From positions 1 through 64,000 of the forward strand of contig NZ_LQAQ01000044.1 of the NCBI RefSeq assembly GCF_001583495.1: a stretch of 64,000 nt of DNA. Reading direction: 5' to 3'. The notes beneath the pieces are model-generated. The model saw nothing but the letters and a program-made list of their open reading frames with translations. It ran no database searches and was not told where the DNA came from. Shown here in pieces: positions 1 through 64,000 of this stretch. The first letter of the stretch is position 1. Each line of letters begins with the position of its first letter. The DNA comes from Flammeovirga sp. SJP92 (GTDB lineage: Bacteria > Bacteroidota > Bacteroidia > Cytophagales > Flammeovirgaceae). The position numbers were made by a program, and so were the translations under genes.

Positions 1-118
1 AGTCAAAAGCTAAATTTCATTCCACTCGCCTCAATGATTTTAAACTCGCTTTGCTCAGACAAGAAAATCATTTTTAAACGGCTCAATTCATGAAATTCTT
101 AACGCTTTTCCCTTCAAT

Positions 119-164
119 GCCAGTGGGAGTACTACCAGACTATAATGGTAGAAAGCCCACTGGC
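119..164. repeat. Two-step perfect hairpin
   Basis: GCCAGTGGG at 119-127 pairs with CCCACTGGC at 156-164, and CTACCA at 132-137 pairs with TGGTAG at 146-151, leaving an eight-base loop and small symmetric internal loops. It lies more than 170 bp beyond the stop of the minus-strand caspase gene and has no T-run on either side, so a simple terminator role is doubtful. It could be a REP-like element or a structured RNA. Confidence 0.6.
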
Positions 165-265
165 GCGAATGTTAAGCGTAAGCGTCATTCGTGTCCTTCA
201 TATCATCAGAAATCTCCAGATTTCTAAATACCACAAATAACAAAAACTTAGTTTACAGTGTAATA

Positions 266-310
266 AGTACTAAGCTAAAAATAAACAAAAATTAATTTTG
301 GCTTAGTACT
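266..310. repeat. Dispersed palindrome copy A, possible terminator of the caspase gene
   Basis: AGTACTAAGCTAAAA at 266-280 is complementary, except for one G:T pair, to TTTTGGCTTAGTACT at 296-310. The left arm recurs at 10563 and 58725, each time with a complementary arm downstream. Read on the minus strand it begins about 30 bases after the caspase stop codon and could act as a terminator, although its T-run is poor. Confidence 0.55.
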
Positions 311-340
311 CTTTACAAGAATAAAGGAATATGAATTGTA

Positions 341-3300
341 TTAATCTACAAAAATAGGGAAATCCGGCACTCCATAAGGTATGATTGAAGTAGGAGATTG
401 CTTGCCAGAAGTCAATTCTTTTACTCTTCTAGAAAGATACCAATCTAAGGATTTTATATAAATAACACCTTTTTGGTCTTGATCAGCTTTACCTTTAAGT
501 CCTTCAATTAGAGCCTCTGTAAATGCACCATTTTTCCATTGATCACTTTCTACAGAAAGTTGATTACCTGTAGATGAGGTAAAAACTATTGCTCCATTTT
601 CAGCATCCGATAATTCATTGATAGTTTTGGTGAGATTCAATCCTGTTGAACGTGCTCCATTAATCACATTTCCAGAATGACAGGTGTCAATGAATAAAAC
701 AACCTTTCCAGGAATGGTAGAAATAGTATATTGAAACTCACCAAAAAATAAGCAAGTTCTTCGAATGCTGTTTAAATCTGAATCATGCGGAAGGTAATAA
801 AATGCTCCATTTCTATCATTCATACCGTGGCCAGCTATAAAAATCATAGCTACATCTTTACTAGTAGTTTCATTTTGAATCCATTCCAAAGCATCCAATA
901 TATTCCCTTTTGTAGCTTCACTATCAGTTAGCAACTTATGATAAATATTCTGATAAAGTCCACCTTGTTGTGTTTGGATGGCAGTCTTAAAATCATTAGC
1001 GTCTTTAGCCCCGTATTTCAAATTAAGTCCAGAATTTAAATAATCACTCACACCAATCGAGAGAAGATAAAGGTTAGGTTTAGGTGCAGTTTCTTTCTCT
1101 CCGCTCCATTTTATCATCACTGATGACGGTTCACTCCAACCATTTTCATTTTTGGCAATGACTTGAAGAAAACAGTCCATCTTTGGAAGTGAGACATCTA
1201 TCAAGCTCACTTCATCTTTTTTCAAATGTAATCCTCTACTTTGGTCAATCGTCTCACCGTTGACCAATACTTTAACCTCTTCAATTGCAGATCCGTTTAA
1301 CGATTTTGCTGTGTATTCTAATTTGAGATTAGAGCTAGAAACAGTTTCACCCATACTTGGGTATTTTATTTTTACAAAAGGAGGGAGTTTATCAATTAAA
1401 TCTTCATTATTGATTGATCTAGTTTTAAAAGGTACAGTTGATGGTGTGATAAAAGTATTAATAGTATCAGGATGATAATAGGCCTCTCTCAAGCGGGAAA
1501 CATCATAGAAGTGAGTACTTTTCTTGGAAACATTGACATGCCAACCTAAATATTTTTCTGCACCAACTGAAGTGTCATAATAGCCGTCTTTTGTATAAAA
1601 CATCCACTTTTGAGAAGTAGGATCAATGAATAAAGAAAGCAGATAGTCATTTTTGACTTTTGGAGCATATTGGAATCCAAATTTCGAGGTGGTTTTATTG
1701 ATAATAATATTCTTTATCTCACTACCTCTTTGAATGCTAAATCTATAGCTTCCTTTTCGTTGAATCAAGAGGGAGAGTTCTTTACTATTTGAAACGGGAT
1801 ACCCATTGACAGAGAGGATGATATCACCTTTCCGAATACCAGAACTATAAGCAAGACCTGTTGTTTTTACAGTGTTTAATTTTACACCATTTATGGCTTT
1901 AAATTCAGTATTGTACCATCTTATACTACCGTCTTGAGCAAAAGTTACTATCTTTTTCTGATCTTGAGTGATAATGATATTGACAATAGGAGAAGGAACA
2001 TCAATATTCCATAATAATTCATTTTGGTCAGTCATATAATATATACCTCTGTGTGTACCTAATGCAACAAATTTACCATCTTGAGAAACATCAACAGCTT
2101 GGCAGAATTCATAATCATTGATAAACTTTACAGTATCCTCATTGATCAAAGGGAACATAGAGTAATTCCAATCGCTAACGGTAGTATGTTTTCGTTGCTC
2201 TTTTGCAAAATAAAAAGATTCTTCAGGGGCAATAAAACTTCTTGTATTAATGTCAAAACTAATTTTTTCTGACTTCGATTTGATAGTTATTATATTGGCA
2301 GTTTCATTAATACCAAAATCGTGCATTTTGCTGTTGAAGTAATCTAAATGATGGCTTTCTTTATGGTATATAGTTTTGAATTGATTATCTAAAACAATGA
2401 TTTCAGGAAGATTACTGATACATAAATATTGATCTTCAATTCGTCTGATATGAGTAATATTTCCATTACCCACAAGTATTTTTTTGATAATTCCTTTTTC
2501 TGGATGCTGTATTGCAATATTTTGTTTGTACTTAGAAATACTATCAGAAAAAGAGATAATTAATTCATTGTTTTTTGTCGAGAGTAGTGTATTTATCCTA
2601 TGTGCATCCTTAATTTGAATATCTTTCTTGAATTTAAATTCCCCATTTTGGGATAGCTGATACTGAGAAATTATTGGACTATTGAGGTAAACTATTGAAG
2701 CTGTATTTTTCTCTTTATTAAGAATTAATCCTCTTGGAGCATCATATTTAGTTTTAAGTTTTTTCTTTAAGTTATATTCTAAATCATAGATATAAATATA
2801 TCCATCCAACGAAGCAATAAATAATTGATTTTTAGGACCAAATAAAATACTTCTAGTTTCATCTTCCAGCTGATTTAAGACCTTTTTCTTATAATAAATC
2901 CCACTTTTTACACCATAAATTGCAATTTGAGAATTACTATAGAACCCTACAATTAAATCATTATTTGCTGGATGAAATGTTATTTCACTAATTACATTGG
3001 GCAAACCGGAAATGACTTGTTTGATTTCCCAATTTTCCAGATCAAAAATATAAATATTCTTATGTTGCCCACTTTTACCTGTATAACCACCTACAGCTAA
3101 CAATCTTTCATTATTTGAGATTGCACAAGCGAAAAGTTTACCATTCAATACTTCACCAATTGGAATTCTTAATGTTTTTATAAGCATCCCATTCTTTATA
3201 TCCCATACCTTAATAGTTTTATCTTGTGAAGTAGTAAAATAATACTTCTTGGATTGGCAAACATCTGTAATTTCCTCCAAATGCATTTCATTATTTAACC

Positions 3301-3391
3301 GAAGGAATATTTCTTTTTGGGCATATAATCCATGAATTATAAGGAAAAAAGAAAGAGTAGTAGAAAGAAATTTTTTCTTGATGAAGAGCAT
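341..3391 (-). CDS. Secreted WD40-repeat / PDZ / caspase-like (C14) protein
   Basis: This 1016-residue protein begins with a signal peptide ending near ...GLYAQ (residue 25), so it is exported. Residues ~30-500 look like WD40/beta-propeller blades, for example the KTIKVWDIKNG motif. Residues ~510-565 form a PDZ-like module (SGIRKGDIILSVNGYPV). An Ig-like stretch follows at ~680-765. The C-terminal ~245 residues are a caspase-type peptidase domain with the catalytic pair visible as AGHG (His855) and DTCHSG (Cys904). C14 peptidases of this kind cleave proteins after basic or acidic residues. The export signal places this one in the periplasm or at the surface rather than in a cytosolic defence system. 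It stands alone, divergent from the metallophosphoesterase. Substrate unknown. Domain calls are secure for the caspase part, good for the propeller and moderate for PDZ. Confidence 0.85.
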   Translation of the reverse strand: MLFIKKKFLSTTLSFFLIIHGLYAQKEIFLRLNNEMHLEEITDVCQSKKYYFTTSQDKTIKVWDIKNGMLIKTLRIPIGEVLNGKLFACAISNNERLLAVGGYTGKSGQHKNIYIFDLENWEIKQVISGLPNVISEITFHPANNDLIVGFYSNSQIAIYGVKSGIYYKKKVLNQLEDETRSILFGPKNQLFIASLDGYIYIYDLEYNLKKKLKTKYDAPRGLILNKEKNTASIVYLNSPIISQYQLSQNGEFKFKKDIQIKDAHRINTLLSTKNNELIISFSDSISKYKQNIAIQHPEKGIIKKILVGNGNITHIRRIEDQYLCISNLPEIIVLDNQFKTIYHKESHHLDYFNSKMHDFGINETANIITIKSKSEKISFDINTRSFIAPEESFYFAKEQRKHTTVSDWNYSMFPLINEDTVKFINDYEFCQAVDVSQDGKFVALGTHRGIYYMTDQNELLWNIDVPSPIVNIIITQDQKKIVTFAQDGSIRWYNTEFKAINGVKLNTVKTTGLAYSSGIRKGDIILSVNGYPVSNSKELSLLIQRKGSYRFSIQRGSEIKNIIINKTTSKFGFQYAPKVKNDYLLSLFIDPTSQKWMFYTKDGYYDTSVGAEKYLGWHVNVSKKSTHFYDVSRLREAYYHPDTINTFITPSTVPFKTRSINNEDLIDKLPPFVKIKYPSMGETVSSSNLKLEYTAKSLNGSAIEEVKVLVNGETIDQSRGLHLKKDEVSLIDVSLPKMDCFLQVIAKNENGWSEPSSVMIKWSGEKETAPKPNLYLLSIGVSDYLNSGLNLKYGAKDANDFKTAIQTQQGGLYQNIYHKLLTDSEATKGNILDALEWIQNETTSKDVAMIFIAGHGMNDRNGAFYYLPHDSDLNSIRRTCLFFGEFQYTISTIPGKVVLFIDTCHSGNVINGARSTGLNLTKTINELSDAENGAIVFTSSTGNQLSVESDQWKNGAFTEALIEGLKGKADQDQKGVIYIKSLDWYLSRRVKELTSGKQSPTSIIPYGVPDFPIFVD

Positions 3392-3563
3392 AAATAGTTC
3401 ATTTTTTATAAATAAAAATAATTAAAAGTGTCAAATTCACAAGATTTCTTTATTGTTAATTAACCTTTAGAAATCAATTTTTTGATTTAAAATTTAAACT
3501 ATACTAGATAACTTTACATAAATAGCCCAACTATATTAAGAGATAGTTACTAATTGCAAGTAT

Positions 3564-4406
3564 ATGAATAGGAGGAAGTTTATCAAGAAAAGTTTGTTAG
3601 GTGTTTTCGGTACAGGATTAATTAAAGGACTATACACATGGCAGGTTGAACCTTTTTGGGCTGAATATGTAAAAAAGAAAATGTCAATTTCAAATTTACC
3701 TGAAGAACTTGTAGGTAAAACATTAATGCAAATTAGTGATATTCATATTGGTGACCACTTCAATTATAATTATATTATTGATTCATTTAAGAAAGCTCAA
3801 AAATTATCTCCTGATTATGTAGCATACACTAGTGATTATATTCATTATGATAATGATAATCAACTGAATCAGTTGGAAGAAGTATTAAAATATGCTGTAA
3901 AAGGTAAAATTGCTTCAGTTGGTATTTTAGGGAATCATGATTATGGCAGGAATTGGTCAGATAAAATTATTGCAGAAAAAGTATCGATGAAACTCTCTCA
4001 AAATGGGATTAACGTTTTAAATAATGACCAAAAAGAAATAGAGGGGTTAAACTTTATCGGTTTTGATGATTATCTAGGAGTGAATTTTAAACCTCAAGAT
4101 GTTATGCAAAATTATGATAAATCTAAAGCTAATATTGTATTATGTCACAATCTTGATGTTTGTGATTTAGATGTATGGAACGGTTATCAAGGTTGGATTC
4201 TGGCGGGACACACACATGGAGGACAATGTAAACCACCATTTCTTAATGCATCAGTGTTACCTACTTTAAATAAAAGGTATACTCAAGGTGAAATTGATTT
4301 ATTTGATGGAAGAACATTATATATTAATCGGGCATTAGGTTTTAAATGGCAAGTTCGCTTTAATGTTCGACCAGAAATTACAATTTTTACACTTGAAAAA
4401 GCATAA
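3564..4406 (+). CDS. Calcineurin-like metallophosphoesterase (YkuE-type)
   Basis: The 280-residue protein has the metal-binding blocks of the metallophosphoesterase superfamily in order: DIH (Asp59/His61), SDYIHYD (the GDxxD block with Gly replaced by Ser), GNHD (His125), an isolated CHN, and GHTHGG (His216/His218). The family hydrolyses phosphomono- or diesters with two metal ions. The N-terminus reads NRRKFIKK followed by a short hydrophobic stretch, resembling a twin-arginine or membrane-anchor signal as in YkuE-like enzymes, so it probably acts outside the cytoplasm. Substrate cannot be deduced. It is divergently arranged with the caspase gene and has no obvious operon partner. Confidence 0.88.
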   Translation: MNRRKFIKKSLLGVFGTGLIKGLYTWQVEPFWAEYVKKKMSISNLPEELVGKTLMQISDIHIGDHFNYNYIIDSFKKAQKLSPDYVAYTSDYIHYDNDNQLNQLEEVLKYAVKGKIASVGILGNHDYGRNWSDKIIAEKVSMKLSQNGINVLNNDQKEIEGLNFIGFDDYLGVNFKPQDVMQNYDKSKANIVLCHNLDVCDLDVWNGYQGWILAGHTHGGQCKPPFLNASVLPTLNKRYTQGEIDLFDGRTLYINRALGFKWQVRFNVRPEITIFTLEKA

Positions 4407-4553
4407 TTTTGTCTTAATTCACCTCAAAACACAAATCAGGTGATTACGATGAGAATTTTTTTATATAAAAAGAACCTTGGACTTTTTGAATGAAACACAA
4501 GGCGAGTTTTCCGAAAAGCGTAAGTGAGTAGGTCGTAAAGCAAATTAATAATA

Positions 4554-4952
4554 ATGAAAAACAAATTTCTTTCTTCAATTCTTTTCATTTTTGTATTACT
4601 AATAGGTTTATTTTCTTGTAGTAAGGAGGATGAGAAACTTGAAAACGTATCCACTCAAGTAAACTTAACAGTGGAAAAAGAAGAACAACCTGTCGCTGAT
4701 GTAGATGTATATCTATTTAAGAAATTAGATCAAGGGGTAACTTCATTTGATCCTTTTTTCGCAGATAAAAATGTAACTACAGGAACTGAGGGAATAGCGG
4801 TTTTTGAATTAAATGGAGACTTTGATTTAAGTCTTAATTCTTCTGAAACTACGCTTTACTTTATTGTATTTGATGAAGCTGAAAATGTTTTAGGAAAAAC
4901 AGAATTGACCATTAATAAAGGAGAGACAAAGGACGCTACACTTTCTTACTAA
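4554..4952 (+). CDS. Small lipoprotein with an Ig-like/carboxypeptidase-regulatory-like fold
   Basis: The 132-residue product starts with a lipoprotein signal peptide; the lipobox LFSC places the lipidated Cys at residue 22, followed by acidic residues (SKEDEK). The remainder (VNLTVEKEEQPVADVDVYLF...GIAVFELNG) reads as a single beta-sandwich of the type found in carboxypeptidase regulatory-like domains. Function unknown; probably an outer-membrane or periplasmic lipoprotein. It is followed by a clear terminator at 4972-5008, so it is monocistronic. Confidence 0.8.
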   Translation: MKNKFLSSILFIFVLLIGLFSCSKEDEKLENVSTQVNLTVEKEEQPVADVDVYLFKKLDQGVTSFDPFFADKNVTTGTEGIAVFELNGDFDLSLNSSETTLYFIVFDEAENVLGKTELTINKGETKDATLSY

Positions 4953-4971
4953 TTAAAGAATTTTATACTGG

Positions 4972-5008
4972 AAAACGCTTTATTTGATATAAAAATAGAG
5001 CGTTTTTT
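4972..5008 (+). terminator. Rho-independent terminator after the small lipoprotein
   Basis: AAAACGCT at 4972-4979 pairs with AGCGTTTT at 4999-5006, the stem extending into an A/T section, and a run of six T follows. It lies 20 bases after the stop codon. Confidence 0.8.
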
Positions 5009-5180
5009 CTTGTCCTTGATAATGCGAAGTACATTTGAAGAAGATTTTAAAGTGTGGGAAGTATTGATTTTTATTTTGAACTTAAGCAGACTTTTATTCA
5101 GTATACATTTTATATAGTCTGTAATTCTTTTTAATTTCGATTGTATTTTGGTACTAAAAAACAATTCAAACTTTATCAGC

Positions 5181-6146
5181 ATGTATACAAATACGATACA
5201 CGACTACAATCAGCACAAACAGTGGTTGAAAGATTTTTTTGAGGGAGAATTTATTCATCCCAACTTATTAAAAGTAGACAGTGATAAAGGAGAAGGGTTT
5301 ATCTTTTTTTATAAAATTCACCCAAGCATCTATTTTATATATTACAATGTTGTAGCAAATCGAGATATCATTCTTGATCTAGATTACAGTAATGCTTCCT
5401 ACTTTCAATATTTTGCTTCTTTTTTCAATAATACTATTTGTGTTCGAGATAAATATCAAAATACATTGCAGTCGTTAGAGAGCAATGGCTTTTATACATG
5501 TTCAAAGAAAATTTCAATTGTTAATCAAATACCGAAAGGACAAAAGCTTTATAACATCAATATTTATTTTTCAGAAGCATCTTTTACTGAAATTGATGAC
5601 AAGGATATTGGAGAGTATTATTTAAGTAAGGAACATTTCTTTAATTATTTTGAGGAAAATCGTGATATTATCTTATTCAAAAATAGTCTTCAAGAGGTAA
5701 ATCACTTTTCTGAAAAACTAAAAGCAAAAATACTTCCTGTGAAAATTCAGGAATTGTATTATTTATTTTTGAATACTTTGAAAAAAATTACTGTTCCAAG
5801 TCATGAGGTGAGTTTTAATGAAAGTAGTTTGAATGATTTGTTCAAACTCAGAAATAAACTGATAGAAAATTGGACTGTAAAACCTGATGTTGAGAATTTG
5901 ATTCAAAAGGTGAAAGGGAAACCCGAAGAAATTGAAGAACAATTTGAAGCCGTTTTCGGTCATTCGATTACAACTTATTATTCTAACTATAAAATGGAAT
6001 TAATCCGAATTGCGGTTTTGAATAATAATCAATCAATTTCAGAAATTGCTACAGAATTTGGTTATACTCATGTACAGCATTTTTCCACTACATTCAAAAG
6101 GAAATTTGGTTGCTCACCTTCTGAGTACTTACATCAACACGGGTAA
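5181..6146 (+). CDS. AraC-family transcriptional regulator
   Basis: The reading frame is open from a TTG at 5148, but the ATG at 5181 (MYTNTIHDYNQHKQW...) is the better start and gives 321 residues. The last ~90 residues contain the double helix-turn-helix of the AraC family, including SISEIATEFGYTHVQHFSTT followed by FKRKFGCSPSEYLHQ, the classic second-HTH signature. The N-terminal ~230 residues are not recognisable and probably form an effector-binding domain. No signal or membrane segment. It is followed 65 bp later by mog in the same direction; a functional link is not evident. Confidence 0.88.
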   Translation: MYTNTIHDYNQHKQWLKDFFEGEFIHPNLLKVDSDKGEGFIFFYKIHPSIYFIYYNVVANRDIILDLDYSNASYFQYFASFFNNTICVRDKYQNTLQSLESNGFYTCSKKISIVNQIPKGQKLYNINIYFSEASFTEIDDKDIGEYYLSKEHFFNYFEENRDIILFKNSLQEVNHFSEKLKAKILPVKIQELYYLFLNTLKKITVPSHEVSFNESSLNDLFKLRNKLIENWTVKPDVENLIQKVKGKPEEIEEQFEAVFGHSITTYYSNYKMELIRIAVLNNNQSISEIATEFGYTHVQHFSTTFKRKFGCSPSEYLHQHG

Positions 6147-6211
6147 GAAATATAACCCTAGAATAATGTAATGGGCCATTCAACGACTTTTAGAAATTAC
6201 AAAATATACAA

Positions 6212-6751
6212 ATGAGCGAAAAGAAATTAAAAATCGGAATTATCAATGTTTCAGATAGAGCAAGTAGAGGTGAATATGAAGATCTTCCTGGAAAAGAAGT
6301 TCGACGATTAATGAACCTTTGGCTTTCCACTCCATGGGAAGAAGTTTATGCAGTTGTTCCAGATGAGCAAGACTTGTTAGAAAAAGAAATGATTGACATG
6401 TCTGATAATAAAGGTTGTAGTTTAATCGTCACCACAGGAGGTACAGGCCCTGCGGTAAGAGATGTTACTCCAGAGGCAACTGAGGTGGTGTGTGAGAAAA
6501 TGCTTCCTGGTTTTGGTGAGTTAATGAGACAAGTAAGCTTACAGTACGTGCCAACAGCAATTCTTTCTCGTCAAACAGCAGGAACACGAGGGAGTGCTTT
6601 AATTGTAAACCTTCCTGGTAAACCTAAGTCTATTAAGGAATGCCTTGAAGTAGTTTTTCCTGCAATTCCATACTGTATTGATTTAATAGAGGGGGCTTAT
6701 ATCACGACCAAAGAGGAGGAAATGAAAGTCTTCCGTCCAAAGCAGAAATAA
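6212..6751 (+). CDS. mog: Molybdopterin adenylyltransferase (MogA)
   Basis: The 179-residue protein has the MogA/MoeA-like fold signatures: IGIINVSDRASRGEYEDLPG at the N-terminus and VTTGGTGPAVRDVTPEAT, the nucleotide/molybdopterin-binding loop, near residue 75. MogA adenylates molybdopterin with ATP before metal insertion by MoeA in molybdenum cofactor synthesis. The length matches the bacterial single-domain enzyme. No other Moco gene is in the window, so mog is separated from the rest of its pathway. A strong terminator at 6801-6858 ends the transcript. Confidence 0.92.
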   Translation: MSEKKLKIGIINVSDRASRGEYEDLPGKEVRRLMNLWLSTPWEEVYAVVPDEQDLLEKEMIDMSDNKGCSLIVTTGGTGPAVRDVTPEATEVVCEKMLPGFGELMRQVSLQYVPTAILSRQTAGTRGSALIVNLPGKPKSIKECLEVVFPAIPYCIDLIEGAYITTKEEEMKVFRPKQK

Positions 6752-6800
6752 CATAATTTGGAAATAAGTTAAAACTTTATCAATAATATAAAATTTCAAG

Positions 6801-6858
6801 ACCAATCATTATTTAGAAGATACTCTAATTGATTTCTTCTAAAAATGATTGGCCTTTT
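6801..6858 (+). terminator. Strong terminator after mog
   Basis: CCAATCATTATTTAGAAGA (from 6802) pairs with TCTTCTAAAAATGATTGG (6835-6852) with one bulge, giving a stem of about 18 bp, followed by CCTTTTTG. It lies 50 bases beyond the mog stop. Confidence 0.85.
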
Positions 6859-6965
6859 TGTTATAAAATTATCCATGAACCTTAAACTTTAAGATTTAAT
6901 TAGTATTTCTTAATAATTACCTATAAATTAACATATTGTTAATAAAATTTCTTAATTGTGAACTG

Positions 6966-6979
6966 ATTGGGTACCCAAT
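6966..6979. promoter_or_regulatory. Perfect 14-bp palindrome upstream of the lysine-rich gene
   Basis: ATTGGGTACCCAAT is a perfect palindrome 70 bases ahead of the start at 7050, in an otherwise AT-rich spacer. Its position and symmetry suit a dimeric repressor or activator site. No matching regulator is identifiable here. Confidence 0.35.
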
Positions 6980-7049
6980 TATTTAAATATGTCGAATAGA
7001 GAGTTTAAATTTTATAACGTAATAATCATTCACGCAAAAACTAATAAAG

Positions 7050-7352
7050 ATGAAAAAAGAGAAGAAAAAAAAGACCAAAGTAATTAAACTAAAAGCTTCC
7101 GCATTAAAGAAAAAGAACAAAAAGCTAGCTTCTAAAAAGAAAGAGGCAAAGTTGAAAAACAAGAAGAAAGAAGAAAAAATCAAAGCAAAAAAGAAAGCCG
7201 CCAAAAAAGAAGCGAAGAAAAAAGTGAAGGCCAAAGCAAAGAAAAAGGCTGATAAAAAGGTAGCAAAGAAGAAAGAAAAAGTAAAGGCGAAAAAGAAATC
7301 TACCAAAAAGAAAGTAAAAGCCAAGAAAAAATCTGTAAAGAAAAGTGCTTAG
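7050..7352 (+). CDS. Extremely lysine-rich, histone-H1-like basic protein
   Basis: The 100-residue product consists almost entirely of Lys with Ala, Val, Glu and a few Ser/Thr, in short motifs such as KKKVKAKAKKKADKKVAKKK. This resembles the C-terminal tail of eukaryotic histone H1 and bacterial H1-like nucleoid proteins (HctB, AlgP type). Such proteins bind and compact DNA or RNA through charge. There is no globular domain, signal peptide or membrane segment. The opposite strand is also open, but it encodes a Phe-rich artefact of AAR/AAA codons. A gene is supported by a start codon after a suitable spacer, a 14-bp palindrome upstream and a terminator directly downstream. Low complexity makes orthology hard to judge. 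Confidence 0.72.
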   Translation: MKKEKKKKTKVIKLKASALKKKNKKLASKKKEAKLKNKKKEEKIKAKKKAAKKEAKKKVKAKAKKKADKKVAKKKEKVKAKKKSTKKKVKAKKKSVKKSA

Positions 7353-7365
7353 ATTATTTCTAAAT

Positions 7366-7401
7366 AAAATCCTCCTCATGAATAGAAATGGGGAGGATTT
7401 T
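7366..7401. terminator. Bidirectional terminator between the lysine-rich gene and the transglycosylase
   Basis: AAAATCCTCC at 7366-7375 pairs with GGAGGATTTT at 7392-7401. A/T-rich tails occur on both sides, and it lies between convergent genes, so it probably serves both. Confidence 0.8.
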
Positions 7402-7424
7402 AATGTTTATAGTATATGTAAGTT

Positions 7425-8045
7425 TTAATCAAAATACTTATTCAAAGCCATATAATGGGCTAAGTAATGAATCAAATAAGTATGTGTGTTCTTGTTAATT
7501 TTATTAAGTTTTTCTACTCTCTGACTTTTCATGTAATTGATTGTACCTTGCAAACCTAAATGATGAGCTAAAATAACTTTCAAATAATCGTCTTCAAGGT
7601 AATTGAGGTGATGCATAAAATACTGTGCGACTGCATGTGTACTAGCCGTAACACACCCTCTCTTATCAGAGTTTTCATAGATTAAACCTAATTCTTTCGC
7701 GGTATCATGCTTGAATTGCCAGACACCCTTAGCTCCAGACCGACTTACTGCATTAGGATTCATATGACTTTCTAAAGCAGCCACATATTTTAAATCAGTA
7801 TGCAATTTATACTTTGATAATATCCCATTTATATTAAAAATGGATTGATTGATTTGACTAAGGTATTCATGGTAAAACTTAGTCGACTTTGTCAACGAAA
7901 GATACTTTTGAAGAATTCTTTTCTTTCCATCATCATCGATTACAATTAGTTGGTTTGCAACCATAAGACTGTCGGGAATGGTAGTGGCAGTTGAGATATT
8001 GGAAATAAAAATAGAGCAAACAATAAGGGGTAATAATTTGAACAT
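7425..8045 (-). CDS. Secreted lytic transglycosylase (SLT-like)
   Basis: The 206-residue protein has a signal peptide (residues 1-20, ...SNISTA). The lysozyme-like SLT fold is shown by LKYVAALESHMNPNAVS followed by SGAKGVWQF; Glu92 in ALES is the catalytic acid. Family 1 lytic transglycosylases cleave the MurNAc-GlcNAc bond of peptidoglycan in the periplasm, releasing 1,6-anhydro ends. The rest of the domain is short, and no LysM or SH3 wall-binding module is attached. It is convergent with the lysine-rich gene and separated from the next gene by a 330-bp spacer. Physiological role (remodelling versus secretion-complex assembly) is not visible. Confidence 0.85.
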   Translation of the reverse strand: MFKLLPLIVCSIFISNISTATTIPDSLMVANQLIVIDDDGKKRILQKYLSLTKSTKFYHEYLSQINQSIFNINGILSKYKLHTDLKYVAALESHMNPNAVSRSGAKGVWQFKHDTAKELGLIYENSDKRGCVTASTHAVAQYFMHHLNYLEDDYLKVILAHHLGLQGTINYMKSQRVEKLNKINKNTHTYLIHYLAHYMALNKYFD

Positions 8046-8377
8046 CTATGTAGTACTTGGTTTAAAAAGTTTACATCATACTCAACAATCAAGAGTTTAT
8101 TTTAGTTCAAAATACGAAAATAAATTACTTGATTTTTTTTATGTAATAAATGAATAATAACATTTATGAAATACATTTACTGCCATCAAATTATATTAAA
8201 AATTGTCTAATACGTCATAAAAAAGGATATTGTAAGGTTACATCATCTACATGAAGAGTGTAGAAAGGAAGCTCTTTTTGGGTGAATTTTTCATCAATTC
8301 ATTATTAAAAAAAGGTAAACCTTACAGGATTTCGAATTAAAACTCCAAATCTTAAAACCATATGTTTAACTTTAAAT
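8046..8377. other. Divergent intergenic region with a closing helix
   Basis: This 330-bp spacer separates the transglycosylase and glycerophosphodiesterase genes. It contains TGTAAGGTT at 8231-8239 and its exact complement AACCTTACA at 8318-8326, with a smaller CTAC/GTAG helix between them, so an RNA element of about 96 nt could form. A 29-codon open frame at 8251-8340 overlaps it, without further support as a gene. Confidence 0.4.
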
Positions 8378-9283
8378 ATGAAACAACTAAAACTATCACT
8401 ACTATTCCTTTTTTTATTGTCCGCGTGTAACAATAAGCCTCAAACTTTGGATGTTCAAGGTCATAGAGGATGTCGAGGAATTTATCCTGAAAACACCATT
8501 GAAGCATTTACAAAAGCTTTAGAAATAGGTGTGACTACTTTAGAATTAGATGTCGTTATTACGAAAGACAAAAAAGTAGTTGTATCACATGAACCTTTTT
8601 TTTCTCATGAAATTACCATTTCTCCTGATGGGGAGAAGATCACAAAGGAGAACGAACATGATCATAATATCTATAAAATGAATTATGATGAAGTAAAAAA
8701 ATATGATGTTGGAACAAGAGTTCATCCGAGGTTTCCTCTTCAGAAAAAGATGAAGACACATAAACCCCTTTTAAGTGATATGATCTTAAAGTCAGAAGAC
8801 TATGCTCAATCCAAAGGTATTAAAAAGCCCCTCTATAACATTGAAATAAAAAGACACCCTAAATATGATAATCAATTTCATCCGCCAGTAAAAGAATTTG
8901 TTGGGTTAGTGCTGACAGTAATTAGTCAATTTGATATTAAGGAAAGGGTGTGTATTCAATCATTTGATATTGAGTCCTTGCAGGAAGTCCATCGTGTGGC
9001 CCCTGATATGATAACAGTATTACTTGTAGAAAATAAAAAGTCTTTTGAAGAAAACCTTCAATTATTGGGTTTTGAGCCTCAAATTTATAGCCCTTATTTT
9101 GAATATGTCAAAGCTGACCTCGTTAAGAAGTGTCATGATAAAGGAATTCAGCTGATTCCATGGACAGTGAATGAGGAGGAGGATATGTTAGAAATGATAC
9201 AATTAAATGTTGATGGTATCATCACTGATTTTCCTAAGCGTTTAAGAAATGTGATGGAAGAGGAAGGAATAAAAATGAAATAA
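8378..9283 (+). CDS. Glycerophosphodiester phosphodiesterase, lipoprotein
   Basis: The 301-residue protein begins with a lipoprotein signal; the lipobox LSAC gives lipidated Cys17. The GDPD domain is clear: GHRG (His29, Arg30), YPENTIEAF, LELDVVITKD and VSHEPF, the catalytic and metal-binding motifs of this TIM-barrel family, with QSFD and WTVN further on. It hydrolyses glycerophosphodiesters such as deacylated phospholipids to glycerol 3-phosphate and an alcohol, here probably in the periplasm or at the outer membrane. The length is typical. There is no transport operon nearby, so this is a stand-alone scavenging or lipid-turnover enzyme. Confidence 0.9.
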   Translation: MKQLKLSLLFLFLLSACNNKPQTLDVQGHRGCRGIYPENTIEAFTKALEIGVTTLELDVVITKDKKVVVSHEPFFSHEITISPDGEKITKENEHDHNIYKMNYDEVKKYDVGTRVHPRFPLQKKMKTHKPLLSDMILKSEDYAQSKGIKKPLYNIEIKRHPKYDNQFHPPVKEFVGLVLTVISQFDIKERVCIQSFDIESLQEVHRVAPDMITVLLVENKKSFEENLQLLGFEPQIYSPYFEYVKADLVKKCHDKGIQLIPWTVNEEEDMLEMIQLNVDGIITDFPKRLRNVMEEEGIKMK

Positions 9284-9449
9284 ACATTTACTTGAAAGGG
9301 TATTACTTAGATAATATTGAACTGAAGTTCTGTACATATCGAAAAAATAGTGAAAAATATATTCTATCCTCTATTTTTCATTCCTTATTGTATAGTTCTA
9401 TCTACTATAGTTCTTAAATTAGCATCACTTTAAAAACAAACATATAGCA

Positions 9450-10292
9450 ATGGCAAATTTAGAGTGGAAAACAATTAAAGAATACGAAGAAATCACATTC
9501 AAGGAGTTGAATGGAGTTGCTCGTATTGCGATCAATAGACCGGAATGCCGTAACGCATTTACACCAAAAACAGTTGATGAAATATGGGAAGCATTAATTA
9601 TTTGCCATGAAAGTCAAGAAATTGGGGTTGTGTTGATCACAGGTGAAGGACCTTCTCCAAAAGATGGAGGTTGGGCTTTCTGTTCAGGTGGTGACCAACG
9701 CGTAAGATCAAATACTGGTTATAAAGGAACAAACGGAGTAAACCGTTTCAACATCTTAGATGTTCAACGTCAGATTCGTTTTATGAATAAAGTTGTAATT
9801 GCTGTTGTACCAGGATGGTGCGTAGGTGGTGGTCACAGTTTGCATGTAGTTTGTGATATGACGCTTGCTAGTAAAGAGCATGCTCAGTTCAAACAAACTG
9901 ATGCTGATGTAGCAAGTTTTGATGGTGGATTTGGTTCGGCTTACTTGGCAAGACAGGTTGGTCAAAAAAGAGCTAGAGAGATTTTCTTCTTAGGTGCAAC
10001 TTATACTGCTCAAGAAGCTTATGAAATGGGAATGGTCAATAAAGTAGTTCCGCATGATGAGTTGGAACAAGAAGCTTATGACTGGGCTCAGGAAATTATG
10101 ACAAAAAGTCCAACTGCAATCAAAATGTTGAAATTTGGTTTCAACTTAATTGATGATGGATTGGTAGGACAACAAGTATATGCAGGTGAAGCGACACGTT
10201 TAGCATATGGAACTGAAGAAGCTGTTGAAGGTAGAAATGCTTTCTTGGAGAAAAGGAAAAGAGATTTCTCTAAATTCCCTAAGTTTCCTTGA
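9450..10292 (+). CDS. menB: 1,4-dihydroxy-2-naphthoyl-CoA synthase (MenB)
   Basis: The 280-residue crotonase-fold enzyme matches MenB closely: [51 protein letters not shown] and the [17 protein letters not shown] segment that distinguishes MenB from ordinary enoyl-CoA hydratases. It cyclises O-succinylbenzoyl-CoA to 1,4-dihydroxy-2-naphthoyl-CoA in menaquinone biosynthesis, in the cytoplasm. Full length. It is not next to other men genes in this window; a terminator at 10322-10353 closes the transcript. Confidence 0.95.
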
Positions 10293-10321
10293 TACATTTA
10301 ATTGATCAGAAATAGTAGAAG

Positions 10322-10353
10322 AGACTTCATTTTTTAAAAGTGAAGTCTTTTTT
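10322..10353 (+). terminator. menB terminator
   Basis: AGACTTCA at 10322-10329 pairs with TGAAGTCT at 10341-10348, the stem is extended by TTTT/AAAA, and a T-run follows. It lies 30 bases beyond the menB stop. Confidence 0.85.
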
Positions 10354-10561
10354 ATTGGTGTAAGGCAAATGATAGCTATTTAAAGTGAAATTTCTTTTTA
10401 ATATCAAATTGCAACTACTAAAAACGTGAAAATTTAATCTTCATTTTATCTTTAGCTTTTTAATAGAGTGAACTTTATTCCGAACTCAATTTTTCTTCAA
10501 TTAAGGTTATTATGTATGTAAAAGGGCGTAGCAATTTGGAACAAGAGTTGCAAATTGTGAT

Positions 10562-10597
10562 AAGTACTAAGCCAAAAATACTTTTGTATTAGTACTT
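10562..10597. repeat. Dispersed palindrome copy B
   Basis: AAGTACTAAGCCAAAA at 10562-10577 pairs with TTTTGTATTAGTACTT at 10582-10597 with two central mismatches and a four-base loop. It shares its left arm with the copies at 266 and 58725. It lies about 45 bases before the DUF1287 gene and well after the menB terminator. Confidence 0.55.
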
Positions 10598-10642
10598 ATA
10601 TACTCTAAATTAAATTATTGGATCTCTGTTTTATATTACGTC

Positions 10643-11227
10643 ATGAAATCAAAATTGCTTCACCTAATTTTATTTATTTTTTCTTCTGGATCTGCTTTTA
10701 GTCAAACTGACTTTTATAAAGAACTTGCAGATTCAACACTAACGCTAACAAAACAGTATGTAGTTTATGACCCTTCTTACTTTAGTTTAGATTACCCGAA
10801 TGGAGATGTTCCTGCCAATAAAGGAGTTTGTACGGATGTAGTGATTAGGGCTTATAGAAAAATGGGAATTGATTTGCAGAAAGAAGTGCATGAAGACATG
10901 AAAGCTCACTTTAGTAAATACCCAAAGAACTGGGGCTTAACAAGAACAGATAAAAATATTGATCATAGAAGGGTTCCCAACTTAATGACCTTTTTTAGTA
11001 GATTCGGCACTGTATTACCTATTTCTGAAAAAGCAATTGATTATAAAGCAGGTGATATAGTTTGCTGGTCTTTCGGTGGTGGGTTAACTCATATAGGAAT
11101 TGTATCAGCAAACAAAACATTTTTTAAACAAATTCCCATGATTATCCATAATATGGGAAGTGGCCAAGTTGAAGAAGATATACTTTTTGATTATGAAATT
11201 ATAGGGCATTACCGCTATAAAAAGTAA
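10643..11227 (+). CDS. Secreted DUF1287 protein (NlpC/P60-like fold)
   Basis: The 194-residue protein has a signal peptide (residues 1-20, ...GSAFSQ) and the DUF1287 pattern: YDPSY....YPNGDVP, GVCTDVVIRAYRKMGIDLQ (candidate nucleophile Cys63), DHRRVPNL and DIVCW...LTHIGIVS (His150). DUF1287 belongs to the papain-like NlpC/P60 superfamily, so a periplasmic peptidase or amidase acting on cell wall is likely, but the exact reaction is not established. The sensor kinase gene begins 36 bp downstream in the same direction and may be co-transcribed. Confidence 0.82.
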   Translation: MKSKLLHLILFIFSSGSAFSQTDFYKELADSTLTLTKQYVVYDPSYFSLDYPNGDVPANKGVCTDVVIRAYRKMGIDLQKEVHEDMKAHFSKYPKNWGLTRTDKNIDHRRVPNLMTFFSRFGTVLPISEKAIDYKAGDIVCWSFGGGLTHIGIVSANKTFFKQIPMIIHNMGSGQVEEDILFDYEIIGHYRYKK

Positions 11228-11263
11228 ATTTAAAGACTTTGAAAAACTAATAGTGCCATTAAA

Positions 11264-12568
11264 ATGAATAATATAAAGAAAGTGATAAACTTTGGAGTTT
11301 CTGAAAATCAGTCCAAAGAGGAACAATCAAAAGTCCAACTTACCAATTTATTCTTAATTGTGATGTTCGGAGCTGTTCCCTTTTATTTTATCACTTTTTA
11401 TATTATTGATATTTCAATTTTGAAAAAGAGTTGGGGCTTCTTGTTTCCACTTTTTATTTACCCCGTGGGAATGGTATTTTCATATAAAGGAGAAATCATA
11501 CTCGCCAGACATTTTCTTATGATTGGCTTTATTTCTGGTATTTTTTATTTCTTACTGTTCTTAGGAGATGGAGTGGGGGTTGAAATGTTCTTTTTCGTAG
11601 TCATTGCTTTGTCCTATTTAATAAAACCACAAGACTCGCCTTATTTCAGTTATATCTATTTAGTGATTTGTGTGCTACTGCTGATTATTGGCTATCAGGA
11701 TTGGTCATCATTTACAATTGAAATTGATAGTTCTATTAGAACAATGCTTTCTGTGGTGATGGCACCAATGGCAGTGATATTGCTCTTCTTTATGATCAAG
11801 TTTTTCAACGATGAAATCAATAATCATATCTCTGAAATTGATCATCAAAAACAACAATTGGAAACACTGAATGAAGAATTGAATCATTTTGCCTACATCG
11901 CTTCTCATAATCTAAATGAGCCTATTCGAACTATGGATAGTTTTATTGATATTATAAAAGAAGAATACCACAACCCTGATGATGAAGCCATCAATATTTA
12001 CTTTTCATTTATTCAACAATCTTCTGAAAGAATGCATTCTATGATTGACAGTCTCCTTGCCTACTCAAAACTGGGTCAAGTAACTGATTTTAGACGTGTA
12101 GATATTTATCAGATGATTGAATTGGTAGAACAAGACCTTGGGAAATTAATAGAAGAAAATAAGGTGAATATTCATAAAACTCATTTACAAAAAATTGAAT
12201 GTATGCCTTTGGAACTTCGACAAGTTTTCCAAAATTTGATTTCAAATGCCATAAAGTTTCAGCATCCAAATGTGAAACCAATAATAGAAATAAGTCAGCA
12301 AGAACATGCTACGCATTGGCGTTTTTGCATTTCAGATAATGGAATTGGAATTAAGGAAAATAAGCTAAAAGAAGTCTTCCAAATGTTTACTAAAATTCAT
12401 AGATCAACGGAATATAATGGCAGTGGTATTGGGCTAGCATTCTGCAAGAAAATTGTAGAACTCCATTATGGTAAAATTTGGATTGAGTCCGTTCTTGATA
12501 AAGGTTCAAAGGTTTATTTTACTATTTCAAAAGAGCTCAAAAATCCCGCAATTGAAAATAATAAGTAG
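11264..12568 (+). CDS. Membrane sensor histidine kinase (six TM, phytochrome-type HisKA)
   Basis: The first ~190 of 434 residues contain about six hydrophobic segments with short loops, so this is an integral-membrane sensor with no large external domain. A short coiled coil (QQLETLNEELNHFAY) leads into the HisKA H-box ASHNLNEPIRTMDSF with phosphoacceptor His215. In this subfamily the usual sequence is SHDLQEP; here Asn replaces Asp. The ATPase domain follows: N-box RQVFQNLISNAIKF, G1 DNGIGI, G2 GSGIGLAFCKKIVELHYG. No response regulator is adjacent, so it is an orphan kinase that would phosphorylate a regulator encoded elsewhere. It may share a transcript with the DUF1287 gene just upstream. 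Confidence 0.9.
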   Translation: MNNIKKVINFGVSENQSKEEQSKVQLTNLFLIVMFGAVPFYFITFYIIDISILKKSWGFLFPLFIYPVGMVFSYKGEIILARHFLMIGFISGIFYFLLFLGDGVGVEMFFFVVIALSYLIKPQDSPYFSYIYLVICVLLLIIGYQDWSSFTIEIDSSIRTMLSVVMAPMAVILLFFMIKFFNDEINNHISEIDHQKQQLETLNEELNHFAYIASHNLNEPIRTMDSFIDIIKEEYHNPDDEAINIYFSFIQQSSERMHSMIDSLLAYSKLGQVTDFRRVDIYQMIELVEQDLGKLIEENKVNIHKTHLQKIECMPLELRQVFQNLISNAIKFQHPNVKPIIEISQQEHATHWRFCISDNGIGIKENKLKEVFQMFTKIHRSTEYNGSGIGLAFCKKIVELHYGKIWIESVLDKGSKVYFTISKELKNPAIENNK

Positions 12569-12608
12569 GGTAGAAGTAATAGTTGAAGTTGGTTGTTAAA
12601 ATATTTTT

Positions 12609-13187
12609 TTACTGTTTACTAAAGTGGAAAGGAACATGTTGGCCGTTATTCATTACTTCATACCCTTGATATTGGTTATTTTGTATCATGTCATGTAAAA
12701 ATTGAGAATTTCCTTTCAGCTTCAACTTTGCTTTTTTGATATCATCAAAATGAAAAATTGGTCCCAATACATCAAAAGAATAATTGGAAGCGTCTTGCAA
12801 TATGACAAACTGAATATATGCGGGAGAAGGACTAAAATCTTTCATCACATTGGAGTCATCGTAATATAAGATGTAATCTTGTTCAAAAAGAAGTGAAGCT
12901 TCAGTGAGATCTGTAGTGTTACAGAATTCTGAAGTAGGATCAATTTCTATAAATGTCCATCCTCTAAGTTGATACATCAACGTTTCAAAAGTAGTTCTTT
13001 TGTTCTTATTAAGTGGAGTGTAGATGGGTAATTTTCCTTCTTTTACTGCTTCTAAAATAATATAAGCCATACTTTTATAAGCCTCATTACCTTTAAAAGT
13101 AGTATTGATATGTACTTCTTTATATTTCACTTGTGAGAAAGAAGGAATCGAAACAAAAAGAATAATTAGGTATGCAATAAATCTCAT
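12609..13187 (-). CDS. GldN/PorN-like secreted protein (tentative)
   Basis: The frame is open from 13256, but the ATG at 13187 gives a clean signal peptide (MRFIAYLIILFVSIPSFSQ) and lies one base after the stop of the upstream gene, so I use it (192 residues). The layout resembles GldN, a periplasmic T9SS component: an early helix AYIILEAVKEGKLPIYTPLN comparable to GldN's 'KAIKSGKIT' segment, a central AYIQFVILQDAS, and a late FLHDMIQNNQYQGYEV resembling 'SFDQILNSRRFNGVIYK'. The similarity is judged by eye from memory of GldN, and this protein is shorter. It forms a two-gene unit with the unknown protein upstream. Confidence 0.5.
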   Translation of the reverse strand: MRFIAYLIILFVSIPSFSQVKYKEVHINTTFKGNEAYKSMAYIILEAVKEGKLPIYTPLNKNKRTTFETLMYQLRGWTFIEIDPTSEFCNTTDLTEASLLFEQDYILYYDDSNVMKDFSPSPAYIQFVILQDASNYSFDVLGPIFHFDDIKKAKLKLKGNSQFLHDMIQNNQYQGYEVMNNGQHVPFHFSKQ

Positions 13188-13188
13188 A

Positions 13189-14157
13189 TTAAATAGAAGC
13201 AAATTTTTGATCGAGAGTTGCTTTAGATAATGGGTGTTCTGACACCTCAAACTCAATGGTATTCAATTTTTCTTTAGATAACTTCAAAAGTTGAGACTTA
13301 TTGATTTCTCCAATTTTCACTTTATCTTTTTCTTTGAGTGGATCAAAAGTGAAAATTCTAATATTAGACAAGTCAGTATCTACTAAGGCAAAATCTTCCA
13401 CAATATTATCTGAATTGATATAATAATAAATGACTGTATTGAGGTGAGGATAATAAACATAAATTTTCTTTAGTTCTTTATTCGTGACTTTTACTTGATA
13501 AGTAATCAATTCACTTTGCCCAATAAGGTAGTCATAGTTAAACAACCCATTACCTTTGATATTCATTGTTTTGTAAAGCCATTGAGATTCAGCATACCCC
13601 TCAGACCATTCATCACCCCAGTCATCTTCACCTTCAATGAATCCTTCAAAATTAGTTGCTCTAGGTTGTAGTGCTCCCCAATCATCAGAAGTTGTATTTG
13701 TTGAAGCATAATCCAAAACTGGTGAATTAAGATTATTCCATCTTTTTTTGATAGCATCAAATTGATAACCATTAAAATGGTCTGTTCCATCAGAGATGTA
13801 TGAAACTTTTATTTCTTTTTGGTAATTGACTTTTTTCCCTTTGGCAGTCACTTGTATATCATACATACCACCTGAAATATAGATGCCATTTTGATCTTTC
13901 ATTTGAATATCATCAGAAAGCATGTCATAATAATTGGCATATAATTTTACTGTGATGTCTACTTCATCAGTATTGAACTCATTTAAATTAAATGAGTTCT
14001 CTTGAATATGAAGCAATAAGCTATCTTCAAAAAAACTTAATGTACCGCAAGATGTATTGGTCCATTTTTGCTGTTGTATGGATTGGGCAAAAATATTAAA
14101 GTGTAGTAGAGCAAAGAACAGGAAACCTGTTATTTTATTTATTTTAAAGTGTAGCAT
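13189..14157 (-). CDS. Secreted protein of unknown function, partner of the GldN-like protein
   Basis: The 322-residue product has a signal peptide (LFFALLHFNIFAQ, ending at residue 25). The body is rich in beta-strand-like and aromatic/acidic segments (EDDWGDEWSEGYAESQW near the middle) and has no motif I recognise; there are no lipobox, internal membrane segments or T9SS sorting domain. Its stop codon is separated by one base from the next start, so the two genes are translationally close and probably work together at the periplasm or outer membrane. If the neighbour is truly GldN-like, this one would be a candidate T9SS accessory protein, but that is inference. Confidence 0.7.
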   Translation of the reverse strand: MLHFKINKITGFLFFALLHFNIFAQSIQQQKWTNTSCGTLSFFEDSLLLHIQENSFNLNEFNTDEVDITVKLYANYYDMLSDDIQMKDQNGIYISGGMYDIQVTAKGKKVNYQKEIKVSYISDGTDHFNGYQFDAIKKRWNNLNSPVLDYASTNTTSDDWGALQPRATNFEGFIEGEDDWGDEWSEGYAESQWLYKTMNIKGNGLFNYDYLIGQSELITYQVKVTNKELKKIYVYYPHLNTVIYYYINSDNIVEDFALVDTDLSNIRIFTFDPLKEKDKVKIGEINKSQLLKLSKEKLNTIEFEVSEHPLSKATLDQKFASI

Positions 14158-14330
14158 GATTATGAGTTAATAAGAAGGATTTCTTTAGAAATAGTGTGTA
14201 AAGAACAAGAAATCAATCAATTATAATTTTAATGAATAACCACATTACACATTGAAAACATCATACCAACTTTCTGTAAACTATGTTTGAAGACAGAAAT
14301 TATTTGATTTTAAAGATAAAAAAGTAGAAT

Positions 14331-16094
14331 TTATTGATAGATATAGATATTTGAAATTGTAATAAAAGTTCCTTTGTCTTCTGAAGAGAAAGCTACATTT
14401 GCATTTAAAGCATTTACCCTAAATTTAATATTTTTCAAACCTATGCCTTCATTAACATCACATGTGTTGAAGCCCACACCATTATCTTCATAGAAAATAC
14501 TCATTTTGTGTGTTTCATTATCAAGCATTAAGTCAATGAATACGTCTGTTGATTTACTGTGTTTGATAGCATTGCTGAAAAGTTCTTGCAAGATTCTATA
14601 GCAATGATTTTTGACCATTTGGGATTTTATAGGTATATCAATTGAATAGTTGACATGAATATTCAAACCATTACTTTTGTATTTTGCACACATATCGAGT
14701 AAAATATCTTCAAAATCCTCTTTGTCATATTCAGGAGAAACCAACCCATGACTTAAGCTTCTAACACTCTTAATAGTATGTTTCAAAATCTCTTTAACAT
14801 TATCATTGTCCAGGTCCTTAGATTTATTGATCAATGCTAAGTTACCGCCCACATGATCATGAAGTTCCCTTCCAATCCTGTTTCTTTCATCTTCTTGACC
14901 TTTGATAACAGCCAAAGAATACTTTTGCTGAATCAGTTGATTTTGTATCTGTAAATCATTTCTCTCTTGAATAATGGAAGATGTTTTCTTTAGTATCAAT
15001 AAGAGATAATAAATTATATTGATGGTGAAGATGATAAAATAAAGTGTTCTCGTAATATTGAATTTCTGGTAAGCACCCATGTTGGGTAACACTGAAAAGA
15101 TAATAACAAAAAGGGAGGTCACTACAAATATCACTAATGTAGGAATAGCTAGACTTTCTTTTTCTTTAATCCCAATTACAATTACAATAAGGTATAAAAA
15201 GGTAACAACAAGCGGAGCTAAGATTGATAATTGTGCAACTATGAAATTTACAGTGTTGGGGTAATAAGAAGTAAAAGGATACATCAAGAAGCTAACAATT
15301 CCCATTACGCCAATCACATGAATGATCTTGAAAGTATATTTTGGGATTTTTTTAGTGTTATTAAAAATCAAATACACATAAAAATAAAATGTGAAAATAG
15401 CATAAGCATATGAACTTGTAATGAGGAGGTATTTTGTAAAGTCAAAATACTCATGACTCAAATAATTAGTAATAAGACCACTTTCAGTTTCAAAAAAGAG
15501 GAATGCACTAACAGCACTTAAAGTATAAAAGATGAAAAGTTTTTCCTTGATAATTAAGCCAAGTATTGCTCCAATAAACAACAAACTAATCACGATAGTC
15601 CTTGTAGTTAGTTTAATGCTTTCTTCATATTCAACTTCCTGCAGAAAATTTTTCTCTGTCATTACCCAAAAGAGGTTGTCAACAGGAAATCCTTTATTAT
15701 TGATACGGTAATAAAAATTTACAACTTCTGTTCCGTTCATTTTGAACAATATAGGAAGCCCTAAGCTTCTGTCATATGTTGTAGGTTTGGAGTTATTTTT
15801 CATGTCAACCAAAAGTGTTGTACCACTTCTGTCAACTTTCCATAATTCCAAGTCTTCGAAAAGGATATAATTAAACCTTAAGACGTAATTTTCTGCTACG
15901 GTACTATGAATTGTAATCTTGTGATATTGAGTGTCTAAAAACCCATAATTTTCGTCAGAACATTCAGCGGTTGACAAGTTTTCAATATCAAAGCCAGATA
16001 AAGTACAATGAGATACAATTAAGTTGGTGTCCGTTTGTGCGTAAATATTAAACGTAAAAAGTAGTAGCAATATGTTAGTGAAAAGAATATACAT
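14331..16094 (-). CDS. 7TMR-DISM sensor histidine kinase (HisKA_3 / NarX type)
   Basis: A signal peptide (residues 1-19) is followed by an extracytoplasmic domain to ~165 resembling 7TMR-DISMED2, then seven hydrophobic segments between ~170 and ~390 (7TMR-DISM_7TM). A short coiled coil leads to the HisKA_3 dimerisation box, ERNRIGRELHDHVGGNLALI, with the phosphoacceptor His near residue 411. The HATPase domain ends the protein (ELFSNAIKHSKS, DNGVGF, GIGLKNIKFRVNALN). DISM domains are thought to sense carbohydrates or other small ligands. The response-regulator gene lies two bases upstream, so kinase and regulator form an operon and presumably a cognate pair. Confidence 0.92.
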   Translation of the reverse strand: MYILFTNILLLLFTFNIYAQTDTNLIVSHCTLSGFDIENLSTAECSDENYGFLDTQYHKITIHSTVAENYVLRFNYILFEDLELWKVDRSGTTLLVDMKNNSKPTTYDRSLGLPILFKMNGTEVVNFYYRINNKGFPVDNLFWVMTEKNFLQEVEYEESIKLTTRTIVISLLFIGAILGLIIKEKLFIFYTLSAVSAFLFFETESGLITNYLSHEYFDFTKYLLITSSYAYAIFTFYFYVYLIFNNTKKIPKYTFKIIHVIGVMGIVSFLMYPFTSYYPNTVNFIVAQLSILAPLVVTFLYLIVIVIGIKEKESLAIPTLVIFVVTSLFVIIFSVLPNMGAYQKFNITRTLYFIIFTINIIYYLLLILKKTSSIIQERNDLQIQNQLIQQKYSLAVIKGQEDERNRIGRELHDHVGGNLALINKSKDLDNDNVKEILKHTIKSVRSLSHGLVSPEYDKEDFEDILLDMCAKYKSNGLNIHVNYSIDIPIKSQMVKNHCYRILQELFSNAIKHSKSTDVFIDLMLDNETHKMSIFYEDNGVGFNTCDVNEGIGLKNIKFRVNALNANVAFSSEDKGTFITISNIYIYQ

Positions 16095-16096
16095 TA

Positions 16097-16702
16097 TTAA
16101 GTTAAAAGGTTTTCCACGGCGTATTTTATTAAACCGGCTTTTGAATCAATTTTTAATTTTTGTTTGATTTTTTTGCCATGAGTAATGGCAGTATCGGGGC
16201 TTATGTTTAATAACTCCCCAATCTCTTTCATTGTTTTCCCTTTTGCGATATACTTTAGCACTTCCTCTTCTCTTGGTGAAATGGGAGTGAAATTTTTATT
16301 AATATCTACATTTTCGTGCTCGATTTTCGGGCTCATATATACCTTGTCTTTCAGCACTGCCTCCGTTGCTGTTATGATGTCTTCTACATTATCATCCTTA
16401 AGCATATAACCTTGTACACCCAGCTTTTTGGCCTTTCTGATCAAAGAAGGTTTATTGTGCATAGATATAATAAGGTATTTAGTGACTTCTCCTCTTTTTA
16501 TCACTTTTTCAATTAATTCTAACCCCTTCATATTCGGCATATCCATATCCACAAAGACTAAATCATAGTCATTGAAATTGTAAGACAAAGAGAGTATAGG
16601 ATCATGAATGGTTATTATTTCTGATGGTATATATTTTTCTATTATTTGTTTCAACCCGTTACTAAATAACTCGTGATCGTCAATAATAAGGAATTTGTAC
16701 AT
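16097..16702 (-). CDS. LuxR/NarL-family response regulator
   Basis: The frame is open to 16735, but the ATG at 16702 (MYKFLIIDDHELFSNG) starts the receiver domain correctly (201 residues). Receiver: DDHE acidic pocket, phosphoacceptor Asp in LVFVDMDMPNMKG, then ISMH and MLKDD with the conserved Lys. Output: a GerE/LuxR helix-turn-helix, SPREEEVLKYIAKGKTMKEI followed by LNISPDTAITHGKKIKQKLK. It should bind DNA as a phospho-dimer on signal from the 7TMR-DISM kinase encoded two bases downstream. Targets are unknown; the flanking propeller regulator and GldN-like pair are obvious candidates. Confidence 0.93.
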   Translation of the reverse strand: MYKFLIIDDHELFSNGLKQIIEKYIPSEIITIHDPILSLSYNFNDYDLVFVDMDMPNMKGLELIEKVIKRGEVTKYLIISMHNKPSLIRKAKKLGVQGYMLKDDNVEDIITATEAVLKDKVYMSPKIEHENVDINKNFTPISPREEEVLKYIAKGKTMKEIGELLNISPDTAITHGKKIKQKLKIDSKAGLIKYAVENLLT

Positions 16703-16824
16703 TTTAGATAAGTTGCATGAATACAATATAGACACTGAAAGTTAGTGCAATTATAGATGGAATGAAATACCCACAAGTTGGTATTTTTAATATAAAATTA
16801 GAGTAGGCTTGGTCTTAGATAGAA

Positions 16825-19506
16825 TTATTTTAAGTCTTTGATAAACTTATCGAGGTCCACCTCTTTATCTAATCCCATTTTCTTTCTTAAACGGTACCTG
16901 TTCATGATTACACTTCGGTTGGTAATATTCATGATATTGGCAATTTCATTGTTATTCAAATTAAAACGGATAAGGGCAATTAATCGGTGATCATGTGAAG
17001 TTAGCTGAGGATATTTTTCGTTGAGCAGAACGATAAAATCATGGTGAAGTTCAGAAAATAGTTTATAGAAAATGAAGTTTTTCTTGTCATTGTTCATCTC
17101 ATCATCAATTCTATCTATCCATAGCTTTGCATTTTTATGTTTGATGATGGATAAACCATCACTTAGCTGTCTTAAGAAATCATTTTTTCTTGAAAGTTCT
17201 TCCGCGTACTTTATTAATTGTTCATTTTTTATTTCAAGTGTTTTTTTATCAAGGTCAATTTTTTGCTGTTTTTTCTGTTTTACAGCCGCCTTTTGATTCA
17301 TGATTTTCCAGGCGTTCATAACAATAACATAAAGTAGGAAAAGTGCAAAAATCAGGGGTAAGGTAACCCAGAAAGTTTGATACCACGTTTTTTGTATTTC
17401 AATGGGAAGGGAAGTGACAATAGGTGCGCTATTATTGATTTTAGCTTCCACAACATAATCATAATGACCACCAGAAAGCAAAGTATATTCTCTTTCATTA
17501 GTAATCCCCCAATCCGACCATTGATCATCAAAAGGAATAAGTTTCGTTCTGTATTCTACAATATCATTTTTGTCTTTTGCTACACCAAAAATGAACTTGA
17601 TATTGTTTTCATTTTTTTTCAACTTAATTATTTTGTCAATAAAAGGATACATCAGCTTTTGACTTACATTCATTTTATCTGATACTATCACTTTAGAAAT
17701 GACTGGTTCTGGAAGATCTATTGATCTGTACTTTGAGTTTGGATCAAAAGTTTTGACTCCTCTTTCAGTAGCTATTTGGAGTTCACCTTCATAAAAAGAA
17801 ATAAATTCATGATCCTTCAAAAATTGATTTTGTAGGGATTTAAAAAGGTTGCTGTAATCATAGAAATTTCCGTTTACAATATTGATTCTCATATGCAGTT
17901 TTTCATTACTGATGTATGCATATGTCAATCCTTTATCAATAATTTGTAAAGCAGTCATTTGATGATCTATTAGGTTATTGAATGAAGGTATTTTGATGGC
18001 TTCAAATTGGCCCTGATTGAATGAGGTAACCTTTCCATCTACTAAAAATAATAATTCACCATTGTTTTGAGGAAATATTCTTTGAACAGATGGATGCTGT
18101 AGTACAGAAAATGCATGATTTGAATTGTATTGATATTGATGTAAAATACCATTGTTGGTCTTTGCCCAAATGCATTTATGCTCTTGATCATGATATAATT
18201 TTGGACTGCCGGGGTGTTTCAAGTGTTCTTCAATATTCAGTTTTCCTTTTTGTATTTTAGAAAGATAAAGCCCTGAATAAGTGGACAAAAAGTAATTTGT
18301 TTCTATCATGGAAATATCCATAACACCCACTGCCGTATAGAGCGGTATTAATTGGTTGTTTTTAAGTTGGAAAAGCCCTTTGTCATGACATACATATAAG
18401 ATATTATTGAGTTTTTTAATGTTCCAAACTTGCCCTTGCGAATTGGGGATGATCTGAAACGGTTCATTATTTTTAGATTGATAAAGTCCTTTATTTGTAG
18501 CAAGTAAAATATTATTTCTTGTAACATTAAGGATTTTATAAGTAGCACCACTGTTGAAAATAGTTTTAATTTCTCTTTGTAATTCAATTTTTGATACCCC
18601 ATAATCCAAACCACACCAAATATCTCCATTTTCATCATTGAAGACGGTTAAAATCGTATTGTCTTTCAGTCCATCTTTTGAAGAAATATGTTGTATAATT
18701 TTTTTCTTATTTAATGAATAAATAAACAGCCCTGAAGAAATGGTTCCAATGAGTAAATTTTCACTATTATATGATTTGATACAGAATATTCCTTCTTTGT
18801 AAATTTCCTCAGGAAGGTCAATCACTTTTTGAAAAATACCGCCATTAAAAGAATGAATGGAGCCATTAGTATAGAGTATATAGAGTTCGTTTTTATGAGT
18901 AAAAAGAGTTCTTACTTTTTGGTTTTCAGTTAAAGAATCTACAGCTATAAATTGATTTTCAATGATATGTCCTAGGTGATTCTCATTGTCAGTGGCCCAA
19001 ATGGTATTGTTCCACTTCTTCAAGCTTGAAAAGCCTCCTTTGGTTCTGACTCTGATCTCTTTCTCAGTTTTCTTATCGTAGACAATTACTTGCTCTTCTG
19101 TTCTGAAATAGACCAGTTCCTTTGTGGTTTCAATATTCCAAATCTGACCGCCATTCACAGCACCGCAGCGTTTGTATTTTAAAGTGCCATTGTCGTTTTT
19201 ATAATAATAACCAAACTCAATATTACCTCCAGACCAAATGATGTCATCTTCGACTTTCAATGTGATGATCACATCATTATTTTCAGTTGGAATTAGTTCC
19301 CAGGTGTCATTGATATTGACAAGGAGACCTTGGTTGTTTGCAATGTAGATAATATCATTTTTATCCTTAGCAATATCCCAATTCTGTCTTCCTGCACCAT
19401 AATTGATTCTATCATAGGAGGTAACGGAAGGAATGACGGGTTGACTAAAGCAAAATACGACCTGTAATAAAAAAATTATAGTAATACTAATTTCTTTCAT
19501 AGGCAC
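16825..19506 (-). CDS. Membrane-anchored two-component-type propeller / Y_Y_Y regulator with HTH
   Basis: The 893-residue protein has a signal peptide (residues 1-22) and a long periplasmic region of ~600 residues made of Reg_prop-like propeller repeats (for example NGDIWCGLDYGVSKIE). A Y_Y_Y domain follows at ~625-705 (EYRTKLIPFDDQWSDWG...EYTLLSGGHYDYVVEAK), then one membrane span at ~712-732. The cytoplasm holds a basic coiled coil and a C-terminal LuxR-like helix-turn-helix (~835-885: LIALIRFNLNNNEIANIMNI followed by TNRSVIMNRYRLRKKMG). There is no kinase domain, so this is a one-component transmembrane regulator: ligand sensing outside, DNA binding inside. In Bacteroidota such architectures usually respond to polysaccharides. 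It is followed by the DISM two-component pair in the same orientation. Confidence 0.88.
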   Translation of the reverse strand: MPMKEISITIIFLLQVVFCFSQPVIPSVTSYDRINYGAGRQNWDIAKDKNDIIYIANNQGLLVNINDTWELIPTENNDVIITLKVEDDIIWSGGNIEFGYYYKNDNGTLKYKRCGAVNGGQIWNIETTKELVYFRTEEQVIVYDKKTEKEIRVRTKGGFSSLKKWNNTIWATDNENHLGHIIENQFIAVDSLTENQKVRTLFTHKNELYILYTNGSIHSFNGGIFQKVIDLPEEIYKEGIFCIKSYNSENLLIGTISSGLFIYSLNKKKIIQHISSKDGLKDNTILTVFNDENGDIWCGLDYGVSKIELQREIKTIFNSGATYKILNVTRNNILLATNKGLYQSKNNEPFQIIPNSQGQVWNIKKLNNILYVCHDKGLFQLKNNQLIPLYTAVGVMDISMIETNYFLSTYSGLYLSKIQKGKLNIEEHLKHPGSPKLYHDQEHKCIWAKTNNGILHQYQYNSNHAFSVLQHPSVQRIFPQNNGELLFLVDGKVTSFNQGQFEAIKIPSFNNLIDHQMTALQIIDKGLTYAYISNEKLHMRINIVNGNFYDYSNLFKSLQNQFLKDHEFISFYEGELQIATERGVKTFDPNSKYRSIDLPEPVISKVIVSDKMNVSQKLMYPFIDKIIKLKKNENNIKFIFGVAKDKNDIVEYRTKLIPFDDQWSDWGITNEREYTLLSGGHYDYVVEAKINNSAPIVTSLPIEIQKTWYQTFWVTLPLIFALFLLYVIVMNAWKIMNQKAAVKQKKQQKIDLDKKTLEIKNEQLIKYAEELSRKNDFLRQLSDGLSIIKHKNAKLWIDRIDDEMNNDKKNFIFYKLFSELHHDFIVLLNEKYPQLTSHDHRLIALIRFNLNNNEIANIMNITNRSVIMNRYRLRKKMGLDKEVDLDKFIKDLK

Positions 19507-19534
19507 AATTTACGTCTTTTTTAAAAGGATAAAA

Positions 19535-19581
19535 ATAAGAAAAGCATGTTATTCAACTTCATTCAGAAGAATAACATGCTT
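19535..19581 (-). terminator. Terminator of the HNH gene
   Basis: AAGCATGTTATTC at 19542-19554 is perfectly complementary to GAATAACATGCTT at 19569-19581. Read on the minus strand the stem is followed by a T-rich tail, and it begins 21 bases after the stop of the HNH gene. Confidence 0.8.
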
Positions 19582-19602
19582 CATTTAATAGTACTCAAAC
19601 TA

Positions 19603-20196
19603 CTAAACTGACGGAGCCTCTTTTTCTGGTTTCTTTTTACCAAATAGTTCTCTGATGATTACATGAGGGTATACTGTGTGTCGTTTACCTTCATAGTCTT
19701 CTGTGTCAAAGAAAGAGATTTTTCCATTCAATCTTTGTTTGATTGGTTTAGGGTTTCCACTTTTAAAAGACAAAACATCTCCCTTCGAGTTTATACTCAA
19801 AAACGGAAGTTTTGGTATTGGAATGTAGAGTCTGTTATTCTTTACATATTTTTCAGGAGCATAGTTAAATTCCTGTTTTCCTTTTAATGGAACCCACTTT
19901 AAGTTTTCAACACTGTTGTCATAAATGTCTCTGTTGATGTGCCAAACTTTTTTTCCTTTGGGATTGAAAATAGGCAAAAACGTTCGTCCAACCAGCGTAT
20001 GCAAGTAAGCAGTACTTTTAATTTTTTTTCCTTCTTTTTCCTTCTTTAGAGTAACTTTAAGTTTTTGTGTAACATTACATTTATAAGCTTTTAAAAAGTT
20101 AAAATTACCTTCTTCATAGTCTTGTTTTAACAAAACGAGACCGTCCATGTTAATCATGTAATCTGGAAAACCGGGTATTTCTTCAAATTTTCTCAA
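19603..20196 (-). CDS. NUMOD4 / HNH-type endonuclease-like protein
   Basis: The 197-residue product begins with a NUMOD4 motif (EEIPGFPDYMINMDGLVLL), a DNA-binding module of phage and intron homing nucleases. An HNH_3-like core follows: LHTLVGRTFLP, then VWHINRDIYDNSVENLKWV. The canonical 'VNHIDGxKxNNxxxNLEW' is altered (Trp for Asn before His, Asn-Arg for Asp-Gly). The C-terminal half (LSINSKGDVLSFKSGNPKPI...YPHVIIRELFG) looks like a second, weaker copy of the same NUMOD-HNH pattern. Translation must start at TTG 20196 if the NUMOD4 motif is to be kept, because the next ATG lies inside it. Activity is uncertain. It has its own terminator and no intron or phage genes around it. Confidence 0.78.
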   Translation of the reverse strand: MRKFEEIPGFPDYMINMDGLVLLKQDYEEGNFNFLKAYKCNVTQKLKVTLKKEKEGKKIKSTAYLHTLVGRTFLPIFNPKGKKVWHINRDIYDNSVENLKWVPLKGKQEFNYAPEKYVKNNRLYIPIPKLPFLSINSKGDVLSFKSGNPKPIKQRLNGKISFFDTEDYEGKRHTVYPHVIIRELFGKKKPEKEAPSV

Positions 20197-20501
20197 GGTG
20201 AATGCTAGTTAAGTCTATTATTAATATTGTTTGCTAGAATTAATTATTGATATTTATTGTATATCGAAAATCAGGCTTGCAAAAACAACAACAAATCAAT
20301 TATTTCGCAGATATGTTTTTTCTTGTTTGATTTGATAAATGAGTCATAATTCACATATCCTATTTCAAATATAAAAACCTCATTTCCTTAAACAAGCATA
20401 GAAAAGTAAGCTGTAAAGATGTATTAACTTAATAAATACTAATGTTGATGTTAATTAACACAGAAATGAATGCAAATTCACAAAGATAAACCCTAAAAAA
20501 G
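20197..20501. other. Divergent spacer between the HNH gene and the HEAT-like gene
   Basis: This 305-bp AT-rich spacer lies between divergent genes and must hold both promoters. The only pattern seen is the palindrome GTTAATTAAC at 20450-20459. No gene or clear promoter consensus was identified. Confidence 0.4.
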
Positions 20502-21005
20502 ATGGAAAGGCTTTTTAGTTCAAAAGAAGACAGAGATCAGTTTGTAAATAATATTTTAAAAGAGGGCAGGTGTGATTGGCTTTATGAAGAGCTGAAAAAG
20601 CATGATAACCCACATGGTAATCAACTTGCATGGGCCTTATCTGCAGTTTGTGATAGAGAAAATCAATGGTTTGAAAAGCACAGGGATGATATTGTAGTTT
20701 GGTTGCCAAATGTTAAAACTCAAGGGATAAAACGTTCAGTGCTGAGATCTGTGGTTCCACTGCCACTTTCAGTAGAAAAAGAAGGAGAGTGGGTGGATTA
20801 TCTTTTTGAATTGACTCAAAACACAGAAACAGATATTGCCGTAAAAGTCCATGCTATTGAAATTCTTTCAAAATATGTAATACGATACCCTGAATTGGCT
20901 AATGAGTTGTATCTTATATTAGAGGATAACTTGCCCTATTACGGACCTGCTTTGAAGTCAAGAAGCAAAAAAGTAATGAAGAAACTTACCAAGGTATTAT
21001 ACTGA
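20502..21005 (+). CDS. HEAT-like alpha-helical protein of unknown function
   Basis: The 167-residue protein has no signal or membrane segment and reads as consecutive amphipathic helices (NQLAWALSAVCDREN, IKRSVLRSVVPLPL, IAVKVHAIEILSKYVIRYPE), consistent with a small HEAT-type solenoid that would bind another protein. Proteins of this kind are common in Bacteroidota and are sometimes mislabelled 'adenylosuccinate lyase'; none of the catalytic motifs of that enzyme are present. Function unknown. The acyltransferase starts 121 bp downstream. Confidence 0.7.
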   Translation: MERLFSSKEDRDQFVNNILKEGRCDWLYEELKKHDNPHGNQLAWALSAVCDRENQWFEKHRDDIVVWLPNVKTQGIKRSVLRSVVPLPLSVEKEGEWVDYLFELTQNTETDIAVKVHAIEILSKYVIRYPELANELYLILEDNLPYYGPALKSRSKKVMKKLTKVLY

Positions 21006-21126
21006 CAAAAGAAGTGCTGTTTAGTTTATTTGTAGAAACTATTGCATAATTATACTGTATCAACTGCGTTTACCCGTCATTTTTTATAATTGTTTCTATC
21101 TTTCTATTTCACTAGCTAAGAATAGA

Positions 21127-22206
21127 ATGAGTAATCAGAAAATAATGCCCAATTTACAACCCCTAAGAGGTTTTCTTGCATTGTGTGTTGTAATTTTTCA
21201 TATCCCCGAAATTTCTAAAACTGTCAATATAGTTTCCTTTTCAGATTGGCCCATTTTTCATAAAGGGGAAGAAGCCGTTTGGGTATTTTTCACACTAAGT
21301 GGCTATTTAATTATTGGCCAATTGTATAAAGAGTTGAAGAAGGGTGATGTGGCCATACGTAAGTTTTATGTTCGGAGAATATTGAGGATTTATCCCGTCT
21401 ATTATGTGGTGCTCCTTTTTGGCTTTACGTATTATAGCTTAATTCTTCCAGCATTCAATATTGAATATCCTGTAGAATATTCCATCGTAGAAGGTTTAGC
21501 TTGGTGTATTGGATTTTTACCAAATGTATTTAAAGTACTGTATGCCCCTGGAGCAATTTTACTCGTTTTATGGTCTATCGGTATTGAAGAGCAATTTTAC
21601 TTAATGGTGGCACCATTGGCAAAAATATCAAAACCTAGACCATTCATTATTGGCCTAATTGTATTTACTATTGTCAGCTTTATTCTCTTTTTCCTTCCAG
21701 GGTTCGATTTCCTTAGAAAATATCATTTTATTTATTTTTATATGTCATTCGGTGGACTATTATCGGTACTTCATTACGAAGGCAAGATCAATTACTTGAT
21801 CATTAAGAATGATATCCTACGTTTGGTTTATTATTTTATGTTTTTCGGATACTTTTTTACAGATGCTTTTGTATTTAACCAAGATGTATTTGTTCACTTG
21901 TTTAGCTTTCCATTTTTTGGAATATTTATTCTGAATATTTCAAATGAAAAATTATTTATCATCAATAACAAACTCTTGAACTATCTAGGAACAATCTCTT
22001 ATGGTGTCTATATGTATCATATGATTGCAATTAATTTTGTATTGTTTTTGGTCATGAAGCTAGAAAATAAGTTGGGTTTAAGTGATTTTTCTTTGATTTT
22101 ACTGATAAACTTTACTTGTATTATTTTGACAGTAATTCTCTCGCATTTCTCATTTTTCTATTTTGAAAAGCCATTCTTAAGGTTGAAAAAGAAATTTAAT
22201 GCCTAA
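21127..22206 (+). CDS. Acyltransferase family 3 (OafA-like) membrane protein
   Basis: The 359-residue protein has about ten hydrophobic segments and the family-3 start LQPLRGFLALCVVIFHIPE, with the catalytic-type His in the first helix and FFTLSGYLIIGQLYK in the second; YVRRILRIYPVYYVV follows. These enzymes transfer acetyl or other acyl groups from the cytoplasm to sugars of surface polysaccharides. The EPS locus begins about 230 bp downstream, so O-acetylation of that polymer is a reasonable inference, though a weak hairpin (22231-22248) separates them. Substrate not determined. Confidence 0.88.
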   Translation: MSNQKIMPNLQPLRGFLALCVVIFHIPEISKTVNIVSFSDWPIFHKGEEAVWVFFTLSGYLIIGQLYKELKKGDVAIRKFYVRRILRIYPVYYVVLLFGFTYYSLILPAFNIEYPVEYSIVEGLAWCIGFLPNVFKVLYAPGAILLVLWSIGIEEQFYLMVAPLAKISKPRPFIIGLIVFTIVSFILFFLPGFDFLRKYHFIYFYMSFGGLLSVLHYEGKINYLIIKNDILRLVYYFMFFGYFFTDAFVFNQDVFVHLFSFPFFGIFILNISNEKLFIINNKLLNYLGTISYGVYMYHMIAINFVLFLVMKLENKLGLSDFSLILLINFTCIILTVILSHFSFFYFEKPFLRLKKKFNA

Positions 22207-22230
22207 AAAAATGGATAAGAATTTTTCTGT

Positions 22231-22252
22231 AATACTGAAAATAGTATTTTTC
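22231..22252 (+). terminator. Weak terminator after the acyltransferase
   Basis: AATACT at 22231-22236 pairs with AGTATT at 22243-22248, followed by TTTTC. The stem is short, so read-through into the EPS locus remains possible. Confidence 0.35.
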
Positions 22253-22433
22253 TAATAATCTATGTTCTAATAAAACTGAAATACAGCATAGAGTATATAT
22301 TCATTTAAAAGTTTGCTAAATTAATTAAAGCACAAAACATGTGCGTCACTCTTATAGTACTCAAATTCTATAATCAACTAAACAATTAGAAAAGAGGTCC
22401 TAGAAATTTAGCCTAAACTTTTATCATTTATTA

Positions 22434-23090
22434 ATGAATATCAAAAAGACCACCATATTATCATTACTATTTATGCTATATTCAATTCAAACTTATGCAC
22501 AGTTTGAAACTAATATAAATTATAAACTACTCGATTCACTTAAGGAATTAAGATATGACGTCGCCTATTCATTAAAAATACAGCAAGAGGATATTTTTGC
22601 CGCAAAAGAAGCATTACATTCTACTCAAAAAAGCTGGCTGGCTTCTTTTACCATTGGCGTAAGTAGTTTTAGATACTCCTCTGATGGTGTTGCAACACAG
22701 ATTTCTGCTTTTTCAGATATAGGAGTGACTCTTTCTTTAGATCTTTTTTCATTTGCATCACTCAACAATAGGATTAGAATTGCTAGGCATGAACTAAGAA
22801 AAAAAGAACTTCAATATTTCAGTCAGCAGAAAGCACTTGAAAGAGAATTAGTAGGCGTTTATTCCACCTATTTACTTGCTGTAGAAAAACTCAAATTGTT
22901 AACGAGCCAAGAGTCCAATCAACTTGAAATATTAAACTTAGTCAAAGAAAAGTTCCTGCGGGGTGAGGCTAAAATTGATGATTATCTCGCCATTGAGGAA
23001 CTCCTAGAGAAAACGCGAATTGCCAAAATAGAAGCAGAAGTCGCTTCTGAAATGGCCTACAAGGAATTACAAATTCTAACCACCGAGTAA
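22434..23090 (+). CDS. Short TolC-like outer-membrane efflux/export protein
   Basis: A signal peptide (residues 1-22, ...QTYAQ) is followed by ~195 residues with TolC-family character: a beta-hairpin-like amphipathic segment (TIGVSSF...SDIGVTLSLDLFSF) and two long helices (LNNRIRIARHELRKKELQYF and LEILNLVKEKFLRGEAKIDD), the latter close to the conserved TolC 'F..G..s..d.l' pattern. At 218 residues it is only half the usual length of 430-500, corresponding to one of the two repeats. The stop is followed directly by the next gene with no remnant of a second half, so it may be a genuine one-repeat form. As first gene of the EPS locus it would take part in polymer passage across the outer membrane. 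Confidence 0.7.
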   Translation: MNIKKTTILSLLFMLYSIQTYAQFETNINYKLLDSLKELRYDVAYSLKIQQEDIFAAKEALHSTQKSWLASFTIGVSSFRYSSDGVATQISAFSDIGVTLSLDLFSFASLNNRIRIARHELRKKELQYFSQQKALERELVGVYSTYLLAVEKLKLLTSQESNQLEILNLVKEKFLRGEAKIDDYLAIEELLEKTRIAKIEAEVASEMAYKELQILTTE

Positions 23091-23105
23091 CCGAGAATAT
23101 ATTAA

Positions 23106-25274
23106 GTGCAAACTATATATTACATATTATTTGAGGTCTTAAAAAGATGGTACTTGTGGACTATTCCTCCGGCAATAGCCGCAGTATTTGTCTATACCAA
23201 AACAGCAGACTTTAAAAGCTTCGAGTCCAAATCCAAACTTCAGTTTGAACTGACCAGTGACGAGAACTTGACTTTAAACAGTAAATCAATCAAACTGTTT
23301 GAGTATGGATTCTTATTTAGTGATGTTATTGAGGTGGCTCGATTACAGCACGTTACACAAAGAATTCAGCTTCGTATTTTAAAAGATGGAGTAGGCAATA
23401 AAAAGTATTTTGATTTTGCTGTAGATGAAAACCTTTATGGTCCGAATGAAATTATTCAGAGAATAGACTATCTCATTGAGAAAAATAAACTATTGGACAT
23501 GCAACGTCCCATTGACGTTGTGATACTTCAATTATTAGAAAAGAATGGAATTACTCCAGATGCTGTTGAATCAAAAATTAAGATTTCAAGAATTGGTTCC
23601 AGTAAATATATGACCATAACAGCTGAAGATAAATTGGCAAAAGTGGCGTATTTCTATGTGAAAATAATGGCAGAAGAATGGACACAAGAATACAAAAATG
23701 AAATAGGTCATCAGCTGACAGGAAAAAGAATGATCATAGAAGAAACGACTAACAAAGCAAAAGAGGAATTAGACTATCTACTTGATTCATTAAGAAACTA
23801 TCAAGAGCATTTTAATGTTTTTAATGTAGAGGCTTCTTCTGATGCAGTCAATGAACGGATATTGGAATTGCAGAAAATGCTAGGGACATTAAATAAAAAT
23901 CATGCTGCAAGACGCCGTGCCATTGATTATATCAAGCATCAGTTGGAAGTGAAAACAGATTATGGATATGCTAATCAAAACCAAAAATTACATGAACAAA
24001 TTGTTCATTTGAAAGATTCACTCCAAGCATTAAAATTAAGTAGAGAATTTGACCAGTTTAAAGCCGATCAGTTGCCTTTTGATTATCAAGCAAATCTTGA
24101 AAATGAAATTTCACACTTAGAAGGCCGCTTGCAAAATTCACTCAATGAATCCATAATCAATACTACTTATGACCCATCAGCAACAAAGCAAAGTATAGTT
24201 TCTGATTTGGTGGTTTTAGAAATAGAATATGAAAAAGAAGAGGCAATGATTCCTGTCGTTGAATCTCAGTTATGGTCTGTAAAAAGTGAAGGGAAAAGAT
24301 TGGTAGGAATTATATCTCATGTAGATAACCTAAAGCACAAAATCAATACTAAAGAAAAGCATTACCTCAAATTATTGGATAAGCTCAATGTTGCTTTAGT
24401 CTTGGAGAAAGATGCCGGAAAAGACCTTTTTGTGATAGAAGAAGCGAATTTTCCATTGAAACCTAAGAGTTCAAAAAGAATGCTTTTGGTGGTTGGTACT
24501 TTTATGGGCGGTTTACTGCTCATTATTGTAGCCATAGTTGCAACAGTAGCATTGGATAAAAATCTCCATAAGACTTTCCAATTTGAACATGAAACTATGA
24601 TTAGTTCTGTTGCCCTCGTTTCAGGCCGAAGGCATAAAGTCAATGCAATTGTTCAGAAAATACCGAAGCTGAATCAATTTGTTCAGAAGAGGTGTCAGAA
24701 AAAGAATAAGAAGTTAGATGCACTTGAGCGTGATGTTATCAAATCAATTAGAAAACAAGTGTTGGAAATTGACACAAAAGAGTCAGGCATTATATTATTC
24801 AACTATGTAAGGAGTAATAAGATGCAATATCATACGGTAAAGAAACTGTATGATTTTTTGCGTGTATTGGAGGTAGAAACTTTGATCCTTTACGCCAATT
24901 GGGATATGCCTGATGTAGATTTTGAAGATGCTCCAATTATTGGAAATAGCTTTGCTGATGTGGAAACAGCCACAGCATCTGGCATGATAGATCTTTCCAA
25001 ATATGCGGCTTCTCCATACGATTATGCATTGCCTAGTAAGTGGTTCAAAATGCTGAAAAGATTAAAAGAGCAATATAAATACATTTTCATTTTACCTCCT
25101 CCAATCTACAGTTCATTAGAGTGGAAAGAATGGATGGACCTGTCCTCAGATTTATACTATATGTATGAACTGCATTATCCATTTAATGAAGATGATGCTA
25201 AAAATCAACATGAGATGTATGAGTCCCATCTCAACATTTTAGGTACTATAATTACTGAAGATAATGAATATTAA
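23106..25274 (+). CDS. Wzz/GumC-type polysaccharide co-polymerase with degenerate BY-kinase domain
   Basis: Starts at GTG 23106; no ATG precedes. Two membrane segments flank the periplasmic part: WYLWTIPPAIAAVFVYT near residue 15 and KRMLLVVGTFMGGLLLIIVA near 460, with long coiled coils between, as in Wzz/Wzc/GumC co-polymerases that control polymer length. The cytoplasmic ~220 residues have the order of a BY-kinase/MinD-like domain, but the Walker A is missing: about residue 559 reads FNYVRSNKMQYHTV where GxxGxGKT should be. The Walker B/A' position (~657) reads YIFILPPPIYS without the aspartate. It is probably a pseudokinase used for structure. The next gene overlaps its end by 11 bp. Confidence 0.82.
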   Translation: MQTIYYILFEVLKRWYLWTIPPAIAAVFVYTKTADFKSFESKSKLQFELTSDENLTLNSKSIKLFEYGFLFSDVIEVARLQHVTQRIQLRILKDGVGNKKYFDFAVDENLYGPNEIIQRIDYLIEKNKLLDMQRPIDVVILQLLEKNGITPDAVESKIKISRIGSSKYMTITAEDKLAKVAYFYVKIMAEEWTQEYKNEIGHQLTGKRMIIEETTNKAKEELDYLLDSLRNYQEHFNVFNVEASSDAVNERILELQKMLGTLNKNHAARRRAIDYIKHQLEVKTDYGYANQNQKLHEQIVHLKDSLQALKLSREFDQFKADQLPFDYQANLENEISHLEGRLQNSLNESIINTTYDPSATKQSIVSDLVVLEIEYEKEEAMIPVVESQLWSVKSEGKRLVGIISHVDNLKHKINTKEKHYLKLLDKLNVALVLEKDAGKDLFVIEEANFPLKPKSSKRMLLVVGTFMGGLLLIIVAIVATVALDKNLHKTFQFEHETMISSVALVSGRRHKVNAIVQKIPKLNQFVQKRCQKKNKKLDALERDVIKSIRKQVLEIDTKESGIILFNYVRSNKMQYHTVKKLYDFLRVLEVETLILYANWDMPDVDFEDAPIIGNSFADVETATASGMIDLSKYAASPYDYALPSKWFKMLKRLKEQYKYIFILPPPIYSSLEWKEWMDLSSDLYYMYELHYPFNEDDAKNQHEMYESHLNILGTIITEDNEY

Positions 25275-26487
25275 TTACCCTGATTTAGCCCTTTATGGTT
25301 TTCAAATAATAAGTTTTTACTTTTTATGCTATAGTTTTTATTGGATGATGACACTTTTCATCGGCTCATTTTATAAAGAACCTGAAGCCCAGTCTTTCCC
25401 AATGAAAGATAGGTGGTTGGTGGTTTTGCCCGCATATGCTCCAAATTCCACATTTTTTGAAGTATTGAAAAGCATACGTGATAATCAGCCTCCGAATGCA
25501 GTGGAGATGAAAACGTATGTTTTATTTCAAAATACCAATGCCAAATTCATTGATCAATGCTACCAGAAAATGGACTTTTTGTGCAATCATAAAAGCTTTC
25601 ACAATCAAAAAGGGAACTCCTATGTACATGCATTGAAATTTATCTGTCATCAAATTACTTCAGATAATCAATTGAAAATGTTTGACCCAACTCATATTAT
25701 TTTGTTGGATAAAGATAATATTATAGCTCCTGATTTCTTCTATAAATTATATGCTTTAAGGGGTAATGAATATGATTTGATTCAAGGCAAAAGGCTGCCC
25801 TTATCACATGTGAATGGTGTGACTTCTTATGACCAAATCTCAGAATCATTGAATGATATGATGATGCGACAATACAGAGTGAAAATGGGTTGGTTGCCCG
25901 AATTAAGTGGTAGTGGTTTTTTAGTTGATAAAAGACTTTTCATAAAAGGCATCAATAAATTAGATGAGAACAACCCAGGTATGGATAAGAACCTTTTAAT
26001 CAATTGGTTGTTGAATTTTAATGATATCAAGGCTTGCTTCTCTAATTCTACTATAGTTTATGAAGAAAAAACAGATGATATAGAAGTTTTAGGAGCACAG
26101 AGAACACGATGGTTTGCAGAACAATATCAGACTTTAGCCACTTATTTTAGTCAACTTGTATTAAAAAGTATTTCATCATTGAGGTTGGAATTATTGGACT
26201 ATGTCTTTGCTTTATCTCGCCCGCCAAGAAGCATACATTTATTGATTGTTCCAACATTACTGATCATTGAATTAGCTGCTTTCAAAATTTCAATCTTGAA
26301 TCTTTTATCCTTTTTATTTCTATCCTTTGGTATTATCCTGTTCTTAACCAATCAGAGATTATGGAGAGCTGCATTTCAAGTACTAAAAATGTTTCCTTCT
26401 TTGATCATAAGTAACATCAGAAGTATACTTAAAATAGGGGGACAGACAAAAGGCAATTTTATTCATACTGAAAGAAAAGATAAATAG
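25264..26487 (+). CDS. GT2-type membrane glycosyltransferase
   Basis: The 407-residue protein overlaps the preceding gene by 11 bp. One N-terminal membrane segment (residues ~10-35) precedes a GT-A domain: WLVVLPAYAPNSTFFEVLKS, LLDKDNIIAPDF (DxD-like), SGSGFLVDKR and a Q-RTRW motif (GAQRTRWFAEQ) typical of processive GT2 enzymes. Two or three hydrophobic segments follow at ~320-375. It would transfer sugars onto a lipid-linked acceptor at the inner membrane for the EPS repeat unit. Sugar specificity is not predictable. Confidence 0.86.
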   Translation: MNINYPDLALYGFQIISFYFLCYSFYWMMTLFIGSFYKEPEAQSFPMKDRWLVVLPAYAPNSTFFEVLKSIRDNQPPNAVEMKTYVLFQNTNAKFIDQCYQKMDFLCNHKSFHNQKGNSYVHALKFICHQITSDNQLKMFDPTHIILLDKDNIIAPDFFYKLYALRGNEYDLIQGKRLPLSHVNGVTSYDQISESLNDMMMRQYRVKMGWLPELSGSGFLVDKRLFIKGINKLDENNPGMDKNLLINWLLNFNDIKACFSNSTIVYEEKTDDIEVLGAQRTRWFAEQYQTLATYFSQLVLKSISSLRLELLDYVFALSRPPRSIHLLIVPTLLIIELAAFKISILNLLSFLFLSFGIILFLTNQRLWRAAFQVLKMFPSLIISNIRSILKIGGQTKGNFIHTERKDK

Positions 26488-26498
26488 ATAGAACAGTG

Positions 26499-28052
26499 AT
26501 GCGCGTAGCCAAAAAAGTAATTAAAAAGATGATAGGAGAGCGGTATAACACCAATTTTGGTGTTTTCTGCTTGATCTCTTTTGCATTAACTGTAGGCGTA
26601 TTGGTAATGAAAACCAATTGGGCTACAGCGATTGCACTTGCTTTTGTATGTGTGGCTATGCCTATATTTTTCTCCCTCTTTGTAAAACTTGAATTTGCTA
26701 TCTATTTCTTTCTTACACTTTCTATTTTCATTGGAGTACCTCTCAAAATCCCGACTTCAATCCCAATAGGTATTTCGTTTGATAGTTCCATTTTATTTAC
26801 ATTTTTTGGGCACGTTTTCAGGTGTTACGAAAAGAAAGATTACAAATCTACTTTTAAGTTCTTTCCCGTTTATTTTGTATATGCATGGATGGGATATAAT
26901 TTTTTACAAGTAGGAAACCCATGGGCTGCGTCAAGAGCAGCTTGGTTTTATACCATGCGACCTTATGTGTTTTATCCTCTGATTTTTGTTCTTACTTATT
27001 ATCAGTTCCGTACAAAGGAACAGATTTTAAAAGTATTACATTTTTTCTTAGTAATCACAACAATTTGTGCAGCTTGGGGCTGTTATCAATTTTTATTTGG
27101 GTACTTGAATTTTGAAATGATGTGGGTGTTGGCTAATGATGCCAAACATTTGGTATATATTAACGGACGCTGGAGATCTTTTGGAACAACAGGTTCACCT
27201 GCTCACTTTGGTGTACTAATGGGATTAATGTTTAATTTCTATGCAATTCTAATTCCTGTTTACAAGAAACTTTCTCAGAAAATATTTATGATGATAGCAT
27301 TGTTAATTATTTTCTTAGGGTTGGTTTGGTCAGGTACAAGATCAGGTTTTGCAATTGTACCCATTGGTTTTATAATCATAATTGGACTTTGGGGGAACAC
27401 TAAAATTTATATCGTGGGAGCAATATTAGTTGCAATAATGACTTTTGTGATTGTGACACCCTCTAATAATTATCATATACAAAGAATTCAATCTACTTTT
27501 AATGCAAGTGAAGATGAATCGTATAAAGAAAGAAAAAGAAATCAGGAAAGAATAAAACCATGGTTGGCGAAACACCCTATTGGTGGTGGTTTGGGGAGCA
27601 CAGGGATTTGGGGTATGAAATTTTCTCCTGGTACAATGCTCTCAGGTTTTGCTCCTGATTCAGGTCACGTTCGTGTGATGGTTGAGACAGGCTATGTCGG
27701 ATTGGTTGTTTATCTCTCATTTTATGCTGCTTTGTTACTTCCCGCATTTTTCAAAGTCAAAGTATGGAGTTTACAGGACCAAGATTACAAACTTTTAATA
27801 CTCACCTTCTTTTCATTTTATGGTGCTTTTATGGTTGTAGAACAAGCACAGGATATTAATGGGATTTTACCTTTCAGTGTTGGCTTATGGTTCTTCTCCG
27901 CCATATTCTGCCGTCTTATTAAATTAGCCTTGGAAGATGAATTAAGAAGATGGGTCGAGTTGAATGATCAACGTAAAATTGAATTTGAAGAAAGAGAAAA
28001 AAGAAAATTTGCAAAGCGACAAAAATACCTTAAAAAATTATTTGATGAGTAA
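26499..28052 (+). CDS. Wzy-like O-antigen polymerase/ligase family membrane protein
   Basis: An ATG at 26499 is preferred over the GTG one codon earlier. The ~517-residue protein has roughly ten membrane segments and one large external loop with the O-antigen ligase/polymerase pattern WSGTRSGFAIVPIGF before it and HPIGGGLGSTGIWG...GHVRVMVETGYVGLVVY within it. Wzy enzymes polymerise lipid-linked repeat units at the periplasmic side. It follows the GT2 gene by 11 bp. No separate WaaL ligase is seen, so this is most likely the EPS polymerase; its C-terminus is a charged cytoplasmic tail (EEREKRKFAKRQK). Confidence 0.85.
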   Translation: MRVAKKVIKKMIGERYNTNFGVFCLISFALTVGVLVMKTNWATAIALAFVCVAMPIFFSLFVKLEFAIYFFLTLSIFIGVPLKIPTSIPIGISFDSSILFTFFGHVFRCYEKKDYKSTFKFFPVYFVYAWMGYNFLQVGNPWAASRAAWFYTMRPYVFYPLIFVLTYYQFRTKEQILKVLHFFLVITTICAAWGCYQFLFGYLNFEMMWVLANDAKHLVYINGRWRSFGTTGSPAHFGVLMGLMFNFYAILIPVYKKLSQKIFMMIALLIIFLGLVWSGTRSGFAIVPIGFIIIIGLWGNTKIYIVGAILVAIMTFVIVTPSNNYHIQRIQSTFNASEDESYKERKRNQERIKPWLAKHPIGGGLGSTGIWGMKFSPGTMLSGFAPDSGHVRVMVETGYVGLVVYLSFYAALLLPAFFKVKVWSLQDQDYKLLILTFFSFYGAFMVVEQAQDINGILPFSVGLWFFSAIFCRLIKLALEDELRRWVELNDQRKIEFEEREKRKFAKRQKYLKKLFDE

Positions 28053-28164
28053 TAAAAATACCCTTTGAAGTTAACTTTAGAAGTACCCTATAAAATACTC
28101 AAAATACTCCATCTAATAAAAACGAATTGAAATATTTGAAGATCATGCATGATTTTTAAAACGA

Positions 28165-28172
28165 TATTTTTG
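28165..28172 (+). promoter_or_regulatory. Bacteroidota -7 element ahead of the receiver/sugar-transferase gene
   Basis: TATTTTTG matches the TAnnTTTG consensus exactly, 70 bases before the ATG at 28242. The nearest upstream TTTG (28135-28138) is 26 bases away, slightly longer than usual. It suggests that the fusion gene has its own promoter separate from the wzz-wzy transcript. Confidence 0.4.
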
Positions 28173-28241
28173 AATAAAAAGCATTATTGAATCATTCATC
28201 AATATTCATTGTTATTTGATAAACAATTATTACACACTACA

Positions 28242-29399
28242 ATGAGAAAAGTACTATATCTAGAAGACGATCGATTTATGTTTGAATTTGTGGAACATGT
28301 TCTAAAACATAAGTACGAAATAATTGAAGCAAGAAGTGTAGAACAGGCTCAGGAAATCTTATCTAAATTATCTATTTCTTTGTTACTATCAGACTTACAT
28401 ATTCATGATGAAAGCATGATAGATTTTTTAGGGGAACTGAAGAAAAATGACGCCTATAAAAATCTGCCGATAGTTGTATTAACTTCTGAAATTGATGTCA
28501 ACTGTAAAATGGAACTCCTGAAATCAGGAGTAAGTGAGTACATTACCAAACCTTTTGTACCTGAAAACCTTGATATCATCATTCAAAATGTGATCTATCA
28601 GTTTGAAGTTTTGGAGGACTATGAAATGGTAGAGTTTCCAGCTCAGAAATTAATTAAACGTAAGAAGAATCTTTATGTAATGTTTAATGATTTCACCAAG
28701 AGAATTTTTGATATTGTGGTCTCCTCAACATTGATTATTTTACTTTCACCATTGCTAATAGTAATAGCTGTTGCTATTCGAATGGAGTCTAAAGGAAAGG
28801 TAATTTACTCAGCCAAAAGAGTAGGAAGATATTACGCCATTTTTCCATTCTATAAGTTCAGGTCTATGCGAGTAGACGCAGATAGTATGGTGAGTTCTTT
28901 ACAAAAAGACAATGCCTACAATAATGAAGAAGAAGAATCAGGAAAAGGAATAAATTTGGATAAAGATCCACATATGCTTTATAGTGATAACGGATATCAA
29001 GTTTCTTATAAAGATTACATCAAAGAGAAAAATAAATCTTCATTCTTTAAATTAAAAAATGACCCTAGAGTCACAAAAGTTGGAGCACTCATTCGTAAGA
29101 CAAGTCTTGATGAATTGCCACAGCTTTTTAATGTACTTTTTGGGCATATGTCAATTGTTGGGAATAGACCTTTACCAATATATGAGGCAGAGCAAATGAC
29201 CAAAGATAAATCCATCTTAAGATTTTCAGCTCCAGCAGGTATTACAGGTTTATGGCAAGTAGAAAAATCAAAAAGAGCATTTATGTCCATCGATGAAAGA
29301 ATAGAATTGGATACAAAATATGCTAGAAAGTATAATATCTTTTACGATATAGGATTGATGTTGAAAACAATTCCAGCTATGATCCAAAAAGAAGAATAA
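28242..29399 (+). CDS. Response-regulator receiver / polyprenyl-phosphate sugar transferase fusion
   Basis: The ATG at 28242 is used (a TTG at 28209 is in frame), giving 385 residues. Residues 1-125 are a CheY-like receiver with the full active site: Glu8/Asp9/Asp10, phosphoacceptor Asp51 ([10 protein letters not shown]), Thr81 and Lys103 (YITKPF). A single membrane segment follows (~155-180: [20 protein letters not shown]), then a bacterial sugar transferase domain ([52 protein letters not shown]). This WcaJ/WbaP-type enzyme moves a sugar-1-phosphate to undecaprenyl phosphate and starts the EPS repeat. The usual N-terminal membrane region is replaced by the receiver, implying phosphorelay control of initiation. 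The enzymatic half carries a ~45-residue acidic insertion between FRSM and KNDPR. Confidence 0.92.
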
Positions 29400-29528
29400 A
29401 TTATATTAGAATCATCAATTAAGCTTTAATATACACTATATAACATTGTATTGTACAATCTCTATATTTTAGAAAAGATCCTGATATTATTTAGTACTTT
29501 TAGCTATTATCATTAAAACCAATAGAAA

Positions 29529-30611
29529 ATGAATATTCAATTTCTTTCATGTTTAGAAGGAAAGTTTGGTATTGGTCAATATTCAGAAAGATTAGCCCAA
29601 GGAATGTACCGAAATGGTTTAGAGATATTGCTCTCTAGAAAAAAGGGAACTGAATTTCCGTTTACTAACCATTACCATCATCGCTCGTTAAAAAACCTAA
29701 GAAACTATATAGCACCCTTTTATATGTCTAGAGAATTAAATCAACAACATAGGGAGTATTCAATTTATCATGCGGATAACATTGATGCCTTCACAGGGTT
29801 CTATTGGTCTAACAAAAATAAAACAGGAAAAAATATTGTCACCATTCACGATGTAATTCCACTTCATTTTAAAAATACAAATCCACTCATTCATCAATAT
29901 TATCTCTACCAGTTAAATACTTCAATCAAGCAATCCGACTTGATTATTACTGTTTCGGAGACTTCTAAAATTGATTTAGTTAACATGACAAATGTGTCTC
30001 CTGATAAAGTGAAAGTGGTTTATAATGGAATTGATCATTCAACATTTTATTGGGATAAAAATTTCAAAACCCAAAACGAAAAATTCACAATAAGATATTT
30101 GGGAGGATTGGGTGTTGTACATAAAAATGCAGTGGCCTTAATAGAAGTAGCTAGAATTTTGGAAGAGAAAGGGTTGGATTTTAGTATGGAAATTGGAAGT
30201 GGCAATGCGGCTTATACCAATCTTCCTGAATTAGTTGAGAAATATCAGCTCCAAAATGTTTCTTTTGTTGGTTATGTAGATGATAAAGATTTACAGCAAT
30301 TTTTACAGACTGCAGATGCATTTTTATACCCTTCAAAATTTGAGGGCTTTGGTTTTCCTCCACTAGAGGCAATGGCATGCGGTACAGCAACAGTATCTTC
30401 GAATGAAGGTTCTTTGGGTGAAGTTCTAAAAAATGGTGCTTTACTTTCCACTTCTGCACCAGAAGAGTTGGCCGAAAATATCATTAAATTGATGGAAGAT
30501 GAAAACCTCAAAAAGGAATACGAATTGAAGGGCATTGAAACGGCCAAAAAGTACACATGGGAGAAAGCGACGAAAGATCTTGAAAGTATTTATGAAAACC
30601 TAATGTTATGA
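29529..30611 (+). CDS. GT4-family glycosyltransferase
   Basis: The 360-residue GT-B enzyme shows the GT4 donor-binding pattern: VTIHDVIPLHF, VVYNGIDHSTF, LYPSKFEGFGFPPLEAMACG (the E-x7-E motif) and NEGSLGEVL. It uses a nucleotide sugar in the cytoplasm to extend the lipid-linked repeat. Its N-terminus (FGIGQYSERLAQGMYRNG) resembles that of the locus' last glycosyltransferase (at 41709), so the two are paralogs. Its stop overlaps the next start (ATGA type overlap of four bases), indicating translational coupling. Confidence 0.9.
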   Translation: MNIQFLSCLEGKFGIGQYSERLAQGMYRNGLEILLSRKKGTEFPFTNHYHHRSLKNLRNYIAPFYMSRELNQQHREYSIYHADNIDAFTGFYWSNKNKTGKNIVTIHDVIPLHFKNTNPLIHQYYLYQLNTSIKQSDLIITVSETSKIDLVNMTNVSPDKVKVVYNGIDHSTFYWDKNFKTQNEKFTIRYLGGLGVVHKNAVALIEVARILEEKGLDFSMEIGSGNAAYTNLPELVEKYQLQNVSFVGYVDDKDLQQFLQTADAFLYPSKFEGFGFPPLEAMACGTATVSSNEGSLGEVLKNGALLSTSAPEELAENIIKLMEDENLKKEYELKGIETAKKYTWEKATKDLESIYENLML

Positions 30612-31498
30612 AAATAAGTATTATAGTACCTACTCACAATAGAATGTCTTCTATGCTAACATTGGCTGAAGCATTAAATAATCTCGATTACCCTGATTAT
30701 GAGGTGATAGTTGTTTGTGATTCCTGTAAAGACGATACTAAAAAAGAATTAGAAGCAAAATATGGCCAACAAGAGAATTGGCAAATATTAGAAGTTGAAA
30801 AAGCAGGTCCTGCAAAAGCAAGAAATACAGGAGCAAGATTAGCAGTAGGAGAAATTTTAGCGTTTACGGATGATGATTGTATTCCTGACAATAATTGGCT
30901 ACAAGTGATTCGTTTAAACTTGGAAGGCAATCCCAATATTGTAGGCTTAGAAGGTCTTACTTATACTTATAAAAAAGAAGTAACACCACTTACTCATCAA
31001 ATTGAAAATTTGGATGGCAATCCAGCAGTTCCTACTTGTAATGTAGCATTTAGGAAAAGTACCTTTGAGCATTTGAATGGTTTCGATGAAACTTTTCCTT
31101 ATGCTCACAATGAGGATGCAGACTTTGCCTGGAGAATGAGAGAAGTAGGAGAGATTGTTTTTGTAGAAGAGATGAAAGTCTGTCATCCGCCTCGTCAAGA
31201 ATCATTTTCTAAAATGAAATCAAGAATGAAGATTTTAGAAAGTGAATTTTTACTTTATTATAAAAACACCAACCTATATCACAAATACAGAAATACATCA
31301 CCATGGATTACGATCTACTGGGAAGTATTTTTCTATCATCAAATAATGAATCTGAAAAGTACATTCAAATACTTCTTCAAACCGAAGCTATTTTTAGGGG
31401 GATTAAAATTAATTTTCTATTGGTGGATTGATTTAATTCTTCTATTTCCAAAATATTTTGCTTCAAACTTTAAATACCAAAAACAGTTTCAATCATAA
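30608..31498 (+). CDS. GT2-family glycosyltransferase
   Basis: The 296-residue enzyme has a GT-A fold: ISIIVPTHNRMSSMLTLAEA, a VVCDSCKDDT donor loop, AKARNTGARLAVGEILAF and the TDDDCIPD DxD motif, then NVAFRKS and ETFPYAHNEDADFAWRMRE (ED acid motif). The C-terminal ~70 residues are hydrophobic and basic, suggesting membrane association. It adds one sugar of the EPS repeat. It overlaps the preceding gene by four bases and is followed after three bases by the next. Confidence 0.9.
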   Translation: MKISIIVPTHNRMSSMLTLAEALNNLDYPDYEVIVVCDSCKDDTKKELEAKYGQQENWQILEVEKAGPAKARNTGARLAVGEILAFTDDDCIPDNNWLQVIRLNLEGNPNIVGLEGLTYTYKKEVTPLTHQIENLDGNPAVPTCNVAFRKSTFEHLNGFDETFPYAHNEDADFAWRMREVGEIVFVEEMKVCHPPRQESFSKMKSRMKILESEFLLYYKNTNLYHKYRNTSPWITIYWEVFFYHQIMNLKSTFKYFFKPKLFLGGLKLIFYWWIDLILLFPKYFASNFKYQKQFQS

Positions 31499-31501
31499 AC
31501 T

Positions 31502-32707
31502 ATGCATATTTTTAGACCCATTGTATTACAAGCACTAACAAGAGTTGATGAACAGTTTGGTGCTACATCTATCTCTTTAGCTAAAAAGTGGTCTAGAGAT
31601 AGATTGGTTTTTTATGTTGATCATCCATATACATTAAAAGACCTTACAAATCCGGCTTTCGCGGAGCAAATCAAGAAAAGAAAAGAACTTTGGAAAAAGG
31701 GAATTCATCACTTTCAGCCATTTGATGATTATCCAAATTTCATCAATATTTGCCCCGAACCTGTATTTCCAATCAATTTCCTTCCTCCGGGATTAATATA
31801 CAATCAATTGAAAGCAAAAAATTGTAAGTCAATTTGGAAAGCGATTGATTCGGTATTGGATCGTTTCCATGTTAAAGATAACTTCGTATATATCAATTCG
31901 TTTAATCCTGTATATTTTTCTATTTCTTCTAAGAAAAAGTCAATAATGTCAATTTATCATTGTGTGGATTTGATAGAAGGGGAAAAGTATATTGCAAAAC
32001 ATGGAATTACTGCTGAGAAAAAAGCAGCGGAGAAGGCCGATTTAGTAATTACAACTTCAGATGACCTGAGGTATAGATTGGAACCTTACGCTAGACAAAT
32101 TGAGACGGTTTATAATGGTGCGGATTACGACTTTTTCCAAAGAGAAAATTATTTTGAATCGCATTTATTAAAGAGTATTCCTAAAGGAAAAAGAGTGACT
32201 TACGTAGGGAATATTGGCTTGAGAATTAATTATAAATTATTAGAAAGCATTGTAAAAAGCGACCCTGAATTACAATTAATTTTAATAGGACCAATTAATC
32301 AGCGAGAATTCAGAGGTGAGAAATTATTGGAATATAGTAATGTACATTATTTAGGGCCTCAGAAAATGGAAGATGTTCCAGATCTTGTCTATTATTCAGA
32401 TGTTTGTATTATTCCATTCCTTTGCAATGACCTTACACAATGTATTTATCCTTTGAAAATTAATGAATATTTGAGTGTGGGTAAACCTGTACTTACAACT
32501 CCTTTTACAAACTTAGAAGATTTTGAGGAAGTGATTCATATTTATGATGATGCACCATCTTTTGAGGTGGAATTAAAGAAAGCACTTAAAGACTCCAAAG
32601 AAAAAGTAGCGAGAAGAAAGGAAATTGCCAAGAATAATAAGTGGGAAAACAGGGCAAGTCAATTTCATAACATTTACCTTGATAAAATAAATAGAAATGC
32701 TCAGTAG
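31502..32707 (+). CDS. Glycosyltransferase, GT4-like (TuaH-type)
   Basis: The 401-residue protein resembles TuaH-like GT-B enzymes: N-terminal LVFYVDHPYTLKDL, middle IYHCVDLIEGEKY and EKADLVITTSDDLRYRL, then ETVYNGADYDFF, VTYVGNIGLRINYKLLESI and a C-terminal YSDVCIIPFLCNDLTQCIYP followed by PLKINEYLSVGKPVL, the donor-binding region. It likely adds a further sugar to the repeat unit. The acyltransferase gene overlaps its end by 11 bp. Sugar not predictable. Confidence 0.85.
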   Translation: MHIFRPIVLQALTRVDEQFGATSISLAKKWSRDRLVFYVDHPYTLKDLTNPAFAEQIKKRKELWKKGIHHFQPFDDYPNFINICPEPVFPINFLPPGLIYNQLKAKNCKSIWKAIDSVLDRFHVKDNFVYINSFNPVYFSISSKKKSIMSIYHCVDLIEGEKYIAKHGITAEKKAAEKADLVITTSDDLRYRLEPYARQIETVYNGADYDFFQRENYFESHLLKSIPKGKRVTYVGNIGLRINYKLLESIVKSDPELQLILIGPINQREFRGEKLLEYSNVHYLGPQKMEDVPDLVYYSDVCIIPFLCNDLTQCIYPLKINEYLSVGKPVLTTPFTNLEDFEEVIHIYDDAPSFEVELKKALKDSKEKVARRKEIAKNNKWENRASQFHNIYLDKINRNAQ

Positions 32708-33320
32708 CTTAAAACTATATGTTCAGAATAATGACTGGTTGAAACAGTTTATTCACCAATCCCTTGTACTTTATTACAGACCAAGGTTTTGGGTACGAGT
32801 ACTTTTATTTCCTTTTTATATCAAGAGGGGTAGAAAAGCTGTGATCAGATCTTCTGCTCGCCTGGACTTATTTCCGTTTAATAAAGTTACTATTGGGAAA
32901 AAGACAATCATTGAGGATTTTGTGACTCTAAATAATGCCGTAGGGGATTTAGTCATTGGAAATAATGTGATTGTCGGAATGGGCAATACTATTATTGGAC
33001 CTGTAGAAATAAAGGATAATGTACTATTTGCTCAAAATATTGTGGCTTCTGCTTTAAACCATGTTTTCGAAGATCCCGATGTGCCAATTGTGGATCAAGG
33101 TGTCAATACAAAAAAAATAACAATAGACGAAAATTCATGGATAGGTGCTAATGTGACCATCACACAAGGTGTACATATTGGAAAACACTGTGTGATTGGA
33201 GCAGGAAGTGTAGTAAACAAAGATATTCCTGACTATCATGTGGCTATTGGAAACCCTATCCGATTAGTCAAAAGATATAATTTCGAAACCAAAAACTGGG
33301 AAAAAATACCTAAACAATAA
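32697..33320 (+). CDS. Hexapeptide-repeat (LbH) O-acyltransferase
   Basis: The 207-residue protein has a left-handed beta-helix built of hexapeptide repeats (VTIGKKTIIEDFVTLNNA, LVIGNNVIVGMGNTIIG, NVLFAQNIVASALNHVFED, SWIGANVTITQGVHIGKH, CVIGAGSVVNKDIPDYHVAI). The His in LNHVFED is placed as the catalytic base of NeuD/WcaF-type acetyltransferases. It would acetylate a sugar of the EPS. Start overlaps the preceding gene by 11 bp; the next gene follows after five bases. Confidence 0.9.
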   Translation: MLSSLKLYVQNNDWLKQFIHQSLVLYYRPRFWVRVLLFPFYIKRGRKAVIRSSARLDLFPFNKVTIGKKTIIEDFVTLNNAVGDLVIGNNVIVGMGNTIIGPVEIKDNVLFAQNIVASALNHVFEDPDVPIVDQGVNTKKITIDENSWIGANVTITQGVHIGKHCVIGAGSVVNKDIPDYHVAIGNPIRLVKRYNFETKNWEKIPKQ

Positions 33321-33325
33321 TTATT

Positions 33326-34234
33326 ATGCTCTCGATTATCACCGTAAACTTTAGACAATTAGACGTTACGCTAGAACTAATTAAATCCTTAATACAATTT
33401 GCACCTAAAGAGTCAGAATGGATTGTTGTGGACAATGGATCACAAAAAGATATTTCAGCACTTTTAGAACGAATGGATTCAAGAGTTAAAGTCATAACCT
33501 CAGAAGAGAATCTTGGTTTTGCAGGTGGAAATAATCTTGGAATAAATGAAGCTAAAGGAGATTTTCTATACTTTATCAATAACGATACTATAGTGACAAA
33601 AAGTTCATTTCAACCTTTATTAGATTCAATGCAAGATGAAAAGGTAGGTATGGTTTGTCCCAAAATTCAATATTATTATACTCCCAATACCATTCAATAT
33701 TCAGGTTTTACGGAGATCAATCCATTTACGGGAAGGAACAGAGTGATCGGAGAAAGAGAGCAGGATAAAGGACAATATGATAATGTAAAGAAAACTTACT
33801 TTGGACATGGAGCCGCCATGATGGTAAGAAGGAAAGTGATTGATGAGGTTGGCGGTATTCCTGAAACGTTCTTTTTGTATTATGAAGAAATGGATTGGTG
33901 CAAGAAGATACGGAAAGCAGGATACCAGATTCAATACAATGGCAAAGCAATGATTTTACACAAAGAATCTATTACAGTAGGAAAATTAAGTCCATTGAAA
34001 GAGTTTTATATGACGCGGAATAGGATTTTATTTATGTATAGAAATTACTCAATTATTTATTTTATCGGGTTCTTTTTATTCTTCATGATGTTATCATTTC
34101 CGAAACGATATTTCTTCTTACTCAACAAAGATAAAAAGCTAAATAGTGCATTGAAGGCCGGTCTCTTCTCTGCACTATTGTATCTTTTCAATAAAAGCAT
34201 GGCACAACCCAAAGATGGGCTCAAATACGCTTAG
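33326..34234 (+). CDS. GT2 glycosyltransferase (rhamnosyltransferase-like)
   Basis: The 302-residue GT-A enzyme has IITVNFRQLDVTLELIKSL, WIVVDNGSQKD, ENLGFAGGNNLGINEAKGDF, the DxD-like NNDT in YFINNDTIV, GHGAAMMVRRKVIDEVGG and EEMDWCKKIRKAGY, which is the WbbL/RfbF layout often found in rhamnosyltransferases. One hydrophobic C-terminal segment (YFIGFFLFFMMLSF) probably anchors it to the membrane. Part of the EPS operon; sugar specificity is not certain. Confidence 0.9.
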   Translation: MLSIITVNFRQLDVTLELIKSLIQFAPKESEWIVVDNGSQKDISALLERMDSRVKVITSEENLGFAGGNNLGINEAKGDFLYFINNDTIVTKSSFQPLLDSMQDEKVGMVCPKIQYYYTPNTIQYSGFTEINPFTGRNRVIGEREQDKGQYDNVKKTYFGHGAAMMVRRKVIDEVGGIPETFFLYYEEMDWCKKIRKAGYQIQYNGKAMILHKESITVGKLSPLKEFYMTRNRILFMYRNYSIIYFIGFFLFFMMLSFPKRYFFLLNKDKKLNSALKAGLFSALLYLFNKSMAQPKDGLKYA

Positions 34235-34284
34235 AGTTACCACTTAAATTTTGTACTTTGTTTATATAGTTAAAAAACCTAGAA

Positions 34285-35472
34285 ATGACTGCTAATTACC
34301 AATTATTATTCTGGGGACTTCTATTTGTTGTTTTATACAGTGCAGTAGGATATCCCGTATTACTTTATTCAATTCTATTGATTAAGAGAGTTTTCAAAAA
34401 GAAAAAAGACCTTTCTGCTTGGACAGATGAAGCTTGTCCTGAAATAACCATTATTATTCCGGCCTATAATGAAGCTTCAATTATCAAAGAAAAAGTAGAG
34501 AATACATTAGCACTTCAATATCCAGGTAACAAGAAAAATATACTTTTCATAACAGACGGAAGTACAGATGAAACACCAGACATTATTAGAAAATTTCAAG
34601 ATCAAGGCGTTGAGCTTTTGCATTCTCCAGAGCGATGTGGGAAATCTGAAGCACTTAACAGAGCAATGAAGTATGTGAAGACAGATATTGTAGTATGCTG
34701 TGATGCAAATACTATGATAAATAGGGATGCTTTAATCCACATTACAAGCCATTATAGAAACCCAAATGTTGGTGGTGTTTGTGGAGAGAAAAAGGTAATC
34801 ACTCCATCTTCAAACGGAGCCGCCTCAGAAGGAGAAGGAGCTTATTGGCGCTATGAATCAAAACTAAAAGAATGGGACGCCGAACTGACAAGTGTAATGG
34901 GAGGAGCAGGAGAACTGTTTTCTATAAGAACTTCACTTTATCCTTCGATTCCAAAAGAAATTATTTTGGATGACTTTTTCATTACTATGCATATCGTTCA
35001 AAAAGGTTTTAAAGTGGCCTATGAAAAAAATGCCTATGCTACAGAAACTTCATCAGCTTCAGTACAAGATGAAATGAAACGAAAAGTGCGTATTGCATCA
35101 GGAGGATTCCAAATTATGTTGGTTTTAATTCCTATGCTTAACTTCTTCAAGTACGGATGGGTGTCGTTTCAATACATTTCACACAGAGTATTACGATGGC
35201 TGATTGTCCCTTTTGCATTACCATTGCTTTTACTGTTAAATATATACCTAGCATATGAACTGAGGGGGATTTATGAATACACTCTCCTCATACAAATCCT
35301 CGCTTATGCTACCGCATTAGTGGGAAGATTTTTAAAGAAAAACAAAGTACAGATAAAAGGACTGCTCTTTCCTTATTACTATGCCTTTATGAACTACTGC
35401 GTTCTGCTGGGCTTCTTCAAGTTTCTGCAAGGAAATCACTCCTCTATCTGGGAGAAAGTAAACCGACAATAA
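34285..35472 (+). CDS. GT2 processive-type membrane glycosyltransferase (IcaA/BcsA-like)
   Basis: The 395-residue protein has an N-terminal membrane segment (~8-30), a GT-A domain with ITIIIPAYNEASIIKEKVEN, FITDGSTDET, VCCDANTMI, GGAGELFSIR and EIILDDFFITMHIVQKGFK (TED-equivalent DDF), and then KRKVRIASGG in the place of the QxxRW motif. Three or four C-terminal membrane segments follow (LIVPFALPLLLLLNIYLAY and others). Such enzymes add sugars in the cytosol to lipid acceptors or polymers. The stop codon touches the ATG of the adhesin gene with no gap, so the two are surely co-transcribed. Confidence 0.87.
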   Translation: MTANYQLLFWGLLFVVLYSAVGYPVLLYSILLIKRVFKKKKDLSAWTDEACPEITIIIPAYNEASIIKEKVENTLALQYPGNKKNILFITDGSTDETPDIIRKFQDQGVELLHSPERCGKSEALNRAMKYVKTDIVVCCDANTMINRDALIHITSHYRNPNVGGVCGEKKVITPSSNGAASEGEGAYWRYESKLKEWDAELTSVMGGAGELFSIRTSLYPSIPKEIILDDFFITMHIVQKGFKVAYEKNAYATETSSASVQDEMKRKVRIASGGFQIMLVLIPMLNFFKYGWVSFQYISHRVLRWLIVPFALPLLLLLNIYLAYELRGIYEYTLLIQILAYATALVGRFLKKNKVQIKGLLFPYYYAFMNYCVLLGFFKFLQGNHSSIWEKVNRQ

Positions 35473-38400
35473 ATGTATACTACCACCCAAAAATATCGAC
35501 TTCTTTTTATACCATTTCTGACATTGTTGCTCGCAATGATCCCATTAAAAACGCAATATGATTATTTGACACTTGGATCATGGGATGCAAATGGTGTACC
35601 TTCATATTTAGATGGACGAATTGCTGTTCCAACTGATGTTGTGGATAGAACCAGAGCTTTAATTGAAGATTCATTGAGAATCTTTGGCAATGCATTTTTG
35701 GATAGAAATGCTACTGATGTTTATCTGAAACAAGAAGGAGAGGTCTTTGTGACTCTACTTTATGAAGATGCAGGGTGGAAAAATACATTAGGCTTTTATA
35801 CTTATACAATTGATGATATACCACAGAGTTCTGGTGAAATAGGAGACCTCACAATCATCTTTCCAAATATCGACAGTCCTGATATTGTAGATAATGGAAT
35901 GCGGATTAGTTTGGGTACTTATCCCGAAAACACTGTGTTTGGTTTTTTCTTGGTGGCCCAAGGATGGAATGGTGGAATTACTGATGGTGATTATATGTTG
36001 TTTACCAATGGTGATTTCAATTCCTCATTTACCGCAGGTACACTTTATAATCAGATGACTATTATTTTTGCAAATGATCTAACAGACGCTACAGAATTTG
36101 ATTTCCTTCTATGTATGGAAGACAATGTGGATCTTTCTGCCGGTGATTACGATTATAATGATGCTGTATTTAAATTAGAGTCCACTCCTGATGTAGCATT
36201 GGATCAATTTAGGGCGGAGGCCTTGATTCCGCCAGTAGCAGAAGATACATTGATTACCGTTTTTCAATATGATACAGTCACATTTTCAATTGACAGCTTA
36301 CTTCAAGATCATAATTATATTGATTATTCATCTTTGGAAATACTTACACCTGTTGACCCAGATGACCTTTCACTGATCTCATTTAGCGGTACAGATCTCA
36401 CTGTTGGAATGACTGACGGAGTGTTCGACACTTTAGCGTTGGATTATAGAATCTGCAATGAAAGTTTTACTAACCTTTGTGATACAGGTGTCATCTATAT
36501 AGCGTTAGGTAGTATAAACCAACCTCCAGTAGCGTTAAAAGATTCATTGATTAGATATGATGTTTCACTTACAAATACTGGTCTTCCATTAAGTGTTTTA
36601 GGGGCTGATCCAGATGATAATTTAAATACAGATCACCTGAGAGTCATTTCATCACCTAATGATATTTTCTTTACAATTTCGGATGATGGACATATTAAGA
36701 TTGTACCTCAATTAGATGCAAGTGGTATTGATACTGCCTTCTTTGAAATTTGTGATTTAGGTACTCCTATATATTGCGACACAGGTTATTTCTTAGTGAA
36801 TTTTCCAGTATTGCCGGTCGCTGTGGATGATGCCGTTAACTTGCCTGATGGTCATGAAATCAGTATTGATGTATTAGCTAATGATACGCACCCTGATGAT
36901 GATTTAGATTCTACTACTTTAAGAATAATTGAAGAACCCGATATAGAAGGTGTTGAGTTTGAAGTAGTAGATGGGGAAATCGTACACACACCACCAGAAG
37001 ATTTTGTGGGCTCGTATGATCTTACATATGAAGTTTGCGATAAATCAACACCACCAGATTGTGATCAAGCAGTTTTGACTATTACCGTTTTTGATGATGA
37101 TCCAGTGGCAGTCAATGATACATTAAGTTTACCTGATGGTGACCCTGTAAATATAAATATACTCGCCAATGATACGCATCCTCAAGATGATCTAAATCCT
37201 GCATCATTAAAAATTATTGAAACGCCAGATATAGACGGAGTGACTTTTGAAGTCGTCAATGGAGAACTAGTGCATACCCCACCAGAAGGTTTTGAGGGTA
37301 CCTATGAATTGACTTACGAAATTTGCGACAATTCTTCTCCAGCAGATTGTGATCAAGCTGTAGTTGTTATCACAGTGTTTGATGATGATCTTTTGGCTGT
37401 TAATGATACATTGGATCTTCCTGATGGAGAGTTAGCTATAATCGATGTACTTTCTAATGATTTTCATCCCGAAGATGATCTTGATCCCGAGTCTTTAAGA
37501 ATTATTGAAGAGCCGGATATCGATGGTGTTGAATTTGACGTTGTGGATGGAGAAATAGTACATACACCACCGGAAGGATTTGAAGGAACTTATGAGTTAA
37601 CTTATGAAGTTTGTGATAATGCAACTCCGGTAGATTGTGATCAAGCTGTTGTTGTCATTACAGTAGTTGATAATGATCCTACACCAAGGACAAACCTACC
37701 ACCTGTTGCAAAAGATGATTTTGCAATCACTGATGTTGACGTTTCAGTAGAGTTGCCAATTCTTGATAATGACTACGATACTGACGGTCATCTAGATTAT
37801 TTTACTGTCGCTCTGATAACATCTCCTCTCAATGGATCAGTCTTGTTCGATGGTGAAATTACAGACGGAGATACATCAGTTGTAGCTCATTATTTCCCGA
37901 ACAAAGGTTATTCAGGAGTAGATATTTTCACTTATGAAGTCTATGATAATGGAAGTCCTAGAAAGAAAGATGAAGCCATCGGGATTATTCTGATAGGCGA
38001 TGATGGTTATGTATCTGAAAACTCATCATTGTATTGGATTGATTCAGTGAAAATATTTGAAGGAGAAACTTATAATCTGCCATTAGAAGAAAAGGTAAAT
38101 AAAGTCACTGACATAGACCTATCTTCTCCAACCACTTCTTTATACGGTTCTCCAGATTTAGAAAATGCAGATGCTGAAGCTGTTGATTCTTTAAATATTC
38201 TTTATACAGCACCAGATTCAGTTGCATCAGATGGAGAAAGAGATTACGTTTATTACAGTGTTTGTAATGATGATGAAGAGTGTGGTTATGGCTTGTTGAT
38301 TGTAGATATTTATCAAGAGGGAACAGTAATAGAAGAGGAAATTGATATAACAGTTTACAATGGATTTTCTCCAAACGACGACCTAATCAATGATTTCTTT

Positions 38401-38616
38401 GTTGTAGAAAATATTGAAAGATATAAAGACAATCAATTGAAAATCTATAATAGATGGGGACAAGAAATCTATCAAAAAGAGGGGTACGCCAACGAATGGA
38501 ACGGTAACAATAATAATGGAGAACCACTCCCTGATGGTACTTACTTCTATGTAATCCTTATTGAATTAAATAACAAAACCAATACATTTAACGGGTATGT
38601 GGTACTGAAGCGATAA
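35473..38616 (+). CDS. Giant T9SS cargo adhesin with cadherin-like repeats and CHU_C-type sorting domain
   Basis: The 1047-residue protein begins with a signal peptide (LLFIPFLTLLLAMI, near residue 10). Residues ~115-235 match DUF4114 (VFGFFLVAQGWNGG...GDYDYNDAVF). Residues 449-736 are three tandem ~96-residue cadherin/Ig-like repeats, each starting with VAVND/VAVDD...LPDG and containing ...HTPPEGFEGTYELTYE. A further related domain lies at ~745-840. The C-terminal ~85 residues are a gliding-motility-associated (CHU_C, type B) sorting domain (YNGFSPNDDLINDFFVVE, KIYNRWGQEIYQ, PLPDGTYFYVI), so the protein is exported by the T9SS and kept at the surface. Asp-rich loops suggest calcium binding. 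It lies between glycosyltransferase genes, directly followed by PorP/SprF. Confidence 0.93.
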   Translation: MYTTTQKYRLLFIPFLTLLLAMIPLKTQYDYLTLGSWDANGVPSYLDGRIAVPTDVVDRTRALIEDSLRIFGNAFLDRNATDVYLKQEGEVFVTLLYEDAGWKNTLGFYTYTIDDIPQSSGEIGDLTIIFPNIDSPDIVDNGMRISLGTYPENTVFGFFLVAQGWNGGITDGDYMLFTNGDFNSSFTAGTLYNQMTIIFANDLTDATEFDFLLCMEDNVDLSAGDYDYNDAVFKLESTPDVALDQFRAEALIPPVAEDTLITVFQYDTVTFSIDSLLQDHNYIDYSSLEILTPVDPDDLSLISFSGTDLTVGMTDGVFDTLALDYRICNESFTNLCDTGVIYIALGSINQPPVALKDSLIRYDVSLTNTGLPLSVLGADPDDNLNTDHLRVISSPNDIFFTISDDGHIKIVPQLDASGIDTAFFEICDLGTPIYCDTGYFLVNFPVLPVAVDDAVNLPDGHEISIDVLANDTHPDDDLDSTTLRIIEEPDIEGVEFEVVDGEIVHTPPEDFVGSYDLTYEVCDKSTPPDCDQAVLTITVFDDDPVAVNDTLSLPDGDPVNINILANDTHPQDDLNPASLKIIETPDIDGVTFEVVNGELVHTPPEGFEGTYELTYEICDNSSPADCDQAVVVITVFDDDLLAVNDTLDLPDGELAIIDVLSNDFHPEDDLDPESLRIIEEPDIDGVEFDVVDGEIVHTPPEGFEGTYELTYEVCDNATPVDCDQAVVVITVVDNDPTPRTNLPPVAKDDFAITDVDVSVELPILDNDYDTDGHLDYFTVALITSPLNGSVLFDGEITDGDTSVVAHYFPNKGYSGVDIFTYEVYDNGSPRKKDEAIGIILIGDDGYVSENSSLYWIDSVKIFEGETYNLPLEEKVNKVTDIDLSSPTTSLYGSPDLENADAEAVDSLNILYTAPDSVASDGERDYVYYSVCNDDEECGYGLLIVDIYQEGTVIEEEIDITVYNGFSPNDDLINDFFVVENIERYKDNQLKIYNRWGQEIYQKEGYANEWNGNNNNGEPLPDGTYFYVILIELNNKTNTFNGYVVLKR
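36817..37680 (+). repeat. Three tandem 288-bp repeats in the adhesin gene
   Basis: Equivalent codons (V-A-V-D/N-D) start at 36817, 37105 and 37393, an exact period of 288 bp (96 codons). The copies are well conserved at protein level (REx or KxIxEEPDI-GV-FEVV, HTPPE, LTYEVCD, CDQAV) and clearly diverged at DNA level, so they are old duplications. Homologous copies could still allow repeat-number change. Confidence 0.9.
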
Positions 38617-38620
38617 GAAG

Positions 38621-39529
38621 ATGAGAAAACTATTAATAATCCTAGGACTAATATACATATTTGGAAATGAGGGGAAGGCTCAACAATTACCAATGTTCAC
38701 CCAATATGCTTATAATACATTGGCCATTAACCCGGCATTTGCAGGAACCAAAGATGGAATTGATTTTCTATTATTAAACAGGTGGCAATGGGTAGACTAT
38801 GAAGGAGCTCCAAATACCTTTAACTTCAATACTTCATTTAAAGTGGCTGACAAATTTGGTATGGGAATTAACTTTGTCAATGACAAAATTGGAGTTTCTA
38901 CCACTAATACCATGCAATTGGCGGGTTCATATATGACGCAACTCAATGAAAAGTTGACATTGTCATTTGGTTTGGCACTTTCTGCCACCTCATATCGGCA
39001 CGATTGGACTAATGTCAGTCTCCAAAATCCATCAGATCCTACATTCGGGTCTAATAACGAAAGCCTTACTAATATCAACACTGGCTTTGGTCTATACCTC
39101 TACAGCGATAAATATTACGTAAGTTTTTCAATCCCATATATCCTTGAAAACAAAATCACCAATACATCTGAAGCACAAGAGTATAGACATTATTTCTTAA
39201 AAGGGGGAGTTCATTTTCAAGTCTCGGATCATGTAGATTTTGTACCATCAGCATTATTGAAGTACGTGACCAACAATGATGTTCAATTAGATCTCACTGC
39301 CACTTTTATTTTACAGAAAATGCTTTGGCTTGGAGCAACGTACAGAACACAAGATGGTTTTGCATTGATGGCTCAATTGGATGTAAGAAAGAGATTTAGG
39401 CTTGGGTATGGTTATGATATTCCAGTAACAGATATTCAAACTGCAACCTCAGGTTCACACGAAATTATAATAGGATTCAATATAAAATCAAAAACGAATA
39501 ATGTAATCGTGAGTCCAAGATATTTTTAA
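38621..39529 (+). CDS. PorP/SprF-family T9SS outer-membrane protein
   Basis: The 302-residue protein has a signal peptide (LGLIYIFGNEGKAQ) and the family's N-terminal pattern QLPMFTQYAYNTLAINPAFAG, then NRWQWVDYEGAPNTFNFN. The rest is a beta-barrel of alternating aromatic strands. PorP/SprF proteins help deliver or anchor type B cargo to the T9SS in the outer membrane. It starts four bases after the adhesin stop and two bases before the PorE-like gene. The SprF/adhesin pairing is a known pattern for cargo with CHU_C domains, so this copy is probably dedicated to the protein encoded just upstream. Confidence 0.92.
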   Translation: MRKLLIILGLIYIFGNEGKAQQLPMFTQYAYNTLAINPAFAGTKDGIDFLLLNRWQWVDYEGAPNTFNFNTSFKVADKFGMGINFVNDKIGVSTTNTMQLAGSYMTQLNEKLTLSFGLALSATSYRHDWTNVSLQNPSDPTFGSNNESLTNINTGFGLYLYSDKYYVSFSIPYILENKITNTSEAQEYRHYFLKGGVHFQVSDHVDFVPSALLKYVTNNDVQLDLTATFILQKMLWLGATYRTQDGFALMAQLDVRKRFRLGYGYDIPVTDIQTATSGSHEIIIGFNIKSKTNNVIVSPRYF

Positions 39530-39531
39530 AT

Positions 39532-41709
39532 ATGAAATTTACTATTGTACTTATTCTATTGCTTCAACTATTATCTCAAACTATTGTATTTGCTCAATCT
39601 CATGATACTAAATTTATGAAAAAAGCAAATGAGTATTTTGAAAGAAGCGACTACATACTTGCCATTGATTACTTTGAGAAAGTCAATAAATTAGACATTA
39701 TCTCAGAGTATAAGTTGGCTTATTCCTATCAGCATACATTACAGTATCTTGAAGCTGTAAGGGTATATGAAAAGCTAGTCAACTTTAATTGGGAACTTTC
39801 TGATGAAGTATTATTGAACTATGGGCTGATGTTAAAGTCATTGGAACAGTACAATAAAGCAGGAAAGGCCTTTCAAAGGTATTTGTTTAAAAACCCAAGA
39901 GATCATGAAGTGAGGGACCTTTATTTGTCTTGTCAGTCCAATCAATTAAGGAAGCTAAAAAGAAACAGATTCAATGTAATTGTAGAAGGGCTTTCTTTTA
40001 ATTCTGAACAGAAAGATTTCAGTCCTTTGATCTTCGACAGCGGAATTGCTTTTTGTTCTTCAAGACCTTTAAGAAAGAAACTTACGGTACACAATCGAGA
40101 TGGCTATTCTTTTATCAATTTGGTAAAAGTAGATAAATCAAAACTAGGAGCTTACACCGATGTACAATTGCTAGACAAAGATATTTTTTCTAATCATCAC
40201 GTTGGTCCATCTTATTTTGATAAATCTTCTAATATGTTGTACGTCACTATCAACGTGGACAAGAATGAAGTGATTGATGGAGAGAACTTTGATATTCATC
40301 ACTTAGAGATTCGGACGGCAAAATATAAAGATGGCCAGTTTCAAAAAATGTCTGACTTTGAACTCAATAATAAAGAATTTTCTGTTGGTCACCCCACTTT
40401 GACTAAAGATGGTAATACCATTTATTTTATTTCAGATATGTCAGATGGAAAAGGAGGAACAGATATATATGTCAGTCATAGAAATCTATCAGGAGGTTGG
40501 GACCCGCCCTATAATATTGGTGAAATGATCAACACTTCTGGTAATGAAGTTTTTCCATTTATATACAATGATAGTACATTATTTTTCTCTTCTGATAGAC
40601 ATATTGGATTAGGAGGTTTAGATATTTATAAAGCTAATATTAGAAATAACAGGGTAGTTTCCGTAGAGAATATGGGCTATCCTTTTAACTCTTCAAAAGA
40701 TGATTTCGGTTTAGCTATAGATCATGACATCGAAGAATTTAATGGTTATTTCTCTTCCAATAGAGATGGAGGAACAGGAGCAGATGATATTTACCGATTC
40801 AGAGAGGTACCTGATAACATATCTGTCTTAGTAGTTGATAGTTTAACCAAAGAACCATTGCCAAATTCTTCTGTTATTTTATTTGACTGTGCAAAGGAAG
40901 AAATATCAAATGGAGTTACAGATGATAAAGGCTTTTATGCTACCTCCATCGACTTACATGATTTTTGTCAAGTGGAAGCGATGCAGATGGGTTATATCCC
41001 AAAAATTATCAATACTGAATACTTGGAAAAAGAGTTTGGTGGAATGTATGTCATCATTGATCTCGTGAAAGGAAATCAAATCAGAATGGAGGGAGATATT
41101 ATTGATGAAAATACAAAGGAGAAGATACCAAATGCTACCATTGCATTGCAGGATAGTAAATACATCCATCTCAATAAAACTTCATCAAACCAATTCGGTC
41201 ATTATCAGTTTATTTTTGGTGATAAAGCACCCGATCAAACCTTAAATTTAAATGTGTCAGCTTCAGGCTATTTAGCAAAAGATGCTAGTGTAAATGCTAA
41301 TAATGTAAGTTTAGACGGAGTGATTCGCAGGGATGTTTATCTCAAGAGAATGATCAAAAACGATCTCCTTGAAATTGAGAATATTTATTATCCCTTCGAT
41401 AAAGCCTATTTAACGCCTGAAGCGAAGGTAATATTAAATGATTTACATAGAATAATGGTCAATAATCCCTCTTTGATAGTTGAGCTTGGTTCACATTGTG
41501 ATATCAGAGGTAGTGATGATTATAATATTGATTTATCAAGAAGAAGAGCGGAGTCAGTGATCAGTTATTTGAATGCAAAAGGAATAAAAACGAGGAGACT
41601 TGTTTATCAATTCTATGGAGAAAAAGTGAATGCTGTAGACTGTATTTCATGTACAGAATCTCAACATCAATTGAATAGAAGAACTGAATTTAAAATTCTA
41701 GATTACTAA
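39532..41709 (+). CDS. PorE-like OmpA protein (TPR, PD40 propeller, CRD, OmpA)
   Basis: The 725-residue protein has a signal peptide (residues ~1-21), a TPR region at ~25-130, a PD40/beta-propeller at ~155-425 (PTLTKDGNTIYFISDMSDGK, EVFPFIYNDSTLFFSSDRHI), two carboxypeptidase-regulatory-like domains at ~430-605 and an OmpA peptidoglycan-binding domain at ~616-725 (YYPFDKAYLTPEAK, SHCDIRGSDDYNIDLSRRRA). This order is that of PorE, a T9SS component bridging peptidoglycan and the outer membrane. It lies directly after PorP/SprF, and its stop overlaps the next start by one base. Many Bacteroidota have several such PorP-OmpA pairs, so it may be a locus-specific paralog rather than the core PorE. 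Confidence 0.88.
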   Translation: MKFTIVLILLLQLLSQTIVFAQSHDTKFMKKANEYFERSDYILAIDYFEKVNKLDIISEYKLAYSYQHTLQYLEAVRVYEKLVNFNWELSDEVLLNYGLMLKSLEQYNKAGKAFQRYLFKNPRDHEVRDLYLSCQSNQLRKLKRNRFNVIVEGLSFNSEQKDFSPLIFDSGIAFCSSRPLRKKLTVHNRDGYSFINLVKVDKSKLGAYTDVQLLDKDIFSNHHVGPSYFDKSSNMLYVTINVDKNEVIDGENFDIHHLEIRTAKYKDGQFQKMSDFELNNKEFSVGHPTLTKDGNTIYFISDMSDGKGGTDIYVSHRNLSGGWDPPYNIGEMINTSGNEVFPFIYNDSTLFFSSDRHIGLGGLDIYKANIRNNRVVSVENMGYPFNSSKDDFGLAIDHDIEEFNGYFSSNRDGGTGADDIYRFREVPDNISVLVVDSLTKEPLPNSSVILFDCAKEEISNGVTDDKGFYATSIDLHDFCQVEAMQMGYIPKIINTEYLEKEFGGMYVIIDLVKGNQIRMEGDIIDENTKEKIPNATIALQDSKYIHLNKTSSNQFGHYQFIFGDKAPDQTLNLNVSASGYLAKDASVNANNVSLDGVIRRDVYLKRMIKNDLLEIENIYYPFDKAYLTPEAKVILNDLHRIMVNNPSLIVELGSHCDIRGSDDYNIDLSRRRAESVISYLNAKGIKTRRLVYQFYGEKVNAVDCISCTESQHQLNRRTEFKILDY

Positions 41710-42806
41710 TGGAAGATCATATCAATTTAGTGAGCTGTCAGCATTTCTTTTCAGGAATAGGACGGTATAGTTTTGAATTAGGAGAGGAAATGTACAAATC
41801 AGCTCCAATACAGCTTTATAAGCCTTCTAAACCAAGTAATGCGGATCATTTTTATGAAAATCAATACGATTGGATCAAGGGGTATTTCTACAAATCCTTC
41901 AGAAATCTACACCCTTATGTATTGCCTCTTTTTATAAAACAGGCCCTAAATCAATCTTTCAATCCCAATAAAATTTACCATGCACATTGGTTCTTATCTG
42001 GCTTAGCGTTGTCATATTTTAAAGATGCTCGATTTGTTGTCACTATGCATGATGTTTCATTACTTCATGTTCATGAAGGTGATCAATGGTTTATGAAGTA
42101 CTATAAATGGGCCATCAATCGTTTTAAGGAAAGACGAGTACCCATCATTGTGGTCTCTGAAAGTGCCAAAAAAGATACGATCATCCATGCCAAATACCCA
42201 GAAGAATTAGTTCATGTAATTCATAATGGAATCAATTTCGATCAATTTTACCCTTCAGAAAATACAGAAAGAAAAGAAGATCAGTTTAATATTATCTATA
42301 CAGGTGGATTAGGGGAAAGGAAAAACCTACAGTTGCTATTAGAAGCCTTTCAAAACATAGAAAAAAAATTTCCTTTTGTAAAACTTAGAATTGCGGGTAT
42401 GTATCCTGAACGGACTGTATATCCTCAAATTGCAGAAGATTTGAAGCTCAAAAATGTCATTTTTGAAGGGTATATTCCAGATGAGCAATTGATCAATTTT
42501 TATCATGAAGGTGATTTGCTTGTTTTTCCTTCTTTGTATGAAGGGTTTGGATTTGCACCATTAGAGGCAATGGCAAGTAGTGTGCCTGTATTGAGTGCAA
42601 AAGGTGGCTCACTCAGAGAAGTTGTAGGAGATGGAGGAGACTTTTTTGAGTATGAAGTCAATGATTTAAGTATGAAAATATCAAATGTAATAGAGGACGA
42701 AGTTTATAGACAAGACCTTATCAAGAGAGGAAGTTTGTGGGTCAAAAAATTCACATGGGAAGAAAGTGTTAGAAAAACTAAGGATGTATATAAATTTGTC
42801 AGTTAA
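41709..42806 (+). CDS. GT4-family glycosyltransferase, last gene of the EPS/T9SS locus
   Basis: The 365-residue GT-B enzyme has FVVTMHDVSLLHVHE, IHNGINFDQFY, TGGLGERKNLQLLLEAF, LVFPSLYEGFGFAPLEAMAS (E-x7-E) and GGSLREVVGDGG. Its N-terminus (FFSGIGRYSFELGEEMYKSA) parallels the enzyme at 29529, indicating duplication. The start overlaps the PorE-like stop by one base, so a polysaccharide gene is translationally tied to the T9SS genes. The terminator at 42836 ends the locus. Confidence 0.9.
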   Translation: MEDHINLVSCQHFFSGIGRYSFELGEEMYKSAPIQLYKPSKPSNADHFYENQYDWIKGYFYKSFRNLHPYVLPLFIKQALNQSFNPNKIYHAHWFLSGLALSYFKDARFVVTMHDVSLLHVHEGDQWFMKYYKWAINRFKERRVPIIVVSESAKKDTIIHAKYPEELVHVIHNGINFDQFYPSENTERKEDQFNIIYTGGLGERKNLQLLLEAFQNIEKKFPFVKLRIAGMYPERTVYPQIAEDLKLKNVIFEGYIPDEQLINFYHEGDLLVFPSLYEGFGFAPLEAMASSVPVLSAKGGSLREVVGDGGDFFEYEVNDLSMKISNVIEDEVYRQDLIKRGSLWVKKFTWEESVRKTKDVYKFVS

Positions 42807-42835
42807 GGACCAATTTAATTATTGGTATTTTTTAA

Positions 42836-42868
42836 GACCTCGCACTGTTAAATGCGAGGTCATTTTTT
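42836..42868. terminator. Terminator ending the EPS/T9SS locus
   Basis: GACCTCGCA at 42836-42844 is perfectly complementary to TGCGAGGTC at 42853-42861; ATTTTTTAA follows. It lies 30 bases after the last glycosyltransferase and before the convergent LruC gene, with T/A-rich flanks on both sides. Confidence 0.9.
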
Positions 42869-42926
42869 AATAAATAAGATAAAGAGTTTGTCTGAGTATA
42901 TATTTTATTGTCTAGGACAAAAGCAC

Positions 42927-44843
42927 TTAATCCTGTAAGTGGATCAGAGTACTTTCTCTATTCCCAGAATCATCTGTATACCAATCTGAATTTGAAGTTC
43001 CGCCACTTTCAACAAAAGTTCTGAAGTTGAGATAAGCATTTGTAATGTCAATATTCTCATGAGGTGGGTGGAATTTATGAGGCATATGTAATGCCCATGG
43101 ATGACCTGCTGAAGTGGTATAGTTGCCACTATCAGAACCACTAGATCTTAATGATACATCAAACTTCTGAGTAGGTGATCCATTCGTCATATGCACTTCC
43201 CTTGCTCTATTTTGATTGACAAAAATGAAAGGATTAAAATCAGCTACAGGTAAATCTTCAAAAGGTATTGGATTCACAAAAGAGATGACAATATCCATTT
43301 CGTTACTTGTTCTAATAGGACCGCTTCCTTGCACAAGTCCAAAATGATTATCAAAAACAATTACAACTGGTTTATCATCATCAATTCCACTTTCCAGCCC
43401 TTTGATATTTAATGAAGTGACTCCACTTGCAATAGTACTACCACTAACACCACTGATGGAATCACTATGAATTGGCAATTCAATACCAAACCCAGAAGGC
43501 ATTGCGGCTTCAACAGTGCTGACTTCATATTTAGAAAGAACTTCAACAACCTTGTTACTTGCATTTGAAACATAATTGTGTCTGTAATGAATCATAATAT
43601 CATTAAAATCATAATCCCCTTTTTCAGGATATAAATCTTCAAAAGCGTAAGTACCAAAACCATTTTTCCCTGGATTATAATTATTGAAGGCTCTAGCGGG
43701 ATCATTTGGATATTCATCAAAACCATCTACTACGCCATCTCCATCCGCATCAGCACCACCAAAATCATCTTCAGAACATCTAAAAGTACTCAAGTCATTT
43801 ACTTTTCTGTTGAGTTGCTGAGCAATAGTATATGAACCATCATTAATATCCATCTGGATGATTGTAGAATTACTACCATTGGTAGACAGATATAAATTAT
43901 CAAAACGGTCAAAAGTAACCCCTGTAATAGAATAAGGAAAATCATCTGCACTAATTCTTGAAGCAGATACTGCCGTAGAGTCCGCATTGAATGTTAGATG
44001 ATAAAGGCCACCTTTACAAGCTTGGTATAAAGCTCCAGTTGAACTGAATGCAAGGTCTCCAGCACCATGTTTATCGGTTGGAATACCTGAAATAATTAAA
44101 TTTTTCAATACCGTACCATCTATCGGGTTTACAATGGCCAGATGTTGGTTGGAAGCAATAAATAATCTTCCCCGTTCATAGGCCATTCTAGGGTACCCAT
44201 TATGAAAACTTGAACTTGCTGTATTCAATGATGCAATAAAAGTGGATGTACCTGAGGTTCTATCAAAAGCATAAAGATCTCCAGTATTGTCATAATAAAT
44301 GATATCGTTTTCCTGATCGTACCCATTCGCAAAACTTTTTCCGACTAGATTACTGTAGTCCGTTATACTGTAATTACTTTCAAAATTAATTGCAAAAGCT
44401 TCACCACTACCATTAACGGAAAAGAAGATATCTTCACAAGAATTAATTCTTGCGTTTGAACTTTGAGCAATAGATGATTTTTGGCTCAATCTATCAAATG
44501 TAACGGTAGTTTCATCGTCAGAAATGGTATTGATCTCGTACCACTCTACTCCTTTAGCACTTTTAGTGATGTATATTTTATCAACAAAAGATGGAATGGT
44601 CAGCGTATGATTTAAATTTCCAGTTACATCCGAAAGAGCTCGACCTACTCTAATGTAATCACCATTATTACTCACTATATAAAAAGTGATCACACTTTGG
44701 ATTGGATTAAATTTTGACTTCACATCAACTGTCAATGCCTTCACCGTTTTATATTCAAAAGAACTAGGTACATTAATTTCTTCGAAGGTACTGTTTGTTG
44801 TAGCAACAGGTGTTGGATTTGATTGCGAATCATCTTTGACCAC
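42927..44843 (-). CDS. LruC-domain propeller protein, signal peptide cut off by a stop codon
   Basis: The longest open frame starts at GTG 44843 (638 residues) and begins VKDDSQSNP with no signal peptide. In the same frame, 18 codons further upstream encode a hydrophobic stretch ending in LFFEACT, a lipoprotein signal, preceded by ATG TGA at 44903-44898. The protein thus looks like a lipoprotein with a stop at codon 2. Residues ~140-355 form a propeller (PRMAYERGRLFIASNQHLAI), then a calcium-type DADGDGVVDGFDEYPNDP, then an LruC domain from ~385 (GFGTYAFEDLYPEKGDYDFN). LruC proteins are Bacteroidota surface lipoproteins of unclear function. It may be a pseudogene, use a non-standard start, or carry a sequencing error. 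Confidence 0.7.
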   Translation of the reverse strand: MVKDDSQSNPTPVATTNSTFEEINVPSSFEYKTVKALTVDVKSKFNPIQSVITFYIVSNNGDYIRVGRALSDVTGNLNHTLTIPSFVDKIYITKSAKGVEWYEINTISDDETTVTFDRLSQKSSIAQSSNARINSCEDIFFSVNGSGEAFAINFESNYSITDYSNLVGKSFANGYDQENDIIYYDNTGDLYAFDRTSGTSTFIASLNTASSSFHNGYPRMAYERGRLFIASNQHLAIVNPIDGTVLKNLIISGIPTDKHGAGDLAFSSTGALYQACKGGLYHLTFNADSTAVSASRISADDFPYSITGVTFDRFDNLYLSTNGSNSTIIQMDINDGSYTIAQQLNRKVNDLSTFRCSEDDFGGADADGDGVVDGFDEYPNDPARAFNNYNPGKNGFGTYAFEDLYPEKGDYDFNDIMIHYRHNYVSNASNKVVEVLSKYEVSTVEAAMPSGFGIELPIHSDSISGVSGSTIASGVTSLNIKGLESGIDDDKPVVIVFDNHFGLVQGSGPIRTSNEMDIVISFVNPIPFEDLPVADFNPFIFVNQNRAREVHMTNGSPTQKFDVSLRSSGSDSGNYTTSAGHPWALHMPHKFHPPHENIDITNAYLNFRTFVESGGTSNSDWYTDDSGNRESTLIHLQD

Positions 44844-45240
44844 AGTACAGGCCTCAAAAAATAAAGCAAATATAAAAAGGATAAAAAAGTTAGATATTCA
44901 CATGCTGTTTTTAGGTTGTCATGTAAGATTTAAATTAAAAATGAGATTTGGTTTTACTTAAAAAACTTCTTTCAACCTTAAAAACACATTAAGTATAGTA
45001 AAGATTCCCTTTTTTTATGCTAAAACCCTCAATATCCTATGTAAGGTCTATTAAATAATTCTTAGAATAGAACTTATTTCTTGTCAAGAATCAATGAATG
45101 TTACTTGGCTTTTTTGTGGAATGGGAACCTTATTTTAGTTAGTCATAATAGGGTGCAAAAAAAATAGGTGAACATGAGTCTCTTCATATTCACCTATTTG
45201 ATGGTTCAATATTTATTATTTGAATTTATTCTTTTTTATC
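44844..45240. other. Spacer upstream of the LruC gene
   Basis: The 397-bp region holds the disconnected lipoprotein leader of the LruC gene (44844-44903, minus strand) and the flippase terminator (45161-45199). The middle part, ~44930-45150, shows no gene. Confidence 0.6.
45155..45199 (-). terminator. Terminator of the flippase gene
   Basis: AAATAGGTGAA at 45162-45172 pairs perfectly with TTCACCTATTT at 45189-45199. On the minus strand the stem is followed by eight T, and it lies about 40 bases after the flippase stop codon. Confidence 0.85.
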
Positions 45241-46563
45241 TCAAGCATTTCGTAATATCTTATTTCTGAATTGATAGAATAAGTTGATTGCTTCTAGTCG
45301 CATTAATGGTATTATTTTTAATAGGTTTACATTCTCATTTCTTAAATAGAAGATGAAAATTACTACAGCCCCAATAATCTCAGTTACTAATGCAGGTAAC
45401 ACAGTTCCAATTTCGCCCATATAAGCAACCATGAAATAAGAAAGAACAATCAAGATAATACTATTCATGACAACTATATTGGTACTCAACTGAGGCTTAC
45501 CTTTGGCATTAGTATAACTTGCAAAAAAGGCACCTAATGGAGCAAATAAAGAGGTAATTACTAATATGACAAGTAAGTGAAATGAATCAGAATATTGATC
45601 TCCATGCAGTAAAACAATAAAGGGTTTAATCAGAACTAAAAAGCCAATTGATATGGGTAGAATAATCAAATATACTTTGCCAAGTGTTTGGAGAAAGTAT
45701 TTTTTAAATTCTTCCATATCACCTCTTTCATAAAGCTCTACAATTTTAGGATAGAAGCTCAGCTGAATTGCATTGGAGATGGAAAGAATAATTACTAAGT
45801 AACGTTGTGCCAGACCGAGCATGGCCGTGATTTTTAAAGAAATTATTCCTGCAGAAAGGAAAAGTGTCATTTTTGATGAAGCTGTCCCAAACAATGCTTT
45901 CAAAGTACCTTGTTTAGCATAATGCATTATTTCCTTAAATGTCTTTTTATCAAAAGGACTTAAAAATATGGCTTTAAATGGAATAGTGGTTAAGGCAATC
46001 AAGAAAGAAATACCATAGACTGCTACAATCACAAGTACAAGCTCTTGTATATTTAAAGCATTATAATGAACATAGTAAAGTCCCAGTCCTAATAGGGTTA
46101 ATGAAATAAGATTAATGATGACTGCCCTGTAAAGGGTATGTCTACTCTTATGTATATTCTCAACCCACTTCAAACAATTGTTTGTGATGGAAAAGATAGG
46201 GTAGACCATCAAGAAATAAGAAATGTCGGGAAAAATATCAAGAAACCCTGTCAGTACAATCAGTAAACCAATACACGTTTCAATGATAAGTATTGCTATA
46301 ATTACCGTTTTATAGGTTTGGTAAGCTTTTTCATTTTCTTTACCAGATGAAAATTTTACTAAAGCTACATAGGTAACACCTTCTCTAATGTTGATTGAAA
46401 AATTAAAAATAGAGAAAAATATAAACCATAAACCCACATCTTCTGCACTATATTCCCTTGTAATAAAAAATAGAAGGATGTATCCAAATAACAACTCTGA
46501 AACTGTTAGTGAATAGGTGGTGATAAATGGATACTTATTTAAAAATGGTAATAGCTTTTTCAA
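45241..46563 (-). CDS. Wzx-like polysaccharide flippase (MATE/MOP superfamily)
   Basis: The 440-residue protein is almost wholly hydrophobic with about 12-14 predicted membrane segments, beginning YPFITTYSLTVSELLFGYIL and REYSAEDVGLWFIFFSIFNF, the usual start of Wzx/RfbX flippases; an amphipathic middle (GTASSKMTLFLSAGIISLKI) fits the family. It would flip the lipid-linked EPS repeat to the periplasm for the Wzy-like polymerase. No flippase is present inside the EPS operon, and this gene lies 2.4 kb beyond it on the other strand, so it is the likely missing component. It has its own terminator and is divergent from gabD. Confidence 0.85.
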   Translation of the reverse strand: MKKLLPFLNKYPFITTYSLTVSELLFGYILLFFITREYSAEDVGLWFIFFSIFNFSINIREGVTYVALVKFSSGKENEKAYQTYKTVIIAILIIETCIGLLIVLTGFLDIFPDISYFLMVYPIFSITNNCLKWVENIHKSRHTLYRAVIINLISLTLLGLGLYYVHYNALNIQELVLVIVAVYGISFLIALTTIPFKAIFLSPFDKKTFKEIMHYAKQGTLKALFGTASSKMTLFLSAGIISLKITAMLGLAQRYLVIILSISNAIQLSFYPKIVELYERGDMEEFKKYFLQTLGKVYLIILPISIGFLVLIKPFIVLLHGDQYSDSFHLLVILVITSLFAPLGAFFASYTNAKGKPQLSTNIVVMNSIILIVLSYFMVAYMGEIGTVLPALVTEIIGAVVIFIFYLRNENVNLLKIIPLMRLEAINLFYQFRNKILRNA

Positions 46564-46693
46564 TAGTAAAGGTCATAAAGAGTGATAACTACCTAAATAA
46601 TAGTTTTTTTTTGACAATAGTTTAAGTATTGAATGTAGAATTATATAACTACCTTTTATAATACTATTGTATTGTTGAAGTATAATACATATA

Positions 46694-46710
46694 AGTTGCA
46701 AGTTGCAACT
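46694..46710. promoter_or_regulatory. Inverted repeat in the flippase-gabD divergent spacer
   Basis: AGTTGCA at 46694-46700 and TGCAACT at 46704-46710 form a 7-bp inverted repeat with a three-base spacer, also readable as an AGTTGCA direct repeat. Placed between divergent genes, it could be an operator for either. Confidence 0.3.
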
Positions 46711-46843
46711 AATAATTTATATAAAATAATTGAAAGTAGAAGAAGTGGGGCAGATCCTTATGACCACTTTTAGATAAATAGTAATGCATAAATCTTTACG
46801 GTCATTATAAACAAACTTTACTCATTAATTCTTAAATTCGAGA

Positions 46844-48304
46844 ATGATTAATTTAGAAAACACATCCTTATTAAAGGACAAGGCATATATTAATGGAGAT
46901 TGGGTGAAAGCAAAAAACAGTCACACTTTTGAAGTTACCAATCCATTTAATCAAGAAAAACTAGCAGATGTGGCTGATTTAGAGGTAGAAGATATACCCT
47001 TGGTAGTAGATACGGCAAATCACGCTTTTCAAGAATGGAAAAATAAAACGGTTGCTGAAAGAGCTTCAATTCTTAGAAAATGGTATGAACTTCAATTAGA
47101 AAATGCGGAGGACTTAGCGAAGATTTTAACTGCTGAACAAGGTAAACCATTAGCTGAAGCTTTAGGAGAAATTAAGTATGGGGCTTCATTTGTAGAATGG
47201 TTTGCTGAAGAAGCCCGTAGAGTTTATGGAGACGTTATTCCTGGTCATGGGGAGGATAAAAGAATAGTTGTCATTAAACAACCAATTGGTGTAGTGGTGG
47301 CTATCACACCATGGAATTTTCCAAATGCGATGATTACAAGAAAAGTTGCTCCCGCATTAGCAGCAGGTTGTTCTGTAATCATAAAGCCTTCAGAAGAAAC
47401 GCCATTATCAGCATTAGCTTTAGCGGTTTTAGCAGAGCAAGCTGGCATACCAAAAGGAGTCTTCAATATCATCACAACAACAAACGCATCAAAAGTAGGG
47501 CAGGTTTTGACTGATAGTCCAATCATTAAGAAATTATCTTTTACAGGTTCAACAGCTGTTGGGAAGCAACTTATGCGTCAATCTGCTGATACTGTGAAGA
47601 AAGTATCTCTTGAATTGGGAGGAAATGCTCCTTTTATCGTTTTTGATGATGCAGACTTAGAAGATGCTGTACAGGGAGCAATTGCATCAAAATATAGAAA
47701 TGCTGGACAGACTTGTGTTTGTGCTAATAGAATTTATGTTCAAGATGGAATTTATGAAGCATTTGTTGATAAATTTACCAAGCAAGTTCGTCTATTGAAA
47801 GTAGGAAATGGATTGGATGAAGGTGTTGAAATTGGACCTTTAATTAATTCGAAAGCGGTAAGTAAGGTGAATCATTTGATTGATGATGCCCTAAGTAAAG
47901 GAGGAAAAATAATATTAGGTGCGAAAAGTGAATCAAAACCCAATACGCTTTACCCTCCAGTTATTATTAGTGGCGCAACTTCTGAAATGAAACTTGCACA
48001 CGAAGAAATCTTTGGTCCTGTTGCTCCTATTTTTAAATTCGAAACAGACGAAGAAGTAATTAAAGCCGCCAATAATACTGAATATGGTTTGGCATCCTAT
48101 TTTTATGGTAATAATATGAAGAGAATTTGGAAGGTAGCCGAAAGTCTAGAATATGGAATGGTAGGCATTAATACTGGAATGATCTCTACCGCAGTTGCTC
48201 CTTTTGGTGGTATTAAAGAAAGTGGTAATGGGAGAGAGGGATCAAAATATGGAATGGATGACTTTCTAGAAATCAAATACCTGTGTTTTGGAGGTGTTGT
48301 TTAA
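46844..48304 (+). CDS. gabD: NAD(P)-dependent succinate-semialdehyde dehydrogenase
   Basis: The 486-residue aldehyde dehydrogenase has [61 protein letters not shown] (catalytic Glu257) and [15 protein letters not shown] with catalytic Cys291. The GQTCVCANR sequence, with a second Cys two residues on, is characteristic of GabD-type succinate-semialdehyde dehydrogenases. It oxidises succinate semialdehyde to succinate in the GABA shunt. No GABA transaminase gene is near, so the substrate may arise from other pathways. Glutarate-semialdehyde use is also possible. The terminator at 48376 ends the transcript. Confidence 0.9.
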
Positions 48305-48611
48305 TATCAATCTAATAGTTTAAATTTTCTTCTATTGAATTAAAACTTTTCAATATTTAATATTTTTAAAATAATAAAATCCTCACTATCCGTTTTTGTT
48401 AAGGTCACAGTGAGGGTTTTATTTTGATAAACTATATTGAAGTAAATATCCTATGATATATTAAATATTCATTTAATATATATTTAATCGATTATATGAA
48501 TTAATGTAATAGTTAAATAACCGTTTTATAAAATATGTAAGTATGTAATAACTATTCAAATGATTAATTATTTTGAAGTTTTATTTCCATTTTTTAGTAT
48601 ATTTTTGTGAA
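48305..48611. other. Spacer after gabD
   Basis: The 307-bp stretch contains the gabD terminator and, at 48456-48481, a perfect 11-bp inverted repeat (ATATATTAAAT / ATTTAATATAT) with a four-base spacer. The rest is AT-rich without an apparent gene. Confidence 0.55.
48376..48425 (+). terminator. gabD terminator
   Basis: AAAATCCTCACT at 48376-48387 pairs with AGTGAGGGTTTT at 48409-48420, one G:T pair, followed by ATTTTG. Confidence 0.8.
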
Positions 48612-48911
48612 ATGAAATTTTTATGGATTGATGGCGAGAAAGTTGAAATTAATGATCGGGATAAGACATTGGTAGATACTATTAGAAGTGCAAAAAAAAG
48701 CATTACAGCACCTTGTTACAGAACTTTAAGACAATTTGGAACTTGTAACTCCTGTTTAGTGGAAATAAATGGGGAGAAAAAATTGGCTTGTGGCAACCCT
48801 CCTGTTTGTGAAGAAGAGATTGTTTTAAATAGAGCCGATTTGATAGAGGAGAGGAAGCAAAAAGTAAAAGTATTTAAGAAACATAAAGAGATGATGGAGA
48901 AATACCTATAA
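48612..48911 (+). CDS. 2Fe-2S ferredoxin-like protein (Fer2_4 type)
   Basis: The ATG at 48612 (MKFLWIDGEKVEIND) gives 99 residues; an upstream TTG in frame at 48573 would add a Phe-rich tail without function. The pattern APCYRTLRQFGTCNSCLVEI...KKLACGNP has four Cys spaced like the N-terminal 2Fe-2S domain of NADH dehydrogenase subunit G and related oxidoreductases ('C...G.C..C.VE....ac'). A single 2Fe-2S cluster for electron transfer is therefore likely. The tail is charged and helical (IEERKQKVKVFKKHKEMMEK). No partner oxidoreductase gene is nearby. Confidence 0.78.
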   Translation: MKFLWIDGEKVEINDRDKTLVDTIRSAKKSITAPCYRTLRQFGTCNSCLVEINGEKKLACGNPPVCEEEIVLNRADLIEERKQKVKVFKKHKEMMEKYL

Positions 48912-48928
48912 TATAATTTGTTGTGAAA

Positions 48929-50422
48929 TCAATAAACATAAAATTTCATATCCACTGCTTCATCAACAGTAATAACTCTAAAAACATAGATTCCAACAGG
49001 TGGAGATTGCGGTAAGGTGTAACTCGTAATAAAATCACCTTCAAGGTCTACAGTTAGTATTATTTCATCCATAATTTTACCACTTGATGAAATAATAAAA
49101 GCTTTTACAGTTTGATTCGTTTTTACACCAAATATTTCAATCTTGATGTTTGTTCCTTTGGTAACAACATTAGGATACATTCTGGCAGAAATTTGCCCAC
49201 TATTGTTCGAGATATTGATCGGGCCGTAGATTGTAGAATTTCCATCAAAATCAACTTGTTTTAAACGGTAATAAGGGAGAAGAGATATGGAATCGACATA
49301 AGAATAAGATGTGGGCGTACTAATATTTCCGGCTCCTTTTACAGTATCTATTGTAACCCACAAGTCATTGTTTACAGAGTTCTGGATTTCAAAGTGTTTA
49401 TTATTGATTTCAGTAGCAGTTTCCCAATATAACGTATTTCGTCCCGAGGAGGCGACACCATAAAACTGAGTTAATTCAACAGGGAGGTCTTCTTCATTGA
49501 TCAATTTACAGATTTGATTATTAGGGGAATTTTCTCTGCATTTACTATCGTCACTAATCGTACACTTGGTGTCTGGTCCAAACTGAAGTTTACCATTTAT
49601 AGTGGGGTTGATATTTTTGTTACAGGTCAGAAAAACATTTCCGGATATGATCAAACAACCTGTTTCGTCTACGTAAATTGTTTCTTTTCCAAAAAAATCG
49701 ACAGACTGTTCAATGAGTAAAATGCCGTAAACATTTATTGTTCCACCACCACCGTTATCAGAAGTGACATTGCCTTTGATACGACCGTTTCCATGTTCTC
49801 CAATTTCTAATATTGCTTTGCCTTCATTTCTAAAATCACCATCAATGACAAGTTCACCATCTGAATAATAAGTACTGTTTCCGCCATTCAATGAGTTCAA
49901 ATCTCCTCCAATCTTGGAAACACCTCCTTCATTTACAACAAATTGATTATTTGCATTGTTAAAGGTAAGATCATTTTCAACGTTCAATGTACCGTTTACA
50001 TTGAACTTGATAAGGCTACCATCAAAAGCAACACCTTCTTTTATGTTTAACTCACCATCAACATCAAAGCCAGTAGTGACATTACCTTGTAATACAATCT
50101 TGAAAGAGGCACTTCCATTTTTACCGATTTCTAAACGAAAGTTTTGTCTGATTAAAGCGTAGGTAAGCTGACTGCTGATTTCATCAAGATCAAAGTCAAT
50201 TTTTAAATATTCAAGCTTGAGCTTTGTGTTATTAACAAGTATGACATCCTTATCAGAAGGCCAGTTATTATTTTTATCACCTTCAACATAGGTCCAATTC
50301 TCCTCATTTTTCCAATCTTCAAGCGACAAATATTCTTCTTGATTTGGAGTAAATGTAGTTTGAGCAAAAGATTGTTGAGTACAATAAATAGTAAAAATAA
50401 AAAGAAGATAAGCTGATCTCAT
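48929..50422 (-). CDS. T9SS type A cargo with beta-helix-like repeats
   Basis: The 497-residue protein has a signal peptide (YLLFIFTIYCTQQSFAQ). Residues ~90-300 are short imperfect repeats of the 'G.l.i.gd..n.G.' kind (ELNIKEGVAFDGSLIKFNVN), consistent with a right-handed beta-helix. Residues ~315-405 contain the Bacteroidota segment LPVELTQFYG...LYWETATEINNKHFEIQ. The C-terminal ~80 residues are a type A sorting domain (MYPNVVTKGTNIKIEI...SSSGKIMDEI...GIYVFRVIT). It should be secreted by the T9SS and linked to the surface. Ligand unknown. It is convergent with the ferredoxin gene with only 17 bp between stops. Confidence 0.88.
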   Translation of the reverse strand: MRSAYLLFIFTIYCTQQSFAQTTFTPNQEEYLSLEDWKNEENWTYVEGDKNNNWPSDKDVILVNNTKLKLEYLKIDFDLDEISSQLTYALIRQNFRLEIGKNGSASFKIVLQGNVTTGFDVDGELNIKEGVAFDGSLIKFNVNGTLNVENDLTFNNANNQFVVNEGGVSKIGGDLNSLNGGNSTYYSDGELVIDGDFRNEGKAILEIGEHGNGRIKGNVTSDNGGGGTINVYGILLIEQSVDFFGKETIYVDETGCLIISGNVFLTCNKNINPTINGKLQFGPDTKCTISDDSKCRENSPNNQICKLINEEDLPVELTQFYGVASSGRNTLYWETATEINNKHFEIQNSVNNDLWVTIDTVKGAGNISTPTSYSYVDSISLLPYYRLKQVDFDGNSTIYGPINISNNSGQISARMYPNVVTKGTNIKIEIFGVKTNQTVKAFIISSSGKIMDEIILTVDLEGDFITSYTLPQSPPVGIYVFRVITVDEAVDMKFYVY

Positions 50423-50650
50423 GGCTATTTGTATTTATAAAATCAGGTGTTGTAAATATGTAGGTTGAATATAGACAATTGTAAAATTATCAATATGATT
50501 GTCTTGAATTAAGAATAAAAGATATTGGTTAAGTGATTAAAAAAGTAAAGAAATAAATTGATCAAAACTTGTGAAGTAAAGTTGAATGAAGAATAATTTT
50601 CAGGTCTATGGTAACGTTAGCTCCTTTTTTATAATGATATTCAACAAATA

Positions 50651-50673
50651 GGGAGGAACGGTATGTTCCTCCC
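50651..50673 (-). terminator. Terminator of the small-protein pair
   Basis: GGGAGGAAC at 50651-50659 pairs perfectly with GTTCCTCCC at 50665-50673. On the minus strand it follows the 57-residue gene by 15 bases, though only a short T-rich tail follows. Confidence 0.75.
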
Positions 50674-50687
50674 CAAAAAGGAATAAA

Positions 50688-50861
50688 TTATGCGACCACT
50701 AATCCTCTTGCTTCTAAAACATCTTTTAGAGCGGCAATTAGACTTTGATTGTGGTGAGAAACCTTATGTCCCACTTTTTTGAAAATTCGAACTAGAGACT
50801 GATCATCTAAAGTTGAATAATGATCTACGAATTGGATGTAAATGTCTTGTGCTAAACTCAT
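50688..50861 (-). CDS. 57-residue small protein, paralog of its neighbour
   Basis: An open frame of 57 residues (MSLAQDIYIQFVDHYSTLDD... ending in EARGLVVA) starts at ATG 50861, 12 bases after the stop of the 84-residue gene. The two align along their length: M-S/T-L, Y-x-Q-x-V, S-T-L, L-V/I, F, AL, R at corresponding positions. That conservation, the tight spacing and the terminator right after it argue for a real gene. No known domain; probably a small helical protein. Confidence 0.62.
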   Translation of the reverse strand: MSLAQDIYIQFVDHYSTLDDQSLVRIFKKVGHKVSHHNQSLIAALKDVLEARGLVVA

Positions 50862-50873
50862 GGTAATAGAAAA

Positions 50874-51128
50874 TTAAAGGGTTGAAAGTTGATTATCAAT
50901 TAGTTTTACTCTCCTTTTGATAGAGAGTCTTCCGTTTTTTATGATCAAACGGTCATCCTTAAAATTTCTTTTACTGATTTCATCATTGAGGGCACCAAGA
51001 AACTCTCCTCTTGGATTACTCCAAGTGGTATTTCCAACTTCAGCATTGAATGTATCAATTAATGCTTCGTTACGTAGTGTTGAAAGTTCTTTGACTTTCT
51101 GAGTGTAGAATTCTTCTTTTAATGTCAT
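50874..51128 (-). CDS. 84-residue small protein with basic C-terminus
   Basis: The ATG at 51128 (MTLKEEFYTQKVKELSTLRN) is preferred to one at 51170 because it aligns with the start of the neighbouring 57-residue paralog. The first ~57 residues are helical; the extra C-terminal ~27 are basic (KDDRLIIKNGRLSIKRRVKL). No known domain is recognised. It lies behind a leader with stable hairpins (51190-51242), and the pair ends at the terminator at 50651. Confidence 0.62.
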   Translation of the reverse strand: MTLKEEFYTQKVKELSTLRNEALIDTFNAEVGNTTWSNPRGEFLGALNDEISKRNFKDDRLIIKNGRLSIKRRVKLIDNQLSTL

Positions 51129-51189
51129 TTTTTTCAGATTATAAAGTGAATAATCATTGAATGACATCAAGAAAAAACGTGAAAATTAA

Positions 51190-51242
51190 GTGGGGGTAGG
51201 TTTTTGTCCTTCCTACGGACCACATCGTTTTTACCACCGTGG
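51190..51242 (-). ncRNA. Structured mRNA leader candidate
   Basis: In the 5' leader of the small-protein pair, GTGG (51190-51193) pairs with CCAC (51220-51223) and GTAGG (51196-51200) with CCTAC (51212-51216). An adjacent CCAC-C-GTGG lies at 51234-51242. The helices are G/C-rich in an AT-rich area. This could be a regulatory leader; no known riboswitch consensus was recognised. Confidence 0.4.
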
Positions 51243-51379
51243 ATTATACTCGGTTGGTATCCATTCAAGGATTCTTGATGATGACACAAAGTTAGATTAT
51301 TTTTATTTTAATTTCAAAATATACAATCAAAAGAATTTATCTTTAGTGTTGCAAAGTATTGAATACATGGTATTTATAC

Positions 51380-52012
51380 TTAGATGTATAGATTCAACTC
51401 TGTGAAATTATAGATTTCATCTACTGAAAAAATATCATATAATTTCTCAGCTGTAATGAGCCTTGGACCTCTATTATCTATTGTCACAGCCAACCTGTCT
51501 TTCAATAATGAAGTGAGATACTGCTCAGACTCAGTCCAGTTAGATTGATAATTTAAATCTGCAATAAGATTATTTTGATCGGCCTCTTCACTTGAAGGAA
51601 CATCATATTGATCAAAAGGATAATGCTTATCCAATAAGTGCTTGTAAATACGGTTGACTTCAATTTGTCCTTGTTGACTTTCACTTAAATGTGTCAACAT
51701 TGCTTTCAACCAAAGTAAGCCACTAAAATCTTTGTTATCTCTGATAATGAAAATGTTATGCCAGTATTGGTTGATGTTTTTAGCTAAGATTTCCATAAAA
51801 ACACCCACAACCCAGCTCTTCTTTTCTCTATGTTTATGATACCCTTTTCTTTCAATATCTTTCAGTGATTTTGCGAGTGCCTGAAGGATGTCATTTTTAA
51901 GATCTTCAATATACAAGTCAGTATAGGGGAAGTGTTCTTTGGCATACCTTTTCCAAACTTGAAATATTTTTTCTCCTTTTTCAGGTAAATCATTGATGGG
52001 AGATAGATCCAT
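51380..52012 (-). CDS. Cytoplasmic protein of unknown function
   Basis: The 210-residue product has no signal, membrane segment or motif that I recognise. It is predominantly helical and rich in Lys, Glu and aromatic residues (FQVWKRYAKEHFPYTDLYIE). The region LYIEDLKNDILQALAKSLKD could be a protein-interaction helix pair. It is transcribed away from the TPR protein gene; the small-protein pair follows about 250 bp downstream in the same direction. Confidence 0.65.
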   Translation of the reverse strand: MDLSPINDLPEKGEKIFQVWKRYAKEHFPYTDLYIEDLKNDILQALAKSLKDIERKGYHKHREKKSWVVGVFMEILAKNINQYWHNIFIIRDNKDFSGLLWLKAMLTHLSESQQGQIEVNRIYKHLLDKHYPFDQYDVPSSEEADQNNLIADLNYQSNWTESEQYLTSLLKDRLAVTIDNRGPRLITAEKLYDIFSVDEIYNFTELNLYI

Positions 52013-52234
52013 AATTAAAATTGATTAATTCCATTAAATTTTATCAAAAATAGAATATTAGGGATAAATTTTCTTCATTCTTTGTTAGAAATATAAATTA
52101 CGGCAAGAAAATTATACTATTCTAAGAATATAATTCATTGAAGAAGCAAGTTCAATAAGATAATTATTAACTCATCGCTACAATGTTTATATTTATTTAG
52201 ATAAAGTACGTTACTAATACCCAAAACGATCCTT

Positions 52235-53140
52235 ATGCGAGATACTATAATGAGTTCAGATCATTTATCCAGGTTTATCCAACGGATTTATGAAATAAAA
52301 GAAAGTCGTGCTAACGTAATTACCCAAAGCGATCTGAAAGCTGCAGCAAAAGAAATTGGAGTGACAGATAGGGAGTGGGTAAAATTACAGGACCTTTTTT
52401 CTTCGCATTTAGCAAGGGCAATCGGATATCATAAATACAAAAATTGGGACGATGCAATTTTCGAACTTGATCAAGCACTTACAATTAACCCTTTTGATTC
52501 AAAAACCCTATTTATGATTTCTTCTTGTTATGCTAACAAGTACTACGAGGAAGAAAGAAAAGAAGACAGAGACCTATCTATCAGCTTTGCTAACAAATGC
52601 CTAGAGGTTAATCCTCTTGACGAAAAAGCATTACAATTATTGAGTTCTTTAAAAAAGGAAGAAAGACAAAGAAGAGTCATTGAGAAAGAATCTCTTAAAA
52701 CACTGATAGTCGCCTGTTCTTTTGGAGCAATTATTTTTACTGCACTAGCTTATTTATCATTTTCAGATATTGTTGTGACAACAATACCTTATACTGCCGA
52801 AACGGTAGAAATCAGAACCACCGAGTTTAAACCTGATGTACACTTCCTAAATGCTGAATACAATAACAGTTATTTTAGAGTGAATGACAACATTATCAAA
52901 ATTTTCGAAAGAAAAGCGGCTTTAGTATTACAAGGAGAAATAATGAAGTCTGATAAAGCCATCAATGGCGTATTTATTAAATGGAAAGATATCAATGGAA
53001 ATATTGTTCATGCTGAGCATTTCACCAATCAATATTTACAAGATATTAAAGACCCTGCCAATGATAATTTCAAATTGATACGCTTTTTAGAATCTGAAAA
53101 AGCAGTATCAATTGCTAATGTAGATATTGTTCTAAATTAG
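52235..53140 (+). CDS. TPR-containing single-pass membrane protein
   Basis: The 301-residue protein has cytoplasmic TPR-like repeats at ~60-150 (YKNWDDAIFELDQALTINPF, DRDLSISFANKCLEVNPLDE), one membrane segment at ~165-190 (LIVACSFGAIIFTALAYL) and a beta-rich domain of ~110 residues outside. The first ~45 residues (SDLKAAAKEIGVTDREWVKL) may be another short helical domain. The topology suggests a scaffold linking a cytoplasmic partner to the envelope. Function unknown. It ends at a terminator (53188). Confidence 0.75.
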   Translation: MRDTIMSSDHLSRFIQRIYEIKESRANVITQSDLKAAAKEIGVTDREWVKLQDLFSSHLARAIGYHKYKNWDDAIFELDQALTINPFDSKTLFMISSCYANKYYEEERKEDRDLSISFANKCLEVNPLDEKALQLLSSLKKEERQRRVIEKESLKTLIVACSFGAIIFTALAYLSFSDIVVTTIPYTAETVEIRTTEFKPDVHFLNAEYNNSYFRVNDNIIKIFERKAALVLQGEIMKSDKAINGVFIKWKDINGNIVHAEHFTNQYLQDIKDPANDNFKLIRFLESEKAVSIANVDIVLN

Positions 53141-53187
53141 TTGAAAGTACACTAATTACTTAGTAACGATAATAAATGAAGGTTAAT

Positions 53188-53225
53188 AATACATCCGTTT
53201 CCTCGTAAATGGATGTATTTTTTTA
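53188..53225 (+). terminator. Terminator of the TPR protein gene
   Basis: AATACATCC at 53188-53196 pairs with GGATGTATT at 53211-53219, followed by a T-run (TTTTTT). It separates this gene from purL. Confidence 0.85.
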
Positions 53226-53307
53226 TTAAATAGACCTAAAACTTCATATTAACTTAATTTTTTAGTGACTTTTTTGTCCAAATGTGTAGAAATCGCAAAT
53301 TAACCCT

Positions 53308-53315
53308 TACTTTTG
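53308..53315 (+). promoter_or_regulatory. purL -7 promoter element candidate
   Basis: TACTTTTG fits TAnnTTTG. It lies 39 bases upstream of the preferred purL ATG and supports that start over the longer frame from 53282. A -33 TTTG at the usual distance is not evident. Confidence 0.35.
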
Positions 53316-53353
53316 GGGGCATTATTGGGCTTCTGAAAAATCAATTGGGCAAA

Positions 53354-56300
53354 ATGGTACTCTTTTTCCAAGGCAATACAGACAATGTATTTGCAGTACA
53401 CGCCGGTCAGGCACTTTCAAAAGAAAATCTAGAAAAACTTTCTTGGTTATTTGGCAATGCGAAATTGTCAGAAAAAACATCTTTGGACGGCTGGTACGTA
53501 GGACCACGCAAAGAAATGTTAACTCCTTGGAGTACAAACGCAGTTGAAATTACTCAAAATATGGGTATTGAGGGAATAATCCGTATCGAGGAATTCCTTC
53601 ACGTTGAATCTGAAAAATCTGCGGATTTTGATCCAATGCTACAAGCTTTGTATGAAGGATTAGACGGTTCGATCTACACAATTGATGTAGAGCCAGAACC
53701 AATTCGTCATATCGAAGATATCGCTTCTTATAATGAAGAGGAGGGATTGGCATTGAGTGAGGACGAGGTTACTTACTTAAAAGAAGTAAGTGAAAAATTA
53801 AACCGTCCTTTAACAGATTCTGAAGTTTATGGCTTCGCTCAAGTAAACTCAGAGCACTGTAGACACAAAATCTTTAACGGTATTTTTGTGATTGATGGAG
53901 AGGAAAAACCTACTTCGTTATTCCAATTGATCCGTAAAACTTCTGACGAAACTCCAGATAACTTAGTATCTGCTTACAAAGACAACGTAGCATTTATTAA
54001 AGGTCCTGTAGCAGAGCAATTTGCTCCAGCAACGCAAGACAAACCGGATTTCTTTGAAACGAAAGATTTCGAATCAGTGATCTCTTTAAAAGCAGAGACA
54101 CACAACTTCCCAACTACGGTTGAACCATTTAACGGTGCCGCTACAGGCGCTGGTGGTGAAATCAGAGATCGTATGGCAGGTGGTAAAGGTTCTATGCCAT
54201 TGGCAGGTACTGCGGTTTATATGACTTCTTACTCAAGATTAGAAGAAAACCGTCAGTGGGAAAAAGGTATGGCTGAGAGACCATGGCTTTATCAAACTCC
54301 AATGGAAATCTTAATTAAAGCATCAAACGGTGCATCTGATTTTGGTAACAAATTCGGTATGCCACTTATTGCTGGTTCTGTACTTACTTTCGAGCATGAG
54401 GAAGAAGCTAAAAAACATGGCTTCGACAAAGTAATCATGATGGCAGGTGGTATCGGATACGGTAAGAGAAGAGATGCCTTAAAAGATACTCCAGAGAAAG
54501 GTGACAAAGTTGTTGTGATGGGTGGTGATAACTACCGTATCGGAATGGGCGGTGGAGCCGTTTCTTCTGTAGCAACAGGTGAGTTCTCTAACTCTATTGA
54601 ATTAAATGCAATCCAACGTTCAAACCCTGAAATGCAGAAGCGTGTATACAATGCGGTTCGTGCAATGTCAGAGGCGGACGAAAACCCAATTGTATTGATT
54701 CACGATCACGGTGCAGGTGGTCACTTGAACTGTCTTTCTGAATTAGTAGAAGAAACAGGAGCACAGATCGATGTGGACAAATTGCCAGTAGGTGATCCAA
54801 CGTTATCGAATAAAGAAATCGTGGGTAACGAATCTCAAGAAAGAATGGGATTAGTCATCAACGAGAAAAATATTGAGACTTTAAAGAGAGTTTCTGAGCG
54901 TGAGCGTGCTCCTTTCTACGTAGTAGGTGAGACGACAGGCGATATGCAATTCACTTTTAAAGACACAACTACAGGGAATGCTCCTATTGATATGCCTTTA
55001 GATTATATGTTTGGTAAAGCACCAAAAACAATCATGAAGGATACAAAAGTAGCTCCTAATTTCTCCGCTGTTGAAGTGGAAGCTTCAAAAGTACATGAGT
55101 ACTTAAATGATGTATTGCAGTTAGAATCTGTTGCTTCAAAAGATTGGTTAACGAACAAAGTGGACCGTTCTGTAACAGGTCGTGTAGCAAAACAACAAAC
55201 AGCAGGTAGTCTTCAGTTACCATTGAACAACGTTTCAGTGATGGCTTGTGATTACAGAGGAAAAGCAGGTATCGCTACAACAATTGGTCATTCACCAGTA
55301 GCCGCATTGATCGATCCTGCTGCAGGTTCAATCAACGCAATTGCGGAGTCATTAACCAACTTAGTATGGGCACCATTGGCACACGGTTTAGGTAATGTTT
55401 CATTATCAGCGAACTGGATGTGGCCTTGTAAGAACGAAGGTGAAGATGCTCGTTTATACGATGCGGTGGAAGCTTGTTCTGATTTTGCGGTAGCATTAGG
55501 AGTGAATATCCCAACGGGTAAAGATTCACTTTCGATGACGCAAAAGTACGGTGACGAAAAAGTGTACTCTCCAGGTACTGTGATTATTTCTACAGTAGGT
55601 GAGGTAGACGATTTGAAAAACGTAGTTGAGCCAGTAGCTAAAGTAGGTAAATCATTGGTTTATGTAGACCTTGCACAAGGTGGTCATGAATTAGGTGGTT
55701 CATCATTAGCGCAGGTATTAAATAAAGTAGGTGATAAAGTTTCTACAGTAACAAAACCTGATTTCTTTAAGAACGGTTTCGAAGCAATTCAAACTTCAAT
55801 TAAAGCAGGTAACGTAGTTTCAGGTCATGACGTTTCAGCAGGTGGTTTAATTACTGCTTTATTGGAAATGACTTTCCCTGAGCAAAACGTAGCGTACAAA
55901 GTAGATTTATCAGCAATCTCTACTGCGGACTTGACAAATGTATTGTTCTCTGAAACTCCTTCAGTAATCTTCCAAGTGGAAGACGAAGCAGCTTTAGAAT
56001 CAGTAATGAAAGAAGCGGGTGTTACTTACCACGTAATCGGTCAAGCTGTAGAAGGTGCTCAAACTGAAGTGACTTACAACGGAACTACTTTGGCATTTAA
56101 TACAGAAGAGTTAAGAGACGTTTGGTCGAAAACTTCCTACTTATTAGATCAAAAGCAAAGTGGTGAGGAATTAGCGAAAGAGCGTTATGAGAGCTACAAA
56201 AATGCTCCATTACATTATTCATTCCCTGAAGGATTTGAAGGAAAGCTTTCTTCATTGGGTATCAACCCTGATCGTAAAGAGCGTTCTGGAATCAAAGCGG

Positions 56301-57040
56301 CAATCATCCGTGAGAAAGGTGTGAATGGTGATAGAGAAATGGCTTACTCTATGCACTTAGCTGGTTTTGATGTGAAAGACGTTCATATGACTGACTTGAT
56401 CTCAGGGAGAGAAGATTTAACTGACGTAAACTTTATCGTTTTCGTAGGTGGTTTCTCTAACTCAGACGTATTAGGATCAGCAAAAGGATGGGCTGGAGCA
56501 TTCTTATACAATGAGAAAGCAAAACAAGCTTTAGATAACTTCTACGCTAGAGAAGATACATTGAGTTTAGGTGTTTGTAACGGATGTCAATTGATGGTTG
56601 AATTAGGTTTAGTGACGAAAGGTCATGATGAAAAACCTAAGATGTTGCATAACAACTCTCATAAATTTGAGTCAGGTTTCGTAAATATGGTGATTCCTGA
56701 AAACAACACTGTAATGTTGAACTCATTAGCAGATACTCGTTTAGGTGTTTGGATTGCACATGGTGAAGGTAAATTCAACTTCCCTTATGCAGAGGAGAAA
56801 TACAATATCGTAGGTAAATACGGTTATACTTCTTACCCTGCCAACCCTAACGGATCTGATTACAATACTGCAGCGTTAGCTTCTGAAGACGGTCGTCATT
56901 TAGTAATGATGCCTCACTTAGAAAGAGCAATTTTCCCTTGGAACTGGGCACACTATCCATCAGACAGAACTGATGAGGTATCACCTTGGATCGAGGCATT
57001 TGTAAATGCTAAAAATTGGGTAGCTGAAAAAACAAAGTAA
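53354..57040 (+). CDS. purL: Phosphoribosylformylglycinamidine synthase
   Basis: The frame is open from 53282, but the ATG at 53354 ([18 protein letters not shown]) fits the family start and the position of a possible -7 promoter element, giving 1228 residues. It is the single-chain, eukaryote/gammaproteobacterial-type enzyme: N-terminal domain and linker ([13 protein letters not shown]), two AIRS-like ATP-binding halves ([31 protein letters not shown]-type [14 protein letters not shown]) and a C-terminal glutamine amidotransferase with catalytic Cys1075 (GVCNGCQLM) and AHGEGKF. It converts FGAR to FGAM with glutamine and ATP in purine synthesis. Codons look optimised (GGT, GTA, CGT-rich) compared with neighbours, consistent with high expression. 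Confidence 0.96.
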
Positions 57041-57583
57041 TTTGTTGAAACTGCCTTTAATATAATTAAAACAGCTCATAATTCATTTTATGAGCTGTTT
57101 TTATATTATTCTGAATTATAACTTACATCCTAATTACTAAAATCAAGAGAAAGTCAATTTAATAAATTGAATTATTCTAATAAATTTATAATAAAATACT
57201 TGTAGAGTTATTTTCGATACTCTATTTTTTTGTTTAATCATACTCAATAAAAGCTCCTCAAAATGCGACTATATCGCTGTAATTATTTTTTATTTTAAAC
57301 AAAACAGTGAAAAAAGCCCTCTTTTAGGATTATTTCAATACAAAGAAAGAGTAATTAAAGAACCTTTATGAATTGTACAATAGTTAGTTGGTGAAAATTA
57401 GGAATATCTAGTATTCAATGTTATCTTCAAATATATCGTGAAAGAATTAACGAAAATTACATTCTATTACTCATTCGATTGTAGCCAAGACGCTTAGTAA
57501 CTTGTAACCCAAAAAACAACGATTATTTTGAGCTTTAAAAAAACTTTGAAAAGTGAGCTTAGAATAGATGATGAATTATTTGT
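57041..57583. other. Long spacer after purL
   Basis: The 543-bp spacer has the purL terminator (57068-57105) and then AT-rich DNA without an open frame of note. The promoter of the downstream sensor kinase must lie here; I could not pick one. Confidence 0.55.
57068..57105 (+). terminator. purL terminator
   Basis: AAACAGCTCATA at 57068-57079 is perfectly complementary to TATGAGCTGTTT at 57089-57100, followed by TTTATATT. Confidence 0.9.
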
Positions 57584-58597
57584 ATGAGGTATTATTTAGA
57601 AAGCCCTATTATCCAATGTACATTACTAATGTTTACAGTGTTTATCATTGATTTAGTAATTCCATTGGGGGTAGCTGTAGGTGTTCTTTATGTATGCTGT
57701 ATTGCATTATTAATAAGAGAGAAAGTAAAGGTAACCTTGAGGTTTTCTGTACTTGCTACCTTATTAACTGCTATAATTCCTGTGATCACTTTCGATGATC
57801 GAACCACTTGGATGGCTTTTGTGAACAGAGGTATTTCATTATTGGCAGTTTGGATGATTTATTTTATTGTGGTCAAGCATCGTATTCTTGATCATAAAAT
57901 GAGAGTTTATACTACTAAACTTGAAATCAAAAATAAGGAGTTAGAACAATTCAATTATGTAGCAAGTCATGATTTGCAAGAACCCTTGAATACAATTAAT
58001 AGCTTTAGTTTACTTTTAAATAAACAGTATAAAGGGGCGATAGATGAAAAGGCTGATAAATATTTAGATTTCATCACTCAGGCAAGCAATAGAATGAGTG
58101 CACTAGTAAAGGCATTGCTTGATTATGGTAGAATAGGTCATAATTTAAACTTGGAAAAAGTAGATTGTAATTTAGTGCTTGAAGATGTTCGATCTGATAT
58201 TGATGCTTTGATTACAAAGACCAATACACAATTATTGATTAATGACCTGCCTAAGATCAAAGGGTACGAAACAGAATTAAGATTATTATTTCAAAACTTA
58301 ATCAGTAATGCAATAAAGTTTCAAGGTGAAAACACTACTCCTGTTATTAAAATAGGAGCAACTTTAGAAACCAATCAGTGGATCTTTTTTGTAAAAGATA
58401 ATGGCATTGGTATCGAACAAAAATATAAAGAAAGAATCTTTGCCATTTTTCAACGTTTACACCCAGCTTGTGAATTTGAAGGTACAGGTATTGGGTTAGC
58501 ACATTGTAGAAAGATTGTAGACCTCCATGGGGGGAATATATGGCTCGATTCACATTTAAATCAAGGTACAACGTTTTATTTCAATATACCAGCTTAG
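57584..58597 (+). CDS. Membrane sensor histidine kinase (phytochrome-type HisKA)
   Basis: The 337-residue protein has about four hydrophobic segments in the first ~105 residues (LLMFTVFIIDLVIPLGVAVG, VLYVCCIALLI), a short coiled coil and the H-box YVASHDLQEPLNTINSF with phosphoacceptor His129. The ATPase half has LLFQNLISNAIKF, DNGIGIEQKYKERIF and GTGIGLAHCRKIVDLHGG. It resembles the kinase at 11264 throughout the catalytic part. No regulator is adjacent, so it is an orphan kinase; a receiver protein such as the receiver/sugar-transferase fusion could be a target, but nothing in the sequence ties them. Confidence 0.9.
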   Translation: MRYYLESPIIQCTLLMFTVFIIDLVIPLGVAVGVLYVCCIALLIREKVKVTLRFSVLATLLTAIIPVITFDDRTTWMAFVNRGISLLAVWMIYFIVVKHRILDHKMRVYTTKLEIKNKELEQFNYVASHDLQEPLNTINSFSLLLNKQYKGAIDEKADKYLDFITQASNRMSALVKALLDYGRIGHNLNLEKVDCNLVLEDVRSDIDALITKTNTQLLINDLPKIKGYETELRLLFQNLISNAIKFQGENTTPVIKIGATLETNQWIFFVKDNGIGIEQKYKERIFAIFQRLHPACEFEGTGIGLAHCRKIVDLHGGNIWLDSHLNQGTTFYFNIPA

Positions 58598-58725
58598 CCA
58601 AAAGCAAAACCGAAACCAATAGTGACTAACATTTTTTACTACTAGGTTATCTTTTACAAGTGATACTCTAAAATGTATTATCTGTATAAAGGTAACCTTC
58701 TTTGTTGTATTAATCTTCTTTCTAA

Positions 58726-58778
58726 GTACTAAGTCAAAAATAAATTATAGTTAATTCTAATTTATTTTTTGTGAGTAC
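58726..58778. repeat. Dispersed palindrome copy C
   Basis: The left arm (AGTACTAAGTCAAAAATA from 58725) recurs at 266 and 10563. Here AAAAATAAATTA (58736-58747) pairs perfectly with TAATTTATTTTT (58758-58769), and outer GTACT/AGTAC ends (58726-58730, 58774-58778) can pair with a one-base offset. Confidence 0.55.
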
Positions 58779-59053
58779 AACGCTAAAAAACGTATTAATA
58801 GTAGTACTATTAAAAGTTTTTTGAAGGCAGTAATCACAAAACAAAAAGTTAGTATTAGATAATTTTGAGTTTGTACTTTATGTTCTAATTATAAGATGTA
58901 TACATGTTTTTCATGTCAAAATTAAATTACAATTATGAAAACTTTTAATAAAGTAATAAGTTCCTATTGTAGTTATTAAATTATCATTGTTTTTCTGATA
59001 AAAATGAAATAACTTAATTACGTCAGTTCCATAGTATTTGCTATTTAAGCTGA

Positions 59054-61264
<2,211 letters not shown>

Positions 61265-61287
61265 TCTTCGTGTTTAAATAAAAAAGC

Positions 61288-61323
61288 AAAGGAGTGTTTC
61301 TTAGTTTAGAAACACTCCTTTTT
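61288..61323. terminator. Bidirectional terminator between katG and the DUF1254 genes
   Basis: AAAGGAGTGTTTCT at 61288-61301 is perfectly complementary to AGAAACACTCCTTT at 61308-61321, with a six-base loop and T or A runs on both sides. Confidence 0.93.
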
Positions 61324-61325
61324 AA

Positions 61326-62735
61326 TTAATTGACTTTCATGATGGTTGGAGGAATCCAAGTTCCATTTCCTACTTTTTCATGAGGCGAATAAAGCCTTAA
61401 TGTTACTCTAATTCCATCTTTGGGAGCAGGTAACCAATTTGATAGTTTATCCTCGGTTGGCTTATCATTTTGTATATAAATAGTTAAAGAACCATCTTCA
61501 TTGTACTTCAACTCATTTTTGTTGCTTAATGCATAACGATCCAATTCATTATCTACTAAATATTGATCTTCGTCGTACATTGTCACTGACCAAAATGCAT
61601 TCGCAGGAGGAAGTTCATCATGAGCAAATGTTAACTCGTATTGATGTTCACCAGTCAAATCTTCACCGTTTTGATCAACTCTTGTCACAGGATAAAAGGC
61701 ATCTTCAATAACATTACCACCTAATCCGATATATGACCAACCAGCTCTTAGTGCGTAATCTGTCCCGTAGCGCCCCATATCATAAGTTAAAGTCCAACCG
61801 TTTTTGATTGTTCCAAGGTTAGCTATTATTTCTTCAAGCTCTTGGTGTCCCTTCTCAAAACCAGCATTTATTGCATTTTGTATCTCCTCACTAAAATCAT
61901 TGAAAGAGAATTCTTTACCTGCTTCGATATTTAACCTTTTTAGTCTTTCAATGATCTCTTGGTCTTCAGCATAAGGTAAGTTTCCTTCTAATAATCTATT
62001 CAGGTTAGAGAAGAATTCTTCAGCAGACATATTCTGAACACTTTCATTGACATCTTTAGGAAATTCAATATCCGCTAATGCAACTTCCGTAGGAGGAGTA
62101 TAGTTACTTCCCCAAGCAGACAACGGAGTAAGTGTAATTTCATTTTGGATGGCATTTACAATAGTGTAATCTTCTTCACCGCTACTATATAGACGGCCAC
62201 CAATACAAGTGATATTTGTATTAGAACGGATCAACTCTACTCCGTTAGGAACAGTACCATTCCAATTAGGGCCCGCGATTAAGAAATCTCCGCCTTTTTC
62301 ACCATGGGTTCTAACTCCAGGGCCGGCAACTACATCATTCCATGCATTTAATATCTGCATGATCCAATATCTATCTTTTACTTCAGGAACCGATAAGATA
62401 AAAGGTTCTTCTTCAAGGTCTAATCCTGCAAAAGAATAAAGGTTGTCTACATTAAATCCAACTACCATTTTATTACTCGCATCAACAAATTGTCTGCTAT
62501 GACCAAATTGTCCCATTGGAGCCATTAAACCTTTTGGAGCAGTGGTATATGTAATTCTTTGAAACTGCTTTTCCCATAATAAAACGGGTAATCCAAAAAT
62601 GTAGGCTTCTTTAGCTATACTCTTCGCTTCATCAGGTGTAACTTGATCGTTATCTTTTACAGGAGAAGCAAAAGTGCTTTGTATGATTAGTAATAAGGAT
62701 AAAAAGCTTAAAACTATTCTGTTTAGATTTTTCAT
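61326..62735 (-). CDS. Secreted DUF1254/DUF1214 protein
   Basis: The frame is open from 62792, but the ATG at 62735 starts a clear signal peptide (MKNLNRIVLSFLSLLLIIQS, cleaved after ...TFA) and gives 469 residues. DUF1254 occupies the N-terminal part (AYIFGLPVLLWEKQFQ, FGHSRQFVDASNKM...NVDNLYSFAGLDL) and DUF1214 the C-terminal part (FWSVTMYDEDQYLVDNELDR, GSLTIYIQNDKP...NWLPAPKDG). These pairs are widespread and probably beta-rich periplasmic or secreted proteins; the reaction is unknown. It lies 23 bp downstream of its tandem paralog and shares a terminator with katG. Confidence 0.85.
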   Translation of the reverse strand: MKNLNRIVLSFLSLLLIIQSTFASPVKDNDQVTPDEAKSIAKEAYIFGLPVLLWEKQFQRITYTTAPKGLMAPMGQFGHSRQFVDASNKMVVGFNVDNLYSFAGLDLEEEPFILSVPEVKDRYWIMQILNAWNDVVAGPGVRTHGEKGGDFLIAGPNWNGTVPNGVELIRSNTNITCIGGRLYSSGEEDYTIVNAIQNEITLTPLSAWGSNYTPPTEVALADIEFPKDVNESVQNMSAEEFFSNLNRLLEGNLPYAEDQEIIERLKRLNIEAGKEFSFNDFSEEIQNAINAGFEKGHQELEEIIANLGTIKNGWTLTYDMGRYGTDYALRAGWSYIGLGGNVIEDAFYPVTRVDQNGEDLTGEHQYELTFAHDELPPANAFWSVTMYDEDQYLVDNELDRYALSNKNELKYNEDGSLTIYIQNDKPTEDKLSNWLPAPKDGIRVTLRLYSPHEKVGNGTWIPPTIMKVN

Positions 62736-62758
62736 GTTATTGTGTCTAGAAGTTATGT

Positions 62759-64000
62759 TTATTTGATTTTTTGAACTACTGGTGGAATCCAATTTCCTTT
62801 GATTACTTGCTCTTCAGGAGTATATAATCTTAAAGCTATTCTAAATGCTCCCTCAGGTGCTGGTAACCAATTGGAAACTTTCTCTTCTGATGGACGATCT
62901 TTTTGCATGTAAATCGTTAAAGATCCATCTTCGTTGTATTGCAAGTTACTTCGATCACCGACTGTATATTTATTGAGATCATTAGGGACCAAATAGCTTT
63001 GAATATCATACATTGTTAATGACCAGAATGACTTAACGGGAGGAAGTTCCTCTTTTGTGAATGTGATTTGGTAAGCATGTTTATTTGTATCAAACATTTC
63101 ACCGTCTTCATCAATGATAGTTGTAGGGTAAAAGGCATCTTCTAATAAATTGCCTCCCACACCAATTAAAGTCCATGCAGCTCTATAATTGTAATCTGTA
63201 CCAAAACGTCCCATATCGTAAGTCAAGATCCAATTGTTCTTAAGCTCACCTAAGTTTTTAACTCTTGCTCCAATGGCTCGTTTAGCATCAATTACACCTT
63301 GATTAATTGCCTCTTGTACTTCTTTAGTGTAATTGTCAAATGTGAAATCTTCACCTGGAATGATACCAAGTACAGCAATTTTCTCCATGAAGGATTGATC
63401 GGCATCATAAGCTGAATTTTTTAAAAGTACTTTGTTCAATGAATTAAAAAACTCTTCTGCAGACATCGACATTACGATTTCATTGACATCTCTATCTCCA
63501 TCAAAGTTTTCCTTTAGAGCGACATAAGAAGGAGCAACGTAATTTTTCCCCCATTGACTTAATGGAGTAATATTAATTTGATCTTGAATGGCATTCACTT
63601 CCTTGTAATCAGATTTACCGCTACAGTATAATCTCAATACTATGAGAGTAGTTTCTGTATTTACTTTCAATAGCTCCATTTCAGTAGGAACATCTCCTTC
63701 CCATTCAGGGCCAGCAACTACGAACGTTCTTGCTTTTCCTCCATGTGTTCTGGAACTTGGAACTGCTGGTACTTCATTCCAAGTATTGATAAATTGCATT
63801 AACCAAAATCGATCTCCCATTTCAGGAATTGTGATCACAAGGGGTTCTTCAGACAAATCTATACTTGCAGATGAGGCTAAAACATCCACATTATTGCCTA
63901 CGTATTGTCTGTTACTCGCATCAACAAACTCCCTGCTATGAGCAAACTGATTAATGGGTGCTTTAAAACCCTCTGGTTTAGTTGCATAACTATTGACATG
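62759..64000 (-). CDS. DUF1254/DUF1214 protein, runs off the window (5' end missing)
   Basis: The frame stays open to the window edge at 64000, and the translated upstream part (FKAPINQFAHSREFVDASNR) matches the DUF1254 start of its neighbour, so the true start lies beyond the window; the GTG at 63889 is internal. The visible 413 residues carry DUF1254 (SEEPLVITIPEMGDRFWLMQ) and DUF1214 (FWSLTMYDIQSYLVPNDLNK, GSLTIYMQKDRPSEEKVSNW, LPAPEGAFRIALRLYTPEEQ). It is a paralog of the next gene, 23 bp downstream, which suggests tandem duplication. Function unknown. Confidence 0.87.
   Translation of the reverse strand, partial: HVNSYATKPEGFKAPINQFAHSREFVDASNRQYVGNNVDVLASSASIDLSEEPLVITIPEMGDRFWLMQFINTWNEVPAVPSSRTHGGKARTFVVAGPEWEGDVPTEMELLKVNTETTLIVLRLYCSGKSDYKEVNAIQDQINITPLSQWGKNYVAPSYVALKENFDGDRDVNEIVMSMSAEEFFNSLNKVLLKNSAYDADQSFMEKIAVLGIIPGEDFTFDNYTKEVQEAINQGVIDAKRAIGARVKNLGELKNNWILTYDMGRFGTDYNYRAAWTLIGVGGNLLEDAFYPTTIIDEDGEMFDTNKHAYQITFTKEELPPVKSFWSLTMYDIQSYLVPNDLNKYTVGDRSNLQYNEDGSLTIYMQKDRPSEEKVSNWLPAPEGAFRIALRLYTPEEQVIKGNWIPPVVQKIK

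Follow-up and report, generated by a model that had tools for sequence, protein, structure and literature searches.

A receiver domain joined to an initiating sugar-phosphate transferase in Flammeovirga, and its split counterparts across the Bacteroidota

The REC-PGT gene and its domains

The stretch of DNA analyzed here (the window; 64,000 nucleotides from the marine bacterium Flammeovirga sp. SJP92) carries a cluster of EPS genes on a single strand, in which genes for an OEP-type protein, a 722-residue protein, a GT2 enzyme, and a Wzy/ligase-like protein are followed by a gene that joins a receiver domain (REC) to an initiating sugar-phosphate transferase (PGT), and this in turn by glycosyltransferases and a hexapeptide transferase. 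The relevant features are:

22434..28052, forward strand: upstream EPS genes (OEP-type outer-membrane protein, 722-aa protein, GT2, Wzy/ligase-like), by Pfam
28165..28172, forward strand: TATTTTTG, proposed -7 element, at chance frequency
28242..29399, forward strand: REC-PGT fusion gene, 385 aa, an intact ORF with orthologs 90-91% identical
28251..28577, forward strand: receiver domain (REC), aa 4-112; Pfam PF00072 Response_reg, 54 bits, well over its cut-off
28578..28697, forward strand: REC-PGT linker, aa 113-152, variable (70-77% identity over aa 121-150) and, by hydropathy, without a transmembrane bundle
28698..29384, forward strand: monotopic PGT catalytic domain, aa 153-381; Pfam PF02397 Bac_transf, 195 bits against a cut-off of 27
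28905..29039, forward strand: PGT subfamily insert, about aa 222-266, seen in alignments and as a gap between two HMMER stretches
29529..34234, forward strand: downstream glycosyltransferases and hexapeptide acyltransferase, by Pfam

The fusion gene begins with an ATG at 28242 and is read through 385 uninterrupted codons to a stop at 29399, with an in-frame TTG farther upstream at 28209. Its receiver has the complete active-site set of a response regulator, consisting of the acidic pair D9 and D10, the phospho-acceptor aspartate D51 (codon 28392-28394), T81, and K103, exactly where a sequence-only reading of this DNA had placed them, and all five residues are invariant across the four Flammeovirga orthologs. 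Compared with the monoPGT motif set out in PMC12802240, with the domain aligned to WbaP structures by HMMER, the transferase signature is also complete: a DX12P re-entrant helix (D157-P170), K205, R285, the Asp-Glu catalytic dyad D290-E291 (29109-29114), and D369 accompany the Bac_transf domain, so that the protein belongs to the monotopic PGT superfamily (PF02397). With both Pfam domains and the catalytic residues present, the covalent union of a CheY-like receiver with an intact initiating transferase, as that reading had proposed, is confirmed.

The receiver is somewhat divergent, scoring 54 bits against 83 for that of a paralog in the same genome, which counts against reading it as a phosphorylation switch; eight residues past D51 it has Met where the paralog has Gly. 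Mean hydropathy over 19 residues reaches a maximum of 1.06 among segments starting before residue 130, compared with 2.69 in the re-entrant helix, and the N-terminal 145 residues are not hydrophobic. Structure prediction of the fusion from a four-sequence alignment gave a mean pLDDT of 38.9, too low to be relied on. The subfamily insert, of about 45 residues, precedes a KL-NDPR segment here and in relatives (L158, L172, L081, L054, and L053, for example), many of which carry in it a CxxC...C...C pattern that resembles a metal site and is lost in Flammeovirga.

Genomic surroundings

The EPS export genes at 22434-25274 comprise a short OEP/TolC-type protein and its 722-residue neighbor, which has no Pfam match and is PCP-like (in the co-polymerase place) by position alone; the window genes scanned included no Wza-type protein. 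In other Flammeovirga (L042-L044) the genes ahead of REC-PGT line up in the same way, as judged by the order and sizes of the ORFs. The gene had also been tentatively credited with its own -7 promoter element, a claim discarded here: TANNTTTG has 97 matches in the window where 97.4 are expected, which makes the one at 28165-28172 uninformative. Next to the EPS cluster, on the reverse strand at 14331-19506, a HisKA_3 kinase and a response regulator of the LuxR type, a pair about 12 kb upstream of REC-PGT, are accompanied by a Y_Y_Y protein that matches GerE weakly; the set is a candidate for transcriptional control. Proteins with DUF4114 and/or DUF4842 recur near PGT loci (window 35473-38616, L047 600-2588, and L039 7536-9605), the one in the window having cadherin-like repeats and a type IX secretion signal.

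Conservation of the fusion

The full-length fusion is found in three other Flammeovirga assemblies at 90-91% identity, a second REC-PGT copy of 46% identity lies elsewhere in the same genome, and each of five further Flammeovirga genomes has one copy; all are clean ORFs, and at least one REC-PGT is present in all nine Flammeovirga genomes searched. REC and PGT genes adjoin in relatives, sometimes overlapping by a few bases, but a frameshift or misassembly merging two such neighbors, named in the sequence-only reading as what would undo it, has a negligible chance of accounting for a gene whose full-length orthologs in three independent assemblies, together with the paralog and further copies in the genus, rule it out. 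Among the Flammeovirga orthologs identity is 93-94% in the receiver, 91% in the PGT domain, and 70-77% in the linker, and dS is at or close to saturation. The receiver is as constrained as the enzyme, and purifying selection on both domains is strong.

The second copy is situated beside two divergent single-domain RECs, and a 7TMR-DISM/SpoIIE protein is encoded a few genes on. In the receiver tree these two RECs (L039 11488-11970 and 12064-12555; G000:C46) fall together with the fused ones, as if they were detached copies of the receiver.

A distinct subfamily of transferases

An alignment of the fused proteins was used as the query to search 395 genomes across the phylum, 390 of the order, and 395 of the class; neighborhoods of up to 20 kb were examined around representative matches, and 62 Bacteroidota loci were classified. 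The fused proteins prove to be one arrangement within a larger PGT subfamily, which separates with 100/100 support from 20 large PGTs taken from the same or related genomes. The sequence-only reading had seen a WcaJ/WbaP-type enzyme with its membrane region exchanged for a receiver; this is not the best description, as the catalytic domain belongs to a separate clade, the protein has no PF13727 match, and its N terminus lacks the hydrophobic character of that region. Among NCBIfam models the window PGT falls under the cut-off of every PGT family listed, the best being TIGR03025 (245.8 against 295.55).

In the sampled genomes, intact fusions are confined to the Cytophagales, where they occur in three genera of the window's own family and two of another. 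No match at E<=1e-40 was obtained in 249 genomes of Bacillota, a search with no positive control in that phylum, and a tblastn search of plasmids returned one record with at least 80% query coverage, from Parabacteroides distasonis, aligned from residue 71 onward. At L175 (9754-12630; G011:C33) a 958-aa ORF with a long N-terminal extension has a weak REC match and a PGT at its C terminus.

Fused and split receivers

The N termini of the 62 loci fall into three states: 12 have an intact REC, 42 a domain without an intact site (pseudo-receiver), and 8 no N-terminal domain. A stand-alone REC gene lies directly upstream on the same strand in none of the 12 loci with an intact fused receiver, whereas it does so in 47 of the 50 others. 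The latter count comes from a stop-to-stop rescan without ORF-overlap filtering; with the filter it is 45 of 50, two RECs lying under longer antisense ORFs, and for this filtered count Fisher's test gives p=2.9e-9, a value that is only a guide because the loci are not phylogenetically independent. Control neighborhoods had no stand-alone REC upstream of the transferase at any of 20 large or 17 small PGT loci (0/37). The usual partner of the PGT clade of the window protein is a stand-alone REC, and the pairing of a dedicated canonical receiver with an initiating PGT, as in the EpsW/EpsZ system of Myxococcus, recurs at nearly all of these loci, either fused or adjacent.

D9, D51, and K103 are all present in 42 of the 45 partner RECs that were scored, those of L046, L106, and L108 lacking the complete set; a full active site is found in none of the 42 pseudo-receivers. 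Comparison of the pseudo-receiver profile with that of the partner RECs (99.3% probability, E 8e-21) identifies the degenerate N-terminal domain as a receiver fold. On the PGT tree the intact-fused state requires four changes, at least two of which are forced by strongly supported branches. The 12 fused RECs fall in one group of the receiver tree (SH-aLRT 98), which also takes in the partners of the bare PGTs L047 and L049 and six single Flammeovirga RECs. As the fused RECs are nested among the partner RECs, one and the same receiver is fused to the PGT at some loci and encoded by a gene of its own at others.

Phosphorelay genes near the transferases

HK-REC-Hpt hybrid kinases occur in 16 of the 62 neighborhoods and in none of the 20 around large PGTs (p=0.009). 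At L105 and L107 such a kinase, a REC, and the PGT are consecutive on one strand with short gaps (by Pfam for L107), and at L045 a 120-aa Hpt gene directly precedes a fused REC-PGT. NtrC-type regulators are found near several PGT loci. The 1547-aa hybrid kinase directly upstream of the REC/PGT pair at L096 (3925-8568) has HNOBA, multiple PAS domains, and a C-terminal Hpt, a composition suggesting that polymer initiation may respond to redox state or to a gas. In the window itself neither an Hpt nor a hybrid kinase was found and no kinase or Hpt gene adjoins REC-PGT, which counts against a phosphorylation switch there; the two orthodox histidine kinases of the window are about 15 and 28 kb away. 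Five Hpt domains occur elsewhere in the genome, three of them in small proteins.

A proposed mechanism and its alternatives

Taken with the analogy to EpsW/EpsZ, the sequence features indicate, with fair confidence, a response regulator that has the first enzyme of an EPS pathway as its output and in which the attached PGT is switched when D51 becomes phosphorylated. The phosphate would reach D51 from a kinase or an Hpt protein, and the switched α4-β5-α5 face of the receiver would then alter the activity of the attached monotopic PGT at the membrane. The effect would probably be activation, probably by stabilization of an active or dimeric PGT arrangement, as has been proposed for EpsW~P and EpsZ; the EpsZ dimer model may not transfer, because the window PGT has neither the transmembrane bundle nor the DUF. 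In most Bacteroidota the same control would be exerted in trans, by a stand-alone receiver acting on a PGT with a pseudo-receiver or no N-terminal domain, while Flammeovirga and a few other Cytophagales would hold the partner receiver in cis. Post-translational control by the receiver, as put forward in the sequence-only reading, thus gains comparative support from the fused or adjacent linkage of REC and PGT and from the phosphorelay kinases nearby, although its mechanism is put forward here as a model.

The sign of the effect could be the reverse. Unphosphorylated REC domains inhibit their fused effectors in other response regulators, CheB among them, and the sequence does not fix the sign, so that the receiver might repress the PGT, with phosphorylation relieving or imposing the inhibition. 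Such repression would still be phospho-control, differing from the preferred explanation in sign only, and is judged unlikely, as in the sole tested REC/monoPGT pair the phosphorylated receiver activates (PMC12802240).

A mainly structural receiver is improbable. In such a scheme the REC or pseudo-REC would replace the Rossmann-like DUF of large PGTs, serving as a constitutive dimer element or scaffold for which phosphorylation is irrelevant. Large PGTs do have an α/β DUF at the same position (PMC12802240, PMC10942596), and the most common fused form is the pseudo-receiver without acceptor residues, from which it is clear that an unphosphorylated REC fold is useful there. Nevertheless, a stand-alone REC that is nearly always canonical sits beside almost every pseudo-receiver or bare PGT, the cis receiver has a complete active site solely at loci that lack such a partner, and the eight PGTs without any N-terminal REC fold still have a partner.

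Control of location rather than of catalysis, with the REC recruiting the PGT to a kinase or chemosensory cluster or acting as a phosphate sink or timer, would be compatible with the phosphorelay genes nearby, the spare single-domain RECs beside the Flammeovirga paralog, and the several Hpt proteins. This too is quite improbable, since the one-to-one pairing of REC with a catalytic PGT, absent at other PGT loci, argues for direct control.

On balance, the loci probably represent a Bacteroidota-wide signaling module, undescribed in the papers searched, whose phosphorelay (often HK-REC-Hpt) has the polysaccharide-initiating PGT itself as its end point. An active receiver would act in trans on a PGT that is bare or bears a pseudo-receiver; in some Cytophagales it would have come to act in cis, probably at least twice, with loss of the separate partner gene. 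The presence of the switch as a separate gene beside the enzyme in many relatives suggests a widespread, direct on/off control of slime production.

To our knowledge, few response regulators have enzymatic outputs beyond cyclic-di-GMP, methylesterase, and phosphatase chemistry. How commitment of undecaprenyl phosphate is controlled is an open question in polysaccharide biology, and EpsW/EpsZ is the sole REC-to-PGT switch found to have been tested in the literature searched. The complementarity of fused and split forms provides independent comparative support for REC-to-PGT control in another phylum and points to residues and partner genes to mutate, and a single-polypeptide REC-PGT is convenient for in vitro work.

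Comparison with known systems

The closest tested analogue of a phosphorylated receiver gating polymer initiation is EpsW/EpsZ of Myxococcus xanthus, in which a single-domain response regulator activates a large monoPGT (Schwabe et al. 2025, PMC12802240); stimulation of EpsZ by EpsW~P is supported by proximity labeling and heterologous complementation (PMC12802240). In both systems the PGT that initiates an EPS pathway has a phosphorylatable REC of its own, with control that is post-translational in Myxococcus and would be so here, and in most Bacteroidota loci, as in Myxococcus, receiver and enzyme are two separate proteins. The differences are substantial. EpsZ, a large monoPGT that lacks the DUF β-hairpin and for which a REC-promoted dimer has been proposed, has a transmembrane bundle and a PF13727-type DUF, whereas the window PGT has neither; the window REC is in cis, and the PGTs of its Bacteroidota relatives may bear a pseudo-receiver; and EpsW takes its input from the Dif chemosensory kinase, whereas the neighbors here, where any are found, are HK-REC-Hpt hybrids or Hpt proteins. 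The large monoPGTs WbaP and WcaJ (PF13727 plus PF02397) share the catalytic fold and residues of the window PGT, which differs in its separate clade and in having no transmembrane bundle.

According to PMC12802240, O'Toole et al. (2021, PNAS) had already noted small monoPGTs that bear REC domains. These fusions, compared here through that passage of PMC12802240, which gives no function for them, resemble the window protein in having a REC on a monoPGT core, and together with the activation of EpsZ by EpsW~P they overturn the notion of an unprecedented fusion. The sequence-only reading had named a widespread, already characterized family as one thing that would undo it, and this holds by half: the family is widespread, mainly in split form, but no characterization in Bacteroidota was found in the library searched. 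The literature on REC/sugar-transferase architectures or Bacteroidota pairs yielded only the Myxococcus work, and no description of the Bacteroidota REC/PGT pair, the pseudo-receiver, or the cis/trans complementarity was found in the open-access literature searched. The joining of a REC to a monoPGT is already known, and it is the pattern of fused and split receivers across the family that is of greater interest than any single fusion.
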